Source: Gimibacter soli (GTDB taxonomy: Bacteria > Pseudomonadota > Alphaproteobacteria > Sphingomonadales > Kordiimonadaceae). Taken from it: DNA of 64,000 nt. Made by a program: the position numbers and the translations under genes. The notes below the pieces were generated by a model that saw only the letters and a program-made list of their open reading frames with translations, was not told where the DNA came from and did not search any database. The stretch's first letter is position 1; every line of letters begins with the position of its first letter. Below, one piece after another: positions 1 through 64,000 of this stretch. The stretch spans positions 3,468,001-3,532,000 of the forward strand of contig NZ_CP116805.1 in the NCBI RefSeq assembly GCF_028463845.1, read 5' to 3'.

Positions 1-1
1 C

Positions 2-1123
2 CAGTCTATCCGCAAGCTGAAGCGCGAGCGCCCCGACGCCAAGATCGTCGTCACCGGCTGCGCGGCGCAGGTTGACCCCGGCCAGTTCGCCAGCATGGAA
101 GAAGTGACCAGCGTGATCGGCAACCAGGAAAAGCTGGAAGCCAAATCCTTCGCCTCGCTCGCCACCAACGGGCTGGAGCGTGTGGCGGTGAATGACATTT
201 TCTCGGTTAAGGAAACGGCGGGTCACCTGATCGACGGCTTCGGCGAACGCGCCCGCGCCTTCGTGCAAATCCAGAATGGCTGTAATCACCGCTGCACCTT
301 CTGCATCATCCCCTATGGCCGCGGCAACAGCCGCTCGGTTCCGATGGGTGAAGTGATTGACCAGATCAAACGCCTCACCGACCGTGGCTTCAAGGAAGTG
401 GTGCTGACGGGCGTGGATATCACCTCATTCGGCGAAGACCTGCCGGGCACGCCGTCCCTCGGTGCCCTCGTCCAGAAAATCCTGAAGCTGGTGCCGGATC
501 TGCCGCGCCTGCGCATTTCCTCCATCGACAGTATCGAGGTCGACGAGCCGCTGTATGACGCCATCACCGGCGACGCCCGCGTGATGCCGCACCTGCATCT
601 GTCCTTGCAGGCTGGCGACAATATGATCCTGAAGCGGATGAAACGCCGGCACTTGCGGGAAGATGCCATCGAATTCGCGACCCGCGTGCGCGCCCATCGC
701 CCCGATATGGTGTTCGGCGCCGATATCATCGCCGGGTTCCCGACCGAAACCGAAGAGATGTTCGAAAACTCGCTGAAGCTTGTGGACGACTGCAGCCTCA
801 CCTGGCTGCATGTCTTCCCCTATTCCGAGCGCGAGGGCACACCTGCCGCCAAGATTCCCAATCAGGTGCCGAAGCAGATCCGCAAGGACCGCGCTGCGCG
901 CCTGCGTGCGGCTGGCGAGAAAAAAGTCGCCGAGCTATTCGCCGCCAGCGTGGGCCGTGAAGCCATGGTGCTCGTCGAGCGCACTGATGCCGACGGCAAG
1001 GCCACCGGCCATACCGAACAATTCATTCCCGTCGTCCTCGACCGCCCGGCCGAGCCCGGCGATCTCGTGAAAGTGCGCCTCGCCGCGCTTTCGGATGCCG
1101 TGATGGCGGGCACAACGATCTAG
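2..1123 (+). CDS. mtaB: tRNA (N6-threonylcarbamoyladenosine(37)-C2)-methylthiotransferase MtaB, C-terminal part
   Basis: Partial: the frame is open from the left edge and 373 codons remain, so the start codon lies outside the window. The enzyme is a radical SAM methylthiotransferase that turns t6A37 into ms2t6A37 in tRNAs reading ANN codons. Visible are the end of the N-terminal MTTase domain with TGCAAQ (visible residues 18-23), the radical-SAM cysteines in GCNHRCTFCIIPYGRG (Cx3Cx2C, from about base 281), TGVDITSFGEDL, which is typical of MtaB rather than MiaB or RimO, and a C-terminal TRAM-like RNA-binding segment from about base 940. ftsY follows 15 bases downstream on the same strand, a linkage common in alphaproteobacteria. 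A second family member, rimO, lies at 14379. Identification is firm; only the N-terminus is missing. Confidence 0.93.
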   Translation, partial: QSIRKLKRERPDAKIVVTGCAAQVDPGQFASMEEVTSVIGNQEKLEAKSFASLATNGLERVAVNDIFSVKETAGHLIDGFGERARAFVQIQNGCNHRCTFCIIPYGRGNSRSVPMGEVIDQIKRLTDRGFKEVVLTGVDITSFGEDLPGTPSLGALVQKILKLVPDLPRLRISSIDSIEVDEPLYDAITGDARVMPHLHLSLQAGDNMILKRMKRRHLREDAIEFATRVRAHRPDMVFGADIIAGFPTETEEMFENSLKLVDDCSLTWLHVFPYSEREGTPAAKIPNQVPKQIRKDRAARLRAAGEKKVAELFAASVGREAMVLVERTDADGKATGHTEQFIPVVLDRPAEPGDLVKVRLAALSDAVMAGTTI

Positions 1124-1138
1124 TTTCCAAGGATTTCC

Positions 1139-2071
1139 ATGTCGGATACGCAGAAGAAAAGCTGGTTCCAGCGCCTGAAGGATGGCCTTAAACGCTCCAC
1201 GGGTGCGATCTCCACGGGCATCGGCAACATCTTCACCAAGCGCAAGCTGGATGACGACACGCTTGAAGAGCTGGAAGAACTGCTGATCACCGCCGACCTC
1301 GGCGTGTCGGTGGCGGGCAAGCTGACGCAAGCGCTCGCCAAGGGTCGCTACGACAAGGAAATCGACGAGGAAGAGGTGAAAACCGTCCTCGCTGCCGAGA
1401 TCGAGGCCATGCTGGCGCCCGTTGCCAAGCCGCTTGATGTGAACAAGGGCCTGAAGCCCCATGTGATCCTGATGACCGGTGTGAACGGGGCGGGCAAAAC
1501 CACCACCATCGGCAAGCTCGCCAAGCAGTACCGCGATGCCGGCAAGCGCGTGATGATGGCGGCGGGCGACACGTTCCGCGCCGCCGCCGTCGAGCAGCTT
1601 GTGGTGTGGGGCGAGCGCGCCGGGGTGCCTGTCATCACCAAGGAGATCGGGTCGGATGCCGCAGCCCTCGCCTTTGAAGCCGTTGACCGCGCCATTCAGG
1701 ACGGCGTCGATGTGCTGCTGATCGATACTGCCGGCCGCCTGCAGAACCGCCGCGAACTGATGGACGAACTGGCCAAGGTTGTCCGCGTGATCGGCAAGAA
1801 GCTCGACGGTGCTCCGCACGACACCGTCATCGTGCTGGATGCCACCACGGGCCAGAATGCCCTGCATCAGGTGGAGGTTTTCAAGGAAATCGCCAAACTG
1901 ACCGGCATCGTCATGACGAAGCTGGATGGCACCGCACGCGGCGGTGTGCTCGTTGCCTGCGCCGAGAAATTCAGCCTGCCCGTCCATGCCATCGGTGTGG
2001 GCGAGGGGATCGAAGACCTGCAACCCTTCTCCCCCCGCGATTTCGCCCGCATGATTGTCGGGCTGGAATAA
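1139..2071 (+). CDS. ftsY: Signal recognition particle receptor FtsY
   Basis: FtsY is the SRP-receptor GTPase that docks ribosome-SRP complexes at the inner membrane and passes them to SecYEG. The 310-residue protein has a basic amphipathic N-terminus, a helical N domain (about residues 35-95) and a G domain. Its motifs are GVNGAGKTTTIGKLA (P-loop, from residue 114), DTFRAAAVEQL (from 144), DTAGRL (from 196) and TKLDGTARGG (from 260). The length is that of short alphaproteobacterial FtsY lacking the long acidic A domain of E. coli. The ATG at 1139 is preceded by an AAGGA-like ribosome site. It lies 15 bases after mtaB and is probably cotranscribed with it. Confidence 0.96.
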   Translation: MSDTQKKSWFQRLKDGLKRSTGAISTGIGNIFTKRKLDDDTLEELEELLITADLGVSVAGKLTQALAKGRYDKEIDEEEVKTVLAAEIEAMLAPVAKPLDVNKGLKPHVILMTGVNGAGKTTTIGKLAKQYRDAGKRVMMAAGDTFRAAAVEQLVVWGERAGVPVITKEIGSDAAALAFEAVDRAIQDGVDVLLIDTAGRLQNRRELMDELAKVVRVIGKKLDGAPHDTVIVLDATTGQNALHQVEVFKEIAKLTGIVMTKLDGTARGGVLVACAEKFSLPVHAIGVGEGIEDLQPFSPRDFARMIVGLE

Positions 2072-2163
2072 GCGGCTCATCCCGCCCCCTTTGCGGCAAA
2101 TCAAAAAATTGCCGCCGGATTGGGTTAGAGTTACCCTCAAGGTGAACTCTGGGAGGGGTAGAC

Positions 2164-2958
2164 ATGAGCACCAGCACAACCAATCTGTCGAAGCAGCCGA
2201 TCACCGGGCCGGCGCTGAACCGCATCACGCTTGAAAGCCCATGGAAATGGCTGGCCGCTGGCTGGAAGGACCTTTGGGCCAATGCCAGCCTCAGCCTGAT
2301 GTATGGCGCGCTGTTTGCGGGCGTTGCCGTGCTTCTGTTCTTCGGGCTGATGTCGGTGGATATGACCGCGCTCATCCTCGTGCTTGCCGCCGGGTTCCTG
2401 CTGCTGGGCCCCATGCTCGCCGTCGGGCTTTATGAAGCCAGCTGGCGGATGGAAACGGGCAAGCCCGTCACCTTTGCCGACATGCTGATCGTGCGGACCA
2501 AATCCCCCGTGCAGCTTGCCTATATCGGCCTCACGCTCGCCTTCATGTTCCTCGCCTGGGTGCGGATCGCCTCGCTCCTTTACGCCATCATGTGGGGGGA
2601 CCAGCCCTTCCCACCGATCGATGATTTCATCCCGACGCTCCTGAATACCGTGCGCGGGGCCGTGATGCTGGCGCTCGGCACCATCATCGGCGGCGCCATC
2701 GCCTTTGCCGTGTTTGCGGTGAGCGTGATTTCGGTGCCGATGCTGGCGCACCGCAACACCGATTTCATGACGGCGATCATCACCTCGATCCGGGCCGTGC
2801 GCGAAAACTTCTGGCCGATGGCGCTGTGGGCATGGCTGATCGCGCTTCTGTCGGCTTTCGGGATTGCATTCCTGTTTGTTGGTCTCGTGATTGTTTTCCC
2901 GCTTGTGGGTCATGCCACATGGCACGCCTACCGCGATCTCGTGACAGCGAACGACTGA
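2164..2958 (+). CDS. DUF2189 family integral membrane protein
   Basis: A 264-residue polytopic membrane protein of the DUF2189 type, function unknown. About six hydrophobic segments are visible, near residues 45-65, 70-90, 120-145, 160-185, 185-200 and 225-250. The family-like N-terminal stretch ITLESPWKWLAAGWKDL precedes the first membrane segment, and GLYEASWRMETG lies between the second and third. The start at 2164 has a strong GGGAGGGG site six bases upstream. The gene is 92 bases after ftsY and may have its own promoter. I recognise the family but can assign no reaction or partner; alphaproteobacterial members often sit alone near housekeeping genes. Confidence 0.75.
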   Translation: MSTSTTNLSKQPITGPALNRITLESPWKWLAAGWKDLWANASLSLMYGALFAGVAVLLFFGLMSVDMTALILVLAAGFLLLGPMLAVGLYEASWRMETGKPVTFADMLIVRTKSPVQLAYIGLTLAFMFLAWVRIASLLYAIMWGDQPFPPIDDFIPTLLNTVRGAVMLALGTIIGGAIAFAVFAVSVISVPMLAHRNTDFMTAIITSIRAVRENFWPMALWAWLIALLSAFGIAFLFVGLVIVFPLVGHATWHAYRDLVTAND

Positions 2959-2998
2959 ACGAATTGCAGATAGCCTTTGGCTTAGGCCGCCGCTAATC

Positions 2999-3023
2999 TT
3001 CCCCCACTGCTTTTGTGGGGGAA
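2999..3023 (+). promoter_or_regulatory. Perfect 9-bp hairpin ending 5 bases before a start codon
   Basis: TTCCCCCAC (2999-3007) and GTGGGGGAA (3015-3023) form a perfect stem with a 7-base loop. The ATG of the serine hydrolase is at 3029, and the only purine-rich ribosome site, GGGGGA, lies in the right arm. The structure could be the terminator of the DUF2189 gene, because AATTTT follows the stem, or a translational gate that hides the ribosome site. The sequence cannot decide between them. Confidence 0.55.
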
Positions 3024-3028
3024 ATTTT

Positions 3029-4588
3029 ATGCGCCAGACCATCCTTGGTGTCGTATTCGTTGCGGCCCTTTCCGTTCCGTCCCATGCGGACGATGCCCTT
3101 CCGTTCAAGGAAGCCGATCTTGACGCCAGCGTGGCTGCTGCCATGCAGGCCTTTGAAACACCCGGCGTATCGGTCGGCGTGGTGAAAGACGGCAAGCTCG
3201 TCTTTTCCAAAGGCTATGGCATCGCCAATGTGGAAACGGGCGCGCCTGTGACGCCCGACACGATCTTCGGCATCGCCTCGCATACCAAGGCCTATACGGC
3301 AGCCGCCCTTGCCATGCTCATCGATGAAGGCAAGCTCAGCTGGAACGACCGGGTGATCGACCATATCCCCGAGTTCCGCATGTCGGACGCGTGGGTGACC
3401 CGCGAATTTACCATCAAGGACCTTCTGACCCACCGGTCGGGGCTTGATCTCGGCGCCGGGGACCTGCTGATTTTCCCCGAGGTGGAAACCAGCCGCCAGG
3501 AAATCATCATGGCAATGCGGCACCTGAAGCCGGTTTCATCCTTCCGCGACAAGTTCGATTACGACAACCTCCTCTACATCATCGCGGGTGAAGTGGTGGG
3601 CCGCGTTTCGGGCATGCCGTGGGAAGAGTTTATCGAGAAGCGCATCTTCGCGCCCCTTCAAATGGACAGCTGCCGCGCGCTGCCCGAAGGCCTTTCGGCG
3701 GATGCCCCGCGCGCCTATCCGCACATGACCGTGGACGGCAAACTGACCGTCACCAAGTTCGACAAGGGCGACCCGACGACCGCGGCCGGCTCGATCAACT
3801 GTTCGCTCACCGATCACGCCAAATGGGTAGCCGTGCAGCTGAACGGCGGCAAGATGGCTGATGGCACGCCGCTTTTCTCGGAAGCGCGCCACAAGGAAAT
3901 GTGGACGCCCATCACCCCGCTCGGCGGCGATGCCTTTGGCCGCCCGCCCTATAACACCCATTTCAAGTCATACGGCCTTGGCTGGTTCCTTGATGACATG
4001 AACGGCCAGCTGCATGTCTATCACTCGGGCGGGCTCATCGGCATGGTGACCTATACGAACCTGCTGCCCGAAGAAAGCCTCGGCGTCATCGTCTTCACCA
4101 ACAATATGAACGGCTACACGATGCGCTCGCTAACGAACGAGCTTCTTGACGCCTATCTCGGTGTTGATAACGGCGACTGGGTCGAGCAATCGAAAAAAGA
4201 TTATGCCGAGCGGCTGGCAAACGCCGACAAGGTGGTGGCCGAAGCCAAAGCAGCAGCCAGCGGCGCCAAGTCGAAAGCCCAGAAGGCCGATGCCTACACC
4301 GGCACCTACCGCGATGCCTGGTACGGCGACATGGTGGTGACGGCCGAGAAAGGCAAACTCAGGATGACCTCGAAACGCAGCGCGCAACTGAAGGGCGACA
4401 TGGTGCATTTCAACCGCGATACCTTCATCGTGCGCTGGGATGACCGCACCCTTGATGCCGATGCCTATGCCACCTTCCAGTTCGGCCCCGATGGCAAGCC
4501 GACGAAAGTGGAAATGAAGCCGGTCTCACCGCTGACCGACTTCTCGTTCGATTTCCAGCATCTGGATCTTCAGCGCGTTCAGGAATAG
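3029..4588 (+). CDS. Exported serine hydrolase, beta-lactamase class C/esterase family
   Basis: A 519-residue protein with a cleavable signal peptide (residues 1-20, ending SHA). It belongs to the serine beta-lactamase-like superfamily (class C, DD-peptidase, EstB-type esterases). The SxxK motif is SHTK with nucleophile S84 and K87, YDN at 178-180 is the YxN motif, and HSGGLIGM near residue 335 takes the place of KTG, as in esterase-type members. The last 110 residues after about 410 form an extra C-terminal beta-rich domain of the DUF3471 kind. The substrate may be a peptide, an ester or cell-wall material and cannot be told from sequence. It appears monocistronic: a palindromic repeat follows, then the convergent cbb3 operon. 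Confidence 0.85.
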   Translation: MRQTILGVVFVAALSVPSHADDALPFKEADLDASVAAAMQAFETPGVSVGVVKDGKLVFSKGYGIANVETGAPVTPDTIFGIASHTKAYTAAALAMLIDEGKLSWNDRVIDHIPEFRMSDAWVTREFTIKDLLTHRSGLDLGAGDLLIFPEVETSRQEIIMAMRHLKPVSSFRDKFDYDNLLYIIAGEVVGRVSGMPWEEFIEKRIFAPLQMDSCRALPEGLSADAPRAYPHMTVDGKLTVTKFDKGDPTTAAGSINCSLTDHAKWVAVQLNGGKMADGTPLFSEARHKEMWTPITPLGGDAFGRPPYNTHFKSYGLGWFLDDMNGQLHVYHSGGLIGMVTYTNLLPEESLGVIVFTNNMNGYTMRSLTNELLDAYLGVDNGDWVEQSKKDYAERLANADKVVAEAKAAASGAKSKAQKADAYTGTYRDAWYGDMVVTAEKGKLRMTSKRSAQLKGDMVHFNRDTFIVRWDDRTLDADAYATFQFGPDGKPTKVEMKPVSPLTDFSFDFQHLDLQRVQE

Positions 4589-4597
4589 CGCTGCGCC

Positions 4598-4682
4598 CTT
4601 CGAGACGCCCTTTCGGGCTCCTCAGGACGAACGGGAGACAAGCACCGTTCGGACTGAGGAGCGGCAGGGCCGCGTCTCGAAG
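4598..4682. repeat. Intergenic palindromic repeat (REP/MITE-like)
   Basis: An 85-base imperfect palindrome fills the gap between the converging serine hydrolase and ccoS genes. The outer arms are CTTCGAGACG (4598-4607) and CGTCTCGAAG (4673-4682). The inner arms are GCTCCTCAGGACGAACGG (4617-4634) and its near reverse complement at 4645-4662, with two mismatches. Elements starting CTTCGAGACG with CTCCTCAGGA are familiar dispersed intergenic repeats in alphaproteobacterial genomes. In RNA it would fold into a long hairpin and could act as a bidirectional transcription end. It has no coding capacity. Confidence 0.8.
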
Positions 4683-4686
4683 TCCG

Positions 4687-4866
4687 CTATTCGGTTTGGG
4701 ATTTCTTGTCGTCCGTTTCCGCATCCTCGTCATCGTCGATGAGGATGCGCTCGGCGGCGCCGTCCAGATCATCGAACTGGCCGGATTTCATCGACCAGAG
4801 GAAGGCGGCAAGGCCAAGCCCGCCAAGGAACAGGGCGATAGGGATCAGGAACAAAAGGGCGCTCAT
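4687..4866 (-). CDS. ccoS: Cytochrome cbb3 oxidase maturation protein CcoS/FixS
   Basis: A 59-residue reading frame found by reading the minus strand directly. It begins MSALLFLIPIALFLGG, has one N-terminal membrane helix (residues 3-24), then WSMKSGQFDDLDGAAERIL and an acidic tail. The W-(S)-MKSGQFDDLDG block is the hallmark of CcoS/FixS, a small protein needed to insert heme b and CuB into CcoN. Its ATG overlaps the ccoI TGA by four bases (ATGA), so translation is coupled. It is the last gene of the cbb3 operon. Length and position match the family. Confidence 0.93.
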   Translation of the reverse strand: MSALLFLIPIALFLGGLGLAAFLWSMKSGQFDDLDGAAERILIDDDEDAETDDKKSQTE

Positions 4867-7043
4867 GCAGCTTCCTCCCCCGCTTTGGCGCGCCTGAGCC
4901 GAAGCGCATTTGCCACCACCACGATGGACGAGCCCGACATGGCAATCGCCGCCACCATCGGCGTCACATGGCCCAGCACGGCAAGCGGCACGGCAATCAC
5001 ATTATAGCCGATGGCGAGGCCGAAGTTTTCAAGCGTCAGCCCCTTGGTGCGCTTTGCGATCGACAGAAGCAGCGTGACGGCCTTCAGGCTTTTGCCCTGG
5101 AACACAAAGTCCGCTGCCGTCTGCGTGACATCCGAGCCCGACGCGGGCGAGATGGAAACATGCGCTGCCCGCAGGGCCGGCGCGTCATTGAGCCCGTCGC
5201 CCACCATCAGCACCTGAGCGCCTTTGGCTTTCAGGTCCTCAAGCGCTGCAATCTTGTCATCCGGGTGGCAGCTACCCCGCCAGTCGGTGATGCCAAGCTC
5301 GCCTGCGACCTTTTCGGCGACCTCGGCCCGGTCACCGGAGAGGAGCATCACATGGATACCCTGCCCCTTCAGGCTGGCGATGGCTTCAGCGGCACCGGGG
5401 CGGATATCATCGGCGAAGGCGAAATGCACCGGGGCCGCGTCCCCGCGTTTCAGCCACAGTTCCGGGCCGGTCGCAACGGCAGCATCGTCACCGACACCCA
5501 CATGCTTGCGGCTGCCGAGGCGCACTTCGCTGCCCTGATAAAAGCCGACGATGCCAGCCCCCGGTATCTCCCGCACCTCATCAAACATCGGCATGCGCCC
5601 CTTGGACGCCGCCTTGTTGACAGCAACCGCGAGCGGGTGGCGGCTGGCGGCAGCAAGGCCACCGGCGAAAGCGAGATCGGTGGAGGCAATGGCGGTGGGG
5701 TCCAGAAGCGTCAGCTCCCCCATCGTCAGGGTGCCGGTTTTATCGAACACGACCGTATCGATGGTGGCGAGACGCTCCAGCCCGTCTGCCGCCTTGATCA
5801 GAACGCCAGCCATGAGGAGCCGCCCGGCGGCCACCACCTGCACCACAGGCACGGCAAGGCCAAGCGCGCAGGGGCAAGTGATGATCAGCACGGCAATCGC
5901 GCGCATCAGGCCGGTGTGGGCGTCCATGAGCCCCCACCATGAAAGGAACGTGATGGCGGCAAGGATATGGACGACCGGCGCATAAAGCCGCGCCAGCCGG
6001 TCAGCGAGCCGCACGAAGCGGCCCCGGCCCTGTTCGGCGGCTTCCATCAGGCGGACGATTTCGGCCAGCAGCGTGCTTTCGCCGCGCCCTTCGACCCGCA
6101 CCTTGATCGGGGCATTGAGGTTCAGCGTACCCGCAAACACCTTGGTGCCTTTGCCTGCTGTCACCGGCATGGTTTCGCCGGTTACAAGCGAGGCGTCGAT
6201 ATCGCTGGTGCCGTCCTCGACAATGCCATCGACCGGTACCCGCATGCCGGTGGCGACCAGCACAAGCGCGCCTTTTTCCACCTCGTCTGCCGGCATGGTG
6301 CGGTGGGTGCCATCAGGTTCCAGCACCGTGGCGGGCACGGCCTTCAGTGCCAGCAGGTTCTGGGCGGCATCCGATGCCTTCGCCCGCATCCGGTGATCAA
6401 GATAACGCCCGATGAGGAGGAAGAAGAGAAGCATGACGCCGGCGTCGAAATAGACATGTTCGGCCCCGCGCATGGCCTCCCCGATGCTGGCGAAATAGGA
6501 AAGGATCACCGCGAGCGAGATCGGCACATCCATATTGGTGTGGCCGGTGCGCAGCACTTCCCACGCGCTGCGGAAGAAGGGCTGGCCAGCAACCGAAATG
6601 CCGAGAAGGGCAATGAGCGCGGACACCCAGTGGAACAGCCCGCGCGTGCCCATATCCATCTCGCTGCCGTCCCAGACGGATACCGAGAAGAGCATGATAT
6701 TCATGGTGGCGAAGCCGGCGACCGCGAGCGCGATCAGCAGGCGGCGGGCCTCCCGGTCGGTGCCCGCCTTGTCAACCGCTGCACGGAACGGTGTCGCCGG
6801 GAAACCGAGCGCGCCGAGCTTGCCGACAAGGGCGTCAAGATCGAGCGTTCCGGGATTGAAGCGCACACTGACCCGGTGAGTCGTCAGGTTCGCCCGTGCG
6901 CGGTCGATCCCGTCTTCCCCGCCAAGGCCTTTCTCGATCCTCGAAATGCAGGCGGCGCAGTGCATGGAAGGCACCAGAAGCTCGGCTTCGGCGAGGCCTC
7001 CCTCCACGGGGCGGATATAGGGATTGAGAGCAGCTTCACTCAT
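4863..7043 (-). CDS. ccoI: Copper-translocating P-type ATPase CcoI/FixI
   Basis: A 726-residue P1B ATPase that supplies copper for cbb3 oxidase assembly in the inner membrane. Visible are an N-terminal heavy-metal-associated domain with CAAC (C29, C32), the actuator motif TGETMPV, the intramembrane CPC motif in CPCALGLAVP, the phosphorylation motif DKTGTLTMG and GDGLNDAPAL of the hinge. Its place between ccoH and ccoS identifies it as the oxidase-dedicated CcoI/CtpA-like pump rather than the detoxifying CopA. ccoS overlaps its stop by four bases, and ccoH ends 17 bases upstream. Confidence 0.95.
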   Translation of the reverse strand: MSEAALNPYIRPVEGGLAEAELLVPSMHCAACISRIEKGLGGEDGIDRARANLTTHRVSVRFNPGTLDLDALVGKLGALGFPATPFRAAVDKAGTDREARRLLIALAVAGFATMNIMLFSVSVWDGSEMDMGTRGLFHWVSALIALLGISVAGQPFFRSAWEVLRTGHTNMDVPISLAVILSYFASIGEAMRGAEHVYFDAGVMLLFFLLIGRYLDHRMRAKASDAAQNLLALKAVPATVLEPDGTHRTMPADEVEKGALVLVATGMRVPVDGIVEDGTSDIDASLVTGETMPVTAGKGTKVFAGTLNLNAPIKVRVEGRGESTLLAEIVRLMEAAEQGRGRFVRLADRLARLYAPVVHILAAITFLSWWGLMDAHTGLMRAIAVLIITCPCALGLAVPVVQVVAAGRLLMAGVLIKAADGLERLATIDTVVFDKTGTLTMGELTLLDPTAIASTDLAFAGGLAAASRHPLAVAVNKAASKGRMPMFDEVREIPGAGIVGFYQGSEVRLGSRKHVGVGDDAAVATGPELWLKRGDAAPVHFAFADDIRPGAAEAIASLKGQGIHVMLLSGDRAEVAEKVAGELGITDWRGSCHPDDKIAALEDLKAKGAQVLMVGDGLNDAPALRAAHVSISPASGSDVTQTAADFVFQGKSLKAVTLLLSIAKRTKGLTLENFGLAIGYNVIAVPLAVLGHVTPMVAAIAMSGSSIVVVANALRLRRAKAGEEAA

Positions 7044-7060
7044 GACGTTTCAGCGATCGA

Positions 7061-7588
7061 TCATTCACAGCGCGCGGGGACATTCTCGCCGATCATCACG
7101 GCGTCGTCCTGCCGGAAGACGACAAGCCCGTCGCGTTCAAACTCGGTCCGCAGGCGCCAGCAGCCTTCGAGCGGCATCTTCGCCTGCCCCTCATAGCGGC
7201 CCTCACCGGTCGGCTGCAGGATGATGACTTCATCCAAATCCTGCCGCGCGGGTCGGCGTACCAGCACACGGCCTTCGCGGAAGAAGACCGGATCATCCGC
7301 CTTGTCGCGCAAGCGTACGGCGATCTTCACCTCGCCCGGCCCGCCGACAGTGGAAAGCCCAAGCCGCCAGCCGAGGGCCGCCTGCGTTTTTGCGGATTCG
7401 ATCTCGCGGTTATAGTCGCGGCCGCGCTTGTAGGCCTCGTCGGTTTCAAGGCCTGAGAAGCTGTCGACCGCTTCAAACACCATCAATCCGTTGACGAAGA
7501 AGACAACACCGAAGAAAGCGAGGATGGCAATCAGCGCATGGCGGCCGGTGAACCGGCCTTTTTCTTGAGGTTCCGACATGGAAATCAT
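7061..7588 (-). CDS. ccoH: cbb3 oxidase assembly protein CcoH/FixH
   Basis: A protein of 175 residues with a short cytoplasmic N-terminus, one membrane helix (about residues 17-38) and a periplasmic domain of the FixH family. FixH binds the oxidase subunits and helps assembly and copper loading. The start at 7588 overlaps the ccoG stop as ATGA, which favours it; an internal ATG at 7579 (MSEPQ) is a possible alternative. It sits in the canonical order ccoG-ccoH-ccoI-ccoS. Confidence 0.9.
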   Translation of the reverse strand: MISMSEPQEKGRFTGRHALIAILAFFGVVFFVNGLMVFEAVDSFSGLETDEAYKRGRDYNREIESAKTQAALGWRLGLSTVGGPGEVKIAVRLRDKADDPVFFREGRVLVRRPARQDLDEVIILQPTGEGRYEGQAKMPLEGCWRLRTEFERDGLVVFRQDDAVMIGENVPARCE

Positions 7589-9060
7589 GACCTTGGTCCG
7601 TTGAAGGGGGCATTCTGCCGCGAGATGACGTGGCCGTCCATATCGACAATCTCGAAAGTGATTTCGCCCTTGCCGGAGGTCAGCACGCCTTCGGTGATGG
7701 CGTCCGCTGGCAGCACGGCAAACACCTTGAAGGCCGCTGAATCATCGGGCGGCAGGCTGACCTGCAGTTCCTTGCCTTCCGCATGGTCGGTCGAGCGCAG
7801 CGTCAGGCCTTTGAGGCCGCTTGCCCGGATCGCCAGCGGACGGTCGGCATGCTGCTTGTTCATCAGGCGGATCACATAGCCGTTCCGCACATCGCCCGAA
7901 GACAGCCGCACGAAAAGCGGGTTCCGGTCCTTGATAATGTTCACGTCGAGGTCCGCGCGCACGATCAGCGAGGCCAGCATGATGCCGCCCACCAGCACGA
8001 TGAGCCCCATATAGATGAAGGTACGGGCCCGGAAGATCAGGCTCGTGCCCTTCTTCGTCACATGCTCTTCGGGGGCGTAACGGATCAGGTTGCGGGGGCG
8101 TTCGATCTTGTCCATCACGCCGTTGCAGGCATCAACGCACAGTGCGCACTGGATACATTCAAGCTGGAAGCCATCGCGGATATCGATACCGGTGGGGCAC
8201 ACCGCCACGCACTGCTTGCAATCTATACAGTCCCCCAGCACGTCTCCCGCCGCTGCCGCCTTCAGGCTGCCGCGCGGTTCGCCGCGTTTCTTGTCGTAGG
8301 AAACAAGCAGGGTGTTTTCATCGACGAGCGCCCCCTGGATACGCGGCCACGGGCACATATAGATGCAGACCTGCTCCCGCGCGATACCGCCCAGAAGATA
8401 GGTCGAGAAGGTAAGCCCGCCCGCGAACAGGTAGCTCGTCAGCGGTGCTGTACCGGTGAGGAACTGTTTGGCGAGCGTGGGCGCATCGCCGAAATAGAAG
8501 ACGAAGGCACCACCGGTGAGCGCCGCCACGACAAGCCACGCAAGGTGCGTCGACACCTTCAGGAACAGCTTCTTCGCGCTCCACGGCGATTTGTCGAGCT
8601 TGATACGCTGGTTGCGGTCCCCCTGTATCCAGCGCTCAATATGGACGAAAAGGTCGGTCCAGACCGTTTGCGGACAGGCATAGCCGCACCAGGCACGACC
8701 GATGGCCGACGTGGTGAGGAAAAGCGCGAGGGACGCGAGGATCAGAAGCCCGGTCGCGTAGTAAACCTCCTGCGCCCAGATCTCGAGCCCGAAGAAATAG
8801 GCCTTGCGGGTCGGGAAATCGATCAGGAAGGCCTGATCCGGCACGCCGAGGCCACGGTCGAACCTGATCCAGGGCAGCAGATAGTAAACCGAGAGGGTGA
8901 GGGCCATCACGACCCATTTGATCATCCGGAACTGGCCGTAAACACGCCGCGGATAGACCTTCTTGCGGTCGGCATAAAGCTGGTCGCGCTGGTCGCCGCG
9001 GTTGACGGCTGCGGCATCCGGGGTGCCGAGGGGGCTATTGATGGGATTCAGTTTTTCCAT
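7585..9060 (-). CDS. ccoG: cbb3 oxidase accessory ferredoxin-like protein CcoG/FixG/RdxA
   Basis: A membrane-anchored polyferredoxin, shown in related bacteria to act as a cupric reductase during cbb3 biogenesis. It has several N-terminal helices, CGYACPQTVW in the membrane-domain region, two 4Fe-4S ferredoxin motifs (DCIDCKQCVAVCPTGIDIR, then ECIQCALCVDAC), a further helix (FIYMGLIVLVGGIML) and a C-terminal immunoglobulin-like domain (FixG C-domain). I place the start at the ATG at 9060 (MEKLNPINSP), which has GGAAG eight bases upstream and gives 491 residues. A GTG at 9117 would add 19 residues unlike the family. Confidence 0.94.
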   Translation of the reverse strand: MEKLNPINSPLGTPDAAAVNRGDQRDQLYADRKKVYPRRVYGQFRMIKWVVMALTLSVYYLLPWIRFDRGLGVPDQAFLIDFPTRKAYFFGLEIWAQEVYYATGLLILASLALFLTTSAIGRAWCGYACPQTVWTDLFVHIERWIQGDRNQRIKLDKSPWSAKKLFLKVSTHLAWLVVAALTGGAFVFYFGDAPTLAKQFLTGTAPLTSYLFAGGLTFSTYLLGGIAREQVCIYMCPWPRIQGALVDENTLLVSYDKKRGEPRGSLKAAAAGDVLGDCIDCKQCVAVCPTGIDIRDGFQLECIQCALCVDACNGVMDKIERPRNLIRYAPEEHVTKKGTSLIFRARTFIYMGLIVLVGGIMLASLIVRADLDVNIIKDRNPLFVRLSSGDVRNGYVIRLMNKQHADRPLAIRASGLKGLTLRSTDHAEGKELQVSLPPDDSAAFKVFAVLPADAITEGVLTSGKGEITFEIVDMDGHVISRQNAPFNGPRS

Positions 9061-9080
9061 GGTTTTCTTCCACCTGGCTT

Positions 9081-9097
9081 CGAGGCCTCGGGCCTCG
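9081..9097 (-). other. Short hairpin between ccoP and ccoG
   Basis: CGAGGCC (9081-9087) and GGCCTCG (9091-9097) pair perfectly around a 3-base loop, inside the 96-base gap between the ccoP stop and the ccoG ATG at 9060. No T-run follows, so it is more likely an mRNA processing or stability element separating structural from assembly genes than a full terminator. It would be coding if ccoG began at the GTG at 9117. Confidence 0.35.
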
Positions 9098-9156
9098 TCG
9101 GAAGATCGCGGCGGCACCCCTCAATGCCGCCGCAACCGTTGGCTATGGAGAAGGCC

Positions 9157-10068
9157 TCAACGGCCTTCCATCGGGGCGGCTTCACCGCCACCGAGGCTAT
9201 AGACATAGAGGGCGAGCTGCTTGATGGTCGCATCGTCCAACCGGCCAGCCCATGCCGGCATCACGCCACGACGGGCATAAGCCACCGTCTCGTAGATCGC
9301 CGCGCGGTCGCCGCCATAAAGCCAGATGGCATCGGCAAGCTTCGGCGCGCCGAGATCATGGCTGCCGGCACCGCCTTCCATATGGCAAGCCGCACACTGC
9401 TCCTCATAGACGACCGCACCGCGTGCCACGCGGGCGGCATCTTCCGACTTACCCGACAGCGACAGGACATATTCGGTCACGTCCAGCACGCCGTCGCGGT
9501 CCAGAATACCGTCCGCGAGGAAGCGGGGCATGTCGCTGAGGCGGGTTTCAGGATCGGTTTCCGACCGGATGCCGTGCTGGATCGTGGTGTAGATGGCGTC
9601 GATAGTGCCGCCCCACAGCCAGTCATCGTCATTGAGGTTCGGGAAGCCCTTGAAACCCTGCGCGCCCGAGCCGTGACAGCCCGCGCAATTGTCGCCGAAG
9701 GCTGCCTTGCCACCCTGCAGGGCGAAGTCGTGCAGTTCGTCGCTCGCCGTGATGGCGGCGAAGTCGGCACTGCGGATTTCATCCACATATTTCGCCTGTT
9801 CGGCCTTCACGGCACCGATCTCGTCGGCAACCTCGGTACGCTGGGCATAGTCGGCCGTGCCTTTGACATAGGTCCAGCCGTCGCTCGACGGGAAGGGCCA
9901 CGACGGATACACAATCGTGTAGCCGATGGCGAAGAGGATGCAGGCGTAGAAGGTATAGAGCCACCATTTCGGCAAGGGATTGTTCAGTTCCTTGATGCCG
10001 TCCCACTCATGGCCCGTTGTCTCGACACCCGAAATCTCGTCGATGTCTTTTTCATGCTTGTCGCTCAT
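9157..10068 (-). CDS. ccoP: cbb3 oxidase diheme cytochrome c subunit CcoP/FixP
   Basis: A 303-residue membrane-anchored diheme cytochrome c that receives electrons from cytochrome c and passes them to CcoO/CcoN. It has one hydrophobic helix near residues 35-55 (WWLYTFYACILFAIGYTIVY) and two heme c sites, CAGCH and CAACH, each followed by the expected methionine-ligand region. Length and spacing match the family. The start at 10068 overlaps the ccoQ stop as ATGA. Confidence 0.96.
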   Translation of the reverse strand: MSDKHEKDIDEISGVETTGHEWDGIKELNNPLPKWWLYTFYACILFAIGYTIVYPSWPFPSSDGWTYVKGTADYAQRTEVADEIGAVKAEQAKYVDEIRSADFAAITASDELHDFALQGGKAAFGDNCAGCHGSGAQGFKGFPNLNDDDWLWGGTIDAIYTTIQHGIRSETDPETRLSDMPRFLADGILDRDGVLDVTEYVLSLSGKSEDAARVARGAVVYEEQCAACHMEGGAGSHDLGAPKLADAIWLYGGDRAAIYETVAYARRGVMPAWAGRLDDATIKQLALYVYSLGGGEAAPMEGR

Positions 10069-10256
10069 GACCGGTCTCCTTTGCCGCCAGTGGCAGCAGG
10101 CATGTCATCATCGTCGCGGAGCGGCGCGGACGCCGCCCGGTTGAACTTCGCGCTGTTGCCCGGCCAAAGGGCATAGAAAACCGCGACCACGAAGAGGGTA
10201 ACCAGAAGGATCAGCCCTCCCGTTTCCGCGAAATAGATGGCGTCTTGATAAGTCAT
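10065..10256 (-). CDS. ccoQ: cbb3 oxidase small subunit CcoQ/FixQ
   Basis: A 63-residue single-helix protein with membrane segment GLILLVTLFVVAVFYALWPG followed by a charged tail (SAKFNRAASAPLRDDDD). The FYALWPG...F pattern is typical of CcoQ, a non-catalytic subunit that stabilises the complex. It lies 12 bases after ccoO and overlaps ccoP by four bases. Confidence 0.92.
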   Translation of the reverse strand: MTYQDAIYFAETGGLILLVTLFVVAVFYALWPGNSAKFNRAASAPLRDDDDMPAATGGKGDRS

Positions 10257-10268
10257 CTAGGCCTCCCG

Positions 10269-11000
10269 TCAGCGCGCGTTCTCTTCGGCCTTGTACAGGT
10301 CGAAGTCGACAAGTGTGCCAAGCATCTGCAGGTAGGCGACAAGGGCATCAAGCTCTGTCGGGCTGCCCGGCTTGGCGTCGAAGTTGCGGATCTGCACCTT
10401 GTCGCCGTAGCGACCGACAAGGCCGTCGTATCCTTCCGAGAAGGGATCGAGCTGGGCTTCAAGGTCTTCCTTGCCAGCCTCGACCATTTCGTCCGAATAG
10501 GGCACGCCCACGGTCTGGTGCGCCTTCATCAGCGCTTCGACATGCTCGTATTTGAGCGGTGTGGAAGCGAGGAAGGGATAGCCCGGCATCACCGTTTCCG
10601 GCACCACGCTTGCGGGCGCTGTCATATGCAGGACATGCCATTCATCCGAATATTTGCCGCCAACACGGGCAAGATCAGGCCCCGTGCGTTTCGACCCCCA
10701 CTGGAAGGGATGGTCGTACATGCTTTCGGCCGCCAGACTATAGTGGCCGTAGCGTTCGACCTCGGCCCGAAGCGGGCGGACCATCTGGCTGTGGCAATTG
10801 TAGCAGCCCTCGCGGATATAGATTTCGCGCCCCATCAGCTCGAGCGGGGTATAGGGCCGCATGCCCTCCACCTTTTCGATCGTGCTTTTGATAAGGAACA
10901 GGGGAACGATCTCCACAAGGCCGCCGATCGCCACAACGATCAGGACAAGCACCAGCATGAGGATCGAGTTCTTCTCGATGGTTCCATGATTGAAGGCCAT
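10269..11000 (-). CDS. ccoO: cbb3 oxidase monoheme cytochrome c subunit CcoO/FixO
   Basis: A 243-residue subunit with an N-terminal membrane anchor (about residues 12-35) and one heme c site in [15 protein letters not shown]. The block [20 protein letters not shown] is characteristic of CcoO. It moves electrons from CcoP to the heme-copper subunit. It is the second gene of the operon, 13 bases after ccoN. Confidence 0.96.
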
Positions 11001-11013
11001 GATGTGCGCCCTC

Positions 11014-12654
11014 CTATTCTGCGGCCGACAGGGCGGGTTCGATAACTTCCTCGCCCTTCCTGACGTCGCCCTTGATGGTCTTGTAGATGTTGAAGGCCAT
11101 GATCAGCGAACCGATCACGAAGAGGAGGCCGCCGCCGGCGCGGATCACATAATAGATGTGCATCTGCTCGACGCTCTCGACGAAGCTGTATTTCAGGAAG
11201 CCGAGGTTATCGTAGGCGCGCCACATCAGGCCCTGCATGATGCCGGCAACCCACATCGACGAGATGTAGAGAACGATACCGAGCGTCGAGACCCAGAAGT
11301 GCCATTCAACAAGGCGGGTGGAATAAAGCTGCTTGCGGCCCCAGCACCATTTGGCAAGGCAATAGATGGCGCCGAAGCTGACATAGGCCACCCAGCCGAG
11401 CGCACCCGAGTGCACGTGGCCGATTGTCCAGTCCGTATAGTGGCTGAGGCTGTTCACCGCCTTGATCGACATCAGCGGACCTTCGAAGGTGCTCATGCCG
11501 TAGAAGGCGATCGAGACAACCATCATGCGGACCACGGGGTCGGTACGCAGCTTGTCCCACGCACCCGACAGCGTCATCAGGCCGTTGATCATGCCGCCCC
11601 ACGAGGGCATCCACAGCATCACCGAGAAGACCATGCCAAGCGTCTGCGACCAGTCGGGCAGTGCCGTATAGTGCAGGTGGTGCGGGCCGGCCCAGATATA
11701 GAGGAAGATCAGCGCCCAGAAGTGGATGATCGACAGCCGGTAGCTATAGACCGGGCGACCGACCGCTTTCGGCACGAAATAATACATGATGGCAAGGAAG
11801 CCGGCGGTGAGGAAGAAGCCCACCGCATTGTGGCCGTACCACCACTGAATGAGCGCATCCTGCACGCCCGAGAAAACAGCAACCGAACGGCTCGAGAAGG
11901 GGCTGATCGGCACCGCCAGGTTGTTGCCGATATGCAGCATGGCGATGGTGACGATGAAGCCGAGATAGAACCAGTTGGCCACATAGATATGCGGCTCCTT
12001 GCGCTTCATCAGCGTGCCGAGGAAGACAACGAGATAGCAGACCCAGACGACGGTCAGCCACAGGTCCACGTGCCATTCGGGTTCGGCATATTCACGGCCC
12101 TGTGTCGCACCCATCAGGTACGAGGTCGCGGCCAGCACGATGAACAGCTGGTAGCCCCAGAAGACAAACCACGAAAGGCCGTTGCCGAAAAGGCTGGCAC
12201 GGCTTGTTTTCTGGACGACATAGAAGCTTGTCGCGATCAGCACGTTACCGCCGAAGGCAAAGATCACGGCACTGGTGTGCAGTGGCCGCAGGCGCCCGAA
12301 GTTCGTGAAGGACGTATCCAGATTGAGGGCCGGGAAGGCCAGCTGCAGGGCGATCACAAGCCCCACAACGAAGCCGACCACGCCCCAGAAGGTGGACGCA
12401 ATCACGCCCGCGCGGACAACCCGCTCGCGGTAGGCGCCTTCCGGCGTGTTAAGCGTATCGCTGCCGAGAAAGACCACGGCGCCCACGCAGAAGGCGGCAA
12501 AAAGAAGCGCATGCAGCTGCATTACGCTGTCCCAGGCCCCCGCCGAGACAACCACGCCGCCAAGCGCCAAGGCTGAAAAAAGAATGGTGAAAATCAGGGC
12601 CGAGGCTGTCTTGCCCCGCCCGGTTCCCACCTCGGTTGCTCCATCGCATCCCAT
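11014..12654 (-). CDS. ccoN: cbb3-type cytochrome c oxidase catalytic subunit CcoN/FixN
   Basis: A 546-residue catalytic subunit with about twelve helices and one heme b plus the b3-CuB centre. It reduces oxygen with high affinity under low oxygen. Conserved histidine blocks are [34 protein letters not shown], the HH pair in [14 protein letters not shown], and [12 protein letters not shown] at 12654 has GGGGA upstream. The first residues before KTASALIF are a little longer than usual, so a slightly later start is possible. It is the first gene of the operon behind an FNR/FixK box at 12750. Confidence 0.96.
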
Positions 12655-12749
12655 TGTTTGTCCCCTAGCTCAAGTGTGAAGGGCAGGCCGCACCCAACGG
12701 GGAGCAGCCTGTTGATGCTCCCTTGTCGCCTTATTTGCGCGACAGTCTA

Positions 12750-12763
12750 TTGATCAGGATCAA
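12750..12763 (-). promoter_or_regulatory. FNR/FixK-type binding box upstream of ccoN
   Basis: TTGATCAGGATCAA is a perfect TTGAT-N4-ATCAA inverted repeat, centred about 102 bases upstream of the ccoN ATG. This is the FNR/FixK/Anr consensus, the usual activator site of cbb3 operons. If it sits at -41.5, transcription would begin near 12715, leaving a 60-base leader. It predicts induction of the whole ccoNOQPGHIS operon at low oxygen. The regulator gene itself is not in this window. Confidence 0.88.
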
Positions 12764-12767
12764 ACTT

Positions 12768-12792
12768 TCTCTGCGGCAGGCTGTCGCAGAGA
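12768..12792 (-). terminator. Hairpin after the decarboxylase gene, possible terminator
   Basis: TCTCTGCG (12768-12775) pairs with CGCAGAGA (12785-12792) around a 9-base loop. It is followed in the minus direction by AAGTTT and then by the FNR box. It lies between the decarboxylase stop (12877) and the ccoN promoter, so it plausibly insulates the oxidase operon. The U-run is weak. Confidence 0.5.
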
Positions 12793-12876
12793 CGGAACGT
12801 CGCACCACATGTCGCACTTGGGAAAAAGTACAACGGATTGAAGAGGATGGAAATTGAAGGTTGTATGAAGGGGCGG

Positions 12877-14271
12877 TCAGCCGAGGCCAGCCGCCAGTTC
12901 CTTAACCCGCGCCCAAGCGGCCAGCACATCGTCCCGCGTGGTGCGGACGGCCCCGACCGAGATACGGATCACCGGGCGCCCCTTCACTTTGGTGCGGGTC
13001 AGATAGGTGAATCCGTCGTTATTCACGGCATCAAGCAGCGCTTCGGTGCGCGCGTCAGCGTCCTTGCCGGCAAGGCGGAAGGTGAGAAGCGCAAGGCTCG
13101 GGCCGGTCACCAGCTCAAAATCCTTGTCAGCCCTGATGAGCCCGGCAAGCTCCGCCGCCCAGGCCACATGGTTCCGCACCATCTGCGCGATGGCTTCGGT
13201 GCCGTAGCTGCGAAGCACGAACCACAGTTTGAGCGCCCGGTTGCGGCGCCCGAGCTGGATACCCCAGTCGCGGTAATCGGTGACGCCCTCGGTGGATTTC
13301 AGATACTCCGGCAAGATCGTCAGCGTGCGGATCAGGGTTTCCTTGTCGCGCACGAAATGGGCCGAACAATCGAAGCCGACCCCCATCCATTTGTGCGGGT
13401 TGAAGGCATAGCTGTCTGCGGCCTCGAGCCCGTCCATCAGATACCGGAATTCGGGCGCGATCATCGCCGTGCCCGCCCATGCGGCATCAACGTGATAATA
13501 GCAGCCATGCGCCCGCGCGATGATGCCGATGGCCTTTAAGGGGTCACACGCGCCAACGCCCGTGGTGCCCACACTTGCCACCACCATCGCCGGCTGGATA
13601 CCCGCCGCCTTGTCTTCATCAATCATCCGCGACAGGGCCGCCGGATGCATGGCGAAATTGTCGTCTGTCGGCACGATCCGAAGGCTCGCCTTGCCAAGGC
13701 CCGCCATCTTCACTGCCTTTTCAAGGCTCGAATGGGTTTCGGCAGAGGTATAGATGCCAAGCTTTGGCCCCTCATAGAGGCCCTCGGCATTGACCTTCCA
13801 GCCCGTCGCCCGCTCACGCGCGGCAAGCACTGCACAGAAAACGGCTGAGGAGGCGGTATCCTGAATGACGCCCTGCCAGCTCGCCGGCAGGTCCATCGCC
13901 TGTTTCAGCCAGTCCATCATCCGTTCTTCCAGCTCGGTCGCCGCCGGGCTCGTTTCCCAGATCATGGCATTCACGCTCATGGCTGCCGTCAGCATGTCAG
14001 CGAGGATCGAGGGCGGCGTCACGTTCGACGGGAAATAGGCCAGGAAGCGCGGATGCTGCCAGTGGGTCGAACCCGGCACAATGATATCCTTGAAATCCTC
14101 GAAGATGGCGCTGAAAGCCTCGCCTTCAGCCGGCACCTGCTTGCCGAGCTTCGCCGCAATTTCGCCGGGGGCAACCTGCGCCCGCACCGGATAATCGCGC
14201 ACACCTTCAAAATAGTCGGCGATCCAGTCAACAAGGGCATGGCCCTGACGTTTGAACTCTTCGGCGTCCAT
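12877..14271 (-). CDS. PLP-dependent aromatic-L-amino-acid decarboxylase family protein
   Basis: A 464-residue group II pyridoxal-phosphate decarboxylase (tryptophan/tyrosine/DOPA decarboxylase family) that would release CO2 from an aromatic amino acid to give an amine. Visible are an N-terminal segment with DWIADYFEGV, HWQHPRFLAYFP, ETSPAATELEERMMDWL, the substrate/PLP loop IQDTASSAVF, HVDAAWAGTA, and the PLP lysine in NPHKWMGVGFDCS. I choose ATG 14271 (MDAEEF), preceded by a strong GGGGAGGG site; an upstream frame to 14316 exists but lacks such a site. It is divergent from rimO. Exact substrate preference cannot be read from sequence. Confidence 0.88.
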   Translation of the reverse strand: MDAEEFKRQGHALVDWIADYFEGVRDYPVRAQVAPGEIAAKLGKQVPAEGEAFSAIFEDFKDIIVPGSTHWQHPRFLAYFPSNVTPPSILADMLTAAMSVNAMIWETSPAATELEERMMDWLKQAMDLPASWQGVIQDTASSAVFCAVLAARERATGWKVNAEGLYEGPKLGIYTSAETHSSLEKAVKMAGLGKASLRIVPTDDNFAMHPAALSRMIDEDKAAGIQPAMVVASVGTTGVGACDPLKAIGIIARAHGCYYHVDAAWAGTAMIAPEFRYLMDGLEAADSYAFNPHKWMGVGFDCSAHFVRDKETLIRTLTILPEYLKSTEGVTDYRDWGIQLGRRNRALKLWFVLRSYGTEAIAQMVRNHVAWAAELAGLIRADKDFELVTGPSLALLTFRLAGKDADARTEALLDAVNNDGFTYLTRTKVKGRPVIRISVGAVRTTRDDVLAAWARVKELAAGLG

Positions 14272-14378
14272 CACGCCCTCCCCCTTAACCGCTTTCTCAC
14301 ACATTTCTGCTAGCACTGGCGCGGCCCGGCGCTTTCGGTTATAAGCCGCGCGCCTGACCGTAGAATAGAAAGCACACG

Positions 14379-15722
14379 ATGAACAAGCCTTCCAAAGTGG
14401 GTTTCGTTTCCCTTGGCTGTCCCAAAGCCCTTGTCGACAGCGAGCGCATCCTGACGCAGCTTCGCTCCGAGGGCTATGAGATTGCCGCCGACTATGACGG
14501 GGCCGATGTGGTGGTCGTCAACACCTGCGGCTTTATCGACAGCGCCAAGGAAGAAAGCCTTTCAGCGATCCGCGAGGCGATGGAAGAAAACGGCCGGGTG
14601 ATCGTCACCGGTTGCCTCGGCCCCGAGGAAGAGAAAATCCGCGAAGTGGCGCCGGGTGTGCTCGCCGTTACCGGCCCGCACCAGTATGAGGCCGTGGTCA
14701 ACGAGGTGCACAAGGCCGCCCCGCAGCCGCACGACCCCTTCACCCATCTGGTGCCGCCGCAAGGCCTGCGCCTGACGCCGCGCCACTATGCCTATCTGAA
14801 GATTTCGGAAGGCTGCAATCACCGCTGCAAATTCTGCATCATCCCGTCTTTCCGCGGTGACCTTGTATCGCGCCCGGTGCGCGCGGTGCTGCGCGAAGCC
14901 GAAAAGCTGGTGGAAGCGGGCGTGCAGGAAATCCTCGTCATCAGCCAGGACACCTCGGCTTACGGCGTCGACAAGAAGCACGCTGCCGAAAAGTGGAAAG
15001 ACAAGGACGTCCGCGCCCACATGACCGACCTTTGCGCCGCGCTTGGCGAAATGGATGTCTGGGTGCGCCTCCATTATGTGTATCCTTATCCGCATGTGGA
15101 TGACGTGATCCCGCTGATGGCGGAGGGCAAGATCCTGCCGTATCTGGATATCCCCTTCCAACACGCCTCCCCGAAGGTGCTGAAGGCCATGAAGCGCCCG
15201 GCGAACGAGCAGAAGGTGCTGGAGCGTATCCACAAGTGGCGCGATATCTGCCCCGAGATCGTCATCCGCTCCACCTTCATCGTCGGCTTCCCCGGCGAAA
15301 CCGAAGAAGACTTCCAGTATCTTCTGGACTGGCTGAAAGAAGCCCGGCTCGACCGCGTGGGTTGCTTCAAATATGAGCCCGTTGAAGGGGCAGCCGCCAA
15401 CGAGCTGCCGGATCAGGTGCCCGAGGAAGTGAAACAGGACCGCTGGAACCGCTTCATGGAAGTGGCGCAGGCGATTTCCGCTGAAAAGCTGCAGGAACGC
15501 GTCGGCCTTGAAATGGCTGTACTGATCGATGATGTGGACGAGGACGGCGCCGTTGGCCGCACCTATGCGGACGCGCCGGAAATCGACGGCAAGGTCTATC
15601 TGCCGAGCGCGACCGACCTCATTCCTGGGACCATGGTGATGGCCTATATCACCGAAGCAACCGACTATGACCTGATCGGTGAAGTTGTATTCGACGACGA
15701 AGATGAAGATGACGACTGGTAA
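14379..15722 (+). CDS. rimO: Ribosomal protein uS12 methylthiotransferase RimO
   Basis: A 447-residue radical SAM methylthiotransferase that modifies a conserved aspartate of ribosomal protein S12. Domains: N-terminal MTTase domain ([15 protein letters not shown] at residues 8-22), radical SAM domain with [17 protein letters not shown], the RimO-type [11 protein letters not shown], and a C-terminal TRAM domain ending in a run of acidic residues. The [13 protein letters not shown] and [10 protein letters not shown] signatures separate it from MiaB and MtaB. It is divergent from the decarboxylase and stands apart from downstream genes. Confidence 0.96.
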
Positions 15723-15812
15723 ACTTTAAGCCATTGATTCTTCGAACGGTTGACAGTCGCATGCCCGGCGCGTTCTAGTATGGTCGGGGTAGGTAATCAG
15801 GCAGGCAGTATT

Positions 15813-16637
15813 GTGGCACGCAAGCGTCGCCCTATCTTGGCAGCATCCGGGCTCGGCCTTGTGGCCCTGCTCGCCGCACCGGTGATTGCGGATGACAGCG
15901 CCTGCACGCCCATGACCATAGCCGTGCCCGAAGCACTGGCCGCGTCCCCCCTCAATTCGGTGATCGAACGCGCCTACGGGACTGCGGGAATCGCTGCCGA
16001 ATTCCGCATATTGCCCAACCGGCGCACCGCCGCGAGCCAATCGGTCGCGGAAGTTGACGCGATCCTCGTTTCCGCCGAGCCACGCATCGAGGACGCAGCC
16101 AATTTCCTGCCCGTGCCGGTGCCTGTGGCGCGGGTCACCTATTATCTCGCGAGCTATTCGCTTGGGCCTGATGATGTGAAAACGCTTGGTGACATCACCC
16201 GCTACCGGCTGGTGCTACCCTCTGGCTTCACCCATCTCGCCAACCTTCTGGGGCACCGACGCTGGGTCGAAATGGGCAATTATGACGCCATCCTGAAACT
16301 GCTGACGCACGAGCGCGCCAACCTTGCCCTCGGCACCCTCAGCTTCGCGCGATATGCGGAAGCCCGGAATATGGGGCTCAATATCTTCCCCGCCCCCATC
16401 ACGCCGCGCCTCGGCTATCACATGGTTCGCCCGGCATGCGGCGATGCCTTTGCAAAGCTCCGTACCGTCCTTCGCGCCCTTGTCGAAAGCGGCGAGATGG
16501 CCGCGATGTATGACGCACAGAAGGCGCCTGAATCCGCCATCACGCCTGACATGCTGGACGCGCTTGGCCCCACCGGAGGGCTGGAGCCCGGCCTTGCAGC
16601 CGAGACCGAAAAAATACAGCTCTCGCCAACACCCTAA
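15813..16637 (+). CDS. Periplasmic substrate-binding-like protein, paralog 1
   Basis: About 274 residues from the GTG at 15813, which yields a normal signal peptide (MARKRRPILAASG..., cleavage near APVIA-DD). A frame open back to 15750 would put non-signal-like residues first. A promoter-like TTGACA at 15751 with a TAGTAT-like -10 near 15777 (long spacer) would leave a short leader before this GTG. The fold resembles periplasmic solute-binding proteins of the SBP_bac_3 type: MTIAVPEALAASPLNSVIERAYGTAG, then LPNRR and a late hinge. The C-terminal APESAITPDMLDALGPTGG matches the next gene (APNAAITMDDLDMLGPSGG), so the two are tandem paralogs. No permease is next to them and the ligand is unknown. 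Confidence 0.65.
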   Translation: MARKRRPILAASGLGLVALLAAPVIADDSACTPMTIAVPEALAASPLNSVIERAYGTAGIAAEFRILPNRRTAASQSVAEVDAILVSAEPRIEDAANFLPVPVPVARVTYYLASYSLGPDDVKTLGDITRYRLVLPSGFTHLANLLGHRRWVEMGNYDAILKLLTHERANLALGTLSFARYAEARNMGLNIFPAPITPRLGYHMVRPACGDAFAKLRTVLRALVESGEMAAMYDAQKAPESAITPDMLDALGPTGGLEPGLAAETEKIQLSPTP

Positions 16638-16748
16638 AAACCGCAATCGCGCCCATCCTACAAGCTCTTGATTTTCATACGAATCTCATGAGAGGATCGC
16701 GGTGAGATATTCGCTGTTCGTCAATAACGACAGAAAAGACACTCAAGC

Positions 16749-17558
16749 ATGCGCTTTTGCGGGATTGCAGTTTCCTTGGCGTTTGCAATCTTCTCGACCG
16801 GGGCAACCTTGCCCGTCGTCGCGGAGCAGCCTGTCATTCGCCTGGCCGTATCCCAACTGACAAATGATGCACCTGTCATCCGCGTCCTTGACCGCGCTTA
16901 CGAGAAACTCGGGATCAAGCTGGAAATTACCAGCCTGCCCCGGAAGCGCGGGCCCGTACTGGCAAACGAAGGCCTATACGACGGGCTGCCGGTTGCCCTG
17001 GGCATGGGGGCGGTGGCCTTTGAAAACCTGATGCCGGTGCCCACCCCCTTATGCAAAATCGGCTTCACTCTATATTCGAAGCAGCCTTTGCCGATAACGC
17101 AGCCGACCCTTGCAGACCTGAGGGGATTTGACATCGGCACCATCCGGGGTGTCCGGCTTCTTGAACTGCGGTTGGAAGGCCTGAACCTGATCGAAGCCCC
17201 GACTTTTGACCATCTGTTCGGACTGTTGAAGCGGGACCGGGTTGACGTTGTGGTGTCGCCGTCCGACTTGCAGATTCTGGAACAGCATGTCCCCGGTAGC
17301 TTCACGAGCCAGCCGGCACCACTGAAGCCCGCCTTCTGCTATCATGTCCTGCACAAGGCTCATGAAGCCTTGTTACCCAAAGTGGCGGAAAGCCTGCGCG
17401 AGATGATCCGGTCCGGCGAACTGGCGGCAATCTACACGGCAGTCGATGCTCCGAATGCGGCGATCACCATGGATGATCTTGACATGCTCGGGCCGTCCGG
17501 CGGCCTTGACCAGATCAGGGAAGACTGGCGCACCGAAAACGATACGCCAGACGATTGA
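16749..17558 (+). CDS. Periplasmic substrate-binding-like protein, paralog 2
   Basis: A 269-residue exported protein with signal peptide residues 1-25 (ending VVAEQ). The core VIRLAVSQLTNDAPVIRV, LDRAYEKLGIKLEI and NEGLYDGLPVALG follows the ligand-binding pattern of bacterial extracellular solute-binding family 3 and sensor-associated binding proteins. It shares the C-terminal motif and overall length with the protein encoded 111 bases upstream; identity elsewhere looks modest, so the duplication is old. It has no cognate ABC transporter here, so a role in sensing or cell-envelope chemistry is as likely as transport. It converges with the sugar dehydrogenase gene (3-base gap). Confidence 0.65.
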   Translation: MRFCGIAVSLAFAIFSTGATLPVVAEQPVIRLAVSQLTNDAPVIRVLDRAYEKLGIKLEITSLPRKRGPVLANEGLYDGLPVALGMGAVAFENLMPVPTPLCKIGFTLYSKQPLPITQPTLADLRGFDIGTIRGVRLLELRLEGLNLIEAPTFDHLFGLLKRDRVDVVVSPSDLQILEQHVPGSFTSQPAPLKPAFCYHVLHKAHEALLPKVAESLREMIRSGELAAIYTAVDAPNAAITMDDLDMLGPSGGLDQIREDWRTENDTPDD

Positions 17559-17561
17559 TGA

Positions 17562-19052
17562 TCAGCCCGCGTCCTTGAGCAGATAGATCGCCAGCGCCTC
17601 GCGCTCGGCATCCGTCAGCTCAAAAGTCGGCATGGGGCCCGGCGGGTTGGCGAGAAGCGCCTTGAGGCCGGCGATATCGAACCGCGCTTTCAGATCCTTC
17701 AGTTCCTTCACGGCAACACCTTCAGGCGCTGCTTCTGGCACATGGCAGGAGGCGCAATCATTACCGATGAACAGGAGCCTGCCAAGGCCGGCGCGTTCCT
17801 CAAGCCGGGCGGGATCGATACCGGCCAGCGGGTCGGCTGCATCCGCCGCCGCGCGGTCCATGCTGCCGGCCTTCATGCCGCCCCAGGTGACGCGGTAAAT
17901 GGTGCCGGAATAATCGTCCGACACATAGATGGCGCCGTCTGGCCCCTGCACCACATCGACCGGGCGACCGATGACGTCTTCGTTCTTTTCAAAGCCGGTC
18001 AGGAAATCGCGTTCGGTGACCTTGCCGTCTACGCCCCAATGCAGGCTGACGACCTTGTAGCCAACGAGGACCGAGCTGTTCCACGAACCATGCTCGGCGA
18101 CAAGGGCGGCGCCTTCATAGCCCGCAGGCTCCTGCCCCGGCGTCAGGAAACGCATGCCAAGCGGCGCGCGGTGGCCGCCGAAGCCATGAACCGGTGCGAT
18201 CGAGCGGGCAACATCCGCCTCATGCCCCTTGCCCATGTCGGGGTCGATTTCCTTGTTGTTGTTGGCAAACGGCCAGCCATAGAAACCGCCATCGACAACC
18301 TCGTTCAGCTCGCAGTCCGGATAAGTGTCGCCGAGCAGGTCGCGGCCATTGTCGGTTGCGAACAGCTTGCCGGTTTCCGGCTGCCAGTCGAACCCGACCG
18401 AATTCCGGAGCCCCGTTGCATAGGTGCGCGCCTCCGAACCATCGCGGTTCATGACGATCATCTCGGCGCGGTAAAGCTCGGTCTCGATACACACATTGCA
18501 GGTGGACCCCACCGTCACATAGATGCGCCCGTCGGGGCCGATGCCCAGCGTGCGGGTGCGGTGATTGCCGTCCTCGGGCATGCCGGTGAAGATGGTTTCC
18601 ATCTCGCCCATCGTGCGGGTTGCGGCGTCAAACGGCGCGCGGCTCACCTGCGTTTCTTCGGCGATATAAAGATACTGGTCATCCAGATCGATGCCCGATG
18701 GCAGATCGAGCCCGCCCGCCAGCTGCGTGCGGCCATCGGCGCGGCCATCGCCGTCCTTGTCGGCATGCAGCAGCACGACCTTGCCGTCGCGGTGCGTGGC
18801 AACGATCATGTCGCCCGCTGCGGTGAAGCGCATCATGCGCGCTTTTTCAACGCCGTCCGCATAGATGCCGATCTCGAACCCTTCGGGCACCTGCAGGCGG
18901 TTGCTGGCGGTATTCGCATCAACCGCCTTGGCTTCCTTGCCCGTCAGGAAATCAAGGAAAGGCCCGTTGATCGTCGGCGCCATCCACCAGACACCGGCAA
19001 CAGCCGCACCAACAACGGCACCAAGGCCGATAATCCATTTCTTTTTCGACAT
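17562..19052 (-). CDS. PQQ-type sugar (sorbosone-like) dehydrogenase with C-terminal cytochrome c domain
   Basis: A 496-residue protein with an N-terminal signal anchor (residues 5-25), a six-bladed propeller of the soluble glucose/sorbosone dehydrogenase family and a C-terminal heme c domain with CASCH. Propeller marks include LPSGIDLDDQYLYIAE, RIYVTVGSTCNVC, ATGLRNSVGFDW, FATDNGRDLLGD, LNEVVDGGFYGWP and AEHGSWNSS. Such enzymes oxidise aldoses or alcohols in the periplasm and pass electrons to cytochrome c. ATG 19052 has GGGGGA upstream. It follows btuF by 49 bases on the same strand, so it may sit at the end of the B12 operon. PQQ dependence is inferred from family. Confidence 0.82.
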   Translation of the reverse strand: MSKKKWIIGLGAVVGAAVAGVWWMAPTINGPFLDFLTGKEAKAVDANTASNRLQVPEGFEIGIYADGVEKARMMRFTAAGDMIVATHRDGKVVLLHADKDGDGRADGRTQLAGGLDLPSGIDLDDQYLYIAEETQVSRAPFDAATRTMGEMETIFTGMPEDGNHRTRTLGIGPDGRIYVTVGSTCNVCIETELYRAEMIVMNRDGSEARTYATGLRNSVGFDWQPETGKLFATDNGRDLLGDTYPDCELNEVVDGGFYGWPFANNNKEIDPDMGKGHEADVARSIAPVHGFGGHRAPLGMRFLTPGQEPAGYEGAALVAEHGSWNSSVLVGYKVVSLHWGVDGKVTERDFLTGFEKNEDVIGRPVDVVQGPDGAIYVSDDYSGTIYRVTWGGMKAGSMDRAAADAADPLAGIDPARLEERAGLGRLLFIGNDCASCHVPEAAPEGVAVKELKDLKARFDIAGLKALLANPPGPMPTFELTDAEREALAIYLLKDAG

Positions 19053-19101
19053 ATCTTTTCCCCCGGCGAATCGTGGGGGCGAGACTATCGCCGTGGGGCC
19101 C

Positions 19102-20004
19102 TTATCGCAAGAAAAGGCGGCGTGAGGGCGGCGATTCATCAGGTAGCGGATGTATGATCGATGCCAGCAGTTCAAGGCTGTCGACCAGCCGCGGCCCCGG
19201 CCGGTTAAAGAGGCCGTTACCATCCACGATCCGGACCCTCGTGCCCGCACGCTCAAGCGCCGCGAGCGCTGTGGCCGTTTCACCAAGTTCTGCGTCAGCG
19301 CGGGTACGGGCGGGTTCGAACCCGCACATGGCAAGGATCAGATAGTCGGGCTTCAGAGCCGCCACCTCGTCCCAATCCGTGCGGCGGGACGGCGCGCCTG
19401 AAAGGCCGGACACATCCAGTCCGCCCGCCAGCGTGACAAGGTCGGCAATCCAGTGGCCACCCATGAAGGGCGGGTCCAGCCAATCAAGCAGCAGCACGCG
19501 CGGCCTGAGCGGATGGCGAACAACGCGGGAGACAACCTTGTCGATCCGGGCATTCAGCCTGAGGACAAGCTGTTCGCCGCGCTCGCGCACCCCGGCGGCG
19601 ACCGCCACGCCGTGGATGGTTTTCAGCACATCGGCAAGGGTGACGGGTTCAAGATTCACAAGGCGGGGCTGTGAGCTGATGGCGCCAAGGGCTGCCTCCA
19701 CATCCTCGCCAGACACAGCACACACATCGCACAGCGCCTGCGTGACGATCAGGTCCGGCTGCAGCTTTTCCAGAAGGTCGGTATCAAGTGCATAAAGGGC
19801 GGCGTTGCCCGCCAGATGCTCGCGCACGATCCGGTCGATCTCGGCCTGCGGGGCCACCTTGTCGACAATGCTTGAGGTCAGCACCGGCAGGTCTTCAACG
19901 CCTGCCGGATAGTCGCAGCAGTGCGACACGCCAACCAGATTATCCTTCAGCCCGAGGGCCGCGATGATTTCGGTGGCGCTGGCAAGGAGCGAGGCGATCC
20001 GCAT
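19102..20004 (-). CDS. btuF: Cobalamin-binding periplasmic/ABC substrate-binding protein, BtuF family
   Basis: A 300-residue class III (TroA/BtuF-like) helical-backbone binding protein. N-terminal MRIASLLASATEIIAALGL and GVSHCCDYP, then the mid-protein VTQALCDVCAVS and DWLDPPFMGGHWIAD, are typical of the BtuF-like subfamily found beside btuB. No clear signal peptide is visible, as is common for this subfamily. It lies 10 bases after the DUF6580 gene under the cobalamin riboswitch. No BtuC or BtuD gene is in the window, so how B12 crosses the inner membrane is open. Confidence 0.83.
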   Translation of the reverse strand: MRIASLLASATEIIAALGLKDNLVGVSHCCDYPAGVEDLPVLTSSIVDKVAPQAEIDRIVREHLAGNAALYALDTDLLEKLQPDLIVTQALCDVCAVSGEDVEAALGAISSQPRLVNLEPVTLADVLKTIHGVAVAAGVRERGEQLVLRLNARIDKVVSRVVRHPLRPRVLLLDWLDPPFMGGHWIADLVTLAGGLDVSGLSGAPSRRTDWDEVAALKPDYLILAMCGFEPARTRADAELGETATALAALERAGTRVRIVDGNGLFNRPGPRLVDSLELLASIIHPLPDESPPSRRLFLR

Positions 20005-20014
20005 GGCGCTCTCC

Positions 20015-20521
20015 TCAAACCGCGTGGCCGCCTTCGTCCCGTCGGTTTTCCTTCATCTGCGCCACCATGGCCTCCCCGCCAAACAGCAGGGTCGCATAGA
20101 CCGCATCCCCGGCGATTGACGCCAGCAGCATCGGCAAGCCGGCCACATAGCAGGCCATCAGGTCCGTGAAAGTCGGCGGATAGAAAGCGATCCAGTTGCC
20201 GATGTTGGAAATGAGATAGAAGGCGATGGCATTGACGAGCACGGCAGAGGCCACCGGCACCATGCCCCGCCGGGCGCGCAGCATCGCCCGCCCAATCAGG
20301 GGCCCGGCCAGAAAGCCGATGTAAACGGCCATCAGCACACGGGCGTCATAGAAGCCCGTGATGATATTGCCGACAAGAAGCGCGATGACCGGCAGTGCCA
20401 GCGCCTGCAGGAGCGGCATCCGTGCCCCGGCAAAAAGCCCGAAAGCACCGATCGGTGTGAAGTTCATCGGGTGCGGCAACAGCCGCGCCACCACTGCAAA
20501 CAGGATCAGGAACCGGGTCAT
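20015..20521 (-). CDS. DUF6580-like membrane protein in the cobalamin uptake operon
   Basis: A protein of 168 residues with about five hydrophobic segments. The N-terminal signature VARLLPHPMNFTPIGAFGLF resembles the DUF6580 family of putative transport proteins, often found with B12 genes. The overall look is like an ECF S-component: small, hydrophobic, no nucleotide-binding domain. It lies 17 bases after btuB and 10 before btuF, under one riboswitch. Its role in cobalamin passage over the inner membrane is inference from context. Family assignment is from memory of the N-terminal motif. Confidence 0.62.
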   Translation of the reverse strand: MTRFLILFAVVARLLPHPMNFTPIGAFGLFAGARMPLLQALALPVIALLVGNIITGFYDARVLMAVYIGFLAGPLIGRAMLRARRGMVPVASAVLVNAIAFYLISNIGNWIAFYPPTFTDLMACYVAGLPMLLASIAGDAVYATLLFGGEAMVAQMKENRRDEGGHAV

Positions 20522-20538
20522 CGCGCTTCTCCCTTCGC

Positions 20539-22443
20539 TTAAAGGGCGATGCGGAGGCCAGCGTAAGCCGCAGCCCCCGGCGTCGCGAAGCCAACGATAT
20601 TCTCGTACTGCTCGTCGAACGCATTCTCGACCCGCGCCGTGATGCTGACATGGTCGTTGATGCGGTAGGCGCCGGTTACCCGGGCCAGCACATAGGACTT
20701 CAGCGTCAGAGTTTCAGAGGCGAGCGGCCACGGCGGGAAGAAGGTATCAAGCGCTTCGCCCGTGTAGGCCGCACTCGCCGTCAGGGTCAGGGCGCTGGTT
20801 GCTTCCCAGGTCGCGACGATGCTGCCGCTATGCTTCGGGCGGCGCAGTTCGCGCTTGTAACCATCCGCACCATCGGGCTCTTTCGCATTCACAAAGGCAT
20901 AGCTCGCCGACAGGCTGAAGCCATCCACCGGGCGCGCGTCGGCGGTCAACTCAAAGCCATCCCGCTTTGATTTGCCGTCCACATTGCCGGCGGTATAAAG
21001 CCCGCTTGCGGGGTCGAACACGAAGCCGTTGATTTCGTCCTTCAGGCGGGTGCGATAGACGGCGGCACCAAGCGTCAGTTTCTCGGGCAGCACATCATAG
21101 GAACCGCCAACCTCGACCGAAACACTGCGTTCTGGCGTCAGGTCCGGGTTGCCGACAAACTGGTCGGAATAGAAGCCGAAACGTTCCACAAAGGTCGGAG
21201 CCTTCTGGGCGCGGGCCGCACTCGCATAAACCTTGCCGCGACCGTCCATCAGGTCCTGCGACAGGGCGAAGCGCCAGCTGGTGAAATTCTTGAAGTCGCT
21301 GTTGTCATCATGGCGGACGCTGGCATTGAGCGTCAGGCCCTCCAGAACATCACCCTGATAGGCGGCCACAAAGCCCGTTACATCCATCGACCGTTTCTGG
21401 TTCGGATCACCCCACGGCTGGGCGATGCCTTCCTGCGTGAAATCGGTGTTTTCATGATCAACGGCGAGCGTCAGCGTGTGGCCTTCGCTGAGCGTGAAGG
21501 CGGCATCGGCATAAAGGCCGAGGCGCTGGGCGCTCGTGGCGCCGTCTGCCGCTTCACCCACATAATTGTCGATGGATGTATCAAGGAAAGTGACCCGCAG
21601 GCCCTGCTGCCAGCGGCCATCCAGAAGGCTCATGCGCGCGGCAGCACCCAGCGTGGTGGAGTGATTTTCCGTGCGGTTGTCGCTATCCGCCGGCAGGCCG
21701 GTCGCGAAATCGGTGCCGTCGAACTCGCTTTCAGCGTCGGTGTGGCGCATCGTCAGGTCCAGCCGGAAATCCTCGCTTGGGGTCACGCCGATAGCGCCCG
21801 AAACGGTGAGGTTTTCGTAACCGTCATCCTCGTCACCCGTGCGGGAAACATTGGTGCCGTCCGATTTGCCGTAGCCGACAGCAAGGCGGCTCGTGAAGGT
21901 TTCGCTGCCGGTGCCCACGGCGCCGTACAGGCGTTTCGTATCAAACGCGCCATATTCGCCGCCCACGTGGCCTTGCACGCCTTCCTCGGCGCGTTTGGTG
22001 ATGATGTTGATCACCCCGGCAACGGCATCCGAACCCCAGACGGCAGAGAGGGGCGCGCGCGCCACTTCGATCCGTTCGATATCAAGGCCGGTCAGGTGTT
22101 CGAACTGGACTTCATCGCCAGCAGCGGGATCGTTGAGTTCCACGCCGTCCACCAGCACCAGAAGCTGGTTGGCTTCGGCGCCGCGCAGACGAAGCTGCGT
22201 CTGCCCGCCGACAGAACCGGCGGTGGCGGCTGCCATGCCCGGCACTTCGGCCAGCACATCGGCAAGGCGGTAGACCTGCCGGTTTTCAAGCGCGGTGCCT
22301 TCGATCACACTGAGGCTGACACCGGCGCGGGCGAGATCACCCGTGCGGGCGGCGGTCACTTCGATGGTTTCCACCTCGCCGGACGCGATGGCGGCGGGGG
22401 TGAGAAGGGTGGAAAGAAGCAGGAAAGAGGTCAGTTTCGTCAT
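20539..22443 (-). CDS. btuB: TonB-dependent vitamin B12 outer-membrane receptor BtuB
   Basis: A 634-residue TonB-dependent receptor: signal peptide (residues 1-21), TonB box region VETIEVTAART, plug domain with RLADVLAEVPGM, QLRLRGAEANQLLVLVDGVE and IERIEVARAPLSAVWGSDAV, then a 22-strand-type barrel ending in an aromatic-poor ...YAGLRIAL. Size and plug motifs match BtuB. The ATG at 22443 lies just after the cobalamin riboswitch, so expression should drop when B12 is plentiful. DUF6580 and btuF follow closely. Confidence 0.92.
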   Translation of the reverse strand: MTKLTSFLLLSTLLTPAAIASGEVETIEVTAARTGDLARAGVSLSVIEGTALENRQVYRLADVLAEVPGMAAATAGSVGGQTQLRLRGAEANQLLVLVDGVELNDPAAGDEVQFEHLTGLDIERIEVARAPLSAVWGSDAVAGVINIITKRAEEGVQGHVGGEYGAFDTKRLYGAVGTGSETFTSRLAVGYGKSDGTNVSRTGDEDDGYENLTVSGAIGVTPSEDFRLDLTMRHTDAESEFDGTDFATGLPADSDNRTENHSTTLGAAARMSLLDGRWQQGLRVTFLDTSIDNYVGEAADGATSAQRLGLYADAAFTLSEGHTLTLAVDHENTDFTQEGIAQPWGDPNQKRSMDVTGFVAAYQGDVLEGLTLNASVRHDDNSDFKNFTSWRFALSQDLMDGRGKVYASAARAQKAPTFVERFGFYSDQFVGNPDLTPERSVSVEVGGSYDVLPEKLTLGAAVYRTRLKDEINGFVFDPASGLYTAGNVDGKSKRDGFELTADARPVDGFSLSASYAFVNAKEPDGADGYKRELRRPKHSGSIVATWEATSALTLTASAAYTGEALDTFFPPWPLASETLTLKSYVLARVTGAYRINDHVSITARVENAFDEQYENIVGFATPGAAAYAGLRIAL

Positions 22444-22599
22444 CGTCAAATAGCCTTGTTCCCGGCGAATGCAGCCGGATGGACCCAAAGCCGTGGCGGA
22501 AAAGACTGGCGCTGATGACGAAGCAAAGGTCGTCTCGGCGGGCCCGACGCACACGGCAACACACAAAGTGTCGCCGGTACGGATACCCGCTCCCTTGGA

Positions 22600-22795
22600 C
22601 TGACCCGGTCCCGGGATCGACGACGTGACGGCAGGCTTCCTGACTATGCGGGTCTCGGCTTCGGTCCGCCTTCCCGGTTTGCACCAGTGGCATTTCGGAC
22701 CATCGCTCGCCGCTTACAGTTGCGGGTACAGTCGGGGATTTCCACCCCGTTTCCTTTTATCCCCTCTCCCGAGGGGCACCGTCACGCATTGGTAT
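22600..22795 (-). ncRNA. Cobalamin (AdoCbl) riboswitch
   Basis: On the minus strand the leader carries the B12 box AGTCAGGAAGCCTGCC (22630-22645). Upstream are GGTGGAAATCCCCGACTG, ACCCGCAACTGTAAGCGG and a GCCACTGG element, followed by AAACCGGGAAGGC. These are the conserved core blocks of the cobalamin riboswitch in the right order. It precedes btuB by about 150 bases. The downstream segment (about 22450-22600) has several self-complementary GC-rich stretches that could form the expression platform. Boundaries are approximate. Confidence 0.95.
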
Positions 22796-22799
22796 AGGG

Positions 22800-22913
22800 G
22801 GGAATATGGGCGGGGGCAAGTGATAGGTTCTTCCATCCTGCGAGAAACAAATCTCACCAAGACTAAATATTTTAGAATTATAAAAATAATATTATGTATT
22901 GAAATTTTTTAAT
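22800..22913. other. AT-rich leader between riboswitch and orphan gene
   Basis: After 22840 the composition changes sharply from GC-rich to AT-rich, with runs of A and T through 22910. No gene is visible. It probably carries the riboswitch promoter on the minus strand, and it marks the edge of the AT-rich islet that continues through the next gene. Confidence 0.5.
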
Positions 22914-23597
22914 TTATGACGCCATCACCAATACTCCAGAAATAATTACAGAAACAATACCCACTAAATTTGGAATCCAATAATCGATTGCTGCACTAAT
23001 TTTATTTCCAAAAGTTTTTTCCAAAGACGCCTTAGTTCCATCAACTCCAAAAATATCCTGTAACTGTCCAGTAACATGATTATGAGTTACAGAAAGCCAG
23101 AATGACGATAAAGAGAAACCAAAATAAAAAAACGTTGCCGGTAGAGCATAGGCGCCAAACTGCATTACAAGTTGACCCTCTTGCTTCTGTGTAGAAAAAT
23201 TTGCAGCTAAAACGGTGATAAATATTATAAGAATGTTTCTTTTGTTAACATTCAATCTCGCCCTTAGCTCTCCAGAAAAATGTGTCGCCAAATCTACGTT
23301 TTTAATTTTTGGAACAGCAGATCGTTTCCTAACTTCTGTAGGAATAAAAAGAGCTAACGTGCAAAAAACAAAAATCACAAATGCTATATAGACCTTCTCC
23401 GTACCCGATGAACTACCCGAACTAATCCTCTCTACGGGGTCGAATACATCACCAATGGATAAGGATATAGTACGCACGCATAAAACTATGAAAGAAATAG
23501 TAAACATCAAAATCATGGACAACAGGCGTCCTCTAGCCCTATCCATGTCTATTTTAGAAACATTATTGTCAGGGTGTGATTTCCCAATCTCTGGCAT
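22914..23597 (-). CDS. Orphan AT-rich membrane protein of unknown function
   Basis: About 227 residues from ATG 23597 (MPEIGKSHPD), which has AAGAAGAACG upstream; a longer frame runs to 23669. Some five hydrophobic segments are visible: LLSMILMFTISFIVLCVRTI, VYIAFVIFVFCTLALFI, NILIIFITVLAANF, AYALPATFFYFGFSLSSFWL and the C-terminal IPNLVGIVSVIISGVLVMAS. A positively charged linker (TEVRKRSAVPKIKNVD) lies between the second and third. I recognise no family. Codon use is strikingly AT-rich compared with every neighbour, which points to horizontal acquisition. No transposase, integrase or tRNA flanks it. It is in the same direction as korB but 144 bases after its stop. Confidence 0.7.
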   Translation of the reverse strand: MPEIGKSHPDNNVSKIDMDRARGRLLSMILMFTISFIVLCVRTISLSIGDVFDPVERISSGSSSGTEKVYIAFVIFVFCTLALFIPTEVRKRSAVPKIKNVDLATHFSGELRARLNVNKRNILIIFITVLAANFSTQKQEGQLVMQFGAYALPATFFYFGFSLSSFWLSVTHNHVTGQLQDIFGVDGTKASLEKTFGNKISAAIDYWIPNLVGIVSVIISGVLVMAS

Positions 23598-23741
23598 CAA
23601 TCGTTCTTCTTTGTAAACAGAGGCCCATCTACAGAATTTCTGCAGGGTGGTATCCGAATGACGATACACAAATCACCAACGTGCTGACCGGAAGGCGGCC
23701 AGAGATAGGCTCAATTGCTTATGCAATGAAGCCGTGTTGTC

Positions 23742-24770
23742 CTACTCCACCACCCAGGTCTCGCCCGCTTTCATGATGTCCTGCAAGGACCGGCGGCCTT
23801 TGGCGCTCGCGACGCGGCCGAGGACGGCTTCGGTGTAGGTTTCACCGCGCGGGGCAGCGTAAAGCACACCCATGGCGACCGGCTCGCCGTCCTTGTGGCC
23901 AAGGCGGGCGACCATCTGGGCGAGTGGCAGGCTGGTTTCGTCATGCACCTGGATATGCTCAAGGTCGACACCGTTTCCAAGCGTGACAACCTCAAGGCTG
24001 AAGGTCGCCGGGTTGAAGCGGATGCCCTTCTCGTTGTCCTTGCCAAAGAGCATCGGCTTGCCGTGCTCCAGATGCAGCTGATTGTCGGCTGCCGAGGCCT
24101 TGTCGGTCACCTTCGCCCAGACATCATCGTTATAAACGATGCAGTTCTGCAGGATTTCGACGAACGCCGTGCCCTTGAACTGGTGGGCGCGGGTGAAGAC
24201 GATGGGCATATGCTTCTGTGCGGTGTCCACCGTGCGGGCCACGAAGGGCGCGTTGGCGCCGAGCGCGAAACTGATCGGGTCAAGCGACGGGTCGATCGAG
24301 CCATCGGGGGTAGAGGGCGACCGGGTGCCGATATCCGAGGTCGGGCTATATTGCCCCTTGGTGAGGCCGTAAATCTTGTTGTTAAAGAGCAGTATCTTCA
24401 GGTCAACGTTGCGGCGCAGGGCATGCATCAGATGGTTGCCGCCGATCGAAAGCCCGTCGCCGTCCCCCGTGACGACCCAGACATCGAGGTCGTTATTGGC
24501 GAGCTTCAGCCCCGTCGCAATCGCCGGCGCGCGACCGTGGATCGTGTGGAAGCCGTAGGTATTCATATAATAGGGGAAGCGGCTGGAGCAGCCGATCCCT
24601 GAGACAAACACGGTGTTTTCGCGCGTCACGCCGAGGTCCGGCAGGGTGCGCTGCATGCATTTCAGGATCGCATAGTCCCCGCAGCCGGGGCACCAGCGCA
24701 CTTCCTGATCGGTTGCGAAATCGGCAGGCTTCAGCGGTTCATTCATCTTGGCGGCGCTCATGTCGTTCAT
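23742..24770 (-). CDS. korB: 2-oxoglutarate:ferredoxin oxidoreductase beta subunit (KorB)
   Basis: A 342-residue thiamine-diphosphate subunit of a CoA-acylating 2-oxoacid:ferredoxin oxidoreductase. WCPGCGDYAILKCM and GIGCSSRFPYY hold the 4Fe-4S cysteines, GRAPAIATGLK follows, and GDGDGLSIGGNHL plus NNKIYGLTKGQYSPTS form the ThDP/Mg site. The length is that of the two-subunit KorAB type. ATG 24770 has GAAGGAG upstream and starts 16 bases after korA. It would convert 2-oxoglutarate to succinyl-CoA with reduction of ferredoxin. Pyruvate as substrate is less likely but not excluded. Confidence 0.92.
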   Translation of the reverse strand: MNDMSAAKMNEPLKPADFATDQEVRWCPGCGDYAILKCMQRTLPDLGVTRENTVFVSGIGCSSRFPYYMNTYGFHTIHGRAPAIATGLKLANNDLDVWVVTGDGDGLSIGGNHLMHALRRNVDLKILLFNNKIYGLTKGQYSPTSDIGTRSPSTPDGSIDPSLDPISFALGANAPFVARTVDTAQKHMPIVFTRAHQFKGTAFVEILQNCIVYNDDVWAKVTDKASAADNQLHLEHGKPMLFGKDNEKGIRFNPATFSLEVVTLGNGVDLEHIQVHDETSLPLAQMVARLGHKDGEPVAMGVLYAAPRGETYTEAVLGRVASAKGRRSLQDIMKAGETWVVE

Positions 24771-24786
24771 GGCTTCGCTCCTTCGA

Positions 24787-26634
24787 TTATGCGCCGAGCA
24801 TGGCGCGAATGCCATCCAGGATTTCGGCAATCTTGAACGGCTGGCCGGATACCTTGGTGAAGGGCTTTGCGTCGACGAGATAGGTGTCGCGCAGCACCGT
24901 CTTCAGCTGGCCATGGTTCATTTCCGGCACCATGATCTGTTTGAACCCCTTCATCAGGTCTCCGAGGTTCGCCGGGAAGGGATTGAGATAGCGGATATGG
25001 GCGTGGGAAACCTTCAACCCCTCGGCCCGCGCACACCGCACGGCTTCCGAAATCGGACCATAGGTGGAGCCCCAGCCGACAATCAGCAGGTCACCCGTTT
25101 CCTCGCCCTGATCCACAGTCTGCGCCGGAATGTCATTGGCGATCCCGGCGATCTTGTTGGCGCGGGTGTCGGTCATCTTCTGATGGTTGGCGGGATCATA
25201 GGAGATATGCCCCGTCGCGAAGCTTTTCTCGATGCCGCCGATCCGGTGTTCGCAGCCCGGCGTGCCGGGGATCGCCCAGTTGCGGGCAAGGGTCGTCTCG
25301 TCCCGCTTGAAGGGATTGAAGCCCGCCTCGCCCGGCTCGGTCACGAATTGCACCTTGAAGGGCGCATAAGTGGAAAGATCGGGAATTTTCCAAGGCTCGG
25401 CGGCGTTTGCGATGAAGCCGTCCGTCAGCAGCATCACGGGGGTCATATATTTCACCGCCAGCCGGCAGGCCTCGATGGCGGCATCGAAACAGTCACCGGG
25501 CGACGAAGTGGCAATCACCGGCACGGGTGCGTCCCCGTTGCGGCCATAGACGGCCTGATACAGGTCGGACTGTTCGGTTTTGGTCGGCAGGCCTGTCGAG
25601 GGCCCGCCCCGCTGGCTGTTGATGATGAGAAGCGGCAGCTCGGTCGAGATGGCAAGCCCGATGGCTTCCCCTTTGAGCGCGATGCCGGGGCCGGACGATG
25701 ACGTGACGCCGAGCGCCCCGCCATAGGAGGCGCCGAGGGCCGCGCACACCGCCGCGATCTCGTCTTCCGCCTGGAAGGTGACAACCCCCAGTTCCTTGAG
25801 CCCCGAAAGCGTGTGCAACACCGGCGAGGCCGGGGTGATGGGGTAGGAGCCGAACATGACATTCAGCCCGGCAAGTTCCGCCCCCGCGACAATGCCCCAC
25901 GAAATCGCCTGGCTGCCGGTGACGGTGCGATAAAGGCCGGGTTCGGACTTGACCGCATCGATCTGGTAACGCTTCAGGGTGGCCGAAAGCTCGGCCGTTT
26001 CTCCAAAAGCGTGGCCGGCGTTGAGCGCGGCAATGTTGGCGTCGGCGAGCGTCGGCGCCTTCGAGAATTTCTTCTGCAGCCAGTTTGTCACCGGCTCGCG
26101 CTTGCGGCTGAACATCCAGAGCATCAGGCCGAGCGTCCACATATTCTTGCAGCGCAGGGCTTCCTTGTTGCCAAGGCCGAAATCCTTCACGGCTTCAAGG
26201 GTGAGCTTCGAGATATCGATCTCGATCAGCTGGTAATCTTTCAGGGAGCCCGCCTCGATCGGGTCGGCCTCGTAGCCGGCCTTTTGCAGGTTGCGCGGAT
26301 TGAAGGTGCCGGTATCCACCACCAGCACGCCGCCCGAGCGCAAGTCGCCAAGATTGGTCTTCAGGGCTGCGGGGTTCATGGCCACCAGCACATCGGGGCG
26401 GTCGCCCACCGTCATGATCGCCTTGGCACCGAAATTGATCTGGAAAGCAGACACGCCGAAAGTGGTGCCAACGGGCGCCCTGATCTCGGCGGGGAAGTCG
26501 GGGAAGGTCGCAAGGTCGTTCCCCGAGAGGGCAGTCGTGGCGGTGAAACGGCCGCCCGTCAACTGCATGCCGTCACCACTATCACCTGCGAAGCGAACCA
26601 CGGCGGATTCTAGATGCTGGGTCTCTGCACTCAT
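24787..26634 (-). CDS. korA: 2-oxoglutarate:ferredoxin oxidoreductase alpha subunit (KorA, gamma-alpha fusion)
   Basis: A 615-residue fusion of the gamma domain (N-terminal about 190 residues, beginning VVRFAGDSGDGMQLTGGRF) and the alpha domain (from about 215, with SYPITPASPVLHTLSG, FQAEDEIAAVCAALGASYGG and TSSSGPGIALKGE). The C-terminal transketolase-C-like part has GWGSTYGPISEAV and HIRYLNPFP. This fusion is normal for aerobic KorAB. It precedes korB by 16 bases; together they make the ferredoxin-linked bypass of 2-oxoglutarate dehydrogenase. Confidence 0.93.
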   Translation of the reverse strand: MSAETQHLESAVVRFAGDSGDGMQLTGGRFTATTALSGNDLATFPDFPAEIRAPVGTTFGVSAFQINFGAKAIMTVGDRPDVLVAMNPAALKTNLGDLRSGGVLVVDTGTFNPRNLQKAGYEADPIEAGSLKDYQLIEIDISKLTLEAVKDFGLGNKEALRCKNMWTLGLMLWMFSRKREPVTNWLQKKFSKAPTLADANIAALNAGHAFGETAELSATLKRYQIDAVKSEPGLYRTVTGSQAISWGIVAGAELAGLNVMFGSYPITPASPVLHTLSGLKELGVVTFQAEDEIAAVCAALGASYGGALGVTSSSGPGIALKGEAIGLAISTELPLLIINSQRGGPSTGLPTKTEQSDLYQAVYGRNGDAPVPVIATSSPGDCFDAAIEACRLAVKYMTPVMLLTDGFIANAAEPWKIPDLSTYAPFKVQFVTEPGEAGFNPFKRDETTLARNWAIPGTPGCEHRIGGIEKSFATGHISYDPANHQKMTDTRANKIAGIANDIPAQTVDQGEETGDLLIVGWGSTYGPISEAVRCARAEGLKVSHAHIRYLNPFPANLGDLMKGFKQIMVPEMNHGQLKTVLRDTYLVDAKPFTKVSGQPFKIAEILDGIRAMLGA

Positions 26635-26799
26635 ATGGATCGTCCTTGTTTTTTACTACGGCACAAATACTAAAGCCGGGCCCCTCCCTTCCGTCGTACC
26701 TTGAATATGGTTAAAAGGCGACGGAGAAAAACTAATACCATTCGCCATATGCGCTTGTCGCGGGCGATATTGCCGCACCCCCATGCTGCGGCAACCGGC

Positions 26800-28158
26800 T
26801 TAATTGCTGCGCGGCGTACGCATCAGGACAAATTCTTCCGCTGCCGACGGATGCACCGCCACGGTGCGGTCGAAATCGGCCTTGGTGAGGCCGGCCTTCA
26901 CCGCAATCCCGATGCCCTGAATGATTTCTGCCGCGTCCGCGCCGATCATATGGGCGCCCAGCACCTTGTCGGTTTTTTTGTCCACAACAAGCTTCATGAA
27001 AGCGCGTTCGCTGCCGCCGGCGAGCGTCTGTTTCATCGGGCGGAAGTCGGAAACATAGACTGCAACATCATGGCCCTTTGCTGCCGCGTCTTCTTCCGAC
27101 AGGCCGACGGTGCCGATGGGCGGCTGCGAGAAGACGGCGGTCGGCACCGCGTCATGCTCGGGCGCCGTCGGCGCATTCCCATAAAGCGTCAGCGCGAAGG
27201 CATGACCTTCCTTGATCGCAACGGGCGTCAGCGCAATCCGGTTCGTCACATCCCCCACCGCATAAATAGCGGGGTTGGTGGTGCGACCATATTTGTCGAC
27301 AATCACACCGCCTGCATCGTCAAGCGCTACACCCGCTTTCCTGAGGCCCAGATTATCCGTGTGCGGCTTGCGGCCGGTTGCGAACATCACAGCGCCCGCA
27401 TCAAGGGTGGAGCCATCCGTCAGCGTCAGGCGCACGCCGGTGGCGGTTTTCTCGATGGCGGTGACATTGGTATTCAGGCGGAGGTCGATCCCCTTGCCGG
27501 TCATTTCAGTGGCAAGGCGGCTGCGGATGTCGCCGTCGAACCCGCGCAGGATCTGGTCGCCGCGATAGAGCTGCGTGACCTTGGCGCCCATGCCATTGAA
27601 GATGCCGGCGAACTCGACCGCGATATAGCCGCCGCCCACGACCACTACATGGTCCGGCAGGTCCGGCAGGTGGAAAGCCTCGTTCGAGGTGATGGCATGC
27701 TCGGCGCCCGGGATATCCGGCTTGGTCGGGGTGCCGCCGGTGGCAATGAGGATCGTCTTGGCGGTGACCACCTTGTCACCCAGCGTCACTTCATGCGGGC
27801 CGGTGATGACCGCGCGGCCCATCATGATCTCCACCTTCGCATTGTTCAGCGTGTTGATATAGGCGCCGTTCAGCCGGTCGATCTCTTTGTCCTTGGCCTT
27901 GATGAAAGCCGGCCAGTCGAAGCTTGTTTCACCGACCGTCCAGCCGAAGCCCTTGGCCATTTCGAACTCTTCCGCGAAGTGCGAGGCATAGACCATCAGC
28001 TTCTTCGGCACGCAGCCGCGGATGACGCAGGTGCCGCCAACGCGATATTCCTCGGCCACCGCCACGCGGGCGCCAAAGCCCGAAGCGATCCGTGCAGCCC
28101 GCACGCCGCCCGAGCCCGCACCGATGACGAAAAGGTCGTAATCAAAACTGTCGGCCAT
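26800..28158 (-). CDS. gor: Glutathione-disulfide reductase
   Basis: A 452-residue FAD/NADPH disulfide reductase. It has the N-terminal FAD motif GAGSGGVRAARIA, redox pair GGTCVIRGCVPKK (C44, C49), a second dinucleotide fold with VVGGGYIAVEFAGIF, ATGRKPHTDNLGL, and the C-terminal catalytic HPSAAEE. The CVIRGCVPKK variant and length indicate glutathione reductase rather than lipoamide dehydrogenase or mercuric reductase. It recycles GSSG in the cytoplasm. It stands alone between korA and the divergent peptidase. Confidence 0.93.
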   Translation of the reverse strand: MADSFDYDLFVIGAGSGGVRAARIASGFGARVAVAEEYRVGGTCVIRGCVPKKLMVYASHFAEEFEMAKGFGWTVGETSFDWPAFIKAKDKEIDRLNGAYINTLNNAKVEIMMGRAVITGPHEVTLGDKVVTAKTILIATGGTPTKPDIPGAEHAITSNEAFHLPDLPDHVVVVGGGYIAVEFAGIFNGMGAKVTQLYRGDQILRGFDGDIRSRLATEMTGKGIDLRLNTNVTAIEKTATGVRLTLTDGSTLDAGAVMFATGRKPHTDNLGLRKAGVALDDAGGVIVDKYGRTTNPAIYAVGDVTNRIALTPVAIKEGHAFALTLYGNAPTAPEHDAVPTAVFSQPPIGTVGLSEEDAAAKGHDVAVYVSDFRPMKQTLAGGSERAFMKLVVDKKTDKVLGAHMIGADAAEIIQGIGIAVKAGLTKADFDRTVAVHPSAAEEFVLMRTPRSN

Positions 28159-28350
28159 GTCTCATATCCTTCTCAAATCCGGCTTCAGCCTATACGGCAG
28201 CACGCCCCTTTTGCAAACGCACGGGCGTTCACGAACCGGCGAGGCACCCGGATATACCCGATACGTTATGGCAGCTGCGGCATTTGCGCCTTGTTAGCAT
28301 GGCTAACTGTTCCTAATGTGACGCCAGTTCAGGAATTTGGAGATACGGGA

Positions 28351-29820
28351 ATGGTACGTCGGCTGATTCTGTCTGTTGTGGCACTTATCGCGGTTCTCGC
28401 CGCTGTCATGGTCGGTCGTACGCTGATGGCGCCAGGCATGCCCGCGCCAGTCGCTGCGCCCGAAGCCTTCCCGGTGAACGAGGAAGAAGCCGTCGCCAAG
28501 CTCGCCAAGGCGCTGACGTTTGAAACCATCTCCCGCGCCCCCGGTGCGCCCTATGACACCGAAGCCTTCGATGCTTTCCATGCCTGGCTTGGCGAGGCTT
28601 TCCCGAACGTTTTCTCGCAGCTCAAGGTCACCCGCATCGCGGGCCATAGCCTCCTCGTCGAATGGCCGGGCAAGGACGCCAGCCTGCAGCCCGCCATGTT
28701 CCTCGCGCACATGGATGTGGTGCCGGTGGACCCCGCGACGCTCGGTGAATGGACCCACCCGCCTTTCGCCGGCATTGTGGCCGACGGCATGGTCTGGGGC
28801 CGCGGCGCGCTTGATATGAAAGGCCCGATGATCACGCTTCTGGAGGCCACCGAGACGCTGCTTGCCCGTGGCTATATCCCTGCCCGCACTATCCTTCTGG
28901 GCCTTGGCCATGACGAGGAAGTCGGTGGCTCGGGCGCTGTCGCCATCGCCGCGCACCTGAAGGAGACCGGCGTGCGCCCGGCCTTCGTCCTTGATGAAGG
29001 CGGTGCCGTTGCGACCGACGGGCTTTTTGGCGGCACCAGCGAACCTGTTGCCCTGATCGGCGTTGCCGAAAAAGGCTATATGAGCGTGAAACTGACATCG
29101 CGCGGTCAGGGCGGTCACTCGTCGCGCCCCGGCAAGGATACGGCGATCAGCCGCCTCGCGAAGGCGATCCAGCGGCTCGAAGCCTACGAGTTCCCGAACG
29201 ATGCGCGCTTCCTGCGCTCGACCCTTGAGCCCGCGATGCCGCTGTTGCCGTTCGGGCAGCGGCTGGCGGTCGCCAACCTGTGGCTGACCGAACCGCTTGT
29301 GGTGGCGCTGATGAAGGAAGCGCCCGACATGGCGGCGAGCCTGCATACCACCAAGGTGCCGACGATCCTTTCGGCCGGCATCAAGGATAACGTGATCCCG
29401 ACCGTGGCCGAGGCCACCGTCAACCTGCGCCTTTTCCCCGGCGACGCGCCCGAGGCTGTCCTTGCCACCCTGCGCGAGGTGATCGCGGATGACATGATCA
29501 GCGTGGAGCCTGCAAGCAGCGTGATGACGCCGGCCTCACCCGTCAGCCCTACCGATAGCGACGCCTACCGGCTGATCAGCGACACGATCAAGGGCATGAC
29601 CCCCGATGCGCCGCCGCCGGTTGCCACCATGCTCGTGCTGATGGCCACCGATGTGCGCCATTATGCGGGTGTCAGCGATGCGCAGTACCGCTTCAACTAT
29701 GTGCCGATGACCCCGGCGCTGATCAGAACGCTGCATGCCGAAGACGAGCGTGTGCCGGTTTCGGCGATCCCCGACATGGTCCGCTTCTTTGGCCGGATGA
29801 TGCTGGGCGCCGGGGGTTAA
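28351..29820 (+). CDS. M20 family metallopeptidase with N-terminal membrane anchor/signal
   Basis: A 489-residue zinc carboxypeptidase-like protein (M20, close to yeast CPS1-type enzymes). There is a hydrophobic N-terminus (residues 5-24), then metal-binding motifs AHMDVVPVD (H, D), GRGALDMKGP (D) and GHDEEVGGSGA (E E), the dimerisation domain insert beginning VAEKGYMSVKLTSRG, and a late histidine ligand region. ATG 28351 has GGAGA upstream; a frame open far upstream is not coding. It probably hydrolyses peptides in the periplasm or at the membrane. Its stop overlaps that of the convergent SSS gene. Confidence 0.88.
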   Translation: MVRRLILSVVALIAVLAAVMVGRTLMAPGMPAPVAAPEAFPVNEEEAVAKLAKALTFETISRAPGAPYDTEAFDAFHAWLGEAFPNVFSQLKVTRIAGHSLLVEWPGKDASLQPAMFLAHMDVVPVDPATLGEWTHPPFAGIVADGMVWGRGALDMKGPMITLLEATETLLARGYIPARTILLGLGHDEEVGGSGAVAIAAHLKETGVRPAFVLDEGGAVATDGLFGGTSEPVALIGVAEKGYMSVKLTSRGQGGHSSRPGKDTAISRLAKAIQRLEAYEFPNDARFLRSTLEPAMPLLPFGQRLAVANLWLTEPLVVALMKEAPDMAASLHTTKVPTILSAGIKDNVIPTVAEATVNLRLFPGDAPEAVLATLREVIADDMISVEPASSVMTPASPVSPTDSDAYRLISDTIKGMTPDAPPPVATMLVLMATDVRHYAGVSDAQYRFNYVPMTPALIRTLHAEDERVPVSAIPDMVRFFGRMMLGAGG

Positions 29821-31316
29821 AGGTCCAGCACCCGGTCAATATCCTTCGGCAGGCTTTTCGGCTTGTCGAGCAGCGACACGATGATGAAAAGCGTGAGGGA
29901 CACAAGAAGGGCCACAAAACCCGGATCCATCCCGTGGGGCGGACGCACACCGGCGAGATAGAAACCGATATTGATGGCGAGTGCGGCAACGATGGCCGCC
30001 ACCGCCGCCCTCGCCGACGCCCGCTTCCAGTTCAGCCCGAACATCACGACAGGCAGCAGCGCCGAGGCAAACGTGCCCCAGCCGAACACGCCAAGGAAGC
30101 CGATCAGCGCGCCGTTTTCATAGAAGCTATAGAGCGCGAAAAGCGTCGCGAAGATGCTGAGCCCGATGGTCGCCACCCGCGCCCAGAAAAGCTCGGCCCC
30201 GAGCGACCGTCCCCGGATCGCCTTCGGGATATCATGGATGATCGCCGCCGCCCCTATATTGAGGAAGCTGTCTGCCGTCGACATGATCGCCGCGAAGAGC
30301 CCGGCAAACACGATGCCCGCGAGGATCGGGTTGGCAAACTCGCGCAGGAACACCGGGGCCGCCTCATCGGGCGCGCCGAGCGGGGCATGCATGTCGCCGA
30401 TCACCAACGCGCGCATCACCATGCCGATTGAAACCCACAGAAGCGCCGCGAGCACATAGCCGATCACCGTGATGGGCACGACGATGCGATTGTCCGAAAG
30501 CCGGCGGTTCATCATCATCTTGGTCGTCACATGCGGCTGGCCGGACAGCCCGAAGCCAAAGAGGAAGAACCATGAAAGCGCCGCCATCGGTCCCATAGTG
30601 CCGAAGGGCAGCGCCGATTCCGGGTCCGTGTCCATCAGCATCTGGCTCGCCTCACCCAGCCCGCCATCGAACACGCCGATGGCCGCCACAACGACAAGCA
30701 CCCCCGCCACCATCATCACGAAGCCCTGGATGAGATCAGTGTAAACGGAGGCGATGATGCCACCCGTGACGCAATAGAAGATCAAGACGGCGGACGAGAT
30801 GGCCGCACAGGCCGCCAGGCTGATACCGGCGAACATGGCGGTATCGGCGAGCAGCGACTGCAGCACCATCGCCATCGCCAGAATTTGCGTCGCCAGATAG
30901 CCGATGACGCCCAGAAGGATCGTTAGCGCCGATAGGCCCCGCGCCCAGTTGCTTTCGTAGCGCGCCATCACAAGATCCGGCAGGCTGACGGTATCGCGCA
31001 GCTCCGCGATCATGCGGATACGCTTGGCGATCAGATAATAGCCGATCCCGAAGCCAAGGGCCGACACGGTCGCCATCCACATCGAGGAAAGGCCGGTGGC
31101 ATAGACAAGCCCCGGCCCGCCGACGAAACCGAAGCCCGACAGGGTGGAGGAGAATACGGCAAGCGACACAACCCAAGGCCCAAGGCCGCGACCGGCGACG
31201 AAAAAGTCCCCCGCCGTATGGGTGCGTTTCATGGCCCAAAGACCAACCCCGATGCAGAAGACCATGTAAAGGGCGACGAAGCCGAGGATGATCTCGTGTG
31301 CATAAGCGTCCATCAC
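29817..31316 (-). CDS. Sodium:solute symporter (SSS family), substrate unknown
   Basis: A 499-residue SSS transporter with about 13 helices. Family marks are RTHTAGDFFVAGRGLG in the first loop, AVFSSTLSGFGFVGGPGLVY, YLIAKRIRM, and FAAIMSTADSFLNIGAAAI with the Na+-site serine/threonine region in the eighth helix. The solute (amino acid, short acid or pantothenate) cannot be called. It overlaps the small membrane gene upstream by ATGA, so both are translated together. Convergent with the M20 peptidase, which might produce its substrate. Confidence 0.85.
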   Translation of the reverse strand: MMDAYAHEIILGFVALYMVFCIGVGLWAMKRTHTAGDFFVAGRGLGPWVVSLAVFSSTLSGFGFVGGPGLVYATGLSSMWMATVSALGFGIGYYLIAKRIRMIAELRDTVSLPDLVMARYESNWARGLSALTILLGVIGYLATQILAMAMVLQSLLADTAMFAGISLAACAAISSAVLIFYCVTGGIIASVYTDLIQGFVMMVAGVLVVVAAIGVFDGGLGEASQMLMDTDPESALPFGTMGPMAALSWFFLFGFGLSGQPHVTTKMMMNRRLSDNRIVVPITVIGYVLAALLWVSIGMVMRALVIGDMHAPLGAPDEAAPVFLREFANPILAGIVFAGLFAAIMSTADSFLNIGAAAIIHDIPKAIRGRSLGAELFWARVATIGLSIFATLFALYSFYENGALIGFLGVFGWGTFASALLPVVMFGLNWKRASARAAVAAIVAALAINIGFYLAGVRPPHGMDPGFVALLVSLTLFIIVSLLDKPKSLPKDIDRVLDL

Positions 31317-31846
31317 ACGCCCTCCCCGCGGTCGGCCTTCATCTCGGCCACAAGGGCGGCGAAGGCGGCTTCATCGTCCGCATGCAGGATGAAGCGACGG
31401 AACCCCCACACATAGAAAAGATCGAAGGCAAGCATTGATCCCCAGACGCCCCAGATGGCGACGGTGGAAGGCCACGGGAACCCGAGCACAATCGCCGGCT
31501 CGTCACCGCCAACTGCGGCCCGGTAGCCGAACCAGATGGCTGTCCATACGACAGCCGCGGCGAGTGCCAGCAGGGTGAAGCCGATACGCGCGGCGCGGAT
31601 GCGGCGGTGGGCGGGCAGCGAGAAATCATAAAGGATCGCGACAAGCGCGATGACGATCAGCTGCATGAAATAGGGGGCGTTTCCAAGTGCATCGAGGCGC
31701 GCGGCGGCGTCTCCGCCCACCTTCATGCCGTCGATTGTGGCGTGCGGCAGGCCGGTCGCCCCGGCGGTCAGCGGCGCTTCCCACACGAAGGCGACGATGC
31801 CCAGAAGGGCAATCAGCAACCCTAGGATCAGATAGATATGCCGCAC
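31313..31846 (-). CDS. Small membrane protein coupled to SSS symporter
   Basis: A 177-residue protein with four hydrophobic segments: residues 4-22, 60-77, 88-108 and 130-150. I recognise no named family. Its stop overlaps the start of the symporter gene as ATGA, so it is very likely a partner or assembly factor of that transporter. A loop with ATIDGMKVGGDAAARLDALG lies between helices one and two. Charged C-terminal tail of about 25 residues is cytoplasmic. Confidence 0.68.
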   Translation of the reverse strand: MRHIYLILGLLIALLGIVAFVWEAPLTAGATGLPHATIDGMKVGGDAAARLDALGNAPYFMQLIVIALVAILYDFSLPAHRRIRAARIGFTLLALAAAVVWTAIWFGYRAAVGGDEPAIVLGFPWPSTVAIWGVWGSMLAFDLFYVWGFRRFILHADDEAAFAALVAEMKADRGEGV

Positions 31847-31898
31847 CGCTTGCCCTCCCCCTGACTGAATACGCGGGGCGAGAGTGGCACGACGGGCT

Positions 31899-31921
31899 AC
31901 CGGAGCGCAAGACGCTCCGGT
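31899..31921 (-). terminator. Hairpin after eda
   Basis: ACCGGAGCG (31899-31907) and CGCTCCGGT (31913-31921) make a perfect 9-bp stem with a 5-base loop, 26 bases after the eda stop. No clear U-run follows in the minus direction. It is the likely 3' end of the zwf-pgl-edd-eda transcript, or a stabilising structure. Confidence 0.5.
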
Positions 31922-31946
31922 GTCTTAATTCAACAATCGTTGAAAA

Positions 31947-32576
31947 TCAGCGACCGAGTTTGGCGACAGCCGATTTGGCGAGCGCGCCAACTGCCGCCGG
32001 ATCGATCTTGCCATCCTGCCCGCGCGGGGTCAGCCACGAGCCGCCGACAACGGCCACGTTATCAAGCGCCAGATAGGTCGGGGCCGAAGCTTCGGTCACA
32101 CCGCCTGTGGGACAGAAGGTGAGGTCCGGCAGCACGGAGCCGACAGCCTTCAGGAACGGCACACCGCCTGCGACTTCGGCGGGGAAGAATTTCAGCTCGC
32201 TGAAGCCCCACTCGCGCGCCTGCATGGCTTCGGAAAGGGTGGCCACACCGGGCAGGAAATCGAAGCCGAGGGCTTTGACTGCATCGGCAAGCGTCTCGGT
32301 GAGGCCCGGGCTCACACCGAACACGGCGCCGGCGTCTTTCGCCTGCTTGGCAAGTTCGGGGGTCAGTACGGTGCCCGCACCCACCACGGCATCCGGCAGC
32401 GCCTTGGCAACCGCCGAAATGCTTTCAAGCGCCGACGGGTGACGCAGGGTAATTTCCAGGACCTTCAAGCCATTGTCGTAAAGCGCCTTCGAGACGGCAA
32501 CCGCCTCCTCGGCACTTTTATAGTTCAGCACCGGGATCACGGGTGCGAGCGTCATGATGGTCTTGATATCGGTCAT
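31947..32576 (-). CDS. eda: 2-keto-3-deoxy-6-phosphogluconate aldolase
   Basis: A 209-residue class I aldolase that cleaves KDPG to pyruvate and glyceraldehyde-3-phosphate. Visible are LEITLRHPSALES (with the catalytic glutamate region), VGAGTVLTPE, KFFPAEVAGGVPFLKA (Schiff-base lysine region) and FCPTGGVTEASAP (phosphate binding). It is the last gene of the Entner-Doudoroff operon, 12 bases after edd. Confidence 0.95.
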   Translation of the reverse strand: MTDIKTIMTLAPVIPVLNYKSAEEAVAVSKALYDNGLKVLEITLRHPSALESISAVAKALPDAVVGAGTVLTPELAKQAKDAGAVFGVSPGLTETLADAVKALGFDFLPGVATLSEAMQAREWGFSELKFFPAEVAGGVPFLKAVGSVLPDLTFCPTGGVTEASAPTYLALDNVAVVGGSWLTPRGQDGKIDPAAVGALAKSAVAKLGR

Positions 32577-32588
32577 GGGTCGAAGTCC

Positions 32589-34403
32589 TCAGAAAGCCTG
32601 ATGGGTGAATACGCTGGCGCCTTCGCCCGCGGGGGAAACAAGCGCGCGGAAGCCGGTGAACAGGTCGCGGCCGTAGGTCAGCGGTTGCTCGGGGCCTTTG
32701 GATGGCGTGCGGGCGGCAAACTCGTCCGCATCCACCAGAAGCTCCAGCGTGCCTTTCACGGCGTCGAGCCGGATCATATCGCCATCCTGCACACGTGCAA
32801 TAGGCCCGCCCATCGCCGCCTCGGGGCTGACGTGAATTGCCGCCGGCACCTTGCCCGATGCGCCGGACATGCGGCCATCGGTCACAAGCGCCACCTTGAA
32901 GCCCTTGTCCTGCAGCACGCCAAGGGACGGCGTCAGTTTATGCAGTTCCGGCATGCCGATGGCTTTCGGCCCCTGATAGCGGACGACCGCCACAAAGTCG
33001 CGCTCCAGCTTGCCGGCCTTGAAAGCCGTCAGCAGGTCATCCTGATGCTCGAACACGATGGCAGGTGCCTCGATCACCCGGTGTTCGGGCTTCACGGCGG
33101 AAACCTTGATCACGCAGTCGCCAAGCGGCCCTTCAAGGATTTCAAGTCCACCTTCGGCCTGGAAGGGGTTGGTGGCAGGGCGCAGCACGGTATCGTCACC
33201 GGGCGTCGCGGGAAGCGGCTTCCAGCTCGCGCGCTCACCTTCAAGCTCGGGGAAAGTGCCCCATGCTTCAAGGCCCTTGCCGAGGATCGTTTCGCCGTCG
33301 TTATGAAGTAGGCCCGCCGACAGCAGTTCCTTTGTGACCCACGGCGTACCGCCCGAGGCATGGAAGGCGTTCACATCGGCGAGCCCGTTCGGGTAAACGC
33401 GGGCAAGAAGCGGCACGATCTTCGAAAGATCAGCGAAATCACCCCACGTGACCTTGATGCCAGCCGCTGCCGCAATCGCCACGATATGGAGCGTATGGTT
33501 GGTAGAGCCACCGGTCGCCAGAAGCCCGCAGATAGCATTCACGATGGCGCGTTCGTCCACCATATCGGCCAGCCCTTTCGGCTTGTCGGCAGCAGCCAAA
33601 GCCACAGCGCGGGCGGAAGCGGCATCATTGAGCGCGGCGCGCAGGTCGGTATTCGGCGCCACGAAGCTCGAGCCCGGCAGTTGCAGCCCCATCATTTCGA
33701 GCATCATCTGGTTGGTGTTGGCGGTGCCATAGAAGGTGCAGGTGCCGGGGCTGTGGTAGGCGCGGCTTTCCGATTCCAGAAGCTCGGCACGGCCAACCTT
33801 GCCGAGGGCATATTCCTGACGGACCTTGGCCTTCTCGCTGTTCGAGATGCCGGTCGGCATCGGGCCAGAGGGCACAAACACGAACGGCAGATGGCCAAAG
33901 GAAAGCGCACCCATCAGAAGGCCCGGCACGATCTTGTCACAGATGCCCAGAAGCAACCCGCCATCGAAGACATTGTGGCTCATGGCAATTGCCGTCGCCA
34001 TCGCGATCACATCGCGCGAGAAAAGCGACATTTCCATGCCCGGCTCGCCCTGCGTGACGCCGTCACACATGGCGGGTACGCCACCGGCCATCTGCGCCAC
34101 ACCGCCTGCATCGATGATCGCGCGTTTCAGTTCGGGCAGCATCGTGTGATAGGGCTGGTGGGCCGAAAGCATGTCGTTATAGGATGAAACAATGCCGATG
34201 TTCGGCACCTTGCCGTCTGCAATCTGGTGCTTTTCCGCCTCGCCGCAGGCAGCAATCGCGTGGGCGATATTGCCGCAGGACATGCGGCCACGCTGCGGGC
34301 CGGCATCGCGCATCGCCTGGATGCGCGCCATATAGGCCGCACGGCTGGCGGTCGAGCGTTCACGGATACGGTCGGTTATCTTGAGAAGGCGGGGGTCGGT
34401 CAT
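32589..34403 (-). CDS. edd: 6-phosphogluconate dehydratase
   Basis: A 604-residue IlvD/Edd family dehydratase with an iron-sulfur cluster that makes KDPG from 6-phosphogluconate. [22 protein letters not shown] near the N-terminus, [50 protein letters not shown] and [14 protein letters not shown] are Edd signatures. ATG 34403 has AAGGACTGAAGAG upstream; an in-frame extension to 34445 looks spurious. It lies between pgl and eda. Confidence 0.95.
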
Positions 34404-34432
34404 CTCTTCAGTCCTTGGGTGTTCAGGGCGGA

Positions 34433-35134
34433 TCAGGCCGCCCAATAGACGCTGAGCCTGTCGCCCAGCGCCCGTGCAACGCGCCCGATGGGCAGGTTGC
34501 TTGCGGGGTCCGTTGCGGCATCATACACCGCTTTCTTGTCGTCCCCCGTGATCATCAGCTGCACCGCACCGGCGCGGGTGAGCGCACCAAGCGTGAGGGT
34601 GAGGCGCAATACCTCGTCCCCCGTCACATCGCTACGGTTGGCGCGGATGGCCCGCACGGTCGCCGCATCATCCGGCTGCATCGCGGCTTCAAGGCCTTCA
34701 GCCGACGGGAAGAGCGAGGCTGTGTGTCCGTCCGGCCCCATACCGAGGAGCACGACATCAAACGGATCAAGCGCCTTGTAGGTAGCGTCCACTTGCGAAG
34801 CAGCAGCAAACGGATCGTCACCCGGCACTTTCATCGGTGTGAAGGCAGCATCCACTGCTTTGCCCGTCAGAAGCGTGCGGCGAAGGAACGCGGTGTTCGA
34901 GCGCGCATGATCGGCCTCCACCCAGCGTTCGTCAACGAGCGCGACCTTCACATTTTGCCATGCCATGTCGGCATCCGCCATCGCGGCAAAAAGCGGCGCG
35001 GGGGTCGAGCCGCCCGAAACAGCCCAGCGGGCCTCACCGCTTTTTCCGAGGGCGGCTTCAAGCCGGGTGCGTGTGTCGGCCGTGATCGCCGCCACCATTG
35101 CCTCGCGGCTGTCGAACGACAGGAAGTTTGCCAC
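34433..35134 (-). CDS. pgl: 6-phosphogluconolactonase (DevB/Pgl type)
   Basis: A 233-residue lactonase that hydrolyses 6-phosphogluconolactone. [31 protein letters not shown] and [14 protein letters not shown] are the sugar-phosphate isomerase-like fold motifs of this family. The start is a GTG at 35134, five bases after the zwf stop, with AAGGCGG inside the end of zwf, so the two are translationally linked. Confidence 0.93.
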
Positions 35135-35139
35135 CCGCC

Positions 35140-36609
35140 TTACTCCGCGCTGCCGTCGTGATACCAGGTGCGGCCATCGCGCGACATAAGGTCATGCGCC
35201 TCATACGGCCCCCATGTGCCGGCCGAATAGGTCTTGAGCGTTGCGGGCTTGGCCTGCCAGTGCGCGATGATCCGGTCGACCCAGCGCCAGGCGTGGGCCA
35301 CTTCGGCACGGTGCACAAAGAGGCTCTGGTCGCCGCGGGCGGCATCGAGGATCAGGCGCAGATACGGCCCCATCCGCATCGGCCCCTTGGCGCCGACGTC
35401 ATCAAGCCGCAGCTCCACTTCCTTCAGCTCGTCCGACGACGAATCGTGGTTTTTCATCATCACGCGCAGGGCCAGATGATCCTCGGGCTGCAGGCGGATG
35501 ATGAAACGGTTCGGGTTGATGCTGGCGCCCCACGCGGCGTTCGGCGAGTGCGGCACATCCTTGAACTGGATGACGATCTCGGCGAAGCGCGCCGGCAGGC
35601 GCTTGCCGGTCCGCAGATAGAAGGGCACACCGGCCCAGCGCCAGTTCTGGATATGGGTCCTCAGCGCGATGAAGGTTTCGGTCTGACTTTTGTCCTTCAG
35701 GCCAAGGTCAGCGGCATAGCCCGGCACGGCCTTGCCGTTCACGGCACCCTCGCCGTACTGCGCACGCACCACGTTGCGGTCGATGGCGTCGCCTTCAAGC
35801 GGTTCCAGCGACTTCAGCACTTTCAGCTTTTCGTCACGGATGCTGTCAGCGTCCAAGCGCGCCGGCGGCTCCATCGCCACAAGGCAAAGGAGCTGCAGAA
35901 GGTGGTTCTGCACCATGTCGCGGATCGCACCGGTGCCTTCATAGAAGCCGGCGCGGCCTTCAACGCCGATATTCTCGGCCGCCGTGATCTGGATATGGTC
36001 GATTGTGCGGTTGGACCAAAGACGCTCGAAAAGAATATTCGAGAAGCGCAGGGCCAACAGATTCTGCACGGCTTCCTTGCCGAGATAATGGTCGATCCGG
36101 AAGGTCTGGCCTTCCGCGAAATGACGCGCCACATCGGCATTGATCGCCTCGGCGCTATCATAGTCATGCCCCAGCGGCTTTTCGAGCACAACGCGGGCAC
36201 GCTCGCCGTTCAGGCCGTTGGCGCCAAGCTGGTCGCAGACGCTGGTAAAGAGGGACGGCGGCACAGCGAGGAAATGAACAAGCGGACGGTCATCCTGCTT
36301 GTTGATATCGGCAGCGAGCGCCTTCCAGTCATCCCCGCCCTCGCCGAGATTGAGCTGCACAAAGCGCACCATCGACGCGAAGGTGGCGAAATTATCGTCC
36401 GATACATGGCACGCTGGCGCGGTTTCAGCGAAAACCTTGGTCAGCCAGCCGGCGACCGTTTCATCCGCCGCCGAGCGCGAGGTGAGATAAATCCGGCTGT
36501 CCGGGCTGACCCGGCCCGCCACCACACCGGCAATGAGCGCGGGCAGCAGCTTTTTGCGCGACAGGTCCCCCGTGCCGCCGAAAATCACCAGATCGAATGT
36601 CTTCACCAT
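35140..36609 (-). CDS. zwf: Glucose-6-phosphate 1-dehydrogenase
   Basis: A 489-residue NADP-dependent enzyme that starts the Entner-Doudoroff route. FGGTGDLSRKKLLPAL is the coenzyme fold, and RIDHYLGKEAVQNLLALRF is the G6PD active-site signature. EKPLGHD and GVPFYLRTGKRL are also present. ATG 36609 (MVKTFDLV) has AGAGG upstream; a longer frame reaches into the operator region and is unlikely. It is the first gene of zwf-pgl-edd-eda and is divergent from the GntR regulator. Confidence 0.96.
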   Translation of the reverse strand: MVKTFDLVIFGGTGDLSRKKLLPALIAGVVAGRVSPDSRIYLTSRSAADETVAGWLTKVFAETAPACHVSDDNFATFASMVRFVQLNLGEGGDDWKALAADINKQDDRPLVHFLAVPPSLFTSVCDQLGANGLNGERARVVLEKPLGHDYDSAEAINADVARHFAEGQTFRIDHYLGKEAVQNLLALRFSNILFERLWSNRTIDHIQITAAENIGVEGRAGFYEGTGAIRDMVQNHLLQLLCLVAMEPPARLDADSIRDEKLKVLKSLEPLEGDAIDRNVVRAQYGEGAVNGKAVPGYAADLGLKDKSQTETFIALRTHIQNWRWAGVPFYLRTGKRLPARFAEIVIQFKDVPHSPNAAWGASINPNRFIIRLQPEDHLALRVMMKNHDSSSDELKEVELRLDDVGAKGPMRMGPYLRLILDAARGDQSLFVHRAEVAHAWRWVDRIIAHWQAKPATLKTYSAGTWGPYEAHDLMSRDGRTWYHDGSAE

Positions 36610-36702
36610 AACGTGCCTCTTGAAGCCTTGCTGCGCCTGAAGTTTAATGACAGCGCAGGACAAAAACGAGCTTATCAACGATACCACTAAACCACAATAT
36701 AG

Positions 36703-36733
36703 AACCAATGTCAAAATTGGTATTTCATTGGTT
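36703..36733. promoter_or_regulatory. Candidate GntR operator in the zwf/gntR divergent region
   Basis: ACCAAT-N6-ATTGGT (36704-36721) is an inverted repeat. A further ATTGGTT (36727-36733) can pair with AACCAAT (36703-36709). The element is AT-rich and lies 94 bases before the zwf start and 36 bases before the chosen gntR start. Position and symmetry suit the binding site of the adjacent regulator acting on both directions. It does not match the ACTGGTCTAGACC-type DasR consensus closely, so assignment is tentative. Confidence 0.5.
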
Positions 36734-36768
36734 ATCAAAATATGCTAATCAGTGAGGACAGGAAACCT

Positions 36769-37521
36769 ATGGGGAGCTTTAAGCCCATGTCGCTCAAGGA
36801 GATCGCCGGACCGCTCGATGAAACGAGCCGCCTGCCGCTGTATCAGCAGCTGCAGCGCGCCATCCGCAAGGCGATTGAAGAGAGCGCGCTTTCCCCGTCG
36901 GACGCCCTGCCGCCTGAACGTGACATAGCCACAGAATATGACGTTTCGCGGATCACCGTGAGGAAAGCGCTGGACGGCCTTGTGCAGGACGGGCTTCTGG
37001 CCCGCCGCCAGGGCGCCGGCACCTTCGTAACAGCCCACCTTGAAAAGCGCCTGACCCGGATTTCGAGCTTCTCGGAAGACCTTGCCGCACGCGGCTGGGT
37101 GGCGCGCTCCAAGGTGCTTGAACGCATCAAGGGCACGGTCACCCCGGAAGAATCGCTGAGCCTCAGCCTTGCGCCCGGCGAAGGCGTGTTCCGCTTCCGC
37201 CGTATCCGCTACGCTGACGATGCGCCGATGGCCATCGAGACGGCGGTTGTTCCCGCCTTCTGCCTCAATTCGATCGAGGATGTGCAGGGCTCGCTTTATG
37301 ACGCGCTGGAGCGCACCGGCAACCGTCCGGTCCGCGCCCTGCAACGGATCAAGGCTGTGGCCTTTTCCGAAACCAATGCCCGACTTCTGGGGATCACCCC
37401 CGGTGCGCCCGGCCTGCTTCTTGAGCGGCGCGGCTTCAATGCCGAAGGCCGCGCGGTGGAAATCACCCAGTCCTATTACCGCGGCGACGCGTACGACTTT
37501 GTCGTCGAACTGACCGCCTAA
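36769..37521 (+). CDS. GntR/HutC family transcriptional regulator with UTRA domain
   Basis: About 250 residues from ATG 36769, which has AGGAAACCT upstream; an earlier ATG at 36742 lacks a ribosome site. N-terminal winged helix: LYQQLQRAIRKAIEESAL, LPPERDIATEYDVSRITVRKALDGL. C-terminal UTRA ligand domain with GVFRFRRIRY, MAIETAVVPA and LLLERRGF. HutC-type regulators next to nagB-II and nagA usually bind GlcN-6-P or GlcNAc-6-P. Here it likely controls nagB-nagA and perhaps the divergent zwf operon. Confidence 0.88.
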   Translation: MGSFKPMSLKEIAGPLDETSRLPLYQQLQRAIRKAIEESALSPSDALPPERDIATEYDVSRITVRKALDGLVQDGLLARRQGAGTFVTAHLEKRLTRISSFSEDLAARGWVARSKVLERIKGTVTPEESLSLSLAPGEGVFRFRRIRYADDAPMAIETAVVPAFCLNSIEDVQGSLYDALERTGNRPVRALQRIKAVAFSETNARLLGITPGAPGLLLERRGFNAEGRAVEITQSYYRGDAYDFVVELTA

Positions 37522-37589
37522 AGACAAAACCCCGGCACGATTGCACCAAGGAATGAAGCAAGAATGCCGTCCAGATGAGGATGACAACG

Positions 37590-38633
37590 ATGTCAAAAAA
37601 ACTTCAGGATAGCGACACCAAGATGTTCGCCGAGGCCGGCACCGCCGGCGCCGTGGTCGCCCGGCAGATTGCGGCGACCGTCGGCATCCTTGCCGACCTT
37701 GGCGCGAAGCTCCGCGAGATGAAGCCCCGCGCCGTTGTCACCTGCGCGCGCGGCAGTTCGGACCATGCCGCGACCTACGCCAAATATCTGATCGAGACGA
37801 AGCTCGGCCTTCTTGTTTCCTCCGCCGCCCCCTCCATCGCGTCTGTCTATGCGGCGCGCCAGATGCTGGAAGGCACGCTTTTCATCGCTGTGTCGCAGTC
37901 CGGCAAAAGCCCTGACCTCTTGCTCACCGCCGAAGCCGCCAAGGCATCGGGCGCGTTTGTCGTGGCGCTTGTGAATGTGGCTGACAGCCCGCTTGCCAAG
38001 CTTGCCGATGTGGTGGTGCCGCTGTCGGCAGGGCCGGAACTTAGTGTGGCCGCCACCAAAAGCTATATCGCGACCCTCGCCGCCATCCTTGGCCTTGTGG
38101 CACACTGGAGCGAGGACAAGGAGCTGATGGCAGCGCTTGAAGCCCTGCCCCGCAATCTCGAAGCCGCCTGGGGCCTTGACTGGTCGGGTGCCGCCGAGCG
38201 GCTGATTTCGGCCCGCAATATGTTCGTCATCGGGCGTGGACTCGGTTTCGCCGTCACACAGGAAGCCGCGCTCAAATTCAAGGAAACCTCGGGCATCCAT
38301 GCCGAGGGTTTCTCGGCAGCCGAAGTGAAGCACGGCCCGATGGCCATCGTCGGCCATGGTTTCCCGGTGCTGGTGATGAGCCAGAAGGACGAAAGCCGCG
38401 CAGGCATCCCGGAACTCGTGCATGATTTCGAAGCGCGCGGCGCAGCGGTGATGACAGCAGGTGTCGGCCTCAAGGGCGGGCTCGAGCTGCCCGTTGTTGA
38501 AGGCGCGCACCCGGCCATCGAACCTATTCTGTTCATCCAGAGCTTCTATCGTATGGTCAATCGACTGTCGGTGCTGCGCGGGTATAATCCCGATACCCCC
38601 CCGCATCTGAACAAGGTTACGGAGACCGTCTGA
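37590..38633 (+). CDS. nagB-II: SIS-domain glucosamine-6-phosphate deaminase (NagB-II type)
   Basis: A 347-residue double-SIS protein like the isomerase half of GlmS, without the glutaminase domain. CARGSSDHAATYAKYLIE, AVSQSGKSPDLL, SVAATKSYIATLA and GRGLGFAVTQEAALKFKE are SIS phosphosugar motifs. HAEGFSAAEVKHGPMA carries the catalytic region. Alphaproteobacterial NagB-II replaces classical NagB and turns GlcN-6-P into fructose-6-P and ammonia. ATG 37590 (MSKKLQ) has GAGG upstream; two ATGs slightly earlier are possible. nagA begins at the last base of its stop codon. Confidence 0.87.
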   Translation: MSKKLQDSDTKMFAEAGTAGAVVARQIAATVGILADLGAKLREMKPRAVVTCARGSSDHAATYAKYLIETKLGLLVSSAAPSIASVYAARQMLEGTLFIAVSQSGKSPDLLLTAEAAKASGAFVVALVNVADSPLAKLADVVVPLSAGPELSVAATKSYIATLAAILGLVAHWSEDKELMAALEALPRNLEAAWGLDWSGAAERLISARNMFVIGRGLGFAVTQEAALKFKETSGIHAEGFSAAEVKHGPMAIVGHGFPVLVMSQKDESRAGIPELVHDFEARGAAVMTAGVGLKGGLELPVVEGAHPAIEPILFIQSFYRMVNRLSVLRGYNPDTPPHLNKVTETV

Positions 38634-39796
38634 TGCCTGAAGAATCGACCCTGATCACCGGCGCCCGCATCCTGCATGCCGGCCATTTCCGCGACGGGCT
38701 GGCCGTGCGCCTCAGCGGTGGCCGCATCAGCGATATTGGCCCGGCTGACATGCTGGACACCCACGACGACACCAATGTGATCGAGGCCGAAGGCTTGACC
38801 CTTGTGCCCGGCTATATCGACGTGCAGGTGAACGGTGGCGGCGGTGTGCTTTTCAACGACGCACCGACGCGGGCAGGCGTCGAGGCCATCATGGCGGCCC
38901 ACCGCACCTATGGCACCACGGGCATGCTGCCGACCCTGATCAGCGACGATTTCGCCGTGATGCGGCAGGCCATCAAGGCAGTGGACGAAGCCATCGAGGC
39001 AGGCGTGCCGGGCATCCTTGGCATCCACCTTGAAGGACCGTTCCTTTCCGAGCCCAAGAAGGGCGCGCATGACGCCAAACATTTCCGCCCGATTGATGCC
39101 GAGGCCTTTGAAATACTGACGAGCCTGAAGCGCGGCGTGACCCATGTGACCCTGGCGCCCGAGGAAACGAGCCCTGAGACCATCGCGGCACTCACCAAGG
39201 CCGGTGTCATCATCTCCTTCGGCCACACCAACGCCACCTACGAGCAGGCGGTCGCCGGTATCAAGGCGGGCGCCACCGGCGTGACGCACCTTTATAACGC
39301 GATGACCGCGACAACGAGCCGCGCGCCCGGCGTGGTCGGCGCCGTGTTCGAAGACAATGACGTGTTCGCCGGCATCATCGTTGATGGTTTCCACCTGCAT
39401 CCGGCGAGCATCCGGGTCGCCATGAAAGCCATGGGCGCCGACCGGCTGATGCTGGTGACGGACGCGATGCCGTCGGTTGGCATGCCGGAAGTGGATGGCC
39501 GCAAGGAGTTTACCCTTACCGGACGCACCGTGCATGTGGTGAACGGCCGCTGCACCTATGCTGATGGCACGCTGGCGGGATCGGACCTCGACATGGCCGC
39601 CGCTGTACGCAACGCCATCCGCGACGTGGGCGTAAGCCCCGAAGTCGCGGTCGCGATGGCGACACATAATCCGGCGAAATTCCTGCGGCTGGACCGCACC
39701 CACGGCCAGATCGCACCGGGCTATGTTGCCGATTTCGTGCTGGTGGACGATCAGTGGCGCACCGTTAAAACCATCATTGGCGGCGAGGTTTACTGA
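38633..39796 (+). CDS. nagA: N-acetylglucosamine-6-phosphate deacetylase
   Basis: A 387-residue amidohydrolase that removes acetate from GlcNAc-6-P. LVPGYIDVQVNGGGGVLF, GIHLEGPFLSEPKKGAH, SFGHTNATYEQAVAG, THLYNAMTA and VTDAMPSVGMP hold the metal and substrate residues, and VDGFHLHPASIRVA follows. Its ATG shares one base with the nagB-II TGA (TGATG), so translation is coupled. Together with nagB-II it feeds amino sugars into central metabolism. Confidence 0.95.
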   Translation: MPEESTLITGARILHAGHFRDGLAVRLSGGRISDIGPADMLDTHDDTNVIEAEGLTLVPGYIDVQVNGGGGVLFNDAPTRAGVEAIMAAHRTYGTTGMLPTLISDDFAVMRQAIKAVDEAIEAGVPGILGIHLEGPFLSEPKKGAHDAKHFRPIDAEAFEILTSLKRGVTHVTLAPEETSPETIAALTKAGVIISFGHTNATYEQAVAGIKAGATGVTHLYNAMTATTSRAPGVVGAVFEDNDVFAGIIVDGFHLHPASIRVAMKAMGADRLMLVTDAMPSVGMPEVDGRKEFTLTGRTVHVVNGRCTYADGTLAGSDLDMAAAVRNAIRDVGVSPEVAVAMATHNPAKFLRLDRTHGQIAPGYVADFVLVDDQWRTVKTIIGGEVY

Positions 39797-39942
39797 CCTG
39801 CCGCCGGTGCAGTTTCGAATGTAACAAATCTTCCTTTTGCGCTGCAGCATCGATGTGCTAGCAAAGCAGCAACAAAGATAAACTCTGCCGTCCAGAAAAA
39901 CCGGTTGCCCGAAGGGCTGCCGGCGCCCTGTTTTCAAGAGCA

Positions 39943-41037
39943 ATGAGTACGGCAACCATGATAAATGTACGTCCCGGGGACGCCGCCAATGCGGCAGAGG
40001 ACACCGCCATCGACGAGATGGACCCCGCCCAGATCATCGCGCTGACCGCCGATGTGCGCGGCACCACCGACAGCAAGATCGCCGAGATTCAGGCCGTTAC
40101 CGGCAGGACCAAGATACTGGCCCTCAATGCGCTGATCGAAAGCGCGCGCGCGGGCGAGGCCGGTCGTGGCTTTGCCGTTGTCGCGAACGAGGTGAAAGGC
40201 GTTTCCGAGGAAATTGCCGAGATTGCCGTCACGCTGCGCAACGAGCTTTCCTCGAAGGTCGCCCTTCTCGATCTGATCGGCCGCAATATTGTCGATCACC
40301 TGCGCGGCCAGCGCATGGTCGATCTCGCCCTCAATGCCGTCGAGCTGATTGACCGTAACCTTTATGAACGCACCTGCGACGTGCGCTGGTGGGCCACCGA
40401 CAGTGCCGTTGTCGACTGCCTCGCCGCGCCCTCGCCCGAGGCTTCGGCGCATGCCGCAAAGCGCCTTGGCGTGATCCTGTCGGCCTACACGGTTTACCTT
40501 GATCTCTGGATTGCCGACACGAAGGGCCGTGTGATCGCCAACGGGCGGCCCGGCCAGTATAAGGTGGAAGGCGCTTCGGTTGCCGATGAAAACTGGTTCC
40601 GCGAAGCCATGGCCACGAAATCGGGGGACGATTATTCGGTCGCCGATATCGCCCGCAACCGGCATCTCGATAACGCGCCCGTTGCCACCTATGCCGCCGC
40701 CATCCGCGCGGGCGGCGAAGCGGACGGTGCCATCCTTGGTGTCCTCGGCATTCATTTCGACTGGGGCCCGCAGGCCCGCGCCATCACCGAAGGCGTGCGC
40801 TTCTCAAGCCAAGAGGCCGGCCGTTCCCGCGCCCTCCTCCTTGATGCCTCGATGCGCGTGATTGCCGCGTCAGACGGCAAGGGGCTGCTGACCGAGAAGA
40901 TCGAGCTCGACACCAAGGGTGAAACCGCAGGCCATTACAGCCTGCCCGATGGCACCATCATCGGCTTCAACCGCACGCCGGGCTACGAGACCTACGAAGG
41001 CCTTGGCTGGTACGGCTGCATCATTCAGGCGCCGTGA
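39943..41037 (+). CDS. Soluble MCP-like signalling hairpin with C-terminal Cache-type sensor domain
   Basis: A 364-residue protein without membrane segments. Residues about 46-90 (IAEIQAVTGRTKILALNALI, ESARAGEAGRGFAVVANEVK) are the highly conserved tip of a methyl-accepting chemotaxis protein, the part that binds CheA/CheW. The usual long flanking methylation helices are very short. From about residue 120 to the end lies a PAS/Cache-like domain (WWATDSAVVDCL, LDLWIADTKGRVIANG, NWFREAMATKSGDDYSVADI). Sensor and signalling parts are thus in the reverse of the normal order and cytoplasmic. Chemotaxis genes are not next to it. The start is the ATG at 39943; a later ATG at 39958 is possible. Confidence 0.78.
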   Translation: MSTATMINVRPGDAANAAEDTAIDEMDPAQIIALTADVRGTTDSKIAEIQAVTGRTKILALNALIESARAGEAGRGFAVVANEVKGVSEEIAEIAVTLRNELSSKVALLDLIGRNIVDHLRGQRMVDLALNAVELIDRNLYERTCDVRWWATDSAVVDCLAAPSPEASAHAAKRLGVILSAYTVYLDLWIADTKGRVIANGRPGQYKVEGASVADENWFREAMATKSGDDYSVADIARNRHLDNAPVATYAAAIRAGGEADGAILGVLGIHFDWGPQARAITEGVRFSSQEAGRSRALLLDASMRVIAASDGKGLLTEKIELDTKGETAGHYSLPDGTIIGFNRTPGYETYEGLGWYGCIIQAP

Positions 41038-41047
41038 ACTCTCGCCC

Positions 41048-41120
41048 GTCACCCCGAACCTGATCCGGGGTCCATGCCTGATGCAAACACCGCTGGATGC
41101 CGGGTCAAGCCCGGCATGAC
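41048..41120. repeat. Intergenic palindromic repeat with GTCAC/GTCATGAC-type ends
   Basis: A compact two-hairpin element between convergent genes. ATGCCGGG (41097-41104) pairs with CCCGGCAT (41110-41117), and CCCCG (41052-41056) with CGGGG (41066-41070). The ends GTCA and TGAC also pair. The pattern CCCGAACCTGATCCGGGG plus CCGGGTCAAGCCCGGCATGA is a well-known dispersed alphaproteobacterial palindrome. It may end transcription from both sides. Confidence 0.8.
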
Positions 41121-41128
41121 GGCGTGGG

Positions 41129-42985
41129 TTATTCCGCCGCTTCCGTCTCGGTTTCTTCATCAAGCCCGAGGAAACCGCCTGACTGGCGGGACCAGAGACG
41201 GGCATAGATGCCATCCTGCGCGATCAGGTCGGCATGGCTGCCTTCCTCGACGATCCGGCCCTTATCGAGCACGATCAGCCGGTCCATCGCCGCGATGGTG
41301 GAAAGCCGGTGTGCGATGGCGATCACCGTTTTGCCTTCCATCAGTTTCGAAAGCTGGCTCTGGATCGCGGCCTCAACCTCGCTATCAAGCGCCGATGTCG
41401 CTTCATCGAGCACAAGGATCGGGGCGTTTTTGAGGAGCACGCGGGCAATGGCGATGCGCTGGCGCTGCCCGCCCGAAAGCTTCACGCCGCGCTCGCCCAC
41501 ATGGGCGTCATACCCCGTGCGCCCCTTGGCGTCTTTCAGTTCCATGATGAAATCGGCGGCTTCGGCCTGCTCGGCGGCGGCGCGCAACTCTTCCTCCGTC
41601 GCGTGCGGGCGACCGTAGGTGACGTTCTCGCGCACCGACCGGTGCAGGAGCGACGTATCCTGCGTCACGACGCCGATCTGGGCCCTGAGCGAATCCTGCG
41701 TCACATCGCGCAGGTCGGTGCCATCGATGGTGATACGTCCGCCATCAAGGTCATAGAAGCGCAGCAACAGGTTCACGAGGGTCGATTTGCCTGCCCCCGA
41801 CTGGCCGACAAGGCCGATCTTCTCGCCCGGCTTGATGGCGAGATCGAGCCCGCAGATCACGGCCTTCGTCGGGTCGTAATTGAAGACCACATCCTCGAAC
41901 CGGATTTCGCCCTTCACCGGCGGCAGCAACTTGGCGTCCGGCGCATCATTGATGACGCGCGGCAGCGAGATCGAGCCGATGCCGTCCTTGACGGTGCCGA
42001 TATTCTCGAACAGGGCCGAGACTTCCCACATCAGCCACTGGGACATGCCCATGATCCTGAGCGCGAGTGCCATGGCGATGGCAATGGCGCCCGTGGAGAC
42101 CGCCCCCAATTGCCACAGCCAGATGCCGAGTACCGCCAGCGAGAAAACGGTGCCATAGTTGAGGCAGTCCCGCGCCGTATTGAACCAGGTGACAAGGCGC
42201 ATCTGGCGGTGAACCGTATCCAGAAACTCCCCCATGCCTTCGCGGGCATAGGCTTCCTCGCGTTCGGAATGCGAGAAGAGTTTCACGGTGGCGATGTTCG
42301 TGTAGCTGTCGACGATGCGACCGGTCATCATCGAGCGGGCGTCGGCCTGCTCCTGCGCCACCTTGCCGAGGCGCGGCACGAAATAGACCATCAGGAGCCC
42401 GAAGATCACGACCCACGCGGCAAACGGCATCATCAGGCGCCAGTCGGCGGTGGCAACCACGAACAGGGTGCCGGCCATATAGACGATCACATAGTTCGCC
42501 ACATCCAGCACCTTGATCACGGTTTCCCGCACAGCAAGGGCCGTCTGCATCAGTTTGGTGACGATACGCCCGGCGAACTCGTCCTGGAAATAGCTCATCG
42601 ACTGATGCACCAGATAGCGGTGCACGTTCCAGCGGATGCGCATCGGGAAATTGCCGAGAAGCGTCTGGTGAATGACCGCCGACGACAGGAAGCTCATGAT
42701 CGGCATGGCAACGATCAGCACAAAGGCCATCAGCGCCAGCTTGCCACCTTCTTCCGCAAAAAAGTCCTCGGGACTGTGCGCTTCCAGAAGATCAACAATG
42801 GAGCCGAGGAAGCTGTAAAGCGACACTTCGGCAATCGCGATCAGCGTGGTCAGCACCGCCATGAAGGCGAGCCACGGCTCGGTGCCGCGCATATAATGGC
42901 GGCAGAAAGCATAAAGCGTTTTGGGCGGCTGCGTTGGCAGTTCGCGCGGGAACGGATCAAGGCGGTTTTCAAACCAGCGGAGCAT
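41129..42985 (-). CDS. ABC exporter half-transporter (fused membrane and ATPase domains)
   Basis: A 618-residue type IV ABC half-transporter with six helices in residues about 35-320 and a nucleotide-binding domain. Walker A is GQSGAGKSTL, the Q-loop is in VVTQDTSLLH, the signature is LSGGQRQRIAIARVLL, and Walker B is ILVLDEATSALD. It resembles MsbA/AtmA-type exporters. The substrate (lipid, peptide or glutathione conjugate) is unknown and it should act as a homodimer. No outer-membrane or fusion partner is adjacent. Confidence 0.88.
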   Translation of the reverse strand: MLRWFENRLDPFPRELPTQPPKTLYAFCRHYMRGTEPWLAFMAVLTTLIAIAEVSLYSFLGSIVDLLEAHSPEDFFAEEGGKLALMAFVLIVAMPIMSFLSSAVIHQTLLGNFPMRIRWNVHRYLVHQSMSYFQDEFAGRIVTKLMQTALAVRETVIKVLDVANYVIVYMAGTLFVVATADWRLMMPFAAWVVIFGLLMVYFVPRLGKVAQEQADARSMMTGRIVDSYTNIATVKLFSHSEREEAYAREGMGEFLDTVHRQMRLVTWFNTARDCLNYGTVFSLAVLGIWLWQLGAVSTGAIAIAMALALRIMGMSQWLMWEVSALFENIGTVKDGIGSISLPRVINDAPDAKLLPPVKGEIRFEDVVFNYDPTKAVICGLDLAIKPGEKIGLVGQSGAGKSTLVNLLLRFYDLDGGRITIDGTDLRDVTQDSLRAQIGVVTQDTSLLHRSVRENVTYGRPHATEEELRAAAEQAEAADFIMELKDAKGRTGYDAHVGERGVKLSGGQRQRIAIARVLLKNAPILVLDEATSALDSEVEAAIQSQLSKLMEGKTVIAIAHRLSTIAAMDRLIVLDKGRIVEEGSHADLIAQDGIYARLWSRQSGGFLGLDEETETEAAE

Positions 42986-43004
42986 GTCGTGAGTTCTTTT
43001 CTTA

Positions 43005-43056
43005 TGTCATGATTTGGGCCGGATACTTTAGTCCCGAATGCCCGGAAGTCATGACA
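43005..43056. repeat. Inverted repeat between PEP-CTERM gene and ABC exporter
   Basis: TGTCATGA (43005-43012) and TCATGACA (43049-43056) flank a 36-base segment that itself contains GGGCC and GGCCC-like pieces. Each arm contains the small palindrome TCATGA. It could be a hairpin at the end of the PEP-CTERM transcript or a pair of operator half-sites in the exporter promoter. Confidence 0.4.
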
Positions 43057-43103
43057 TTTTTGCGAGCCCGCGCCGCCGACGTGATCACAATCTCGCTACA
43101 TCG

Positions 43104-43799
43104 TCACCCGATGCTGAGTTGCCGACCCCGACGCCGCACCGCCAAGCCCGCGAGCCCGAAGCCCATGATCATCATCAGCCATGTGGCCGGCTCGGGGATC
43201 CCCGCAATTGGCGGCTTGATGGAAACTGTGCTGAAATCGAAGTAAAGATCGGCGTCGCGATATTCACCGTCATAGAAAATCATGTAGCCCATATTGTTGG
43301 ATGGCGTATTCGGAAAATTCGCTGTCTTTGCCAAGTTGTAAAACTCAGCGTTGGTAAAAAGGCTATTGTCCGAATTACGAAGAATTATGTCGACAAACGA
43401 CATGATAGTGCCATTGGGTGTTGCAAACTCGTACATTGAGAGGGAGAAGCGATCCGCCCCCGCATGGCCCGGAAAGCCATTCTGAACGGTTAGTTCCTGC
43501 GCATAATCCGAGCTGGTATAGCGCCAACTTTCGGTCCCCAGTTCCCAGTCAACATATTCATATGCAAACGTCTTGGCTTCATAGTTCGAGTGCACTTCAT
43601 ACACACCGTTGTCCGCCACATCGTCAGCAAACGTGATCGCCATCTTGAACCGGCCCGTCGTACCGGCAATCCCGAAAGCGGTCAGATCCCCACCGACGCT
43701 GTAAACTTCAATATCCCCTTCGATACTATAGGTAATGCTTGCCTCGGCAGCACTACTGAAGCCCGCGACTATAGCCACTGCTGCGAGAAACGCTTTCAT
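43104..43799 (-). CDS. PEP-CTERM sorting-domain exported protein
   Basis: 231 residues from ATG 43799 (MKAFLAAVAIVAGFSSAAEA, a signal peptide), followed by a beta-rich, PEP-CTERM-typical body (ITYSIEGDIEVYS..., YTSSDYAQELTVQNGFPG). The C-terminal sorting signal is IPEPATWLMMIMGFGLAGLA followed by RRR. The -EPATW-MM-GFG variant is that of alphaproteobacterial PEP-CTERM proteins processed by exosortase. A longer frame to 43913 has no signal peptide. No exosortase or EPS genes are in the window. Confidence 0.88.
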   Translation of the reverse strand: MKAFLAAVAIVAGFSSAAEASITYSIEGDIEVYSVGGDLTAFGIAGTTGRFKMAITFADDVADNGVYEVHSNYEAKTFAYEYVDWELGTESWRYTSSDYAQELTVQNGFPGHAGADRFSLSMYEFATPNGTIMSFVDIILRNSDNSLFTNAEFYNLAKTANFPNTPSNNMGYMIFYDGEYRDADLYFDFSTVSIKPPIAGIPEPATWLMMIMGFGLAGLAVRRRGRQLSIG

Positions 43800-44046
43800 C
43801 TCGACCCCCGTTCCCATGGCGATGTTAAAGCGTCTGAAGCCCAGACCGTCTGAACGCAAGGCGACGACAAATCCTGCGGCAAAATGGCGGAACCCCGCCA
43901 GACGCGACATCATTGGTTAATGAAAGATTAAGCCCTAGATACCATAGCGGGGGCAATCTCACAACCGGCGATAGAGAAAGGGCATATTATCTCCCGAAAC
44001 TCCGCCACTTTTCCCTTGCCTCCCCCGCCCAAAGACTTCATATTTG

Positions 44047-44060
44047 TGACAACGTTGTCA
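44047..44060. promoter_or_regulatory. LacI-family operator upstream of SSS symporter
   Basis: TGACAACGTTGTCA is a perfect 14-bp palindrome with the central CG typical of LacI-family operators, 71 bases upstream of the TTG start of the symporter. The same palindrome, with one end base changed, occurs at 57945 in the divergent region of a LacI gene. This puts the symporter in that regulator's likely regulon. Confidence 0.82.
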
Positions 44061-44130
44061 AACATCAGCGATCCCGAACGCCGTGGGGGCATGGCGGGAT
44101 GGCTGTCCATACTTCTCGGGGAGGGGTGCC

Positions 44131-45861
44131 TTGCATCTGACGGCTCTCGACTGGGCGATTGTTGCCCTTGTGCTTTTCGGCAACCTTGCGGTTGGCCTTT
44201 ATGTCACCAAGCGGGCGAGTGCGAGTAGCGCCTCCTTCTTCCTCGGTGGGCGTCACATGCCCTGGTGGCTTCTTGGCACCTCGATGGTCGCCACCACCTT
44301 CGCGGCCGATACACCGAACCTCGTGACCGGGCTTGTCCGCACCGGGGGTGTGGCCGCCAACTGGGCCTGGTGGTGCTTCCTCCTGACCGGCATGCTGACC
44401 GCCTTCGTTTACGCCAAGCTGTGGCGGCGGCTCGGCGTCACCACCGATAACGAATTTTACGAGCGCCGCTATTCCGGCAAGCCTGCCGCTTTCCTGCGTG
44501 GCTTCCGGGCGGTTTATCTCGGCATCTTCTTCAATGTGCTGATCATGGGGAACGTGACGCTCGCCGCTATCAAATACGGCGCCGTGCTATTCAATGTGAG
44601 CCCCGTGATGGTGGTGGTGATCGCCGGCGGCGTAACGGTTGCCTTCTCGGCGGCGGGCGGCCTCCTTGGCGTGCTTGTCACCGACATGGTGCTTTTCGTG
44701 ATCGCCATGGCGGGTGCCATCATCGCTGCGCTTTATGCGCTTGATCATCCCTCGGTCGGCGGGCTTGACGCATTGCTTGCCCATGCCAATGTGGCCGACA
44801 AGCTGCCGATGGTTCCGGACATGAGCGACCCGGCTGTTTATGTGCCGCTCCTTGTCATCCCCTTGGCCGTTCAGTGGTGGGCGAGCTGGTATCCGGGGTC
44901 GGAGCCCGGCGGCGGCGGCTATGTGGCGCAGCGTATGCTGGCGGCGAAGAACGAGCGTCACGCCGTGGCTGCGACCGTCTTCTTCAACCTCGCGCACTAT
45001 GCCCTGCGCCCGTGGCCGTGGATCATCGTGGCCCTGGCCTCGCTTGTCGTCTTCCCCGATATCGCGAGCCTGAAGGCAGCCCTGCCGCAGGTTCCCGAAA
45101 ACATCCTGACGGACGATCTGGCCTACCCCGCGATGCTCACGTTCCTGCCTGCCGGCCTTCTGGGGCTTGTGATGGCATCGATTGTGGCGGCCTATGTGTC
45201 GACGATCTCGACGAGCCTCAACTGGGGGGCGTCCTATGTGGTGAACGACGTTTATGTGCGCTTCATGAAGCCGGACGCCACCGACAAACAGCAGGTGATG
45301 GCAGGCCGTGTGGTCACCGTGCTGCTGATGGTGCTTGCCGGGCTTTTCGCGCTGACGCTTGAAAGCGCCAACCAGGGCTTCAACCTGCTTCTGTCAGTCG
45401 GCGCCGGCACCGGGCTTCTGTTCATCCTGCGCTGGTTCTGGAGCCGCATCAATGCCTGGTCGGAAGTGGCCGCGATGGTCATTTCCTTCGCCGTTTCGAT
45501 CCTGCTGGATCGCATCGACTTCGGCCTAGCCTCGCACGAGAAATTCGTGGCCGCGGTTGCCATCACCACGGCAGGCTGGGTGATTGTCACGCTCCTTACC
45601 CCGAAAACCGACGCAGCCAAGCTTTCGGCCTTCAAGGCGGAAACCGCCGCCTTCACCGAGCCCGGCGTGGTGGGTAGCGGCGTGCGTGCTGCCGCATGGG
45701 GTGTCGCGGGTGTTTATGCCCTTCTCTTCGGTCTCGGCCAGCTTCTCTATGGCAACCTGACGGCGGCCGCACTTCTGCTGTTCGTGTTCACACTTGCGAC
45801 GGCGCGAGTGCTGGGCGCGATCAAGCGAGTGCCGGTGACGGAGGAGCCCTCCGCCCCCTGA
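44131..45861 (+). CDS. Sodium:solute symporter (SSS family), likely sugar transporter under LacI control
   Basis: A 576-residue SSS transporter with about 14 helices. Marks are SSASFFLGGRHMPWWLLGTSM, MVATTFAADTPNLVTGLV, GGLLGVLVTDM, YPGSEPGGGGYVAQRMLAAK and MASIVAAYVSTISTSLNWGA. I take the TTG at 44131 (HLTALDW follows) because GGGGAGGGG lies five bases upstream; the frame from a GTG at 44083 lacks a good site. The perfect LacI-type operator at 44047 ties it to the glk/TonB cluster, so a hexose or GlcNAc is the favoured substrate (inference). A terminator follows the gene. Confidence 0.85.
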   Translation: MHLTALDWAIVALVLFGNLAVGLYVTKRASASSASFFLGGRHMPWWLLGTSMVATTFAADTPNLVTGLVRTGGVAANWAWWCFLLTGMLTAFVYAKLWRRLGVTTDNEFYERRYSGKPAAFLRGFRAVYLGIFFNVLIMGNVTLAAIKYGAVLFNVSPVMVVVIAGGVTVAFSAAGGLLGVLVTDMVLFVIAMAGAIIAALYALDHPSVGGLDALLAHANVADKLPMVPDMSDPAVYVPLLVIPLAVQWWASWYPGSEPGGGGYVAQRMLAAKNERHAVAATVFFNLAHYALRPWPWIIVALASLVVFPDIASLKAALPQVPENILTDDLAYPAMLTFLPAGLLGLVMASIVAAYVSTISTSLNWGASYVVNDVYVRFMKPDATDKQQVMAGRVVTVLLMVLAGLFALTLESANQGFNLLLSVGAGTGLLFILRWFWSRINAWSEVAAMVISFAVSILLDRIDFGLASHEKFVAAVAITTAGWVIVTLLTPKTDAAKLSAFKAETAAFTEPGVVGSGVRAAAWGVAGVYALLFGLGQLLYGNLTAAALLLFVFTLATARVLGAIKRVPVTEEPSAP

Positions 45862-45882
45862 CGTATCAGAAGCATAGAGACC

Positions 45883-45970
45883 GTCTCGCGGGGCTGACCC
45901 TCCCCTCCCCTTCCAGCCCCGAGACGATAAAGGCCGCGACACTCCCCTCCTTGTCGCGGCCTTTTCATTT
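45883..45970. terminator. Double hairpin terminator between convergent genes
   Basis: Two hairpins in a row. GTCTCGCGGGGCTG (45885-45898 region) pairs with CAGCCCCGAGAC ending about 45925, with a 2-base bulge. AAGGCCGCGACA (45930-45941) then pairs perfectly with TGTCGCGGCCTT (45952-45963), followed by TTCATTT. The second is a good intrinsic terminator for the symporter and, in reverse, for the gene ending at 45986. Confidence 0.82.
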
Positions 45971-45985
45971 GAGGGTTGGGTTCGG

Positions 45986-46456
45986 TCAGACGAGCAGCTC
46001 GAAGCCGAAAACGCGGCTGGCCTCGGCAAGCTTCAGCCGGATGTCATCCGGCGCCTCGCTCAGGTCCTGCATCAGGATATCAATGCCACCACCCGGCTTG
46101 CGGTTGATACGGATGCGGCCCATGCCTTCGTTATAAAGGATGACCTTTTCAACTTCGTCCCAGCCCAGTTTGCGGCGCGTGGGCAGGCGCAGCTCGGCAC
46201 CCGCCTCCGTCAGCACCAGATAATCGGTCCGCACCAGGAAGGCGTCCCGGGCACTCCTGAAAAGGAAGACAAGCAGCAGCGCAAAAAGCACGGCAAACAG
46301 ATAGCTCGCGCCATTCGGCGGGTCGGCCGGATCGCCGAACCCGGCGAGCGAAAGGAACAGGTCAGCCGCGAACGCAAGGGCTGCAAGCGTGAGAAGCGCT
46401 GCAATCACCAGCCGGCGTTTCAGATAGCTGACTTTGGCATGGAGGGTGACGGTCAT
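45986..46456 (-). CDS. Hypothetical membrane protein with PH-like C-terminal domain
   Basis: 156 residues: two helices (about residues 17-36 and 48-65) and a C-terminal domain of about 90 residues (YLVLTEAGAELRLPTRRKLG, WDEVEKVILYNEGMGRIRIN). The domain resembles bacterial PH-type membrane proteins (transmembrane hairpin followed by a short beta-barrel domain). No function can be assigned. It is in one direction with the gene at 46484, 27 bases away, which has a similar make-up, so they may form a pair. Confidence 0.66.
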   Translation of the reverse strand: MTVTLHAKVSYLKRRLVIAALLTLAALAFAADLFLSLAGFGDPADPPNGASYLFAVLFALLLVFLFRSARDAFLVRTDYLVLTEAGAELRLPTRRKLGWDEVEKVILYNEGMGRIRINRKPGGGIDILMQDLSEAPDDIRLKLAEASRVFGFELLV

Positions 46457-46483
46457 GGGCAGAGACTATCGCTAGCAATGGCC

Positions 46484-46936
46484 TTAAGGGGCGAGGCCGA
46501 GCGCACCCGCAAACTCGCGGGGGCTTTCCACGCTCAGGATATAGCGCTTGCCGTCGCGGAGCTCAAAGAAAACGGCGGCGGCGGGATCGGTGACCAGCAC
46601 AAAGGCGGCCTTGCCGTCCTTCAGCCGGTAGGTGCCGACCTTCAGGTTCGGGAGCCCGGTGCCATTCAGCCGGAGCGACAGGCCAAGCGCTTCATCGTTT
46701 TCAAGATCAACCGGCCGGAAGGATTCGGGCAGGATTTCGGCCCGCGGCACGATCTGCTCATAGGGGAAAAGGCGGATATTCAACACCTTCTCGTCAACGA
46801 GATAGGCATGGCGCGTGCCATACTGGGCGAACAGCACCAGCGCAGCATAGAGAAGGGCCAAAGGCACCAGCACATAAAGCGACCACATCAGACTCGGCAC
46901 AAGATCGACGGCCGGGGCGGAAAAGGCGATTTTCAT
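46484..46936 (-). CDS. Hypothetical membrane-anchored PH-like protein
   Basis: 150 residues with one strong N-terminal helix (about residues 15-38) and a beta-rich domain starting AYLVDEKVLNIRLFPYEQIV, with RLNGTGLPNLKVGTYR and KRYILSVESPREFA. The final segment is typical of the bPH-like families (YILSVESPREF resembles the 'islS..dpe.F' motif of bacterial PH proteins). Function unknown. ATG 46936 follows AGG-type purines. Likely cotranscribed with the gene at 45986. Confidence 0.68.
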   Translation of the reverse strand: MKIAFSAPAVDLVPSLMWSLYVLVPLALLYAALVLFAQYGTRHAYLVDEKVLNIRLFPYEQIVPRAEILPESFRPVDLENDEALGLSLRLNGTGLPNLKVGTYRLKDGKAAFVLVTDPAAAVFFELRDGKRYILSVESPREFAGALGLAP

Positions 46937-46953
46937 TCTTAACCTCCATCCGA

Positions 46954-46983
46954 AAGGGTCCCGTGGGGGGTGACAGGACCCTT
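46954..46983 (-). terminator. Hairpin between 47051 gene and the PH-like pair
   Basis: AAGGGTCC (46954-46961) and GGACCCTT (46976-46983) form an 8-bp stem around a 14-base loop. On the minus strand TTCGG follows. It is a possible weak terminator for the gene ending at 47051 or a leader structure for the one starting at 46936. Confidence 0.4.
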
Positions 46984-47050
46984 GTTGGTGAAGATTACGG
47001 CATTTTTTGGCCAGAACAACCCTTGGGTGTTTTTTAGTCTATTTTAACGT

Positions 47051-47662
47051 TCATTTGCGCGCAGGACGAACCCATGGATGGTCGCTTTCAACATACAGCC
47101 AGCGCTGATGTTCGTCACATCCTTCAAAGGCCGGCAACCCCCAGGGACGATCATCGGCGGGCGGCACATAATCTTCGTCCGCTTCATTCTCGGCGCGGTA
47201 AGCACTGAGGTGGCCAAGCACCGCGCCACGTTCAGCGAAGGACCGAGGCACGTCAAAACCGAGCCGCGCCGAAAGCACCGGCCCAGTCGGAGCACCGAGC
47301 GCAGGGCCACATTCTATTTCGAAAAGATCTTTCGAATAATAGACCGCCACGCGGCTCGCCCAGAAATCGGGCCAGAACAGCATGACGGTGACAAGCGCGT
47401 GGTCTTCATCCCCATCATCGCGGGCTGACACCATATTCTGTCCGGCCTGCAACAGGTACCCGGCACACAGCGCCAGCGTTTCATTGGTCACATCCGGCCC
47501 TTCAACGAGCCAGTCGCTGCAGGAAATACGAAACGGCATGACCAGATCGTCGGGCTCGGGAAAATCGTCCTTGAACCCGTCGGCCCACCGGGCAAGGTGC
47601 CTCAGTTGCTGTGCTTGCGCACGCGCCTGCCGAAATCGCTTCAGCCGTTCAATGATCGCCAT
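47051..47662 (-). CDS. Hypothetical cytoplasmic protein
   Basis: About 203 residues from ATG 47662 (MAIIERLKRFRQ), with GGGGG upstream; another ATG four codons earlier is possible. The N-terminus is a basic helix (RQARAQAQQLRHLARWADGF), followed by a globular part with acidic C-terminus (YVPPADDRPWGLPAFEGCDE, then LYVESDHPWVRPARK). I do not recognise a family. No membrane segments or signal peptide. It stands in the gap between the hexosaminidase terminator and the PH-like genes. Confidence 0.6.
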   Translation of the reverse strand: MAIIERLKRFRQARAQAQQLRHLARWADGFKDDFPEPDDLVMPFRISCSDWLVEGPDVTNETLALCAGYLLQAGQNMVSARDDGDEDHALVTVMLFWPDFWASRVAVYYSKDLFEIECGPALGAPTGPVLSARLGFDVPRSFAERGAVLGHLSAYRAENEADEDYVPPADDRPWGLPAFEGCDEHQRWLYVESDHPWVRPARK

Positions 47663-47676
47663 AAGCCCCCACAAAT

Positions 47677-47716
47677 GAAGCCGCGCCCACCTGCCGGCAG
47701 CAGGGGACGCGGCTTC
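47677..47716 (-). terminator. Terminator of the hexosaminidase transcript
   Basis: GAAGCCGCG (47677-47685) and CGCGGCTTC (47708-47716) form a 9-bp stem, extended inside by CTGC/GCAG pairing. In the minus direction ATTTGTG follows. It lies 40 bases after the GH20 stop and so likely ends the sapC-halogenase-GH20 transcript. Confidence 0.65.
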
Positions 47717-47756
47717 GATAGTTTTAGCGCCACCAGACCAGTGCTGACAAGCGGGC

Positions 47757-50081
47757 CTAGTTCAAGAGTTCAACCTTGTGGATCGCCCAAAGCGGGTCAA
47801 AGCCCGGCCGGGTGAAGCGGAAGCACAGGGTGGCTTCCTCGCCCAGCGGCGCGATTTCGCCTTCGATGGTGGCAACACCGGTCTCGCCCGTGATGGGAGC
47901 GAGCGGCAGGGTAGCGACACGGTCGCCGCCACAGCCGGGCGCCATGACGATCAGCTCACCGCCCGGCGTTTCCTCCGGCTGCACTTCCACCGCTGCAATC
48001 CCCGAGGCGAGCTCGAAATTGAACGGCAGTTCCGAAACGCTGACGCGGATTTTGGTCACGCCTTCCAGATCGGCGTCTTCATAAAGCCAGCAGGGCTTCA
48101 TGATATCGATATTGAGGGGCACCCGCGTGCCACCAAGCGGACCATCGTCCTCGAGCCGCAGGCGCAACGCATTGTCGCAGTGCTTCAGGTCACCCCCCAT
48201 GCGGGTACGCAAGGAGGCAATGTCGAGCCCGAAGTCGCGCGGGGCGGCAATCGGCACACTGCCCGCAAAGGTCGCAGCCCGGAGCTTGCCTTCAAGCGGC
48301 AGGTCGAGCGGTGCGGTCACGGCCGGCGACGCCAGCGTCGGTGCGCTGCCGTCAAGCGTGTAGCGGATGTCGCCATACCCCAGCTGGTTTGCCACCGTCA
48401 CACTCACCCGATCGCCGTCGCGGTCCGCCGTGAAGGCAGGCGCAAAGCCGGTATCGGATACCCGGATACCCATGGCCTGCCAGCGGCCAAGCTGATCGAC
48501 AAGGCGCGGCAGGAAGGCCGAGAAATCACGCTTGCCTTCGTCGCTCCATGTCATTTCGGCGAGCGCTGCGATACGCGGGAAGACCGCGGTCTCCACGCGG
48601 TCATCGGTGCGCATATGCTCGCTCCATGTATTCGCCTGTGCGCCGAGGATATGATGGCGCTTGTCCGCCGCCAGTTCGGCCGGCACGGGCTCGAACTCAT
48701 AGACTGTTTTCAGTGACTGGGCGATCGGGCGGCCCGGCTGTTCGTCGGCGCGCTCGGTGGCGAGGAAATCGAAATACAGGGTCGGTGACGGGCTCATCAC
48801 CACATCATGGCCGTGGCTGGCGGCCTCCAGCCCGCCTTCGGTGCCGCGCCACGACATGACGGTCGCGTTTTCCGAAAGCCCGCCTTCAAGGATTTCATCC
48901 CAGCCGATCAGGATACGACCGTGCGAGGACAGCCATTTATCCAGCCGTTCAACGAAGTAGCCCTGCAGGGCTTCCTCATCCGTCAGGCCTTTTTCCTTGA
49001 TGAAGGCCTGCACGCCGGGGCTCGCCTTCCACTGGTCCTTCACGGCCTCGTCGCCGCCGATATGGACATAGCGGCCGGGGAACAGATCAACAATTTCAGT
49101 GAGCACGCCTTCAAGGAAAGTGAAGGTCGGCTCATAGGGATTGAAAAGCGTTGTATAGACGCCCCATTCGGAGCCCGCATGGGTCGGCGCCGTTACGCCC
49201 GGAATGTCGTTCACCGCCAGTTCGGGATAGGCCGCAATCGGGGTTGTGGCATGGCCGGGTACTTCGATCTCGGGTACAATGGTGATCGCGCGTTCGGCGG
49301 CATAGGCCACGACTTCGCGGATTTCATCCTGCGTATAGAAACCACCATAGAGGCGCGGCTTGCCGGTTGCGGGGTCGATATCTTCCGCCGCTGCCCGGCC
49401 CGCCGGCACCCGCCACGCGCCAACCTCGGTCAGTTTCGGATAGCCCTTGATCTCGATCCGCCAGCCCTGATCATCGACCAGATGCCAGTGGAAGGTGTTG
49501 AGCTTCAGGAGCGCCATCTGGTCGAGCAGCTTTTTGACAAAATCCTTGCCGCGGAAATGACGGGCTTCATCGAGCATCAGGCCGCGCCAGCCAAAGCGCG
49601 GGGCATCTTCGATGGTCAGGGCTTTCAGCCGCACCCCGGCCGGGGCGGGCTCATGGCCCAGCAGTTCAAGGAAGCTGACGCCACCATAAAGAAGCCCGGC
49701 ATCGGTCGAAGCCTCGATGGTGACACCATCGCCCGAGACAATCAGGCGGTAGGCTTCCGCCGCCATGCCGTCTCGGCGCACGAAGCGCACCGCGCCTTCA
49801 GTGCCGGCGGTGAGGGAGATACCAGCCAGCTTCTCAGCATAGGTGGCGACGAAGGCCGCAGCCTTTGCCGCCACCTCGTCGCCCGCTGCCACAGCGATCC
49901 CTGCCTTCGGGGGCAGGACGAAAAAGCCCTCTTCCGCGAACTGCAGCAGGCCCGGCGTCGGCAACACCGAAACCGGCACATCAAGGGGCGCTGCCCCCTT
50001 CGCTGCCTCGTCAGTCTGATTGCCACAGCCCCACAGCATCAGTGCCGCCACCGCGCCGCCGATCCATTTGCCTGCCTTCAT
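47757..50081 (-). CDS. Beta-N-acetylhexosaminidase, GH20, lipoprotein
   Basis: A 774-residue lipoprotein. The signal ends in LWGC (C19), and an N-terminal GH20b domain is followed by the catalytic TIM barrel: RGLMLDEARHFRGKDFVK, NTFHWHLVDDQGWRIEIKGY, the catalytic pair HIGGDEA (D344-E345), then GWDEILEGGL. The C-terminal 200 residues are beta-rich (chitobiase C-terminal/FN3-like with YTLDGSAPT). It would remove terminal GlcNAc from chito-oligomers or glycans at the cell surface or periplasm. The ATG at 50081 has GGGGGAGCG upstream. It is the last gene of the sapC-halogenase block. Confidence 0.93.
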   Translation of the reverse strand: MKAGKWIGGAVAALMLWGCGNQTDEAAKGAAPLDVPVSVLPTPGLLQFAEEGFFVLPPKAGIAVAAGDEVAAKAAAFVATYAEKLAGISLTAGTEGAVRFVRRDGMAAEAYRLIVSGDGVTIEASTDAGLLYGGVSFLELLGHEPAPAGVRLKALTIEDAPRFGWRGLMLDEARHFRGKDFVKKLLDQMALLKLNTFHWHLVDDQGWRIEIKGYPKLTEVGAWRVPAGRAAAEDIDPATGKPRLYGGFYTQDEIREVVAYAAERAITIVPEIEVPGHATTPIAAYPELAVNDIPGVTAPTHAGSEWGVYTTLFNPYEPTFTFLEGVLTEIVDLFPGRYVHIGGDEAVKDQWKASPGVQAFIKEKGLTDEEALQGYFVERLDKWLSSHGRILIGWDEILEGGLSENATVMSWRGTEGGLEAASHGHDVVMSPSPTLYFDFLATERADEQPGRPIAQSLKTVYEFEPVPAELAADKRHHILGAQANTWSEHMRTDDRVETAVFPRIAALAEMTWSDEGKRDFSAFLPRLVDQLGRWQAMGIRVSDTGFAPAFTADRDGDRVSVTVANQLGYGDIRYTLDGSAPTLASPAVTAPLDLPLEGKLRAATFAGSVPIAAPRDFGLDIASLRTRMGGDLKHCDNALRLRLEDDGPLGGTRVPLNIDIMKPCWLYEDADLEGVTKIRVSVSELPFNFELASGIAAVEVQPEETPGGELIVMAPGCGGDRVATLPLAPITGETGVATIEGEIAPLGEEATLCFRFTRPGFDPLWAIHKVELLN

Positions 50082-50206
50082 CGTCGCTCCCCCTTCTTGT
50101 TCAATCTTTGCCGGGAAAAATCGGCGGAGCTTCATCCGAAGCTCCGCCCAGTTCCCCAATATCAGCCGGAGAAATCGAACCGGCCGATCCCTGATGGCGC
50201 CAGGCA

Positions 50207-51718
50207 TCACATATGCAGCTGGCGCAGATAATCTCCGTGTGGTGCCGTGTTTTTCACCGCCATGTCGCCCATGCGGGCGAGATCGGCAAAAATGGCTTCG
50301 GTCTCGGCCGGATCGGCGCGGGTCCAGAGGTCCGGCCGGTGGTCCATGCCATAAAGGATGTATCGGTAATTCTCGTCCGTGAAGATGGTCGAGAAGCTGC
50401 CCGAAAGATCGGAAAATTCGCAGATTTTGCGCCGCCATGCCTCAAGCTGTGCTTTCAGCCACGGGGTATGGTCAACCGTGGCAGGGGCGGCGCGCCAGAA
50501 GTCGCTGTCATCGCGGTCGGTGAGGCAATAATGCAGCACGATGAACTGCTTCAGGTCCTGATAATAGCCGCGCATCAGGCGGTTGAAGCTGTCGCGCACC
50601 GACTGGTCCGGCGCCCCGGAAAGGTGGGTTCCCATCAGCCCTGCGGCCAGATTGATGAGGTGCAGGCCGGTCGATTCCAGCGGTTCGATAAAGCCGCCGG
50701 CAAGCCCGGTGGCGATGCAGTTGCCGACCCAGAATTCGCGGCGGCAGCCCACCTTCATGTCAAGGTGGGTGCATTTCAGCACCTTGGCCTCAGGCCCGAG
50801 GAAGGCGCGAAGCTCGGCCTCCGCTTCCTCGGGGGTCAGGCGGTTGCCGTCATAGACATAGCCCGTGCCCTGCCGGTTCACGAGATCGATCTGCCAAGCC
50901 CAGCCGTTCGTCAGCGCGGTTGCCGTTGTATAGGGTTTCGGCGCCTCGCCGGGGGCCAGTTCCCGCTGCAGCGCGACGGCGCGGTTGCACGGGAGGGCGT
51001 CTTCGAAACTTTCCCAATTGTCGGCCTTCAGCCGGTCGATCAGCAGGCCGCGGAAGCCGGTGCAGTCGACAAAGATATCGCCTTCGAACCGGTCGCCGTC
51101 GTTTGTCACCACCGCCTTGATCGTCGCCCCGTCGCAGTCAACATCGGCGACGGTGGCTTCCACATGGCGCACGCCGGCCTCGATCGCCTTGCGGCGCAGG
51201 AAGCGCGCCATCAGGGTCGCGTCGATATGATAGCCATAGGGCACCACGCCCTGATAGGCACGGGATGTCATGGTCTTCGGCCCGTGGCGCGCTTTCATGA
51301 GGGGGGCGGAAAGGCTCACCCCCTCGTCATAGCGCTCCGCCCCTGCCCGCTCGCTCGTCAGCCACTGGCTCGAGATATCGAGCGTGCGACCGAGCGGCTG
51401 GTGCTCGAACGGGTGAAAATATTCGTGGGGTCGGCCGTCCACCGGCTTCATCCAGTTGCGGAACAGGATGCCAAGCTTGAAGGCGCCGTTTGTTTCCTTC
51501 AGAAGCTCGGCTTCATCAAGCCCCATCTGGGCGAAGAAGAATCGCACGCTGTGCACGGTCGCCTCGCCCACGCCGATGATGCCGATATCCGGGCTTTCGA
51601 TCACCGTGATATCCATGTGGCGACCGGCGAGATTGAAACGGCGGTTGAGGTAGATGGCAGTCATCCAGCCGGCCGAGCCGCCGCCCACAATCACCATCGA
51701 TTTGCGTGCTTCTGCCAT
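50207..51718 (-). CDS. FAD-dependent tryptophan halogenase-like protein, copy A
   Basis: A 503-residue flavoprotein of the tryptophan halogenase family. FAD motif VGGGSAGW (residues 11-18), GVGEATVHSVR, the lysine of AFKLGILFRNW in the position of the catalytic lysine, NGWAWQIDL (WxWxI of halogenases but with D in place of the final P) and GFIEPLESTGLHLI. Members in TonB-receptor carbohydrate clusters are common in Caulobacter, Xanthomonas and marine gammaproteobacteria and have no proven halogenase activity. Stops 125 bases before GH20. The next copy upstream ends nine bases away. Confidence 0.86.
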   Translation of the reverse strand: MAEARKSMVIVGGGSAGWMTAIYLNRRFNLAGRHMDITVIESPDIGIIGVGEATVHSVRFFFAQMGLDEAELLKETNGAFKLGILFRNWMKPVDGRPHEYFHPFEHQPLGRTLDISSQWLTSERAGAERYDEGVSLSAPLMKARHGPKTMTSRAYQGVVPYGYHIDATLMARFLRRKAIEAGVRHVEATVADVDCDGATIKAVVTNDGDRFEGDIFVDCTGFRGLLIDRLKADNWESFEDALPCNRAVALQRELAPGEAPKPYTTATALTNGWAWQIDLVNRQGTGYVYDGNRLTPEEAEAELRAFLGPEAKVLKCTHLDMKVGCRREFWVGNCIATGLAGGFIEPLESTGLHLINLAAGLMGTHLSGAPDQSVRDSFNRLMRGYYQDLKQFIVLHYCLTDRDDSDFWRAAPATVDHTPWLKAQLEAWRRKICEFSDLSGSFSTIFTDENYRYILYGMDHRPDLWTRADPAETEAIFADLARMGDMAVKNTAPHGDYLRQLHM

Positions 51719-51727
51719 CCCTATCCC

Positions 51728-53299
51728 TTAAATCGTTTGCAGGCCGTAGCGCTTGATGCGGGCGATAAGCTCGCGGTGCGGCAGCAGCTCCCCGCAAAGT
51801 TCCCGCGCCTCGCGGCCGATGTCATCGAACAGACGGCGGGCAGCATCCGGCTCGCCGTAGCGCCCGGCCAGCGGCGCCATGTCGGTCCCGAACTCCATGC
51901 CGTAAAGGACATAGAGATAATTCTCGAGATTGAAGATCTCGTACCGGGTTGCGAAGTCGTATGCCGTCGGCGGCTGGTGGCGCCAGACGGCCAGTTGCTC
52001 AGCCAAACGCTCGGGGATGCCATCCGCCCGCCGGTTATCCTGCCAGAAGTCGCTGTCCGTGCGCTTCGTGAGGCAATAATGCAGCTTGATGAAATCGATC
52101 ACCCGGTCCCAGCCATAGCGGACCCGCTCGTTGAAGCGATTGGCGACCGCATCCATCGCCGCGCGGGTGGCCGGCATCTGCTCGGCCAGCATGCGGGCGG
52201 TGACGTCATAGACAAGAATGCCGGTGGCTTCGAGCGGCTCCACAAAGCCTTGCGACAGGCCGATGGCCACGCAGTTGCGCTGCCAGAACCGTTCCCGCAT
52301 GCCGATCCGCATGGGGATACGGCGCGGGGTCGCCTCATCCGCGAGCTTGCCGATCGTCGGGCGCAAATATTCGCGGAACGCTGCTTCGGCCGTTTCATGG
52401 CTCGTGTGCGCTGAGGAATAAACGTAACCAGTGCCGCGCCGGTCCGGCAGGCCGATGTCCCACACCCAGCCCGCGTCCAGTGCGGTCGCATGGGTACAGG
52501 ACGGCAGCGGCGCATCGGGGCTGGTGTAGGGCACCTGCACGGCGAGCGCATGGTCGCAGAAAAGCACATCGCTTTTGGGCACGAAGCCGACGCCCATTGC
52601 CCCTTCGATAAGCTTTGCGGAAAAGCCGGTGCAATCGACGAAAAGATCAGCCTCAACCCGCCCGGCCCGGTCCGTTTCCACCGCCGCGATATCGCCGCCC
52701 TCGGCCATTTCAACGCCGGTGACGTTGGCAAGGATATGCTTCACACCGAGCTTCCCGGTCGCATGCCGCATCAGGAAAGCAGCAAGCTTCGGTGCGTCCA
52801 GATGATAGGCATAATTGGTGATGCCTTCATATTCGGGCTGGGTCATCAGCTTGGGGCCAAGGTGCCGGTCGATGACCTGCCCCTGGACCGAAACGGCATC
52901 CACATAGCTTTTGTCGCCCGCCGCCCCCATCAGCCAGTAAGGCGTGGGGTCAAGGCCGTCCATTGCCGGAAAGTCGAACACATGATGGTAGGCGCGCGCC
53001 GGGTGGCTGCCGGGACTGTGGACCCAGTCCACAAAGCGGATCGACTGTTTGAAGGTGGCATCGCATTCGCGGATGAAATCGGCTTCGCGGATACCAAGAT
53101 GCTTCAATGTCTGGCGGAAGGCGGGCACGGTGCCTTCGCCAACGCCGATGATCGGGATATCGGGGGATTCGAGAAGCGTAACGGCGACACCCTCGGGGTC
53201 TGTCGCCCGAAGGCGGCGGGCAAGGTGACTGGCTGCAAGCCAGCCGGCAGTCCCGCCGCCGACGATCAGGATATGGCGGATATGGCCATCAGGCCGCAT
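51728..53299 (-). CDS. FAD-dependent tryptophan halogenase-like protein, copy B
   Basis: A 523-residue protein, a diverged paralog of copy A: VGGGTAGWLAASHLARR, GVGEGTVPAFRQTLKHLGI, ATFKQSIRFVDW (lysine), AGWVWDIGLPDRRGTGYVYS (WxWxI then G) and GFVEPLEATGILVY. The start at 53299 overlaps the sapC stop by 11 bases, which makes translational coupling likely; the longer frame to 53359 lies inside sapC. The loss of P in WxWxIP in both copies suggests a redox role other than classical Trp halogenation, but that is inference. Confidence 0.86.
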   Translation of the reverse strand: MRPDGHIRHILIVGGGTAGWLAASHLARRLRATDPEGVAVTLLESPDIPIIGVGEGTVPAFRQTLKHLGIREADFIRECDATFKQSIRFVDWVHSPGSHPARAYHHVFDFPAMDGLDPTPYWLMGAAGDKSYVDAVSVQGQVIDRHLGPKLMTQPEYEGITNYAYHLDAPKLAAFLMRHATGKLGVKHILANVTGVEMAEGGDIAAVETDRAGRVEADLFVDCTGFSAKLIEGAMGVGFVPKSDVLFCDHALAVQVPYTSPDAPLPSCTHATALDAGWVWDIGLPDRRGTGYVYSSAHTSHETAEAAFREYLRPTIGKLADEATPRRIPMRIGMRERFWQRNCVAIGLSQGFVEPLEATGILVYDVTARMLAEQMPATRAAMDAVANRFNERVRYGWDRVIDFIKLHYCLTKRTDSDFWQDNRRADGIPERLAEQLAVWRHQPPTAYDFATRYEIFNLENYLYVLYGMEFGTDMAPLAGRYGEPDAARRLFDDIGREARELCGELLPHRELIARIKRYGLQTI

Positions 53300-53993
53300 T
53301 ACGCCCCGCCTTGAGGGAAGCCAGTCGGCGCACCTGCTGCAGCGAGAAGAGATGCGCATAGATGACCGGCAGGATGCCGCGCTGGCGAAGATCGAGGAAC
53401 TTGTCTTCCGCCAGTGCGTTCACTTTGGATTCGTCGATCAGATAGATGCCATCCAGCTGGATGCGCTGGCCTTTCACATCAACGCCGAGGCTTTTTTGCA
53501 CGAAGAGATCAAGGTCGACAAAAAGCTTGATGATGCTGTTGGTGATCATGTCCTGCTCGACATAGCTTTGCAGGCCCTGCTTGCGCATCTGGAGATAGTC
53601 GGTTTCCTGACCATTCTCGAACAGTGCGTCGCCGTCTTCGCTGATCAGCGGGCTCGCGTCATCGATGCCATAGACCAGACGGCCCGTACCATCTTCAAGA
53701 TTCACAAGCTTGAAGGGCATGTTCATGACGATTCGCGGCACATAGACATCGGCCCAGCCATCGGGACCGGCGAAAAGGTTTTCCTTGCTCTCGAGCCCGA
53801 GCAGGGCAACGGCCTGAAACTGTCCGGTTTCGCCGTTCTTCACAAAAACGACAGGCATATCAGCGGCTGCGGCCGGAATTTCCTGGATCACAAGCGGCAG
53901 AATCTGGCTGTCCAAAATCACTGCGGAACGCGGGTCCTTGACCTTGATCTTGTCGTGGACGGTGGCCTGCAGGGGCACAATATTGATAGTCAT
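53289..53993 (-). CDS. SapC family protein
   Basis: A 234-residue soluble protein of the SapC family. The family is named from Campylobacter S-layer genes; in alpha- and gammaproteobacteria it accompanies TonB receptors and tryptophan-halogenase-like genes. Visible: PLVIQEIPAAAADMPVVFVK, FQAVALLGLESKENLFAG, WDVYVPR-like WADVYVPRIVMNMPF and a C-terminal DKFLDLRQRGILPVIYAHL. No signal peptide. Biochemical role unknown. It follows a strong terminator downstream of the TonB receptor and starts the sapC-halogenase-GH20 transcript or continues it at reduced level. Confidence 0.88.
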   Translation of the reverse strand: MTINIVPLQATVHDKIKVKDPRSAVILDSQILPLVIQEIPAAAADMPVVFVKNGETGQFQAVALLGLESKENLFAGPDGWADVYVPRIVMNMPFKLVNLEDGTGRLVYGIDDASPLISEDGDALFENGQETDYLQMRKQGLQSYVEQDMITNSIIKLFVDLDLFVQKSLGVDVKGQRIQLDGIYLIDESKVNALAEDKFLDLRQRGILPVIYAHLFSLQQVRRLASLKAGRNAA

Positions 53994-54048
53994 GGTGTCT
54001 CCTTTACCTCGAATGCCGTATTGGTAAAGCTTTGCCCGCTACAGTCCA

Positions 54049-54076
54049 GAAAAAGGGGAACGTATTCCCCTTTTTC
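54049..54076. terminator. Strong hairpin (terminator/attenuator) between TonB receptor and sapC
   Basis: GAAAAAGGGGAA (54049-54060) and TTCCCCTTTTTC (54065-54076) make a perfect 12-bp stem with a CGTA loop. The A-tract/U-tract is part of the stem on either strand. It lies 21 bases after the receptor stop. It probably lets the receptor be made in excess over the downstream sapC block. Confidence 0.85.
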
Positions 54077-54096
54077 TTTGCTTACATGGTTAACAA

Positions 54097-56655
54097 TCAG
54101 AACTTCACAGCTGCGCCAAGCGTGATACGGCGCGGCATCTCGTACTCATAGAGCGGGAAGCCATTGGTGAAGCCGCTGTTCGGTGTACGCGATGCGTTGT
54201 TGCCGAACTGCTTGGAGCTTTCCTCGAGGATGTTGTTCACATCGAGCTTCAGCGAGATGTTGCTGGTGATGAACCAGGACGCGCTGAAATCGAGGCTACC
54301 ATAGTCGTCATGCAGGCGGTTGCCGTAGGAACCCGACTCACGCAGCATGTAGGCACTGCGCCAGTTGTAGGCGAGACGCGCCTGGAAGTCCTCGTTCTCG
54401 TAGTAACCGGTGAGGTTCAGCGAGTGCTTGGAGCTGTCCGACAGGATGCGGTTGCGGTCCGTGAAGGTGTCGCGGTCCGTTTTGGCATCGGTGAAGGTAT
54501 AGTTGGCGATCGCGCCGAAGCCGTTGCCGAATTCCTGCTGATACTGGAATTCGAAGCCCTTGGCGGTGGCGGCCTTGCCGTTCACCTTCTCCTGCACCGT
54601 CCAGCCTGCAGCAATCTCGTCCGGACGCAGCACGCCCGGGAACGGTACGTCAGCATCGTCTGCATGATATTCGGTGAAGTTCACGAAGTTCTTCACGTCT
54701 TTCATGAAGACAGCAGCCGACAGCAGCGAACCTTCAGCGAAGTACCATTCCACACCGACATCAAACTGGTTTGCCACGAACGGCTTCAGGCCGACGTTGC
54801 CGATGATCCAGTACTGGTTGTTCGGCAGGTCGTCGTTGGAGCCCACAACGTTCGGGTTCACATACATATCGACATATTGCGGACGCGCCATCACGCGGGC
54901 GGCCGAGGTGCGGACGATCACGTTTTCCGCCACATCGAAGGCCACGTTCAGGCTCGGCAGGAACTGGTTGTAGCTGCCGTCCGTATCGGTTTCGGTGCCG
55001 CCGACGAAATAGGTCGAGGTGGCATCGGTATGGATGAAGCGAACACCGAAGTTACCACGGAAGCCGTCACCTTCGAAGGAGCTCATGCCGTAGGCGGCAA
55101 AGTTCTTCTCGGTCACTTCCGAATAGGCACCAAGGTCTTCGACTTCGCCGGTGATGCTGGCTTTAGCCCAATCCTTGAGTGCTTCGGAATCGAAGCGGAT
55201 CATCTTGTAGTCGCCTGCGCCCACGTCGTAGGTGCCGGTGGAGAGGCCCGAGGTCGAGATGATATTGTCGAAGCCCGCAGCCTGCGTGAACTCGAAGCGG
55301 CGGCTCGTGGTATTGTGGTCGGCATATTTCACACCGGCCTTGAAGGTCTTCAGCACGCCAAGGTCAAGTTCCCACTCGGCATCGGCCTGAACATACCATT
55401 CCTTGTCGGTCTTCGGCGTCTTGTTGAAGGCCGAGCCAACGCCCATGGCAAGCGAACCCGGATCATAGGTTTCGAGGTCGAAGCCGTTCAGGTCCCACGT
55501 CTGGTTGCCGTTGCGGAAATCATAGGTGCCGCCCGGGATCGGGGTGCCACCGGTGCCATCATCCACAACCATCTCGAAATCTGTACCGCCGGTCGAGCTG
55601 GTGCGACCAACCTGGAACCAGGCCTTGTAGCCTTCGCCCGTGTAGGTGGTCGACAGGTCGATGACGTCCGAATTCATGGTCGCTTCACGCGGACGCGCCT
55701 GATAATAGGCCACGTTCAGCGGGCCGGCGACCGGGGTGCCGTAAAGCTGCTCGTCGGGGGCAACATCAACACCGCACCAGGTGCAGTTGCCCTGCGTCAG
55801 CCACAGCGCATAGTTGGTGTTGTCCGCCTTCATCTGCATGTCGGTGGCATTGAGGACGATGTCGAGCTCTTCGGTCGGACGCCACTGGATGGTGGCGTTG
55901 AGCGCGCGACGCTTGCGGTTCTGTTCGAAACCGACCGGGCCTGCACCCCATTCCCAGAATGCTTCGTTACCCTGACGCTGCAGGTGACGCTGCTGATACA
56001 CGCCCGAAACGAGGATACCGAGGGTTTCCTCGGCGTTTTTCCAGCTGTACAGAGCCGATGCCTGCGGATCGACGTCGCCCGAATCTTCCTGATACTGGCC
56101 TTCAACCGAAGCGTAGAAGGAACCCGAATCCATTTCGAGCGGCTTGCGGGTGTTGATCACAACCGTACCACCGACGCCGCCTTCAGCGAGGTCAGCCTGG
56201 CTCGACTTGTAAACCTGGATGTTGCCAACGAGTTCCGACGGCAGCAGTTCATAGTTGAACGAACGCTTGGCAGGCTCAAGCACGAACCAGCCGGTCGAGG
56301 CCACGTTCTGGCCGTTGAGCGTGGTCAGCGTCAGATCCTGGCCCGCACCACGGATCGACACGCCGGCGCCTTCGCCAAACTGCCGCTGGATGGTAACGCC
56401 CGGTACGCGCTGCAGCGATTCCGCCACGTTGCGATCCGGAAACTTGCCGATATCTTCGGCCGAGATAGCATCGACAATGCCATCGTTGTTGCGCTTGACG
56501 TCAAGCGCAGCCCTGAGGCCGCCGCGGATACCGGTGACGGTGATTTCCTCGAAATCGCCATCGCCCGCTTCCTGGGCATGGACCGCACCAGCGGCCGCCC
56601 CGATGAGCGCAAGTGCGCTCACACTTTTCATGAATGACTTCCGTGTAACCCTCAT
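54097..56655 (-). CDS. TonB-dependent receptor (carbohydrate-type), 852 residues
   Basis: An outer-membrane receptor with signal peptide (residues 1-27, ending VHAQ), TonB box (EEITVTGIRGGLRAALDVKR), plug domain with AEDIGKFPDRNVAESLQRVPG, GVSIRGAGQDLTLTTLNGQN and KSSQADLAEGGVGGTVVINT, and a long beta barrel ending YEMPRRITLGAAVKF. The PDRNVAESLQRVPGVTI form of the plug is the one of carbohydrate-uptake receptors in Caulobacter and Xanthomonas clusters. ATG 56655 has a perfect AGGAGGAA. Next to glk, LacI and GH20, so chito-oligosaccharides or glucans are likely substrates. Confidence 0.93.
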   Translation of the reverse strand: MRVTRKSFMKSVSALALIGAAAGAVHAQEAGDGDFEEITVTGIRGGLRAALDVKRNNDGIVDAISAEDIGKFPDRNVAESLQRVPGVTIQRQFGEGAGVSIRGAGQDLTLTTLNGQNVASTGWFVLEPAKRSFNYELLPSELVGNIQVYKSSQADLAEGGVGGTVVINTRKPLEMDSGSFYASVEGQYQEDSGDVDPQASALYSWKNAEETLGILVSGVYQQRHLQRQGNEAFWEWGAGPVGFEQNRKRRALNATIQWRPTEELDIVLNATDMQMKADNTNYALWLTQGNCTWCGVDVAPDEQLYGTPVAGPLNVAYYQARPREATMNSDVIDLSTTYTGEGYKAWFQVGRTSSTGGTDFEMVVDDGTGGTPIPGGTYDFRNGNQTWDLNGFDLETYDPGSLAMGVGSAFNKTPKTDKEWYVQADAEWELDLGVLKTFKAGVKYADHNTTSRRFEFTQAAGFDNIISTSGLSTGTYDVGAGDYKMIRFDSEALKDWAKASITGEVEDLGAYSEVTEKNFAAYGMSSFEGDGFRGNFGVRFIHTDATSTYFVGGTETDTDGSYNQFLPSLNVAFDVAENVIVRTSAARVMARPQYVDMYVNPNVVGSNDDLPNNQYWIIGNVGLKPFVANQFDVGVEWYFAEGSLLSAAVFMKDVKNFVNFTEYHADDADVPFPGVLRPDEIAAGWTVQEKVNGKAATAKGFEFQYQQEFGNGFGAIANYTFTDAKTDRDTFTDRNRILSDSSKHSLNLTGYYENEDFQARLAYNWRSAYMLRESGSYGNRLHDDYGSLDFSASWFITSNISLKLDVNNILEESSKQFGNNASRTPNSGFTNGFPLYEYEMPRRITLGAAVKF

Positions 56656-56760
56656 GTCTTCCTCCTGGTTCCCTCGGTAAAGTTTCGCCGCCCCGGCCTT
56701 GCCTGGGTCAGCTTCGCCCTTGGTAGTCTCGAGGCCGCAACTTCGGCCCTTCTTCAAACT

Positions 56761-56778
56761 CCCGGCTTTGATGCCGGG
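56761..56778 (-). terminator. Short hairpin between glucokinase and TonB receptor
   Basis: CCCGGC (56761-56766) pairs with GCCGGG (56773-56778) with a 6-base loop, five bases after the glk stop. In the minus direction AGTTTG follows. It may partly end transcription or act as an mRNA processing site between glk and the receptor gene. Confidence 0.4.
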
Positions 56779-56782
56779 TAAC

Positions 56783-57826
56783 TCAAACTCGCAACTCGGT
56801 GTTCACGTACCATCCGGCTGCCCCGACCACGCCCAACTGGCCGTGGTCGATAAGCCGCACCGGGATGTCCTCCAGAAAAGGGCGCATGGCCCCCTTGTCC
56901 GCGAACCGCGCCATAAAGCGGCTCGCCAGAAGATAGTCGCGGATCGAAGGCAGGATGCCGCCGGCGAGGTAGAAGCCCCCGCGGGCGCCGAACGCGAGCG
57001 CGAAATCGCCCGCAGCGCTGCCCATCAGTTCGCAGAATTGTTCAAGTGTCTCGGCGGCAAGCTGGTCGCTGCCTTCAAGGCCGGCGGCGGAGACCGCTTC
57101 GGGCGTTTCAAGCACTGCCGCCCGCCCTGTCACATCGGCCATGGCATGGTAAAGGCGCAGGAGCCCCGGCCCCGACAGCGCGGTTTCGAGCGAGACGAAG
57201 CTGTGACGCTTCTTCAGCGCTTTCAGAAGTTCGATCTCACGTTCTGTTACCGGGGCAAGCGAGGCTTGGCCGGCTTCGGTATTGAGCGCGAGGACCGTAT
57301 CGCCGCTGTGCGCCAGCACCGCCGCGCCAAGGCCAGTACCCGGCCCCATCACGCCGATCGTGTCGCGTGGGCTGGTCTTGGCGCCCTTGTTGAGGATCAC
57401 CGTCTCTTCGGCCTTCAGATGCCGGGTGCCATAGGCCACCGCGACGAAATCGTTGATGGTGCAGATGTCGGCGAGCCCGAGCTTGTCGCGAATATCGGAA
57501 AGCTTCACCGACCACGGCAGGTTGGTGGCGATAAGGTCGTCCCCCACCACATAGCCGGCACTGGCAAGCGTTGCGGCCTTGATGCCGGTCGGGCCGGTCG
57601 TCGCCACAAAATCCTCGACGATGGCGGCGAGGTTCGGGAAATCCAGATTGCGGTATTTCTTATAATGATGGATCGACAGGGCATTGCCATTGACGTCGGC
57701 ATCGATGACGGCGAGGCGGGCATGCGTCCCCCCGACGTCGGCGGCAAACAGGCGATAGGCGGACACGGCCTGTGCGTTCGGCCGTTTGCCAGAAATGTCC
57801 AGTCCCGTCATGGCCTGCATATGCAA
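56783..57826 (-). CDS. glk: Glucokinase (Glk, PF02685 type)
   Basis: A 347-residue kinase that phosphorylates glucose to feed the Entner-Doudoroff pathway. FAADVGGTHARLAVIDAD (phosphate loop), NLPWSVK, INDFVAVAYGT (catalytic Asp), GVMGPGTGLGAAVL and NTEAGQASLAPVTERE are glucokinase motifs, and GARGGFYLAGGILPSIRDYL is near the C-terminus. ATG 57826 has GAAGGGGCG upstream. In many relatives glk is in the zwf operon; here it heads the LacI-controlled cluster. A GlcNAc-kinase role is possible but the motifs point to Glk. Confidence 0.9.
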   Translation of the reverse strand: MHMQAMTGLDISGKRPNAQAVSAYRLFAADVGGTHARLAVIDADVNGNALSIHHYKKYRNLDFPNLAAIVEDFVATTGPTGIKAATLASAGYVVGDDLIATNLPWSVKLSDIRDKLGLADICTINDFVAVAYGTRHLKAEETVILNKGAKTSPRDTIGVMGPGTGLGAAVLAHSGDTVLALNTEAGQASLAPVTEREIELLKALKKRHSFVSLETALSGPGLLRLYHAMADVTGRAAVLETPEAVSAAGLEGSDQLAAETLEQFCELMGSAAGDFALAFGARGGFYLAGGILPSIRDYLLASRFMARFADKGAMRPFLEDIPVRLIDHGQLGVVGAAGWYVNTELRV

Positions 57827-58178
57827 GTCGCCCCTTCACTTCCCGTCGGGCACATCGCTGCACCCTGTCCCGTTCGCATGGCGGATACCGCCATGCCCGA
57901 AGCCACGCCCCCGCGTGTCATCTGATTGTCATGCTTATTGATTATGACAACGTTGTCTAGTCTATTTTTTCATGTATGCTTACGATGTCATTAAGAATGA
58001 CCACGTTATCATTGATTTATCGTGACGAGTCATGGGGATAGGCCGTACACTGCAACCAGCCCGGTAGCATTGACGCATTCAAAGCAGCCAGCCATAAGGG
58101 TGATCGGGGACAGGCAGCCTGCAGAAAAAGGCAGGCGAGTCTCGGCGCCGCACCCGGCGACTGGAGAGGGGAACAAGC
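57827..58178. promoter_or_regulatory. Divergent glk/lacI control region with two LacI-type operators
   Basis: A 352-base region without genes. It holds TGACAACGTTGTCT at 57945-57958 and the variant TGACCACGTTATCA at 57998-58011 (2 of 14 bases differ from the consensus palindrome). The centres are 53 bases apart, about five helical turns, so bound regulator could face the same side. GTCATT-AAG-AATGAC (57987-58001) is a further inverted repeat overlapping the second site. A run of T at 57965 is near the first site. The palindrome is shared with 44047. Confidence 0.85.
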
Positions 58179-59219
58179 TTGAGCAAGGCAACGATCAAGG
58201 ATGTGGCGCGACAGGCCGGAGTGTCGCTCAAGACCGTTTCCAGGGTGATCAACAATGAACCGACCGTTCGCGCCGAGACGCGCGAAAAGGTACAGGAAGC
58301 CATCAATAATCTGGGCTATCAGCCGGATATGGCGGCCCGCAACCTGCGCGGTGCCACCTCCTATGCCGTCGGTCTCGTTTACGACAACCCGAACCCCTAT
58401 TATGTGGTCGATATCCAGCAGGGCGTGCTGAAATGCTGCCGCGAGCTTGGCTACGGCCTGCAGATTCACCCCTGCGACGCGTCCTCGCCGCAGCTGATCG
58501 ACGAACTGGCCGAGCTGGTGCTGCATTCGCGCCTAGCCGGCCTCGTGCTCGCCCCGCCGATTTCAGAGAATGACGATATCGTGCAGGCGCTGGCTGACCG
58601 CAGCATCCATGTGGTGCGGATCGTATCGGGCGCCGATGCACCGGGCGGCCCTGCCCCCGCCGTGCATGTGAATGACCGCGCCGCCGCCTATGCGCTGACC
58701 GATCATCTGGTACAGCTTGGCCACCGGCGCATCGCCTTCCTTTCGGGGGAAGAGGAGCACCGCTCCACGCCCGAACGCCGCGCCGGTTATGAAGAAGCCC
58801 TCCAGGCGCACGGCCTGCCGGTCGACCCGGCCCTTGTGTTGCCCGGCCGCTATACTTTCGATTCGGGCTTCAACCGCACGCAGGCACTGCTGGCCGGGCC
58901 TGACCGCCCGACAGCGATTTTCGGCTGCAACGACGAGATCGCGGCAGGCGCCCTGGCGGCCACCCGCGCGAACGGCATGAAAGTGCCCGGAGACCTGTCG
59001 ATTGTCGGCTTCGAGGACAGCCCCTTCTCACGGCAATCCAGTCCGCCTTTGACGACCGCCGCCCAGAAAACCGAGGCCATCGCCCGGCAAGCCATGCTGC
59101 GGCTCATTGGCGCCATGCGGCCGCATACGACAGAAGAAATGAACTCCGGCCCCGAGGCCGATGTGTTTGTGCCGAACCTGATCGTGCGCCCGTCGACCGG
59201 CCCGGTCACCAGTCGCTAG
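58179..59219 (+). CDS. LacI family transcriptional regulator of the glk/TonB cluster
   Basis: A 346-residue repressor. N-terminal HTH and hinge: SKATIKDVARQAGVSLKTVS, RVINNEPTVRAETREKV, GYQPDMAARNLRG. C-terminal periplasmic-binding-type sugar domain with SYAVGLVYDNPNPYYV and GFEDSPFSRQSSPPLTT near the end. The start is a TTG at 58179 with GGAGAGGGG upstream. It sits divergent from glk, with two matching operators between, and a third in front of the SSS symporter at 44131. Inducer likely glucose, GlcNAc or a phosphorylated form (inference). Confidence 0.93.
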   Translation: MSKATIKDVARQAGVSLKTVSRVINNEPTVRAETREKVQEAINNLGYQPDMAARNLRGATSYAVGLVYDNPNPYYVVDIQQGVLKCCRELGYGLQIHPCDASSPQLIDELAELVLHSRLAGLVLAPPISENDDIVQALADRSIHVVRIVSGADAPGGPAPAVHVNDRAAAYALTDHLVQLGHRRIAFLSGEEEHRSTPERRAGYEEALQAHGLPVDPALVLPGRYTFDSGFNRTQALLAGPDRPTAIFGCNDEIAAGALAATRANGMKVPGDLSIVGFEDSPFSRQSSPPLTTAAQKTEAIARQAMLRLIGAMRPHTTEEMNSGPEADVFVPNLIVRPSTGPVTSR

Positions 59220-59248
59220 GTGCTCGCTCTCATTCGCATCTGAATAGA

Positions 59249-59277
59249 AAAAGGCGGCCCATCTGGAGCCGCCTTTT
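59249..59277. terminator. Intrinsic terminator after lacI
   Basis: AAAAGGCGGC (59249-59258) and GCCGCCTTTT (59268-59277) form a perfect 10-bp stem with A/T flanks, 30 bases after the lacI stop. It would also end the PEP-CTERM transcript coming from the other side. Confidence 0.88.
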
Positions 59278-59304
59278 CAAATTCATTGGCTGTATCGCTG
59301 CGCG

Positions 59305-60339
59305 TCAGGCGCGGCGGGTTTCGGCCTCGATCGACTTGCGCCGACGGCGCACCATCGATGCAACACCGGCAAAGCCCAGAAGCATGGTCAGCCAAGTTGC
59401 GGGCTCGGGGATCGCGGGCACGCTGCCATCCGGATTGCCGCCACCACCGGGAGTACCGCCACCACCACCCGGGGTGCCGCCGCCACCGCCGGTCGGATCT
59501 TCGGGGTCAAACGGACCATCCGGGCCATCGTCGTCGTCACAGCCGTCGAGAAGGCAGGAATCATCCGGGATTTCGATGGTGTTGTCGTCATCGTCGTCAT
59601 CATCGCCACCGCCGCCGGGGCCACCGCCACCGCCGCCGTTGTCACCATCATCACCATCATCGTCGCCGTCGTCACCGTCGTCGCCGCCACCACCAGTGTC
59701 GCCGCCACCGCCGCCGTTATCGCCGTCGTCGCCATCATCTTCATCTTCGGGGTCTTCGGGCGAGCCGCCTTCACCAGCGCCGCCACCGCCGCCACCGGGG
59801 CCGCCAGCACCGCCGCCACCACCGGAACCGCCACCGGAGCCACCGCCCGAGCCGCCCTCTTCACCAGAGCCGTCACCCGAACCGCTGCCGCCTTCGCCAG
59901 CACCCGAACCATCGCCGTCGCCGCTACCGCCGCCGTTGTCGTCGCCTTCACCGTCAGCGCCGGCCAGCCGGTCGAGGCCTTCCTCGCCGGACACAGCATT
60001 GAAGAGATAGCTTTCGCCGTCTTCTTCACCCGCGCCAACGGGGCGTCGCTCAGCATAGAAGAAAATGTCTTCCCACGGTTCGCCCGCAGGATTGGTACGA
60101 CCGAAGCCGGCTGCCGGCAGAAGATCGTTCGCAAGGCGTGCAGCCAGAGCTGCGAGATCGAAACCGCCAGCCGAGCCACCCGGGCGCAACGCGCCGGCAT
60201 TGCTGCCGTCAGGCGCTTTGAGGAGGCCTGCGCCGCCGCCGCCAAGGCTGATGTAGCTCGATGTAGCCAGGAGAACGACCAGCAGGGCTGCTGCCTTCTT
60301 GCTTACACGGCTTTTCGGTTTCACGCTCATTTCACTCAT
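59305..60339 (-). CDS. Gly/Asp-rich PEP-CTERM protein
   Basis: A 344-residue exported protein. N-terminal signal (KKAAALLVVLLATSSYISLG), then a folded part with NPAGEPWEDIFFYAERRPVG, a low-complexity domain of about 170 residues made of Gly, Asp, Ser and Glu (from about residue 135 to 300), a CLLDGCDDDD segment with two cysteines, and a C-terminal IPEPATWLTMLLGFAGVASM followed by RRRR, a PEP-CTERM sorting signal. The repeats likely form a flexible, acidic, possibly calcium-binding spacer at the surface. ATG 60339 or ATG 60330 could start it. Long open frames on the other strand are only its mirror. Confidence 0.85.
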   Translation of the reverse strand: MSEMSVKPKSRVSKKAAALLVVLLATSSYISLGGGGAGLLKAPDGSNAGALRPGGSAGGFDLAALAARLANDLLPAAGFGRTNPAGEPWEDIFFYAERRPVGAGEEDGESYLFNAVSGEEGLDRLAGADGEGDDNGGGSGDGDGSGAGEGGSGSGDGSGEEGGSGGGSGGGSGGGGGAGGPGGGGGGAGEGGSPEDPEDEDDGDDGDNGGGGGDTGGGGDDGDDGDDDGDDGDNGGGGGGPGGGGDDDDDDDNTIEIPDDSCLLDGCDDDDGPDGPFDPEDPTGGGGGTPGGGGGTPGGGGNPDGSVPAIPEPATWLTMLLGFAGVASMVRRRRKSIEAETRRA

Positions 60340-60719
60340 GGTCTGTACCCTTGTACATCCAGCCGGTCACCCGGCGCATCATGCACTCCGCACTACGGGC
60401 GCACTCTATTAAACTTCAGTTAACCTCGGACTCGGGACAGTGTCCATACATTGCCACCATATCGCCGATATTCAGTTAACGATTGTCTAAAATTGAATCA
60501 AATCGGAACAAAAGCAAAAGAAAACAGTTTCTTCCGCCACTTTGGCCAAAAGCTGTGACACGAAACCAACACAAGGCCTTGGCGGAGTCGCAAGCAGAAA
60601 ACCGCTCGCTCGAAAGGCGAAATCCTATTTGCTTTTATGACAGTTTCATTATCATGAAAGGAGCGGGCGGCCCTGTGGTGCCGTAATCCGGGTTGTTTCC
60701 GGTCCGCATGGAGCATGGA
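60340..60719. other. Intergenic region, AT-richer, promoter area
   Basis: 380 bases without a convincing gene. It carries the minus-strand promoter of the PEP-CTERM gene and the plus-strand promoter of the small HTH gene. AT-rich tracts (60470-60530) suit both. A 67-codon plus-strand frame (60483-60686) lacks a ribosome site and family features and is not called. Confidence 0.5.
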
Positions 60720-60926
60720 ATGCCTTTAGCGACGAGTCTGGCCGACCTGAATCAATCGGCCAATCATTTCACCGGCAAGTGGCCCGTGAGCGAAGTTGTT
60801 CTCCTTAACGCACTGAACACCGGTCATTCGGCCGACGACATTGCCAACCGGTTTGGCGTGACGGTCGAGGACGTGGTGCGTCTGTGCGACGAGTATGATC
60901 TGCAGAGCTGCCTCGGCGAATCGTGA
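60720..60926 (+). CDS. Small HTH-like protein, coupled to 2OG oxygenase
   Basis: 68 residues from ATG 60720, which has GGAG upstream; ATGs at 60708 and 60693 are alternatives. The second half, ALNTGHSADDIANRFGVTVE followed by DVVRLCDEY, reads as a helix-turn-helix (Sigma-70 region 4-like or Fis-like). Its TGA overlaps the GTG start of the next gene, giving a GTGA coupling. No family is recognised. It may regulate or bind nucleic acid, or be a small partner of the oxygenase. Confidence 0.65.
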   Translation: MPLATSLADLNQSANHFTGKWPVSEVVLLNALNTGHSADDIANRFGVTVEDVVRLCDEYDLQSCLGES

Positions 60927-61516
60927 CCCAGCTGGTTCCGCCAACCCTGCGGTTGGCGCCGTTCGTGGCCCCTTTCGGGGTCGACGAAGGCCTGCTTGAC
61001 GATCTGATTGCCAGGCTGGATGCGGCGGAAGAAGCGACGGAAGCCCGGCTTGCCGGCGGCGTCGCAGACCCCAATGTGCGGGCGTCCACCAGCCTCTGGC
61101 TCGATCTCGACACAATCCCCGATCTCACATCTGCCCTCATCCGGTTCGCTTCGGCGACCGTTGATGAAGCGTTTCCTTTTGCCATCGACGGCTTCGAGGA
61201 AGGCGTGCTGTTGCAGCGATACCGGGCACTCGGCAGCGCTGCGCCTTTGGGCGACCATTATGACTGGCACGTCGATATCGGCGCAGCCGGCACCACGCGC
61301 AGCCGCAAGCTTGCCCTCGTGGTGCAACTGTCGGACCCGGCGGATTATATGGGCGGCCTGCTGGAAGTGAATCTGGATGGCATACCGGTCGCGGCCCCCG
61401 CAGAGCGCGGCACCGCCATCGCTTTCCCGGCCTTCGCGCCACACCGGGTGACGCCGGTGACCGTCGGCACCCGCTATTCGCTTGTGGCCTGGATGCACGG
61501 GCCGGCCTTCCGCTAA
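60923..61516 (+). CDS. 2-oxoglutarate/Fe(II)-dependent oxygenase
   Basis: A 197-residue non-heme iron dioxygenase of the 2OG-FeII_Oxy/PKHD type. The metal triad is H116-D118 (HYDWHVDIG) and H174 (FAPHRVTPV), with R184 (GTRYSLVAW) binding 2-oxoglutarate. KLALVVQLSDPADYMGGLLE is the middle sheet. GTG start overlaps the TGA of the HTH-like gene. Such proteins hydroxylate amino acids, proteins or small molecules; substrate unknown. Confidence 0.88.
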   Translation: MTQLVPPTLRLAPFVAPFGVDEGLLDDLIARLDAAEEATEARLAGGVADPNVRASTSLWLDLDTIPDLTSALIRFASATVDEAFPFAIDGFEEGVLLQRYRALGSAAPLGDHYDWHVDIGAAGTTRSRKLALVVQLSDPADYMGGLLEVNLDGIPVAAPAERGTAIAFPAFAPHRVTPVTVGTRYSLVAWMHGPAFR

Positions 61517-61643
61517 AAGCAAATTCCACATATCGGAATTTATGACATAAATAATTTCAAAAGTGATCAAGCGCCCTCTTGCCAGCCGCATGGCGGGCGC
61601 TTAGGTTATGGCCAACTTCGTTTTTCCCTTTCAGGAGACAATC

Positions 61644-63104
61644 ATGGCGCTCACGCTCAAGGACCCGAGCCTTCTGGCCACCAAGGCCTATATCAATGGC
61701 GAATGGGTCGATTCCGACGACGGCAGCACGTTCGATGTGCTGAACCCCGCGACCGGCGAACTGATCGCCAAGGTCGCCAGCTGCGGCGGCGCCGAGGCCC
61801 GCCGCGCCATCGAGGCCGCCAACGCTGCCCAGCCCGCGTGGGCCAAGCGAACGGCCAAAGAGCGCGCCGACATCCTGCATCGCTGGGCTGACCTGATCGT
61901 AGAAAACGCAGATGACCTCGCCGTTATCATGACGGTCGAGCAAGGCAAGATCCTCGCCGAAGCGAAAGGCGAAGTGGTCTATTCCGCGAGCTTCATCACC
62001 TGGTTCGCCGAAGAGGGCCGCCGCGTTTACGGCGATGTGATCCCGACGAACGCCAACGACCGCCGCCTGATCGCCATCAAGCAGCCGGTGGGTGTTGTCG
62101 CCGCCATCACGCCCTGGAACTTCCCGGCCGCGATGCTGACAAGGAAGGCCGGCCCCGCGCTCGCGGTTGGCTGTACCTTCATCATGAAGCCCGCCAAGGA
62201 AACCCCGCTTTCGGCCAACGCCCTGTGCGTGCTGGCTGAACGCGCCGGCATCCCCAAAGGTGTTGTGAACCTCGTGTGCGGCAGCTCGGCCAGCGCCATC
62301 GGCAACGAACTGACCGGCAACCCGCTGGTGCGCAAGGTCACCTTCACGGGCTCGACTCCGGTCGGCAAGCTGCTGCTCGCCCAGTCGGCCCAGACAGTGA
62401 AGAAGGTTTCGATGGAACTGGGCGGCAATGCGCCTGTCATCGTGTTCGATGATGCCGATCTTGACCGCGCCGTTGCCGGTGCCGCCGCCGCAAAATACCG
62501 GAACGCCGGCCAGACCTGCATCTGCGCCAACCGCATCCTCGTGCAGGACACGATCTATGACGCCTTCGTCGAGAAATTCTCGAAAGTTGTGGCGGGCTAC
62601 AAGGTCGGCAACGGCCTTGAGAAGGGTATCCATATCGGGCCGCTGATCCATGAAAAAGCCGCCGCCGATGTGATCGGCATGGTGGATGACGCCGTGAAGG
62701 ACGGCGCCAAGGTTGCAGTGGGCGGCAAGCGCCACGCGCTTGGCGGTGCGTTCCTCGAGCCCACGGTCCTGACCGACGTGAACCCCTCCATGCGCGTCTT
62801 CCGGGAGGAGATTTTCGGGCCCGTCGCACCGGTCTTCAAATTCAGCTCGGAAGAAGAAGCCATCCGCATGGCTAACGATACCGAGTTCGGCCTTGCCGCC
62901 TATCTTTACACCGGCAACATGGGCCGCGCCTTCCGGGTATCGGAAGGGATCGAATATGGTATGGTCGGCATCAACGAGACCGCCATCAGCTCGGAAGTCA
63001 TTCCGTTCGGCGGCGTGAAGGAATCCGGCCTCGGGCGCGAAGGCTCCAAATACGGGGTCGACGACTATCTCGAGATCAAGCTTCTCTGCCTCGGCGGCCT
63101 TTGA
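61644..63104 (+). CDS. gabD: NAD(P)-dependent succinate-semialdehyde dehydrogenase
   Basis: A 486-residue aldehyde dehydrogenase. PWNFPAAMLTRKAGPALAVG, the NAD fold TFTGSTPVGKLLL, ELGGNAPVIVFDDADLD (catalytic Glu) and NAGQTCICANRILVQD (catalytic Cys) are present, as are the SSADH-specific SVEYG-like VSEGIEYGMVGINE and KESGLGREGSKYG. ATG 61644 has AGGAGA upstream. It oxidises succinic semialdehyde to succinate, in line with the class III aminotransferase at 63727 (GABA-type). A terminator follows. Confidence 0.9.
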   Translation: MALTLKDPSLLATKAYINGEWVDSDDGSTFDVLNPATGELIAKVASCGGAEARRAIEAANAAQPAWAKRTAKERADILHRWADLIVENADDLAVIMTVEQGKILAEAKGEVVYSASFITWFAEEGRRVYGDVIPTNANDRRLIAIKQPVGVVAAITPWNFPAAMLTRKAGPALAVGCTFIMKPAKETPLSANALCVLAERAGIPKGVVNLVCGSSASAIGNELTGNPLVRKVTFTGSTPVGKLLLAQSAQTVKKVSMELGGNAPVIVFDDADLDRAVAGAAAAKYRNAGQTCICANRILVQDTIYDAFVEKFSKVVAGYKVGNGLEKGIHIGPLIHEKAAADVIGMVDDAVKDGAKVAVGGKRHALGGAFLEPTVLTDVNPSMRVFREEIFGPVAPVFKFSSEEEAIRMANDTEFGLAAYLYTGNMGRAFRVSEGIEYGMVGINETAISSEVIPFGGVKESGLGREGSKYGVDDYLEIKLLCLGGL

Positions 63105-63130
63105 GGCCCAGCGGCATAGCCAAGCGTTCG

Positions 63131-63159
63131 GATGGGGCCCCAGCGGCCCCATCTTTTTT
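63131..63159 (+). terminator. Intrinsic terminator after gabD
   Basis: GATGGGGCC (63131-63139) pairs with GGCCCCATC (63145-63153) around CCAGC, followed by six T. A textbook rho-independent terminator 27 bases after the gabD stop. Confidence 0.92.
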
Positions 63160-63172
63160 GGGGAGATGACCA

Positions 63173-63730
63173 TTGAAGCTCGCCTATCTCGGTGAAGCCA
63201 AAACGGGCGGAGAGCCCTGGGCCGTGGCGGTGCTTGTCATCGCCGACCCCGACCGGCATTGGCCTGCGGTGGATAAGGCCTTCGTGCAAATCCGCAAGGC
63301 GCACCTCATGCCCAAGGACCGCGCCACCTGTACCTTCAACCCGAAGGAAATCTTCCACGGCTCCGGCACTTTCGCGCGGGACCGCTACGAGTTTGAAACG
63401 CGCCTCGCTCTCCTTGAGGCCCTGACCAGCCTGCCCACCGCCCTCGGCCTGAAGCTTTTTGTGGCAGCGGTCCCGGCGGAGAATTGCACGCAGGAAGACG
63501 CCCGCACGCTCGTCCTTGAAGCGTACGAGACAGAAGAAGCCGTTGCCCTTGTCACCGACACCGAAAGCAGCCTCAAAGCCAGCCCCATCGGCCCGCCCCT
63601 GATGGCCGACCGCGCCACCAGCCCCCTCCTCCAGCTCGCCGACATCGTGGCCTTCATCGCCAAGCGCGCGGCCGCCGAGAAAGAGGATACGATGGAACTG
63701 TATGAGCGGTTGCTGCCTGCCTTCGCCTAA
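63173..63730 (+). CDS. DUF3800-like protein
   Basis: A 185-residue protein with a TTG start at 63173 (GGGGAGATGACC upstream). The layout of MKLAYLGEAKTGGEPWAVAV at the N-terminus and a late LQLADIVAFIAKR resembles DUF3800, a family with an RNase H-like fold and often linked to defence or mobile genes. The usual N-terminal 'DESG' motif is not present as such, so the match is loose. It ends facing the aminotransferase gene with overlapping stop codons. Confidence 0.6.
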   Translation: MKLAYLGEAKTGGEPWAVAVLVIADPDRHWPAVDKAFVQIRKAHLMPKDRATCTFNPKEIFHGSGTFARDRYEFETRLALLEALTSLPTALGLKLFVAAVPAENCTQEDARTLVLEAYETEEAVALVTDTESSLKASPIGPPLMADRATSPLLQLADIVAFIAKRAAAEKEDTMELYERLLPAFA

Positions 63731-64000
63731 AGCGTCGCCAGAAAGGCCTTCAGTGTGGCTTCAAGCCGCGCGACCAGGTCATCGCATTCGGCTTCCGTGA
63801 TGCACATAGGCGGGGAGACCATGATCCAGTCGCCGTTCTTGCCGCCGGCGGTGCGGCGGGCATAGATCATGAGGCCGTGATCGAGCCCGAGCATGCGAAC
63901 CTTGTCGATCACATCCGCCTCGGGCGGGAATGATGTTTTGGTGGCGGGGTCAGCCACGAATTCAAGCGCCATCAGCATGCCGCGCCCGCGGATATCACCG
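63727..64000 (-). CDS. Class III aminotransferase, C-terminal part
   Basis: Partial: runs off the right edge, which holds its N-terminal part. About 90 C-terminal residues are visible, beginning GDIRGRGMLMALEFVADPAT, then MIYARRTAGGKNGDWIMVSP, PMCITEAECDDLVARLEATL. This is the end of a PLP class III (omega-) aminotransferase, of the GABA/beta-alanine/putrescine:pyruvate type. Neighbourhood with gabD suggests GABA or polyamine breakdown. Confidence 0.85.
   Translation of the reverse strand, partial: GDIRGRGMLMALEFVADPATKTSFPPEADVIDKVRMLGLDHGLMIYARRTAGGKNGDWIMVSPPMCITEAECDDLVARLEATLKAFLATL

Follow-up and report, generated by a model that had tools for sequence, protein, structure and literature searches.

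In Shewanella, the LacI-type repressor NagR controls nagK, nagB-II, nagA and an outer-membrane receptor, as well as a chemoreceptor accompanied by a hexosaminidase and an inner-membrane permease, and NagX figures in the pathway list (passages of PMC3223726 and PMC2996990). NagR of S. oneidensis (SO3516) binds its own operators and is released from them by N-acetylglucosamine, GlcNAc (passages of PMC3223726). NagI of S. maltophilia is a LacI repressor of nagPIBAF and is derepressed by GlcNAc-6-P, according to a part of PMC13055268. Passages of PMC5583593 place members of the SSS family of sodium/solute symporters in sugar pathways, namely GalP3 (galactose, assigned by gene context) and NanX (sialic acid); its GlcNAc passage names PTS, ABC and NagP importers and no SSS protein.

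The window (the whole 64-kb stretch of DNA analysed here) resembles the Shewanella system in most components. It differs from the published passages in having an SSS symporter where Shewanella has the MFS-type permease NagP, in the addition of pgi, and in the NagQ-like GntR gene heading nagBA. We regard it as likely that NagR here governs a GlcNAc regulon, with an SSS symporter in place of NagP. The sites and their conservation, the order of the genes and their presence or absence are observed; we infer DNA binding, repression, inducer, substrate and sodium coupling. GalP3 and NanX differ from the proposed importer in carrying other sugars. The relevant genes are:

36742-37521, + strand: GntR/UTRA regulator (PF00392 and PF07702), NagQ-like by position; heads the nagQ-nagB-nagA block
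37590-38633, + strand: nagB-II, glucosamine-6-phosphate deaminase of the SIS family (PF01380); start at 37590 proposed
38633-39796, + strand: nagA, GlcNAc-6-phosphate deacetylase (TIGR00221, 322 bits; cut-off 225.65)
39943-41037, + strand: chemoreceptor-like gene after nagA (PF00015, 53.6 bits)
44131-45861, + strand: SSS-family Na+/solute symporter, proposed GlcNAc importer (PF00474, 104 bits; cut-off 22.8)
47757-50438, - strand: GH20 beta-N-acetylhexosaminidase (PF00728, 391 bits); longest ORF, true start probably further in
50207-51718, - strand: tryptophan-halogenase-family gene 2 (PF04820)
51728-53359, - strand: tryptophan-halogenase-family gene 1 (PF04820)
53289-53993, - strand: SapC-family gene (PF07277)
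54055-54070, - strand: terminator-like hairpin that separates the TonB receptor gene from SapC
54097-56757, - strand: TonB-dependent receptor, after the kinase gene (TIGR01782, 620 bits; cut-off 310)
56783-57826, - strand: glucokinase-family kinase, proposed NagK (PRK12408, 369 bits; cut-off 240)
58179-59219, + strand: LacI-family regulator of the NagR type (PF00356, 75.3 bits; PF13377, 133 bits)

The best NCBIfam match of nagB-II is NagB_SO3506 (350 bits, below the cut-off of 430). With the regulator at 36742, all 25 NCBIfam models shown, out of 27, scored below their cut-offs.

Putative palindromic operators

The first-pass annotation had placed three copies of a palindrome, perfect at 44047, with one mismatch at 57945 and with two at 57998, the latter two 53 bp apart, all of which holds exactly. 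It had found no other copy, overlooking a one-mismatch site at the nagB start and a weak site at 57977. With mismatches counted against the 14-bp palindrome TGACAACGTTGTCA, the putative operators are:

37582-37595: nagB operator, TGACAACGATGTCA, one mismatch; overlaps the nagB start codon
44047-44060: symporter operator, TGACAACGTTGTCA, perfect; its centre lies 77 bp upstream of the proposed TTG start
57945-57958: operator O1, TGACAACGTTGTCT, one mismatch; on the glk/nagK side
57977-57990: weak middle operator O2, TGCTTACGATGTCA, four mismatches; between O1 and O3
57998-58011: operator O3, TGACCACGTTATCA, two mismatches; overlaps a -10-like element towards lacI/nagR

Allowing up to three mismatches, the window holds seven matches, whereas 100 shuffles averaged 1.35 and never gave as many as seven. 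A scan of the whole genome had been set beforehand as the check on random occurrence of the motif, and did not bear such scatter out: at ≤2 mismatches it returned 19 places vs 5 for the reversed pattern. Six of these are at nag/pgi genes or the symporter and six are perfect copies of a second palindrome, TGACAGCGCTGTCA; the seven that belong to neither group (genome positions 387598, 782869, 1957004, 2953621, 3076454, 3373349 and 3495765) amount to about the background level given by the reversed control. Site 2953621, which has one mismatch and precedes an MHYT-GGDEF gene, was excluded from the regulon because its sequence is not among the 20 sites found at ≤2 mismatches in the sister species Pseudokordiimonas caeni (genome G001).

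The sister genome keeps 6/6 of the sites at the symporter, glk (nagK)/nagR, nagB-nagA, the NagX-like gene and pgi. The palindrome at 44047-44060 is identical there and in the same position, and the one at 37582-37595 is identical too; at nagB and nagX the sites extend over start codons, so conservation at these two is partly coding. The palindromes are real, beyond chance.

The NagR-type regulator

The product of the gene at 58179 combines a LacI helix-turn-helix with a periplasmic-binding-like sensor domain. Loci of its relatives were fetched by the LacI protein alone, and the best 80 of 121 were scanned; being mostly Lysobacterales, they are not independent. In 68 of these 80 a palindrome with ≤2 mismatches (32 perfect, 34 with one mismatch, 2 with two) lies within 2.5 kb upstream of the gene, counting as a miss one locus (L072) with just 400 bases upstream of lacI. 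As controls, the reversed pattern matched in 2/80 loci, 1/71 stretches downstream of the gene contained a site, and shuffled palindromes matched in 0.35% of 4,800 tests.

Protein identity to the window's regulator is 54-65% in 79 loci and 96% in the sister species, and the neighbours in the 80 loci include a glucokinase-family kinase (71), a TonB receptor (70), a NagP-like protein (69), GH20 (61) and NagB (56), with a kinase, NagB or NagA homologue within the fetched stretch in 78/80; the order in Stenotrophomonas L067 is NagP-LacI-NagB-NagA. By identity and neighbourhood the regulator is orthologous to those encoded in nag loci; a Bowmanella protein (L105) among them is 54% identical. The genome's own LacI paralogue is 43% identical. 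Predicted palindromic operators lie upstream of nag transport and catabolic genes, and the protein is probably a NagR-type LacI regulator with the palindrome as its operator.

The NagR/NagI loci of Lysobacterales (Xanthomonas, Stenotrophomonas) have a LacI protein 56-61% identical and, in most loci, the palindrome beside a divergent glucokinase-family gene, a TonB receptor and GH20. Two Xanthomonas species have both NagQ and NagR according to passages of PMC5343134 and PMC13055268. These loci differ from the window in that a NagP-like permease separates the operator from nagR in 4/4 loci tested, whereas the window's gap contains no permease.

In this gap, weak divergent promoter-like elements are overlaid by the three sites, whose centres are 32 bp (O1-O2) and 21 bp (O2-O3) apart; a loose scan places O2 across the -35-like element of each of the two divergent promoter-like sites. 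Loci L032-L035 have a three- or four-mismatch site at the place matching O2, and L063 has three sites with spacings different from those of the window. We considered DNA looping from 57945 to 57998 but did not adopt it: the 53 bp are divided by O2 into the two intervals of a three-site cluster, which lies over divergent promoter-like elements and does not call for a loop. A consensus scan found no sigma-70-like promoter around the symporter operator at 44047.

Extent of the proposed regulon

Comparative genomics supports the earlier proposal of one LacI regulon over the symporter, the glucokinase-like gene and the TonB receptor. Its suggested extension to the GH20 block is doubtful, since the terminator-like hairpin separates this block from the TonB gene; inspection by eye shows a similar hairpin at the corresponding position in L032-L035 and also in L063, where its T tail is weaker. 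Further apparent members, absent from the first-pass annotation's proposal, are nagB-nagA, the NagX-like gene and pgi. At 148 bits the NagX-like protein falls short of a cut-off of 480, and proteins of this kind may themselves be GlcNAc permeases. Upstream of pgi, TGGCAACGTTGTCAT is the sole long conserved block in five NagR-bearing genomes, with a variant in G017, and comparison across genomes places the site some 28-40 bases ahead of the likely pgi start.

A sugar as the symporter's substrate, as first suggested, follows from the shared regulon; this sugar is most likely GlcNAc and not glucose. The "glucokinase" at 56783 is therefore probably a GlcNAc kinase, an assignment made by context.

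The symporter and NagP

The symporter ORF opens at 44083, but a TTG at 44131, preceded by GGGGAGGGG, is the likelier start because homology to the proteins of G005, G042 and G051 begins nearby, at query residues 12-17. With PF00474 above its gathering score and TIGR00813 not reached (116.8 vs 184 bits), Pfam places the product inside the SSS family as a divergent member. It is homologous over nearly its full length to vSGLT (2xq2, 3dh4; E 1.6e-29) and SiaT (5nv9; E 3e-20). Ser-Ser at the sodium site of vSGLT aligns with Ser-Thr, and the galactose ligands of vSGLT (N64, Q69, E88, S91) align with T, T, W and F, which makes a different sugar pocket likely.

At E ≤1e-100, eight genomes have a close NagR, the window genome included; five more that pass at E ≤1e-80 but not at this limit were left out (43-46% identity, comparable to the 43% of the window genome's own paralogue). 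NagP and the symporter never occur together in the eight. All five genomes lacking the symporter carry nagP, each as nagB-nagA-nagP, and the three with the symporter gave no NagP match at E ≤1e-20. In the window genome, a Rhodanobacter NagP-like query (above the TIGR01272 cut-off, below that of NF046060 at 364.5 vs 625) found no homologue at E ≤1e-20 or ≤1e-10, and no PTS EIIC was found at E ≤0.001. Distant NagP-like matches are present in three symporter genomes (four loci, with context inspected in three, L230 apart). From these comparisons, the symporter appears to replace NagP, the MFS permease kept by related genomes in the same operon slot.

Among 12 symporter-bearing genomes, four have the orthologue directly 3' of nagB-nagA, two of them with a palindrome upstream of the operon: a perfect one before nagB-nagA-SSS in G005 (L157) and a one-mismatch site before BadF kinase-nagB-nagA-SSS in G051. 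This operon position independently backs the proposed role as a GlcNAc importer. A site with ≤2 mismatches upstream of the symporter gene or operon was found in just 4/12, and two genomes with such a pair are sister species (symporter proteins 95% identical). No nag gene was seen in the fetched stretch of 6/12, some contigs being short. The symporter may therefore have other roles elsewhere. At E ≤1e-130 it was found in 1 of 385 genomes of a class sample (the window genome itself) and in 2 of 398 of a phylum sample (the window genome and G005), with none outside the order. A literature search on Kordiimonas with GlcNAc and chitin found no paper.

Proposed pathway and alternatives

Without GlcNAc, NagR on its sites would block the divergent promoters of nagK-TonB receptor and nagR, as well as the symporter promoter, nagB, the NagX-like gene and pgi. 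On GlcNAc entry, GlcNAc or GlcNAc-6-phosphate would release it. GlcNAc or chito-oligomers would cross the outer membrane by way of the TonB receptor, GH20 would trim the oligomers, and the symporter would carry GlcNAc across the inner membrane with sodium. The kinase would yield GlcNAc-6-P, which NagA and NagB would convert to fructose-6-P, and PGI would send this towards glucose-6-P and the G6PD branch.

The same regulon could instead have a symporter for chitobiose, glucosamine or another amino sugar, with GlcNAc carried by the NagX-like protein or an unrecognised permease. GH20 and the TonB receptor do suggest oligomers, the NagX-like gene has its own site, and NagF of S. maltophilia, a product of nagPIBAF that is reported to be a GlcNAc permease (a part of PMC13055268), may be NagX-like. 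However, a NagX-like gene and NagP coexist in G007, so NagX does not make NagP dispensable, and the symporter occupies NagP's place behind nagB-nagA in four genomes; we consider this division of labour unlikely. Another LacI paralogue, e.g., that at genome position 3545392, which goes with TGACAGCGCTGTCA, might bind or co-bind the sites so that regulons cross-talk. TGACAACGTTGTCA and TGACAGCGCTGTCA differ at two bases, the recognition helices only as VSLKTVSRV vs VSIKTVSRV, hybrid sites TGACAACGCTGTCA stand beside NagR in Dyella, and a TonB/SapC/NagX-like cluster of G051 carries GCGC sites. Such cross-talk is nevertheless improbable: the GCGC sites of the window genome are at the second glucokinase, GH97, two TonB receptors, another SSS gene and the paralogue itself, whereas the TGACAACGTTGTCA type accompanies NagR in 68/80 loci (best 80 of 121).

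A glucose or glucoside regulon with a true glucokinase would account for the kinase passing glucokinase models and for pgi among the targets. It would not fit the sites on nagB-nagA and the NagX-like gene, the second glucokinase belongs to the other regulon, and the kinase is nearer to those of four other nagR loci (46-54% identity) than to that second glucokinase (34%), which leaves glucose very improbable. Two-mismatch sites alone are near background, as are the 7/19 places outside both groups, but the shuffle test, the conservation in the sister species and the linkage to NagR make chance palindromes a negligible explanation.

Returning to NagR and GlcNAc, we lean, with less assurance, towards a broader reading: the SSS clade would be a new class of sodium-driven GlcNAc importer that displaced the MFS permease NagP in the NagR regulon of Kordiimonadaceae and related families and took the slot behind nagB-nagA under the same operator, and NagR there would also command pgi directly. 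A substrate would thus be proposed for an unassigned symporter clade by two independent lines, the shared operator and the operon slot common with NagP, which suggests a regulon that kept its operator while its transporter was exchanged for an unrelated one. If true, NagR control of pgi would link the uptake of amino sugars with the point where hexose-phosphate breakdown is entered, and a sodium-coupled route for GlcNAc, the sugar of chitin, would be added to the known PTS, ABC and MFS routes.

Putative operator sites in the window and the genome

The first-pass annotation had placed three copies of a LacI-type palindrome in front of the symporter gene and in the glk/lacI gap, and a scan of the window recovered all three exactly. 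Its statement that there is no other copy has to be corrected, as a further good site, TGACAACGATGTCA, overlaps the nagB start; a weak palindrome is also located between the two gap sites (57977-57990). The window runs from base 3468001 to base 3532000 of the genome, which is one contig of 3,591,784 bases. The genome scan proposed in the same annotation found 19 places at ≤2 mismatches, compared to 5 with the reversed pattern. Six of the 19 form group 1:

44047-44060, in front of the SSS symporter gene (44131-45861, + strand), 0 mismatches
57945-57958 and 57998-58011, between glk (56783-57826, - strand) and lacI (58179-59219, + strand), 1 and 2 mismatches
37582-37595, nagB start, 1 mismatch
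genome 1055823, pgi, 1 mismatch
genome 819913, NagX-like gene, 2 mismatches

The closest named relative is Pseudokordiimonas caeni (Kordiimonadaceae, locus L032, LacI 96% identical), and the genome taken to be of this species (G001) keeps all six sites next to the same genes. The names of nagB and the NagX-like gene come from best family matches below the model cut-offs (350 bits against 430 and 148 against 480, respectively). GACAACGATGTCAAAA is common to these two sites and lies over both start codons; the conservation of the sites may therefore be due in part to the coding sequence.

Another six of the 19 places are perfect copies of a second palindrome, TGACAGCGCTGTCA (G000:C1 147179, 1278893, 1387309, 1853665, 2840616 and 3545590; loci L006, L010, L011, L012, L014 and L031). 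Their neighbours include a second glucokinase, two TonB receptors, another SSS symporter, a GH97 gene and a LacI paralogue with the recognition helix VSIKTVSRV. These sites, differing from the NagR palindrome in two operator bases, point to a parallel regulon, perhaps of the alpha-glucoside type. The remaining seven places belong to neither group. The genome has 14 LacI-domain matches, 13 of them above the cut-off. GCGC-type palindromes also occur at locus L228 of genome G051, on a TonB-SapC-halogenase cluster, on a NagX-like gene and on a gene for a LacI protein (39%), which hints that this family may have undergone a change of operator specificity.

Linkage of the regulator to its proposed operator

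Relatives' loci were fetched with the LacI protein as the sole query, and the best 80 of 121 were taken. A palindrome with ≤2 mismatches was located within 2.5 kb upstream of lacI in 68 of the 80 (32 perfect, 34 with one mismatch, two with two), compared to 2/80 for the reversed pattern and 1/71 for the downstream 2.5 kb; 60 shuffled-half palindromes matched in 0.35% of 4,800 tests. The recognition-helix pattern was detected in 75 loci and reads VSLKTVSRVI in 73 of these. Neighbouring genes code for the kinase (71 loci), TonB receptor (70), NagP-like permease (69), GH20 (61), NagB (56) and NagA (51), while a symporter-like neighbour, a distant paralogue (26%), was seen only in L034. In the four Lysobacterales loci tested, a NagP-like MFS permease, scoring under the NagP cut-off and above that of the glucose/galactose permease subfamily, lies between the palindrome and lacI. 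This linkage and the six sites kept in P. caeni support the earlier proposal of one LacI regulon tied to the palindrome; for a prediction made from sequence, the regulator-operator-regulon link is strong.

Similar regulons are known. In S. oneidensis, the LacI-family NagR is described as binding upstream of nagP, nagK, mcpNag, ompNag and cbp, all 5- to 50-fold upregulated in the NagR mutant, and the shift of the nagK fragment is lost with GlcNAc (PMC3223726). In S. maltophilia, nagPIBAF is repressed by the LacI protein NagI, for which the data are reported to indicate GlcNAc-6-P as the inducer (PMC13055268). Because these sources disagree, the inducer here may be either GlcNAc or GlcNAc-6-P. 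For two Xanthomonas species, NagQ was predicted to control nagAB and nagP, and NagR the kinase and TonB receptors; NagQ motifs are described there as tandem in nature (PMC5343134).

The window also has a NagQ-like GntR gene, followed by nagB-II, nagA and, directly behind nagA, a chemoreceptor-like gene (39943-41037) which recalls Shewanella mcpNag. A direct repeat, ATTGGTATTTCATTGGTTATC, in the zwf/nagQ gap (36670-36760) resembles a NagQ (GntR) tandem site. Two proteins with PEP-CTERM sorting signals are encoded upstream of the symporter (43104-43913) and downstream of lacI (59305-60339).

The glk/lacI gap and the GH20 block

The 53 bp spacing of the outer gap sites is kept in P. caeni, two MAGs (L033, L034) and Kordiimonas gwangyangensis (L035), all four with a weak middle site 32-33 bp from the first one; K. 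sediminis (L063) has three sites with other spacings. A loose promoter scan found two divergent promoter-like elements in the gap (9/12 matches each; 0.4 expected in shuffles) and none at the symporter site. The middle site overlaps the -35 hexamers of both elements, and the third site the -10 on the lacI side. Promoter geometry can thus account for the spacing, and no DNA loop is needed.

On the kinase side, the glucokinase-family gene is accompanied by genes for a TonB receptor, SapC, two tryptophan-halogenase-family proteins and a GH20 hexosaminidase. The suggestion was that the regulon takes in the TonB receptor and perhaps the GH20 block. The genes lie close together, but a terminator-like hairpin stands 3' of the TonB gene, before SapC (54055-54070; two found, being one hairpin read on both strands, 0.2 expected). 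By eye, a similar hairpin with changed letters occupies this place in all five relatives inspected (L032-L035 and L063, weakest in L063). Read-through into the GH20 block is possible, and its co-control with the TonB gene is an unproven prediction.

pgi as a probable regulon member

Eight of 59 genomes searched have a close NagR (E ≤1e-100). The pgi site was found at ≤1 mismatch in five of the seven that have a pgi match, and as a two-mismatch variant in one of six genomes without NagR (E ≤1e-80). In the alignment, ATGGCAACGTTGTCAT is the sole long block upstream of pgi common to the window genome, P. caeni, G014, G021 and G022; G017 carries it with one change. Among 17 genomes searched, G002, G003, G005 and G051 gave no pgi match.

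A symporter proposed to stand in for NagP

By its PF00474 match the symporter belongs to the SSS family, and vSGLT, SGLT1/2 and SiaT are among its nearest solved relatives by sequence. Its orthologue (E ≤1e-130) is present in 12 of 246 genomes of the order. It lies directly 3' of nagB-nagA in four (G005, G051, G442, G453), three of which have a BadF-like kinase gene 5' of nagB, and about 4 kb from nagB-nagA in the window and P. caeni; no nag genes were found near it in the other six (stretches of 5 to 17 kb). An operator-like site (≤2 mismatches) precedes the symporter or its operon in four of the 12: perfect in the window, P. caeni and G005 (taken to be K. sediminis), with one mismatch in G051.

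Within the close-NagR set, the same three genomes with perfect sites have the symporter and no NagP match, while G007, G014, G019, G021 and G022 have NagP, always in the order nagB-nagA-nagP, and no symporter orthologue. In G007, nagB-nagA-nagP lies just downstream of a gene for acetyl-CoA synthetase, and this gene has two palindromes in front of it, one perfect and one with two mismatches (L235, 3171-3285); acetate is the product released by NagA. Outside this set the pattern is looser, as symporter genomes G051, G472 and G482 have distant NagP-like matches (26-36% identity), with no nag genes seen beside any of the three loci examined out of four. No PTS EIIC match was found in the window genome at E ≤0.001. 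A limited search of open-licence papers, PMC5583593 among them, turned up no GlcNAc importer of the SSS type.

The sugar substrate earlier proposed for the symporter is supported, and it is likely GlcNAc. Overall, the kind of system is known, and its new part would be the transporter swap and the membership of pgi.
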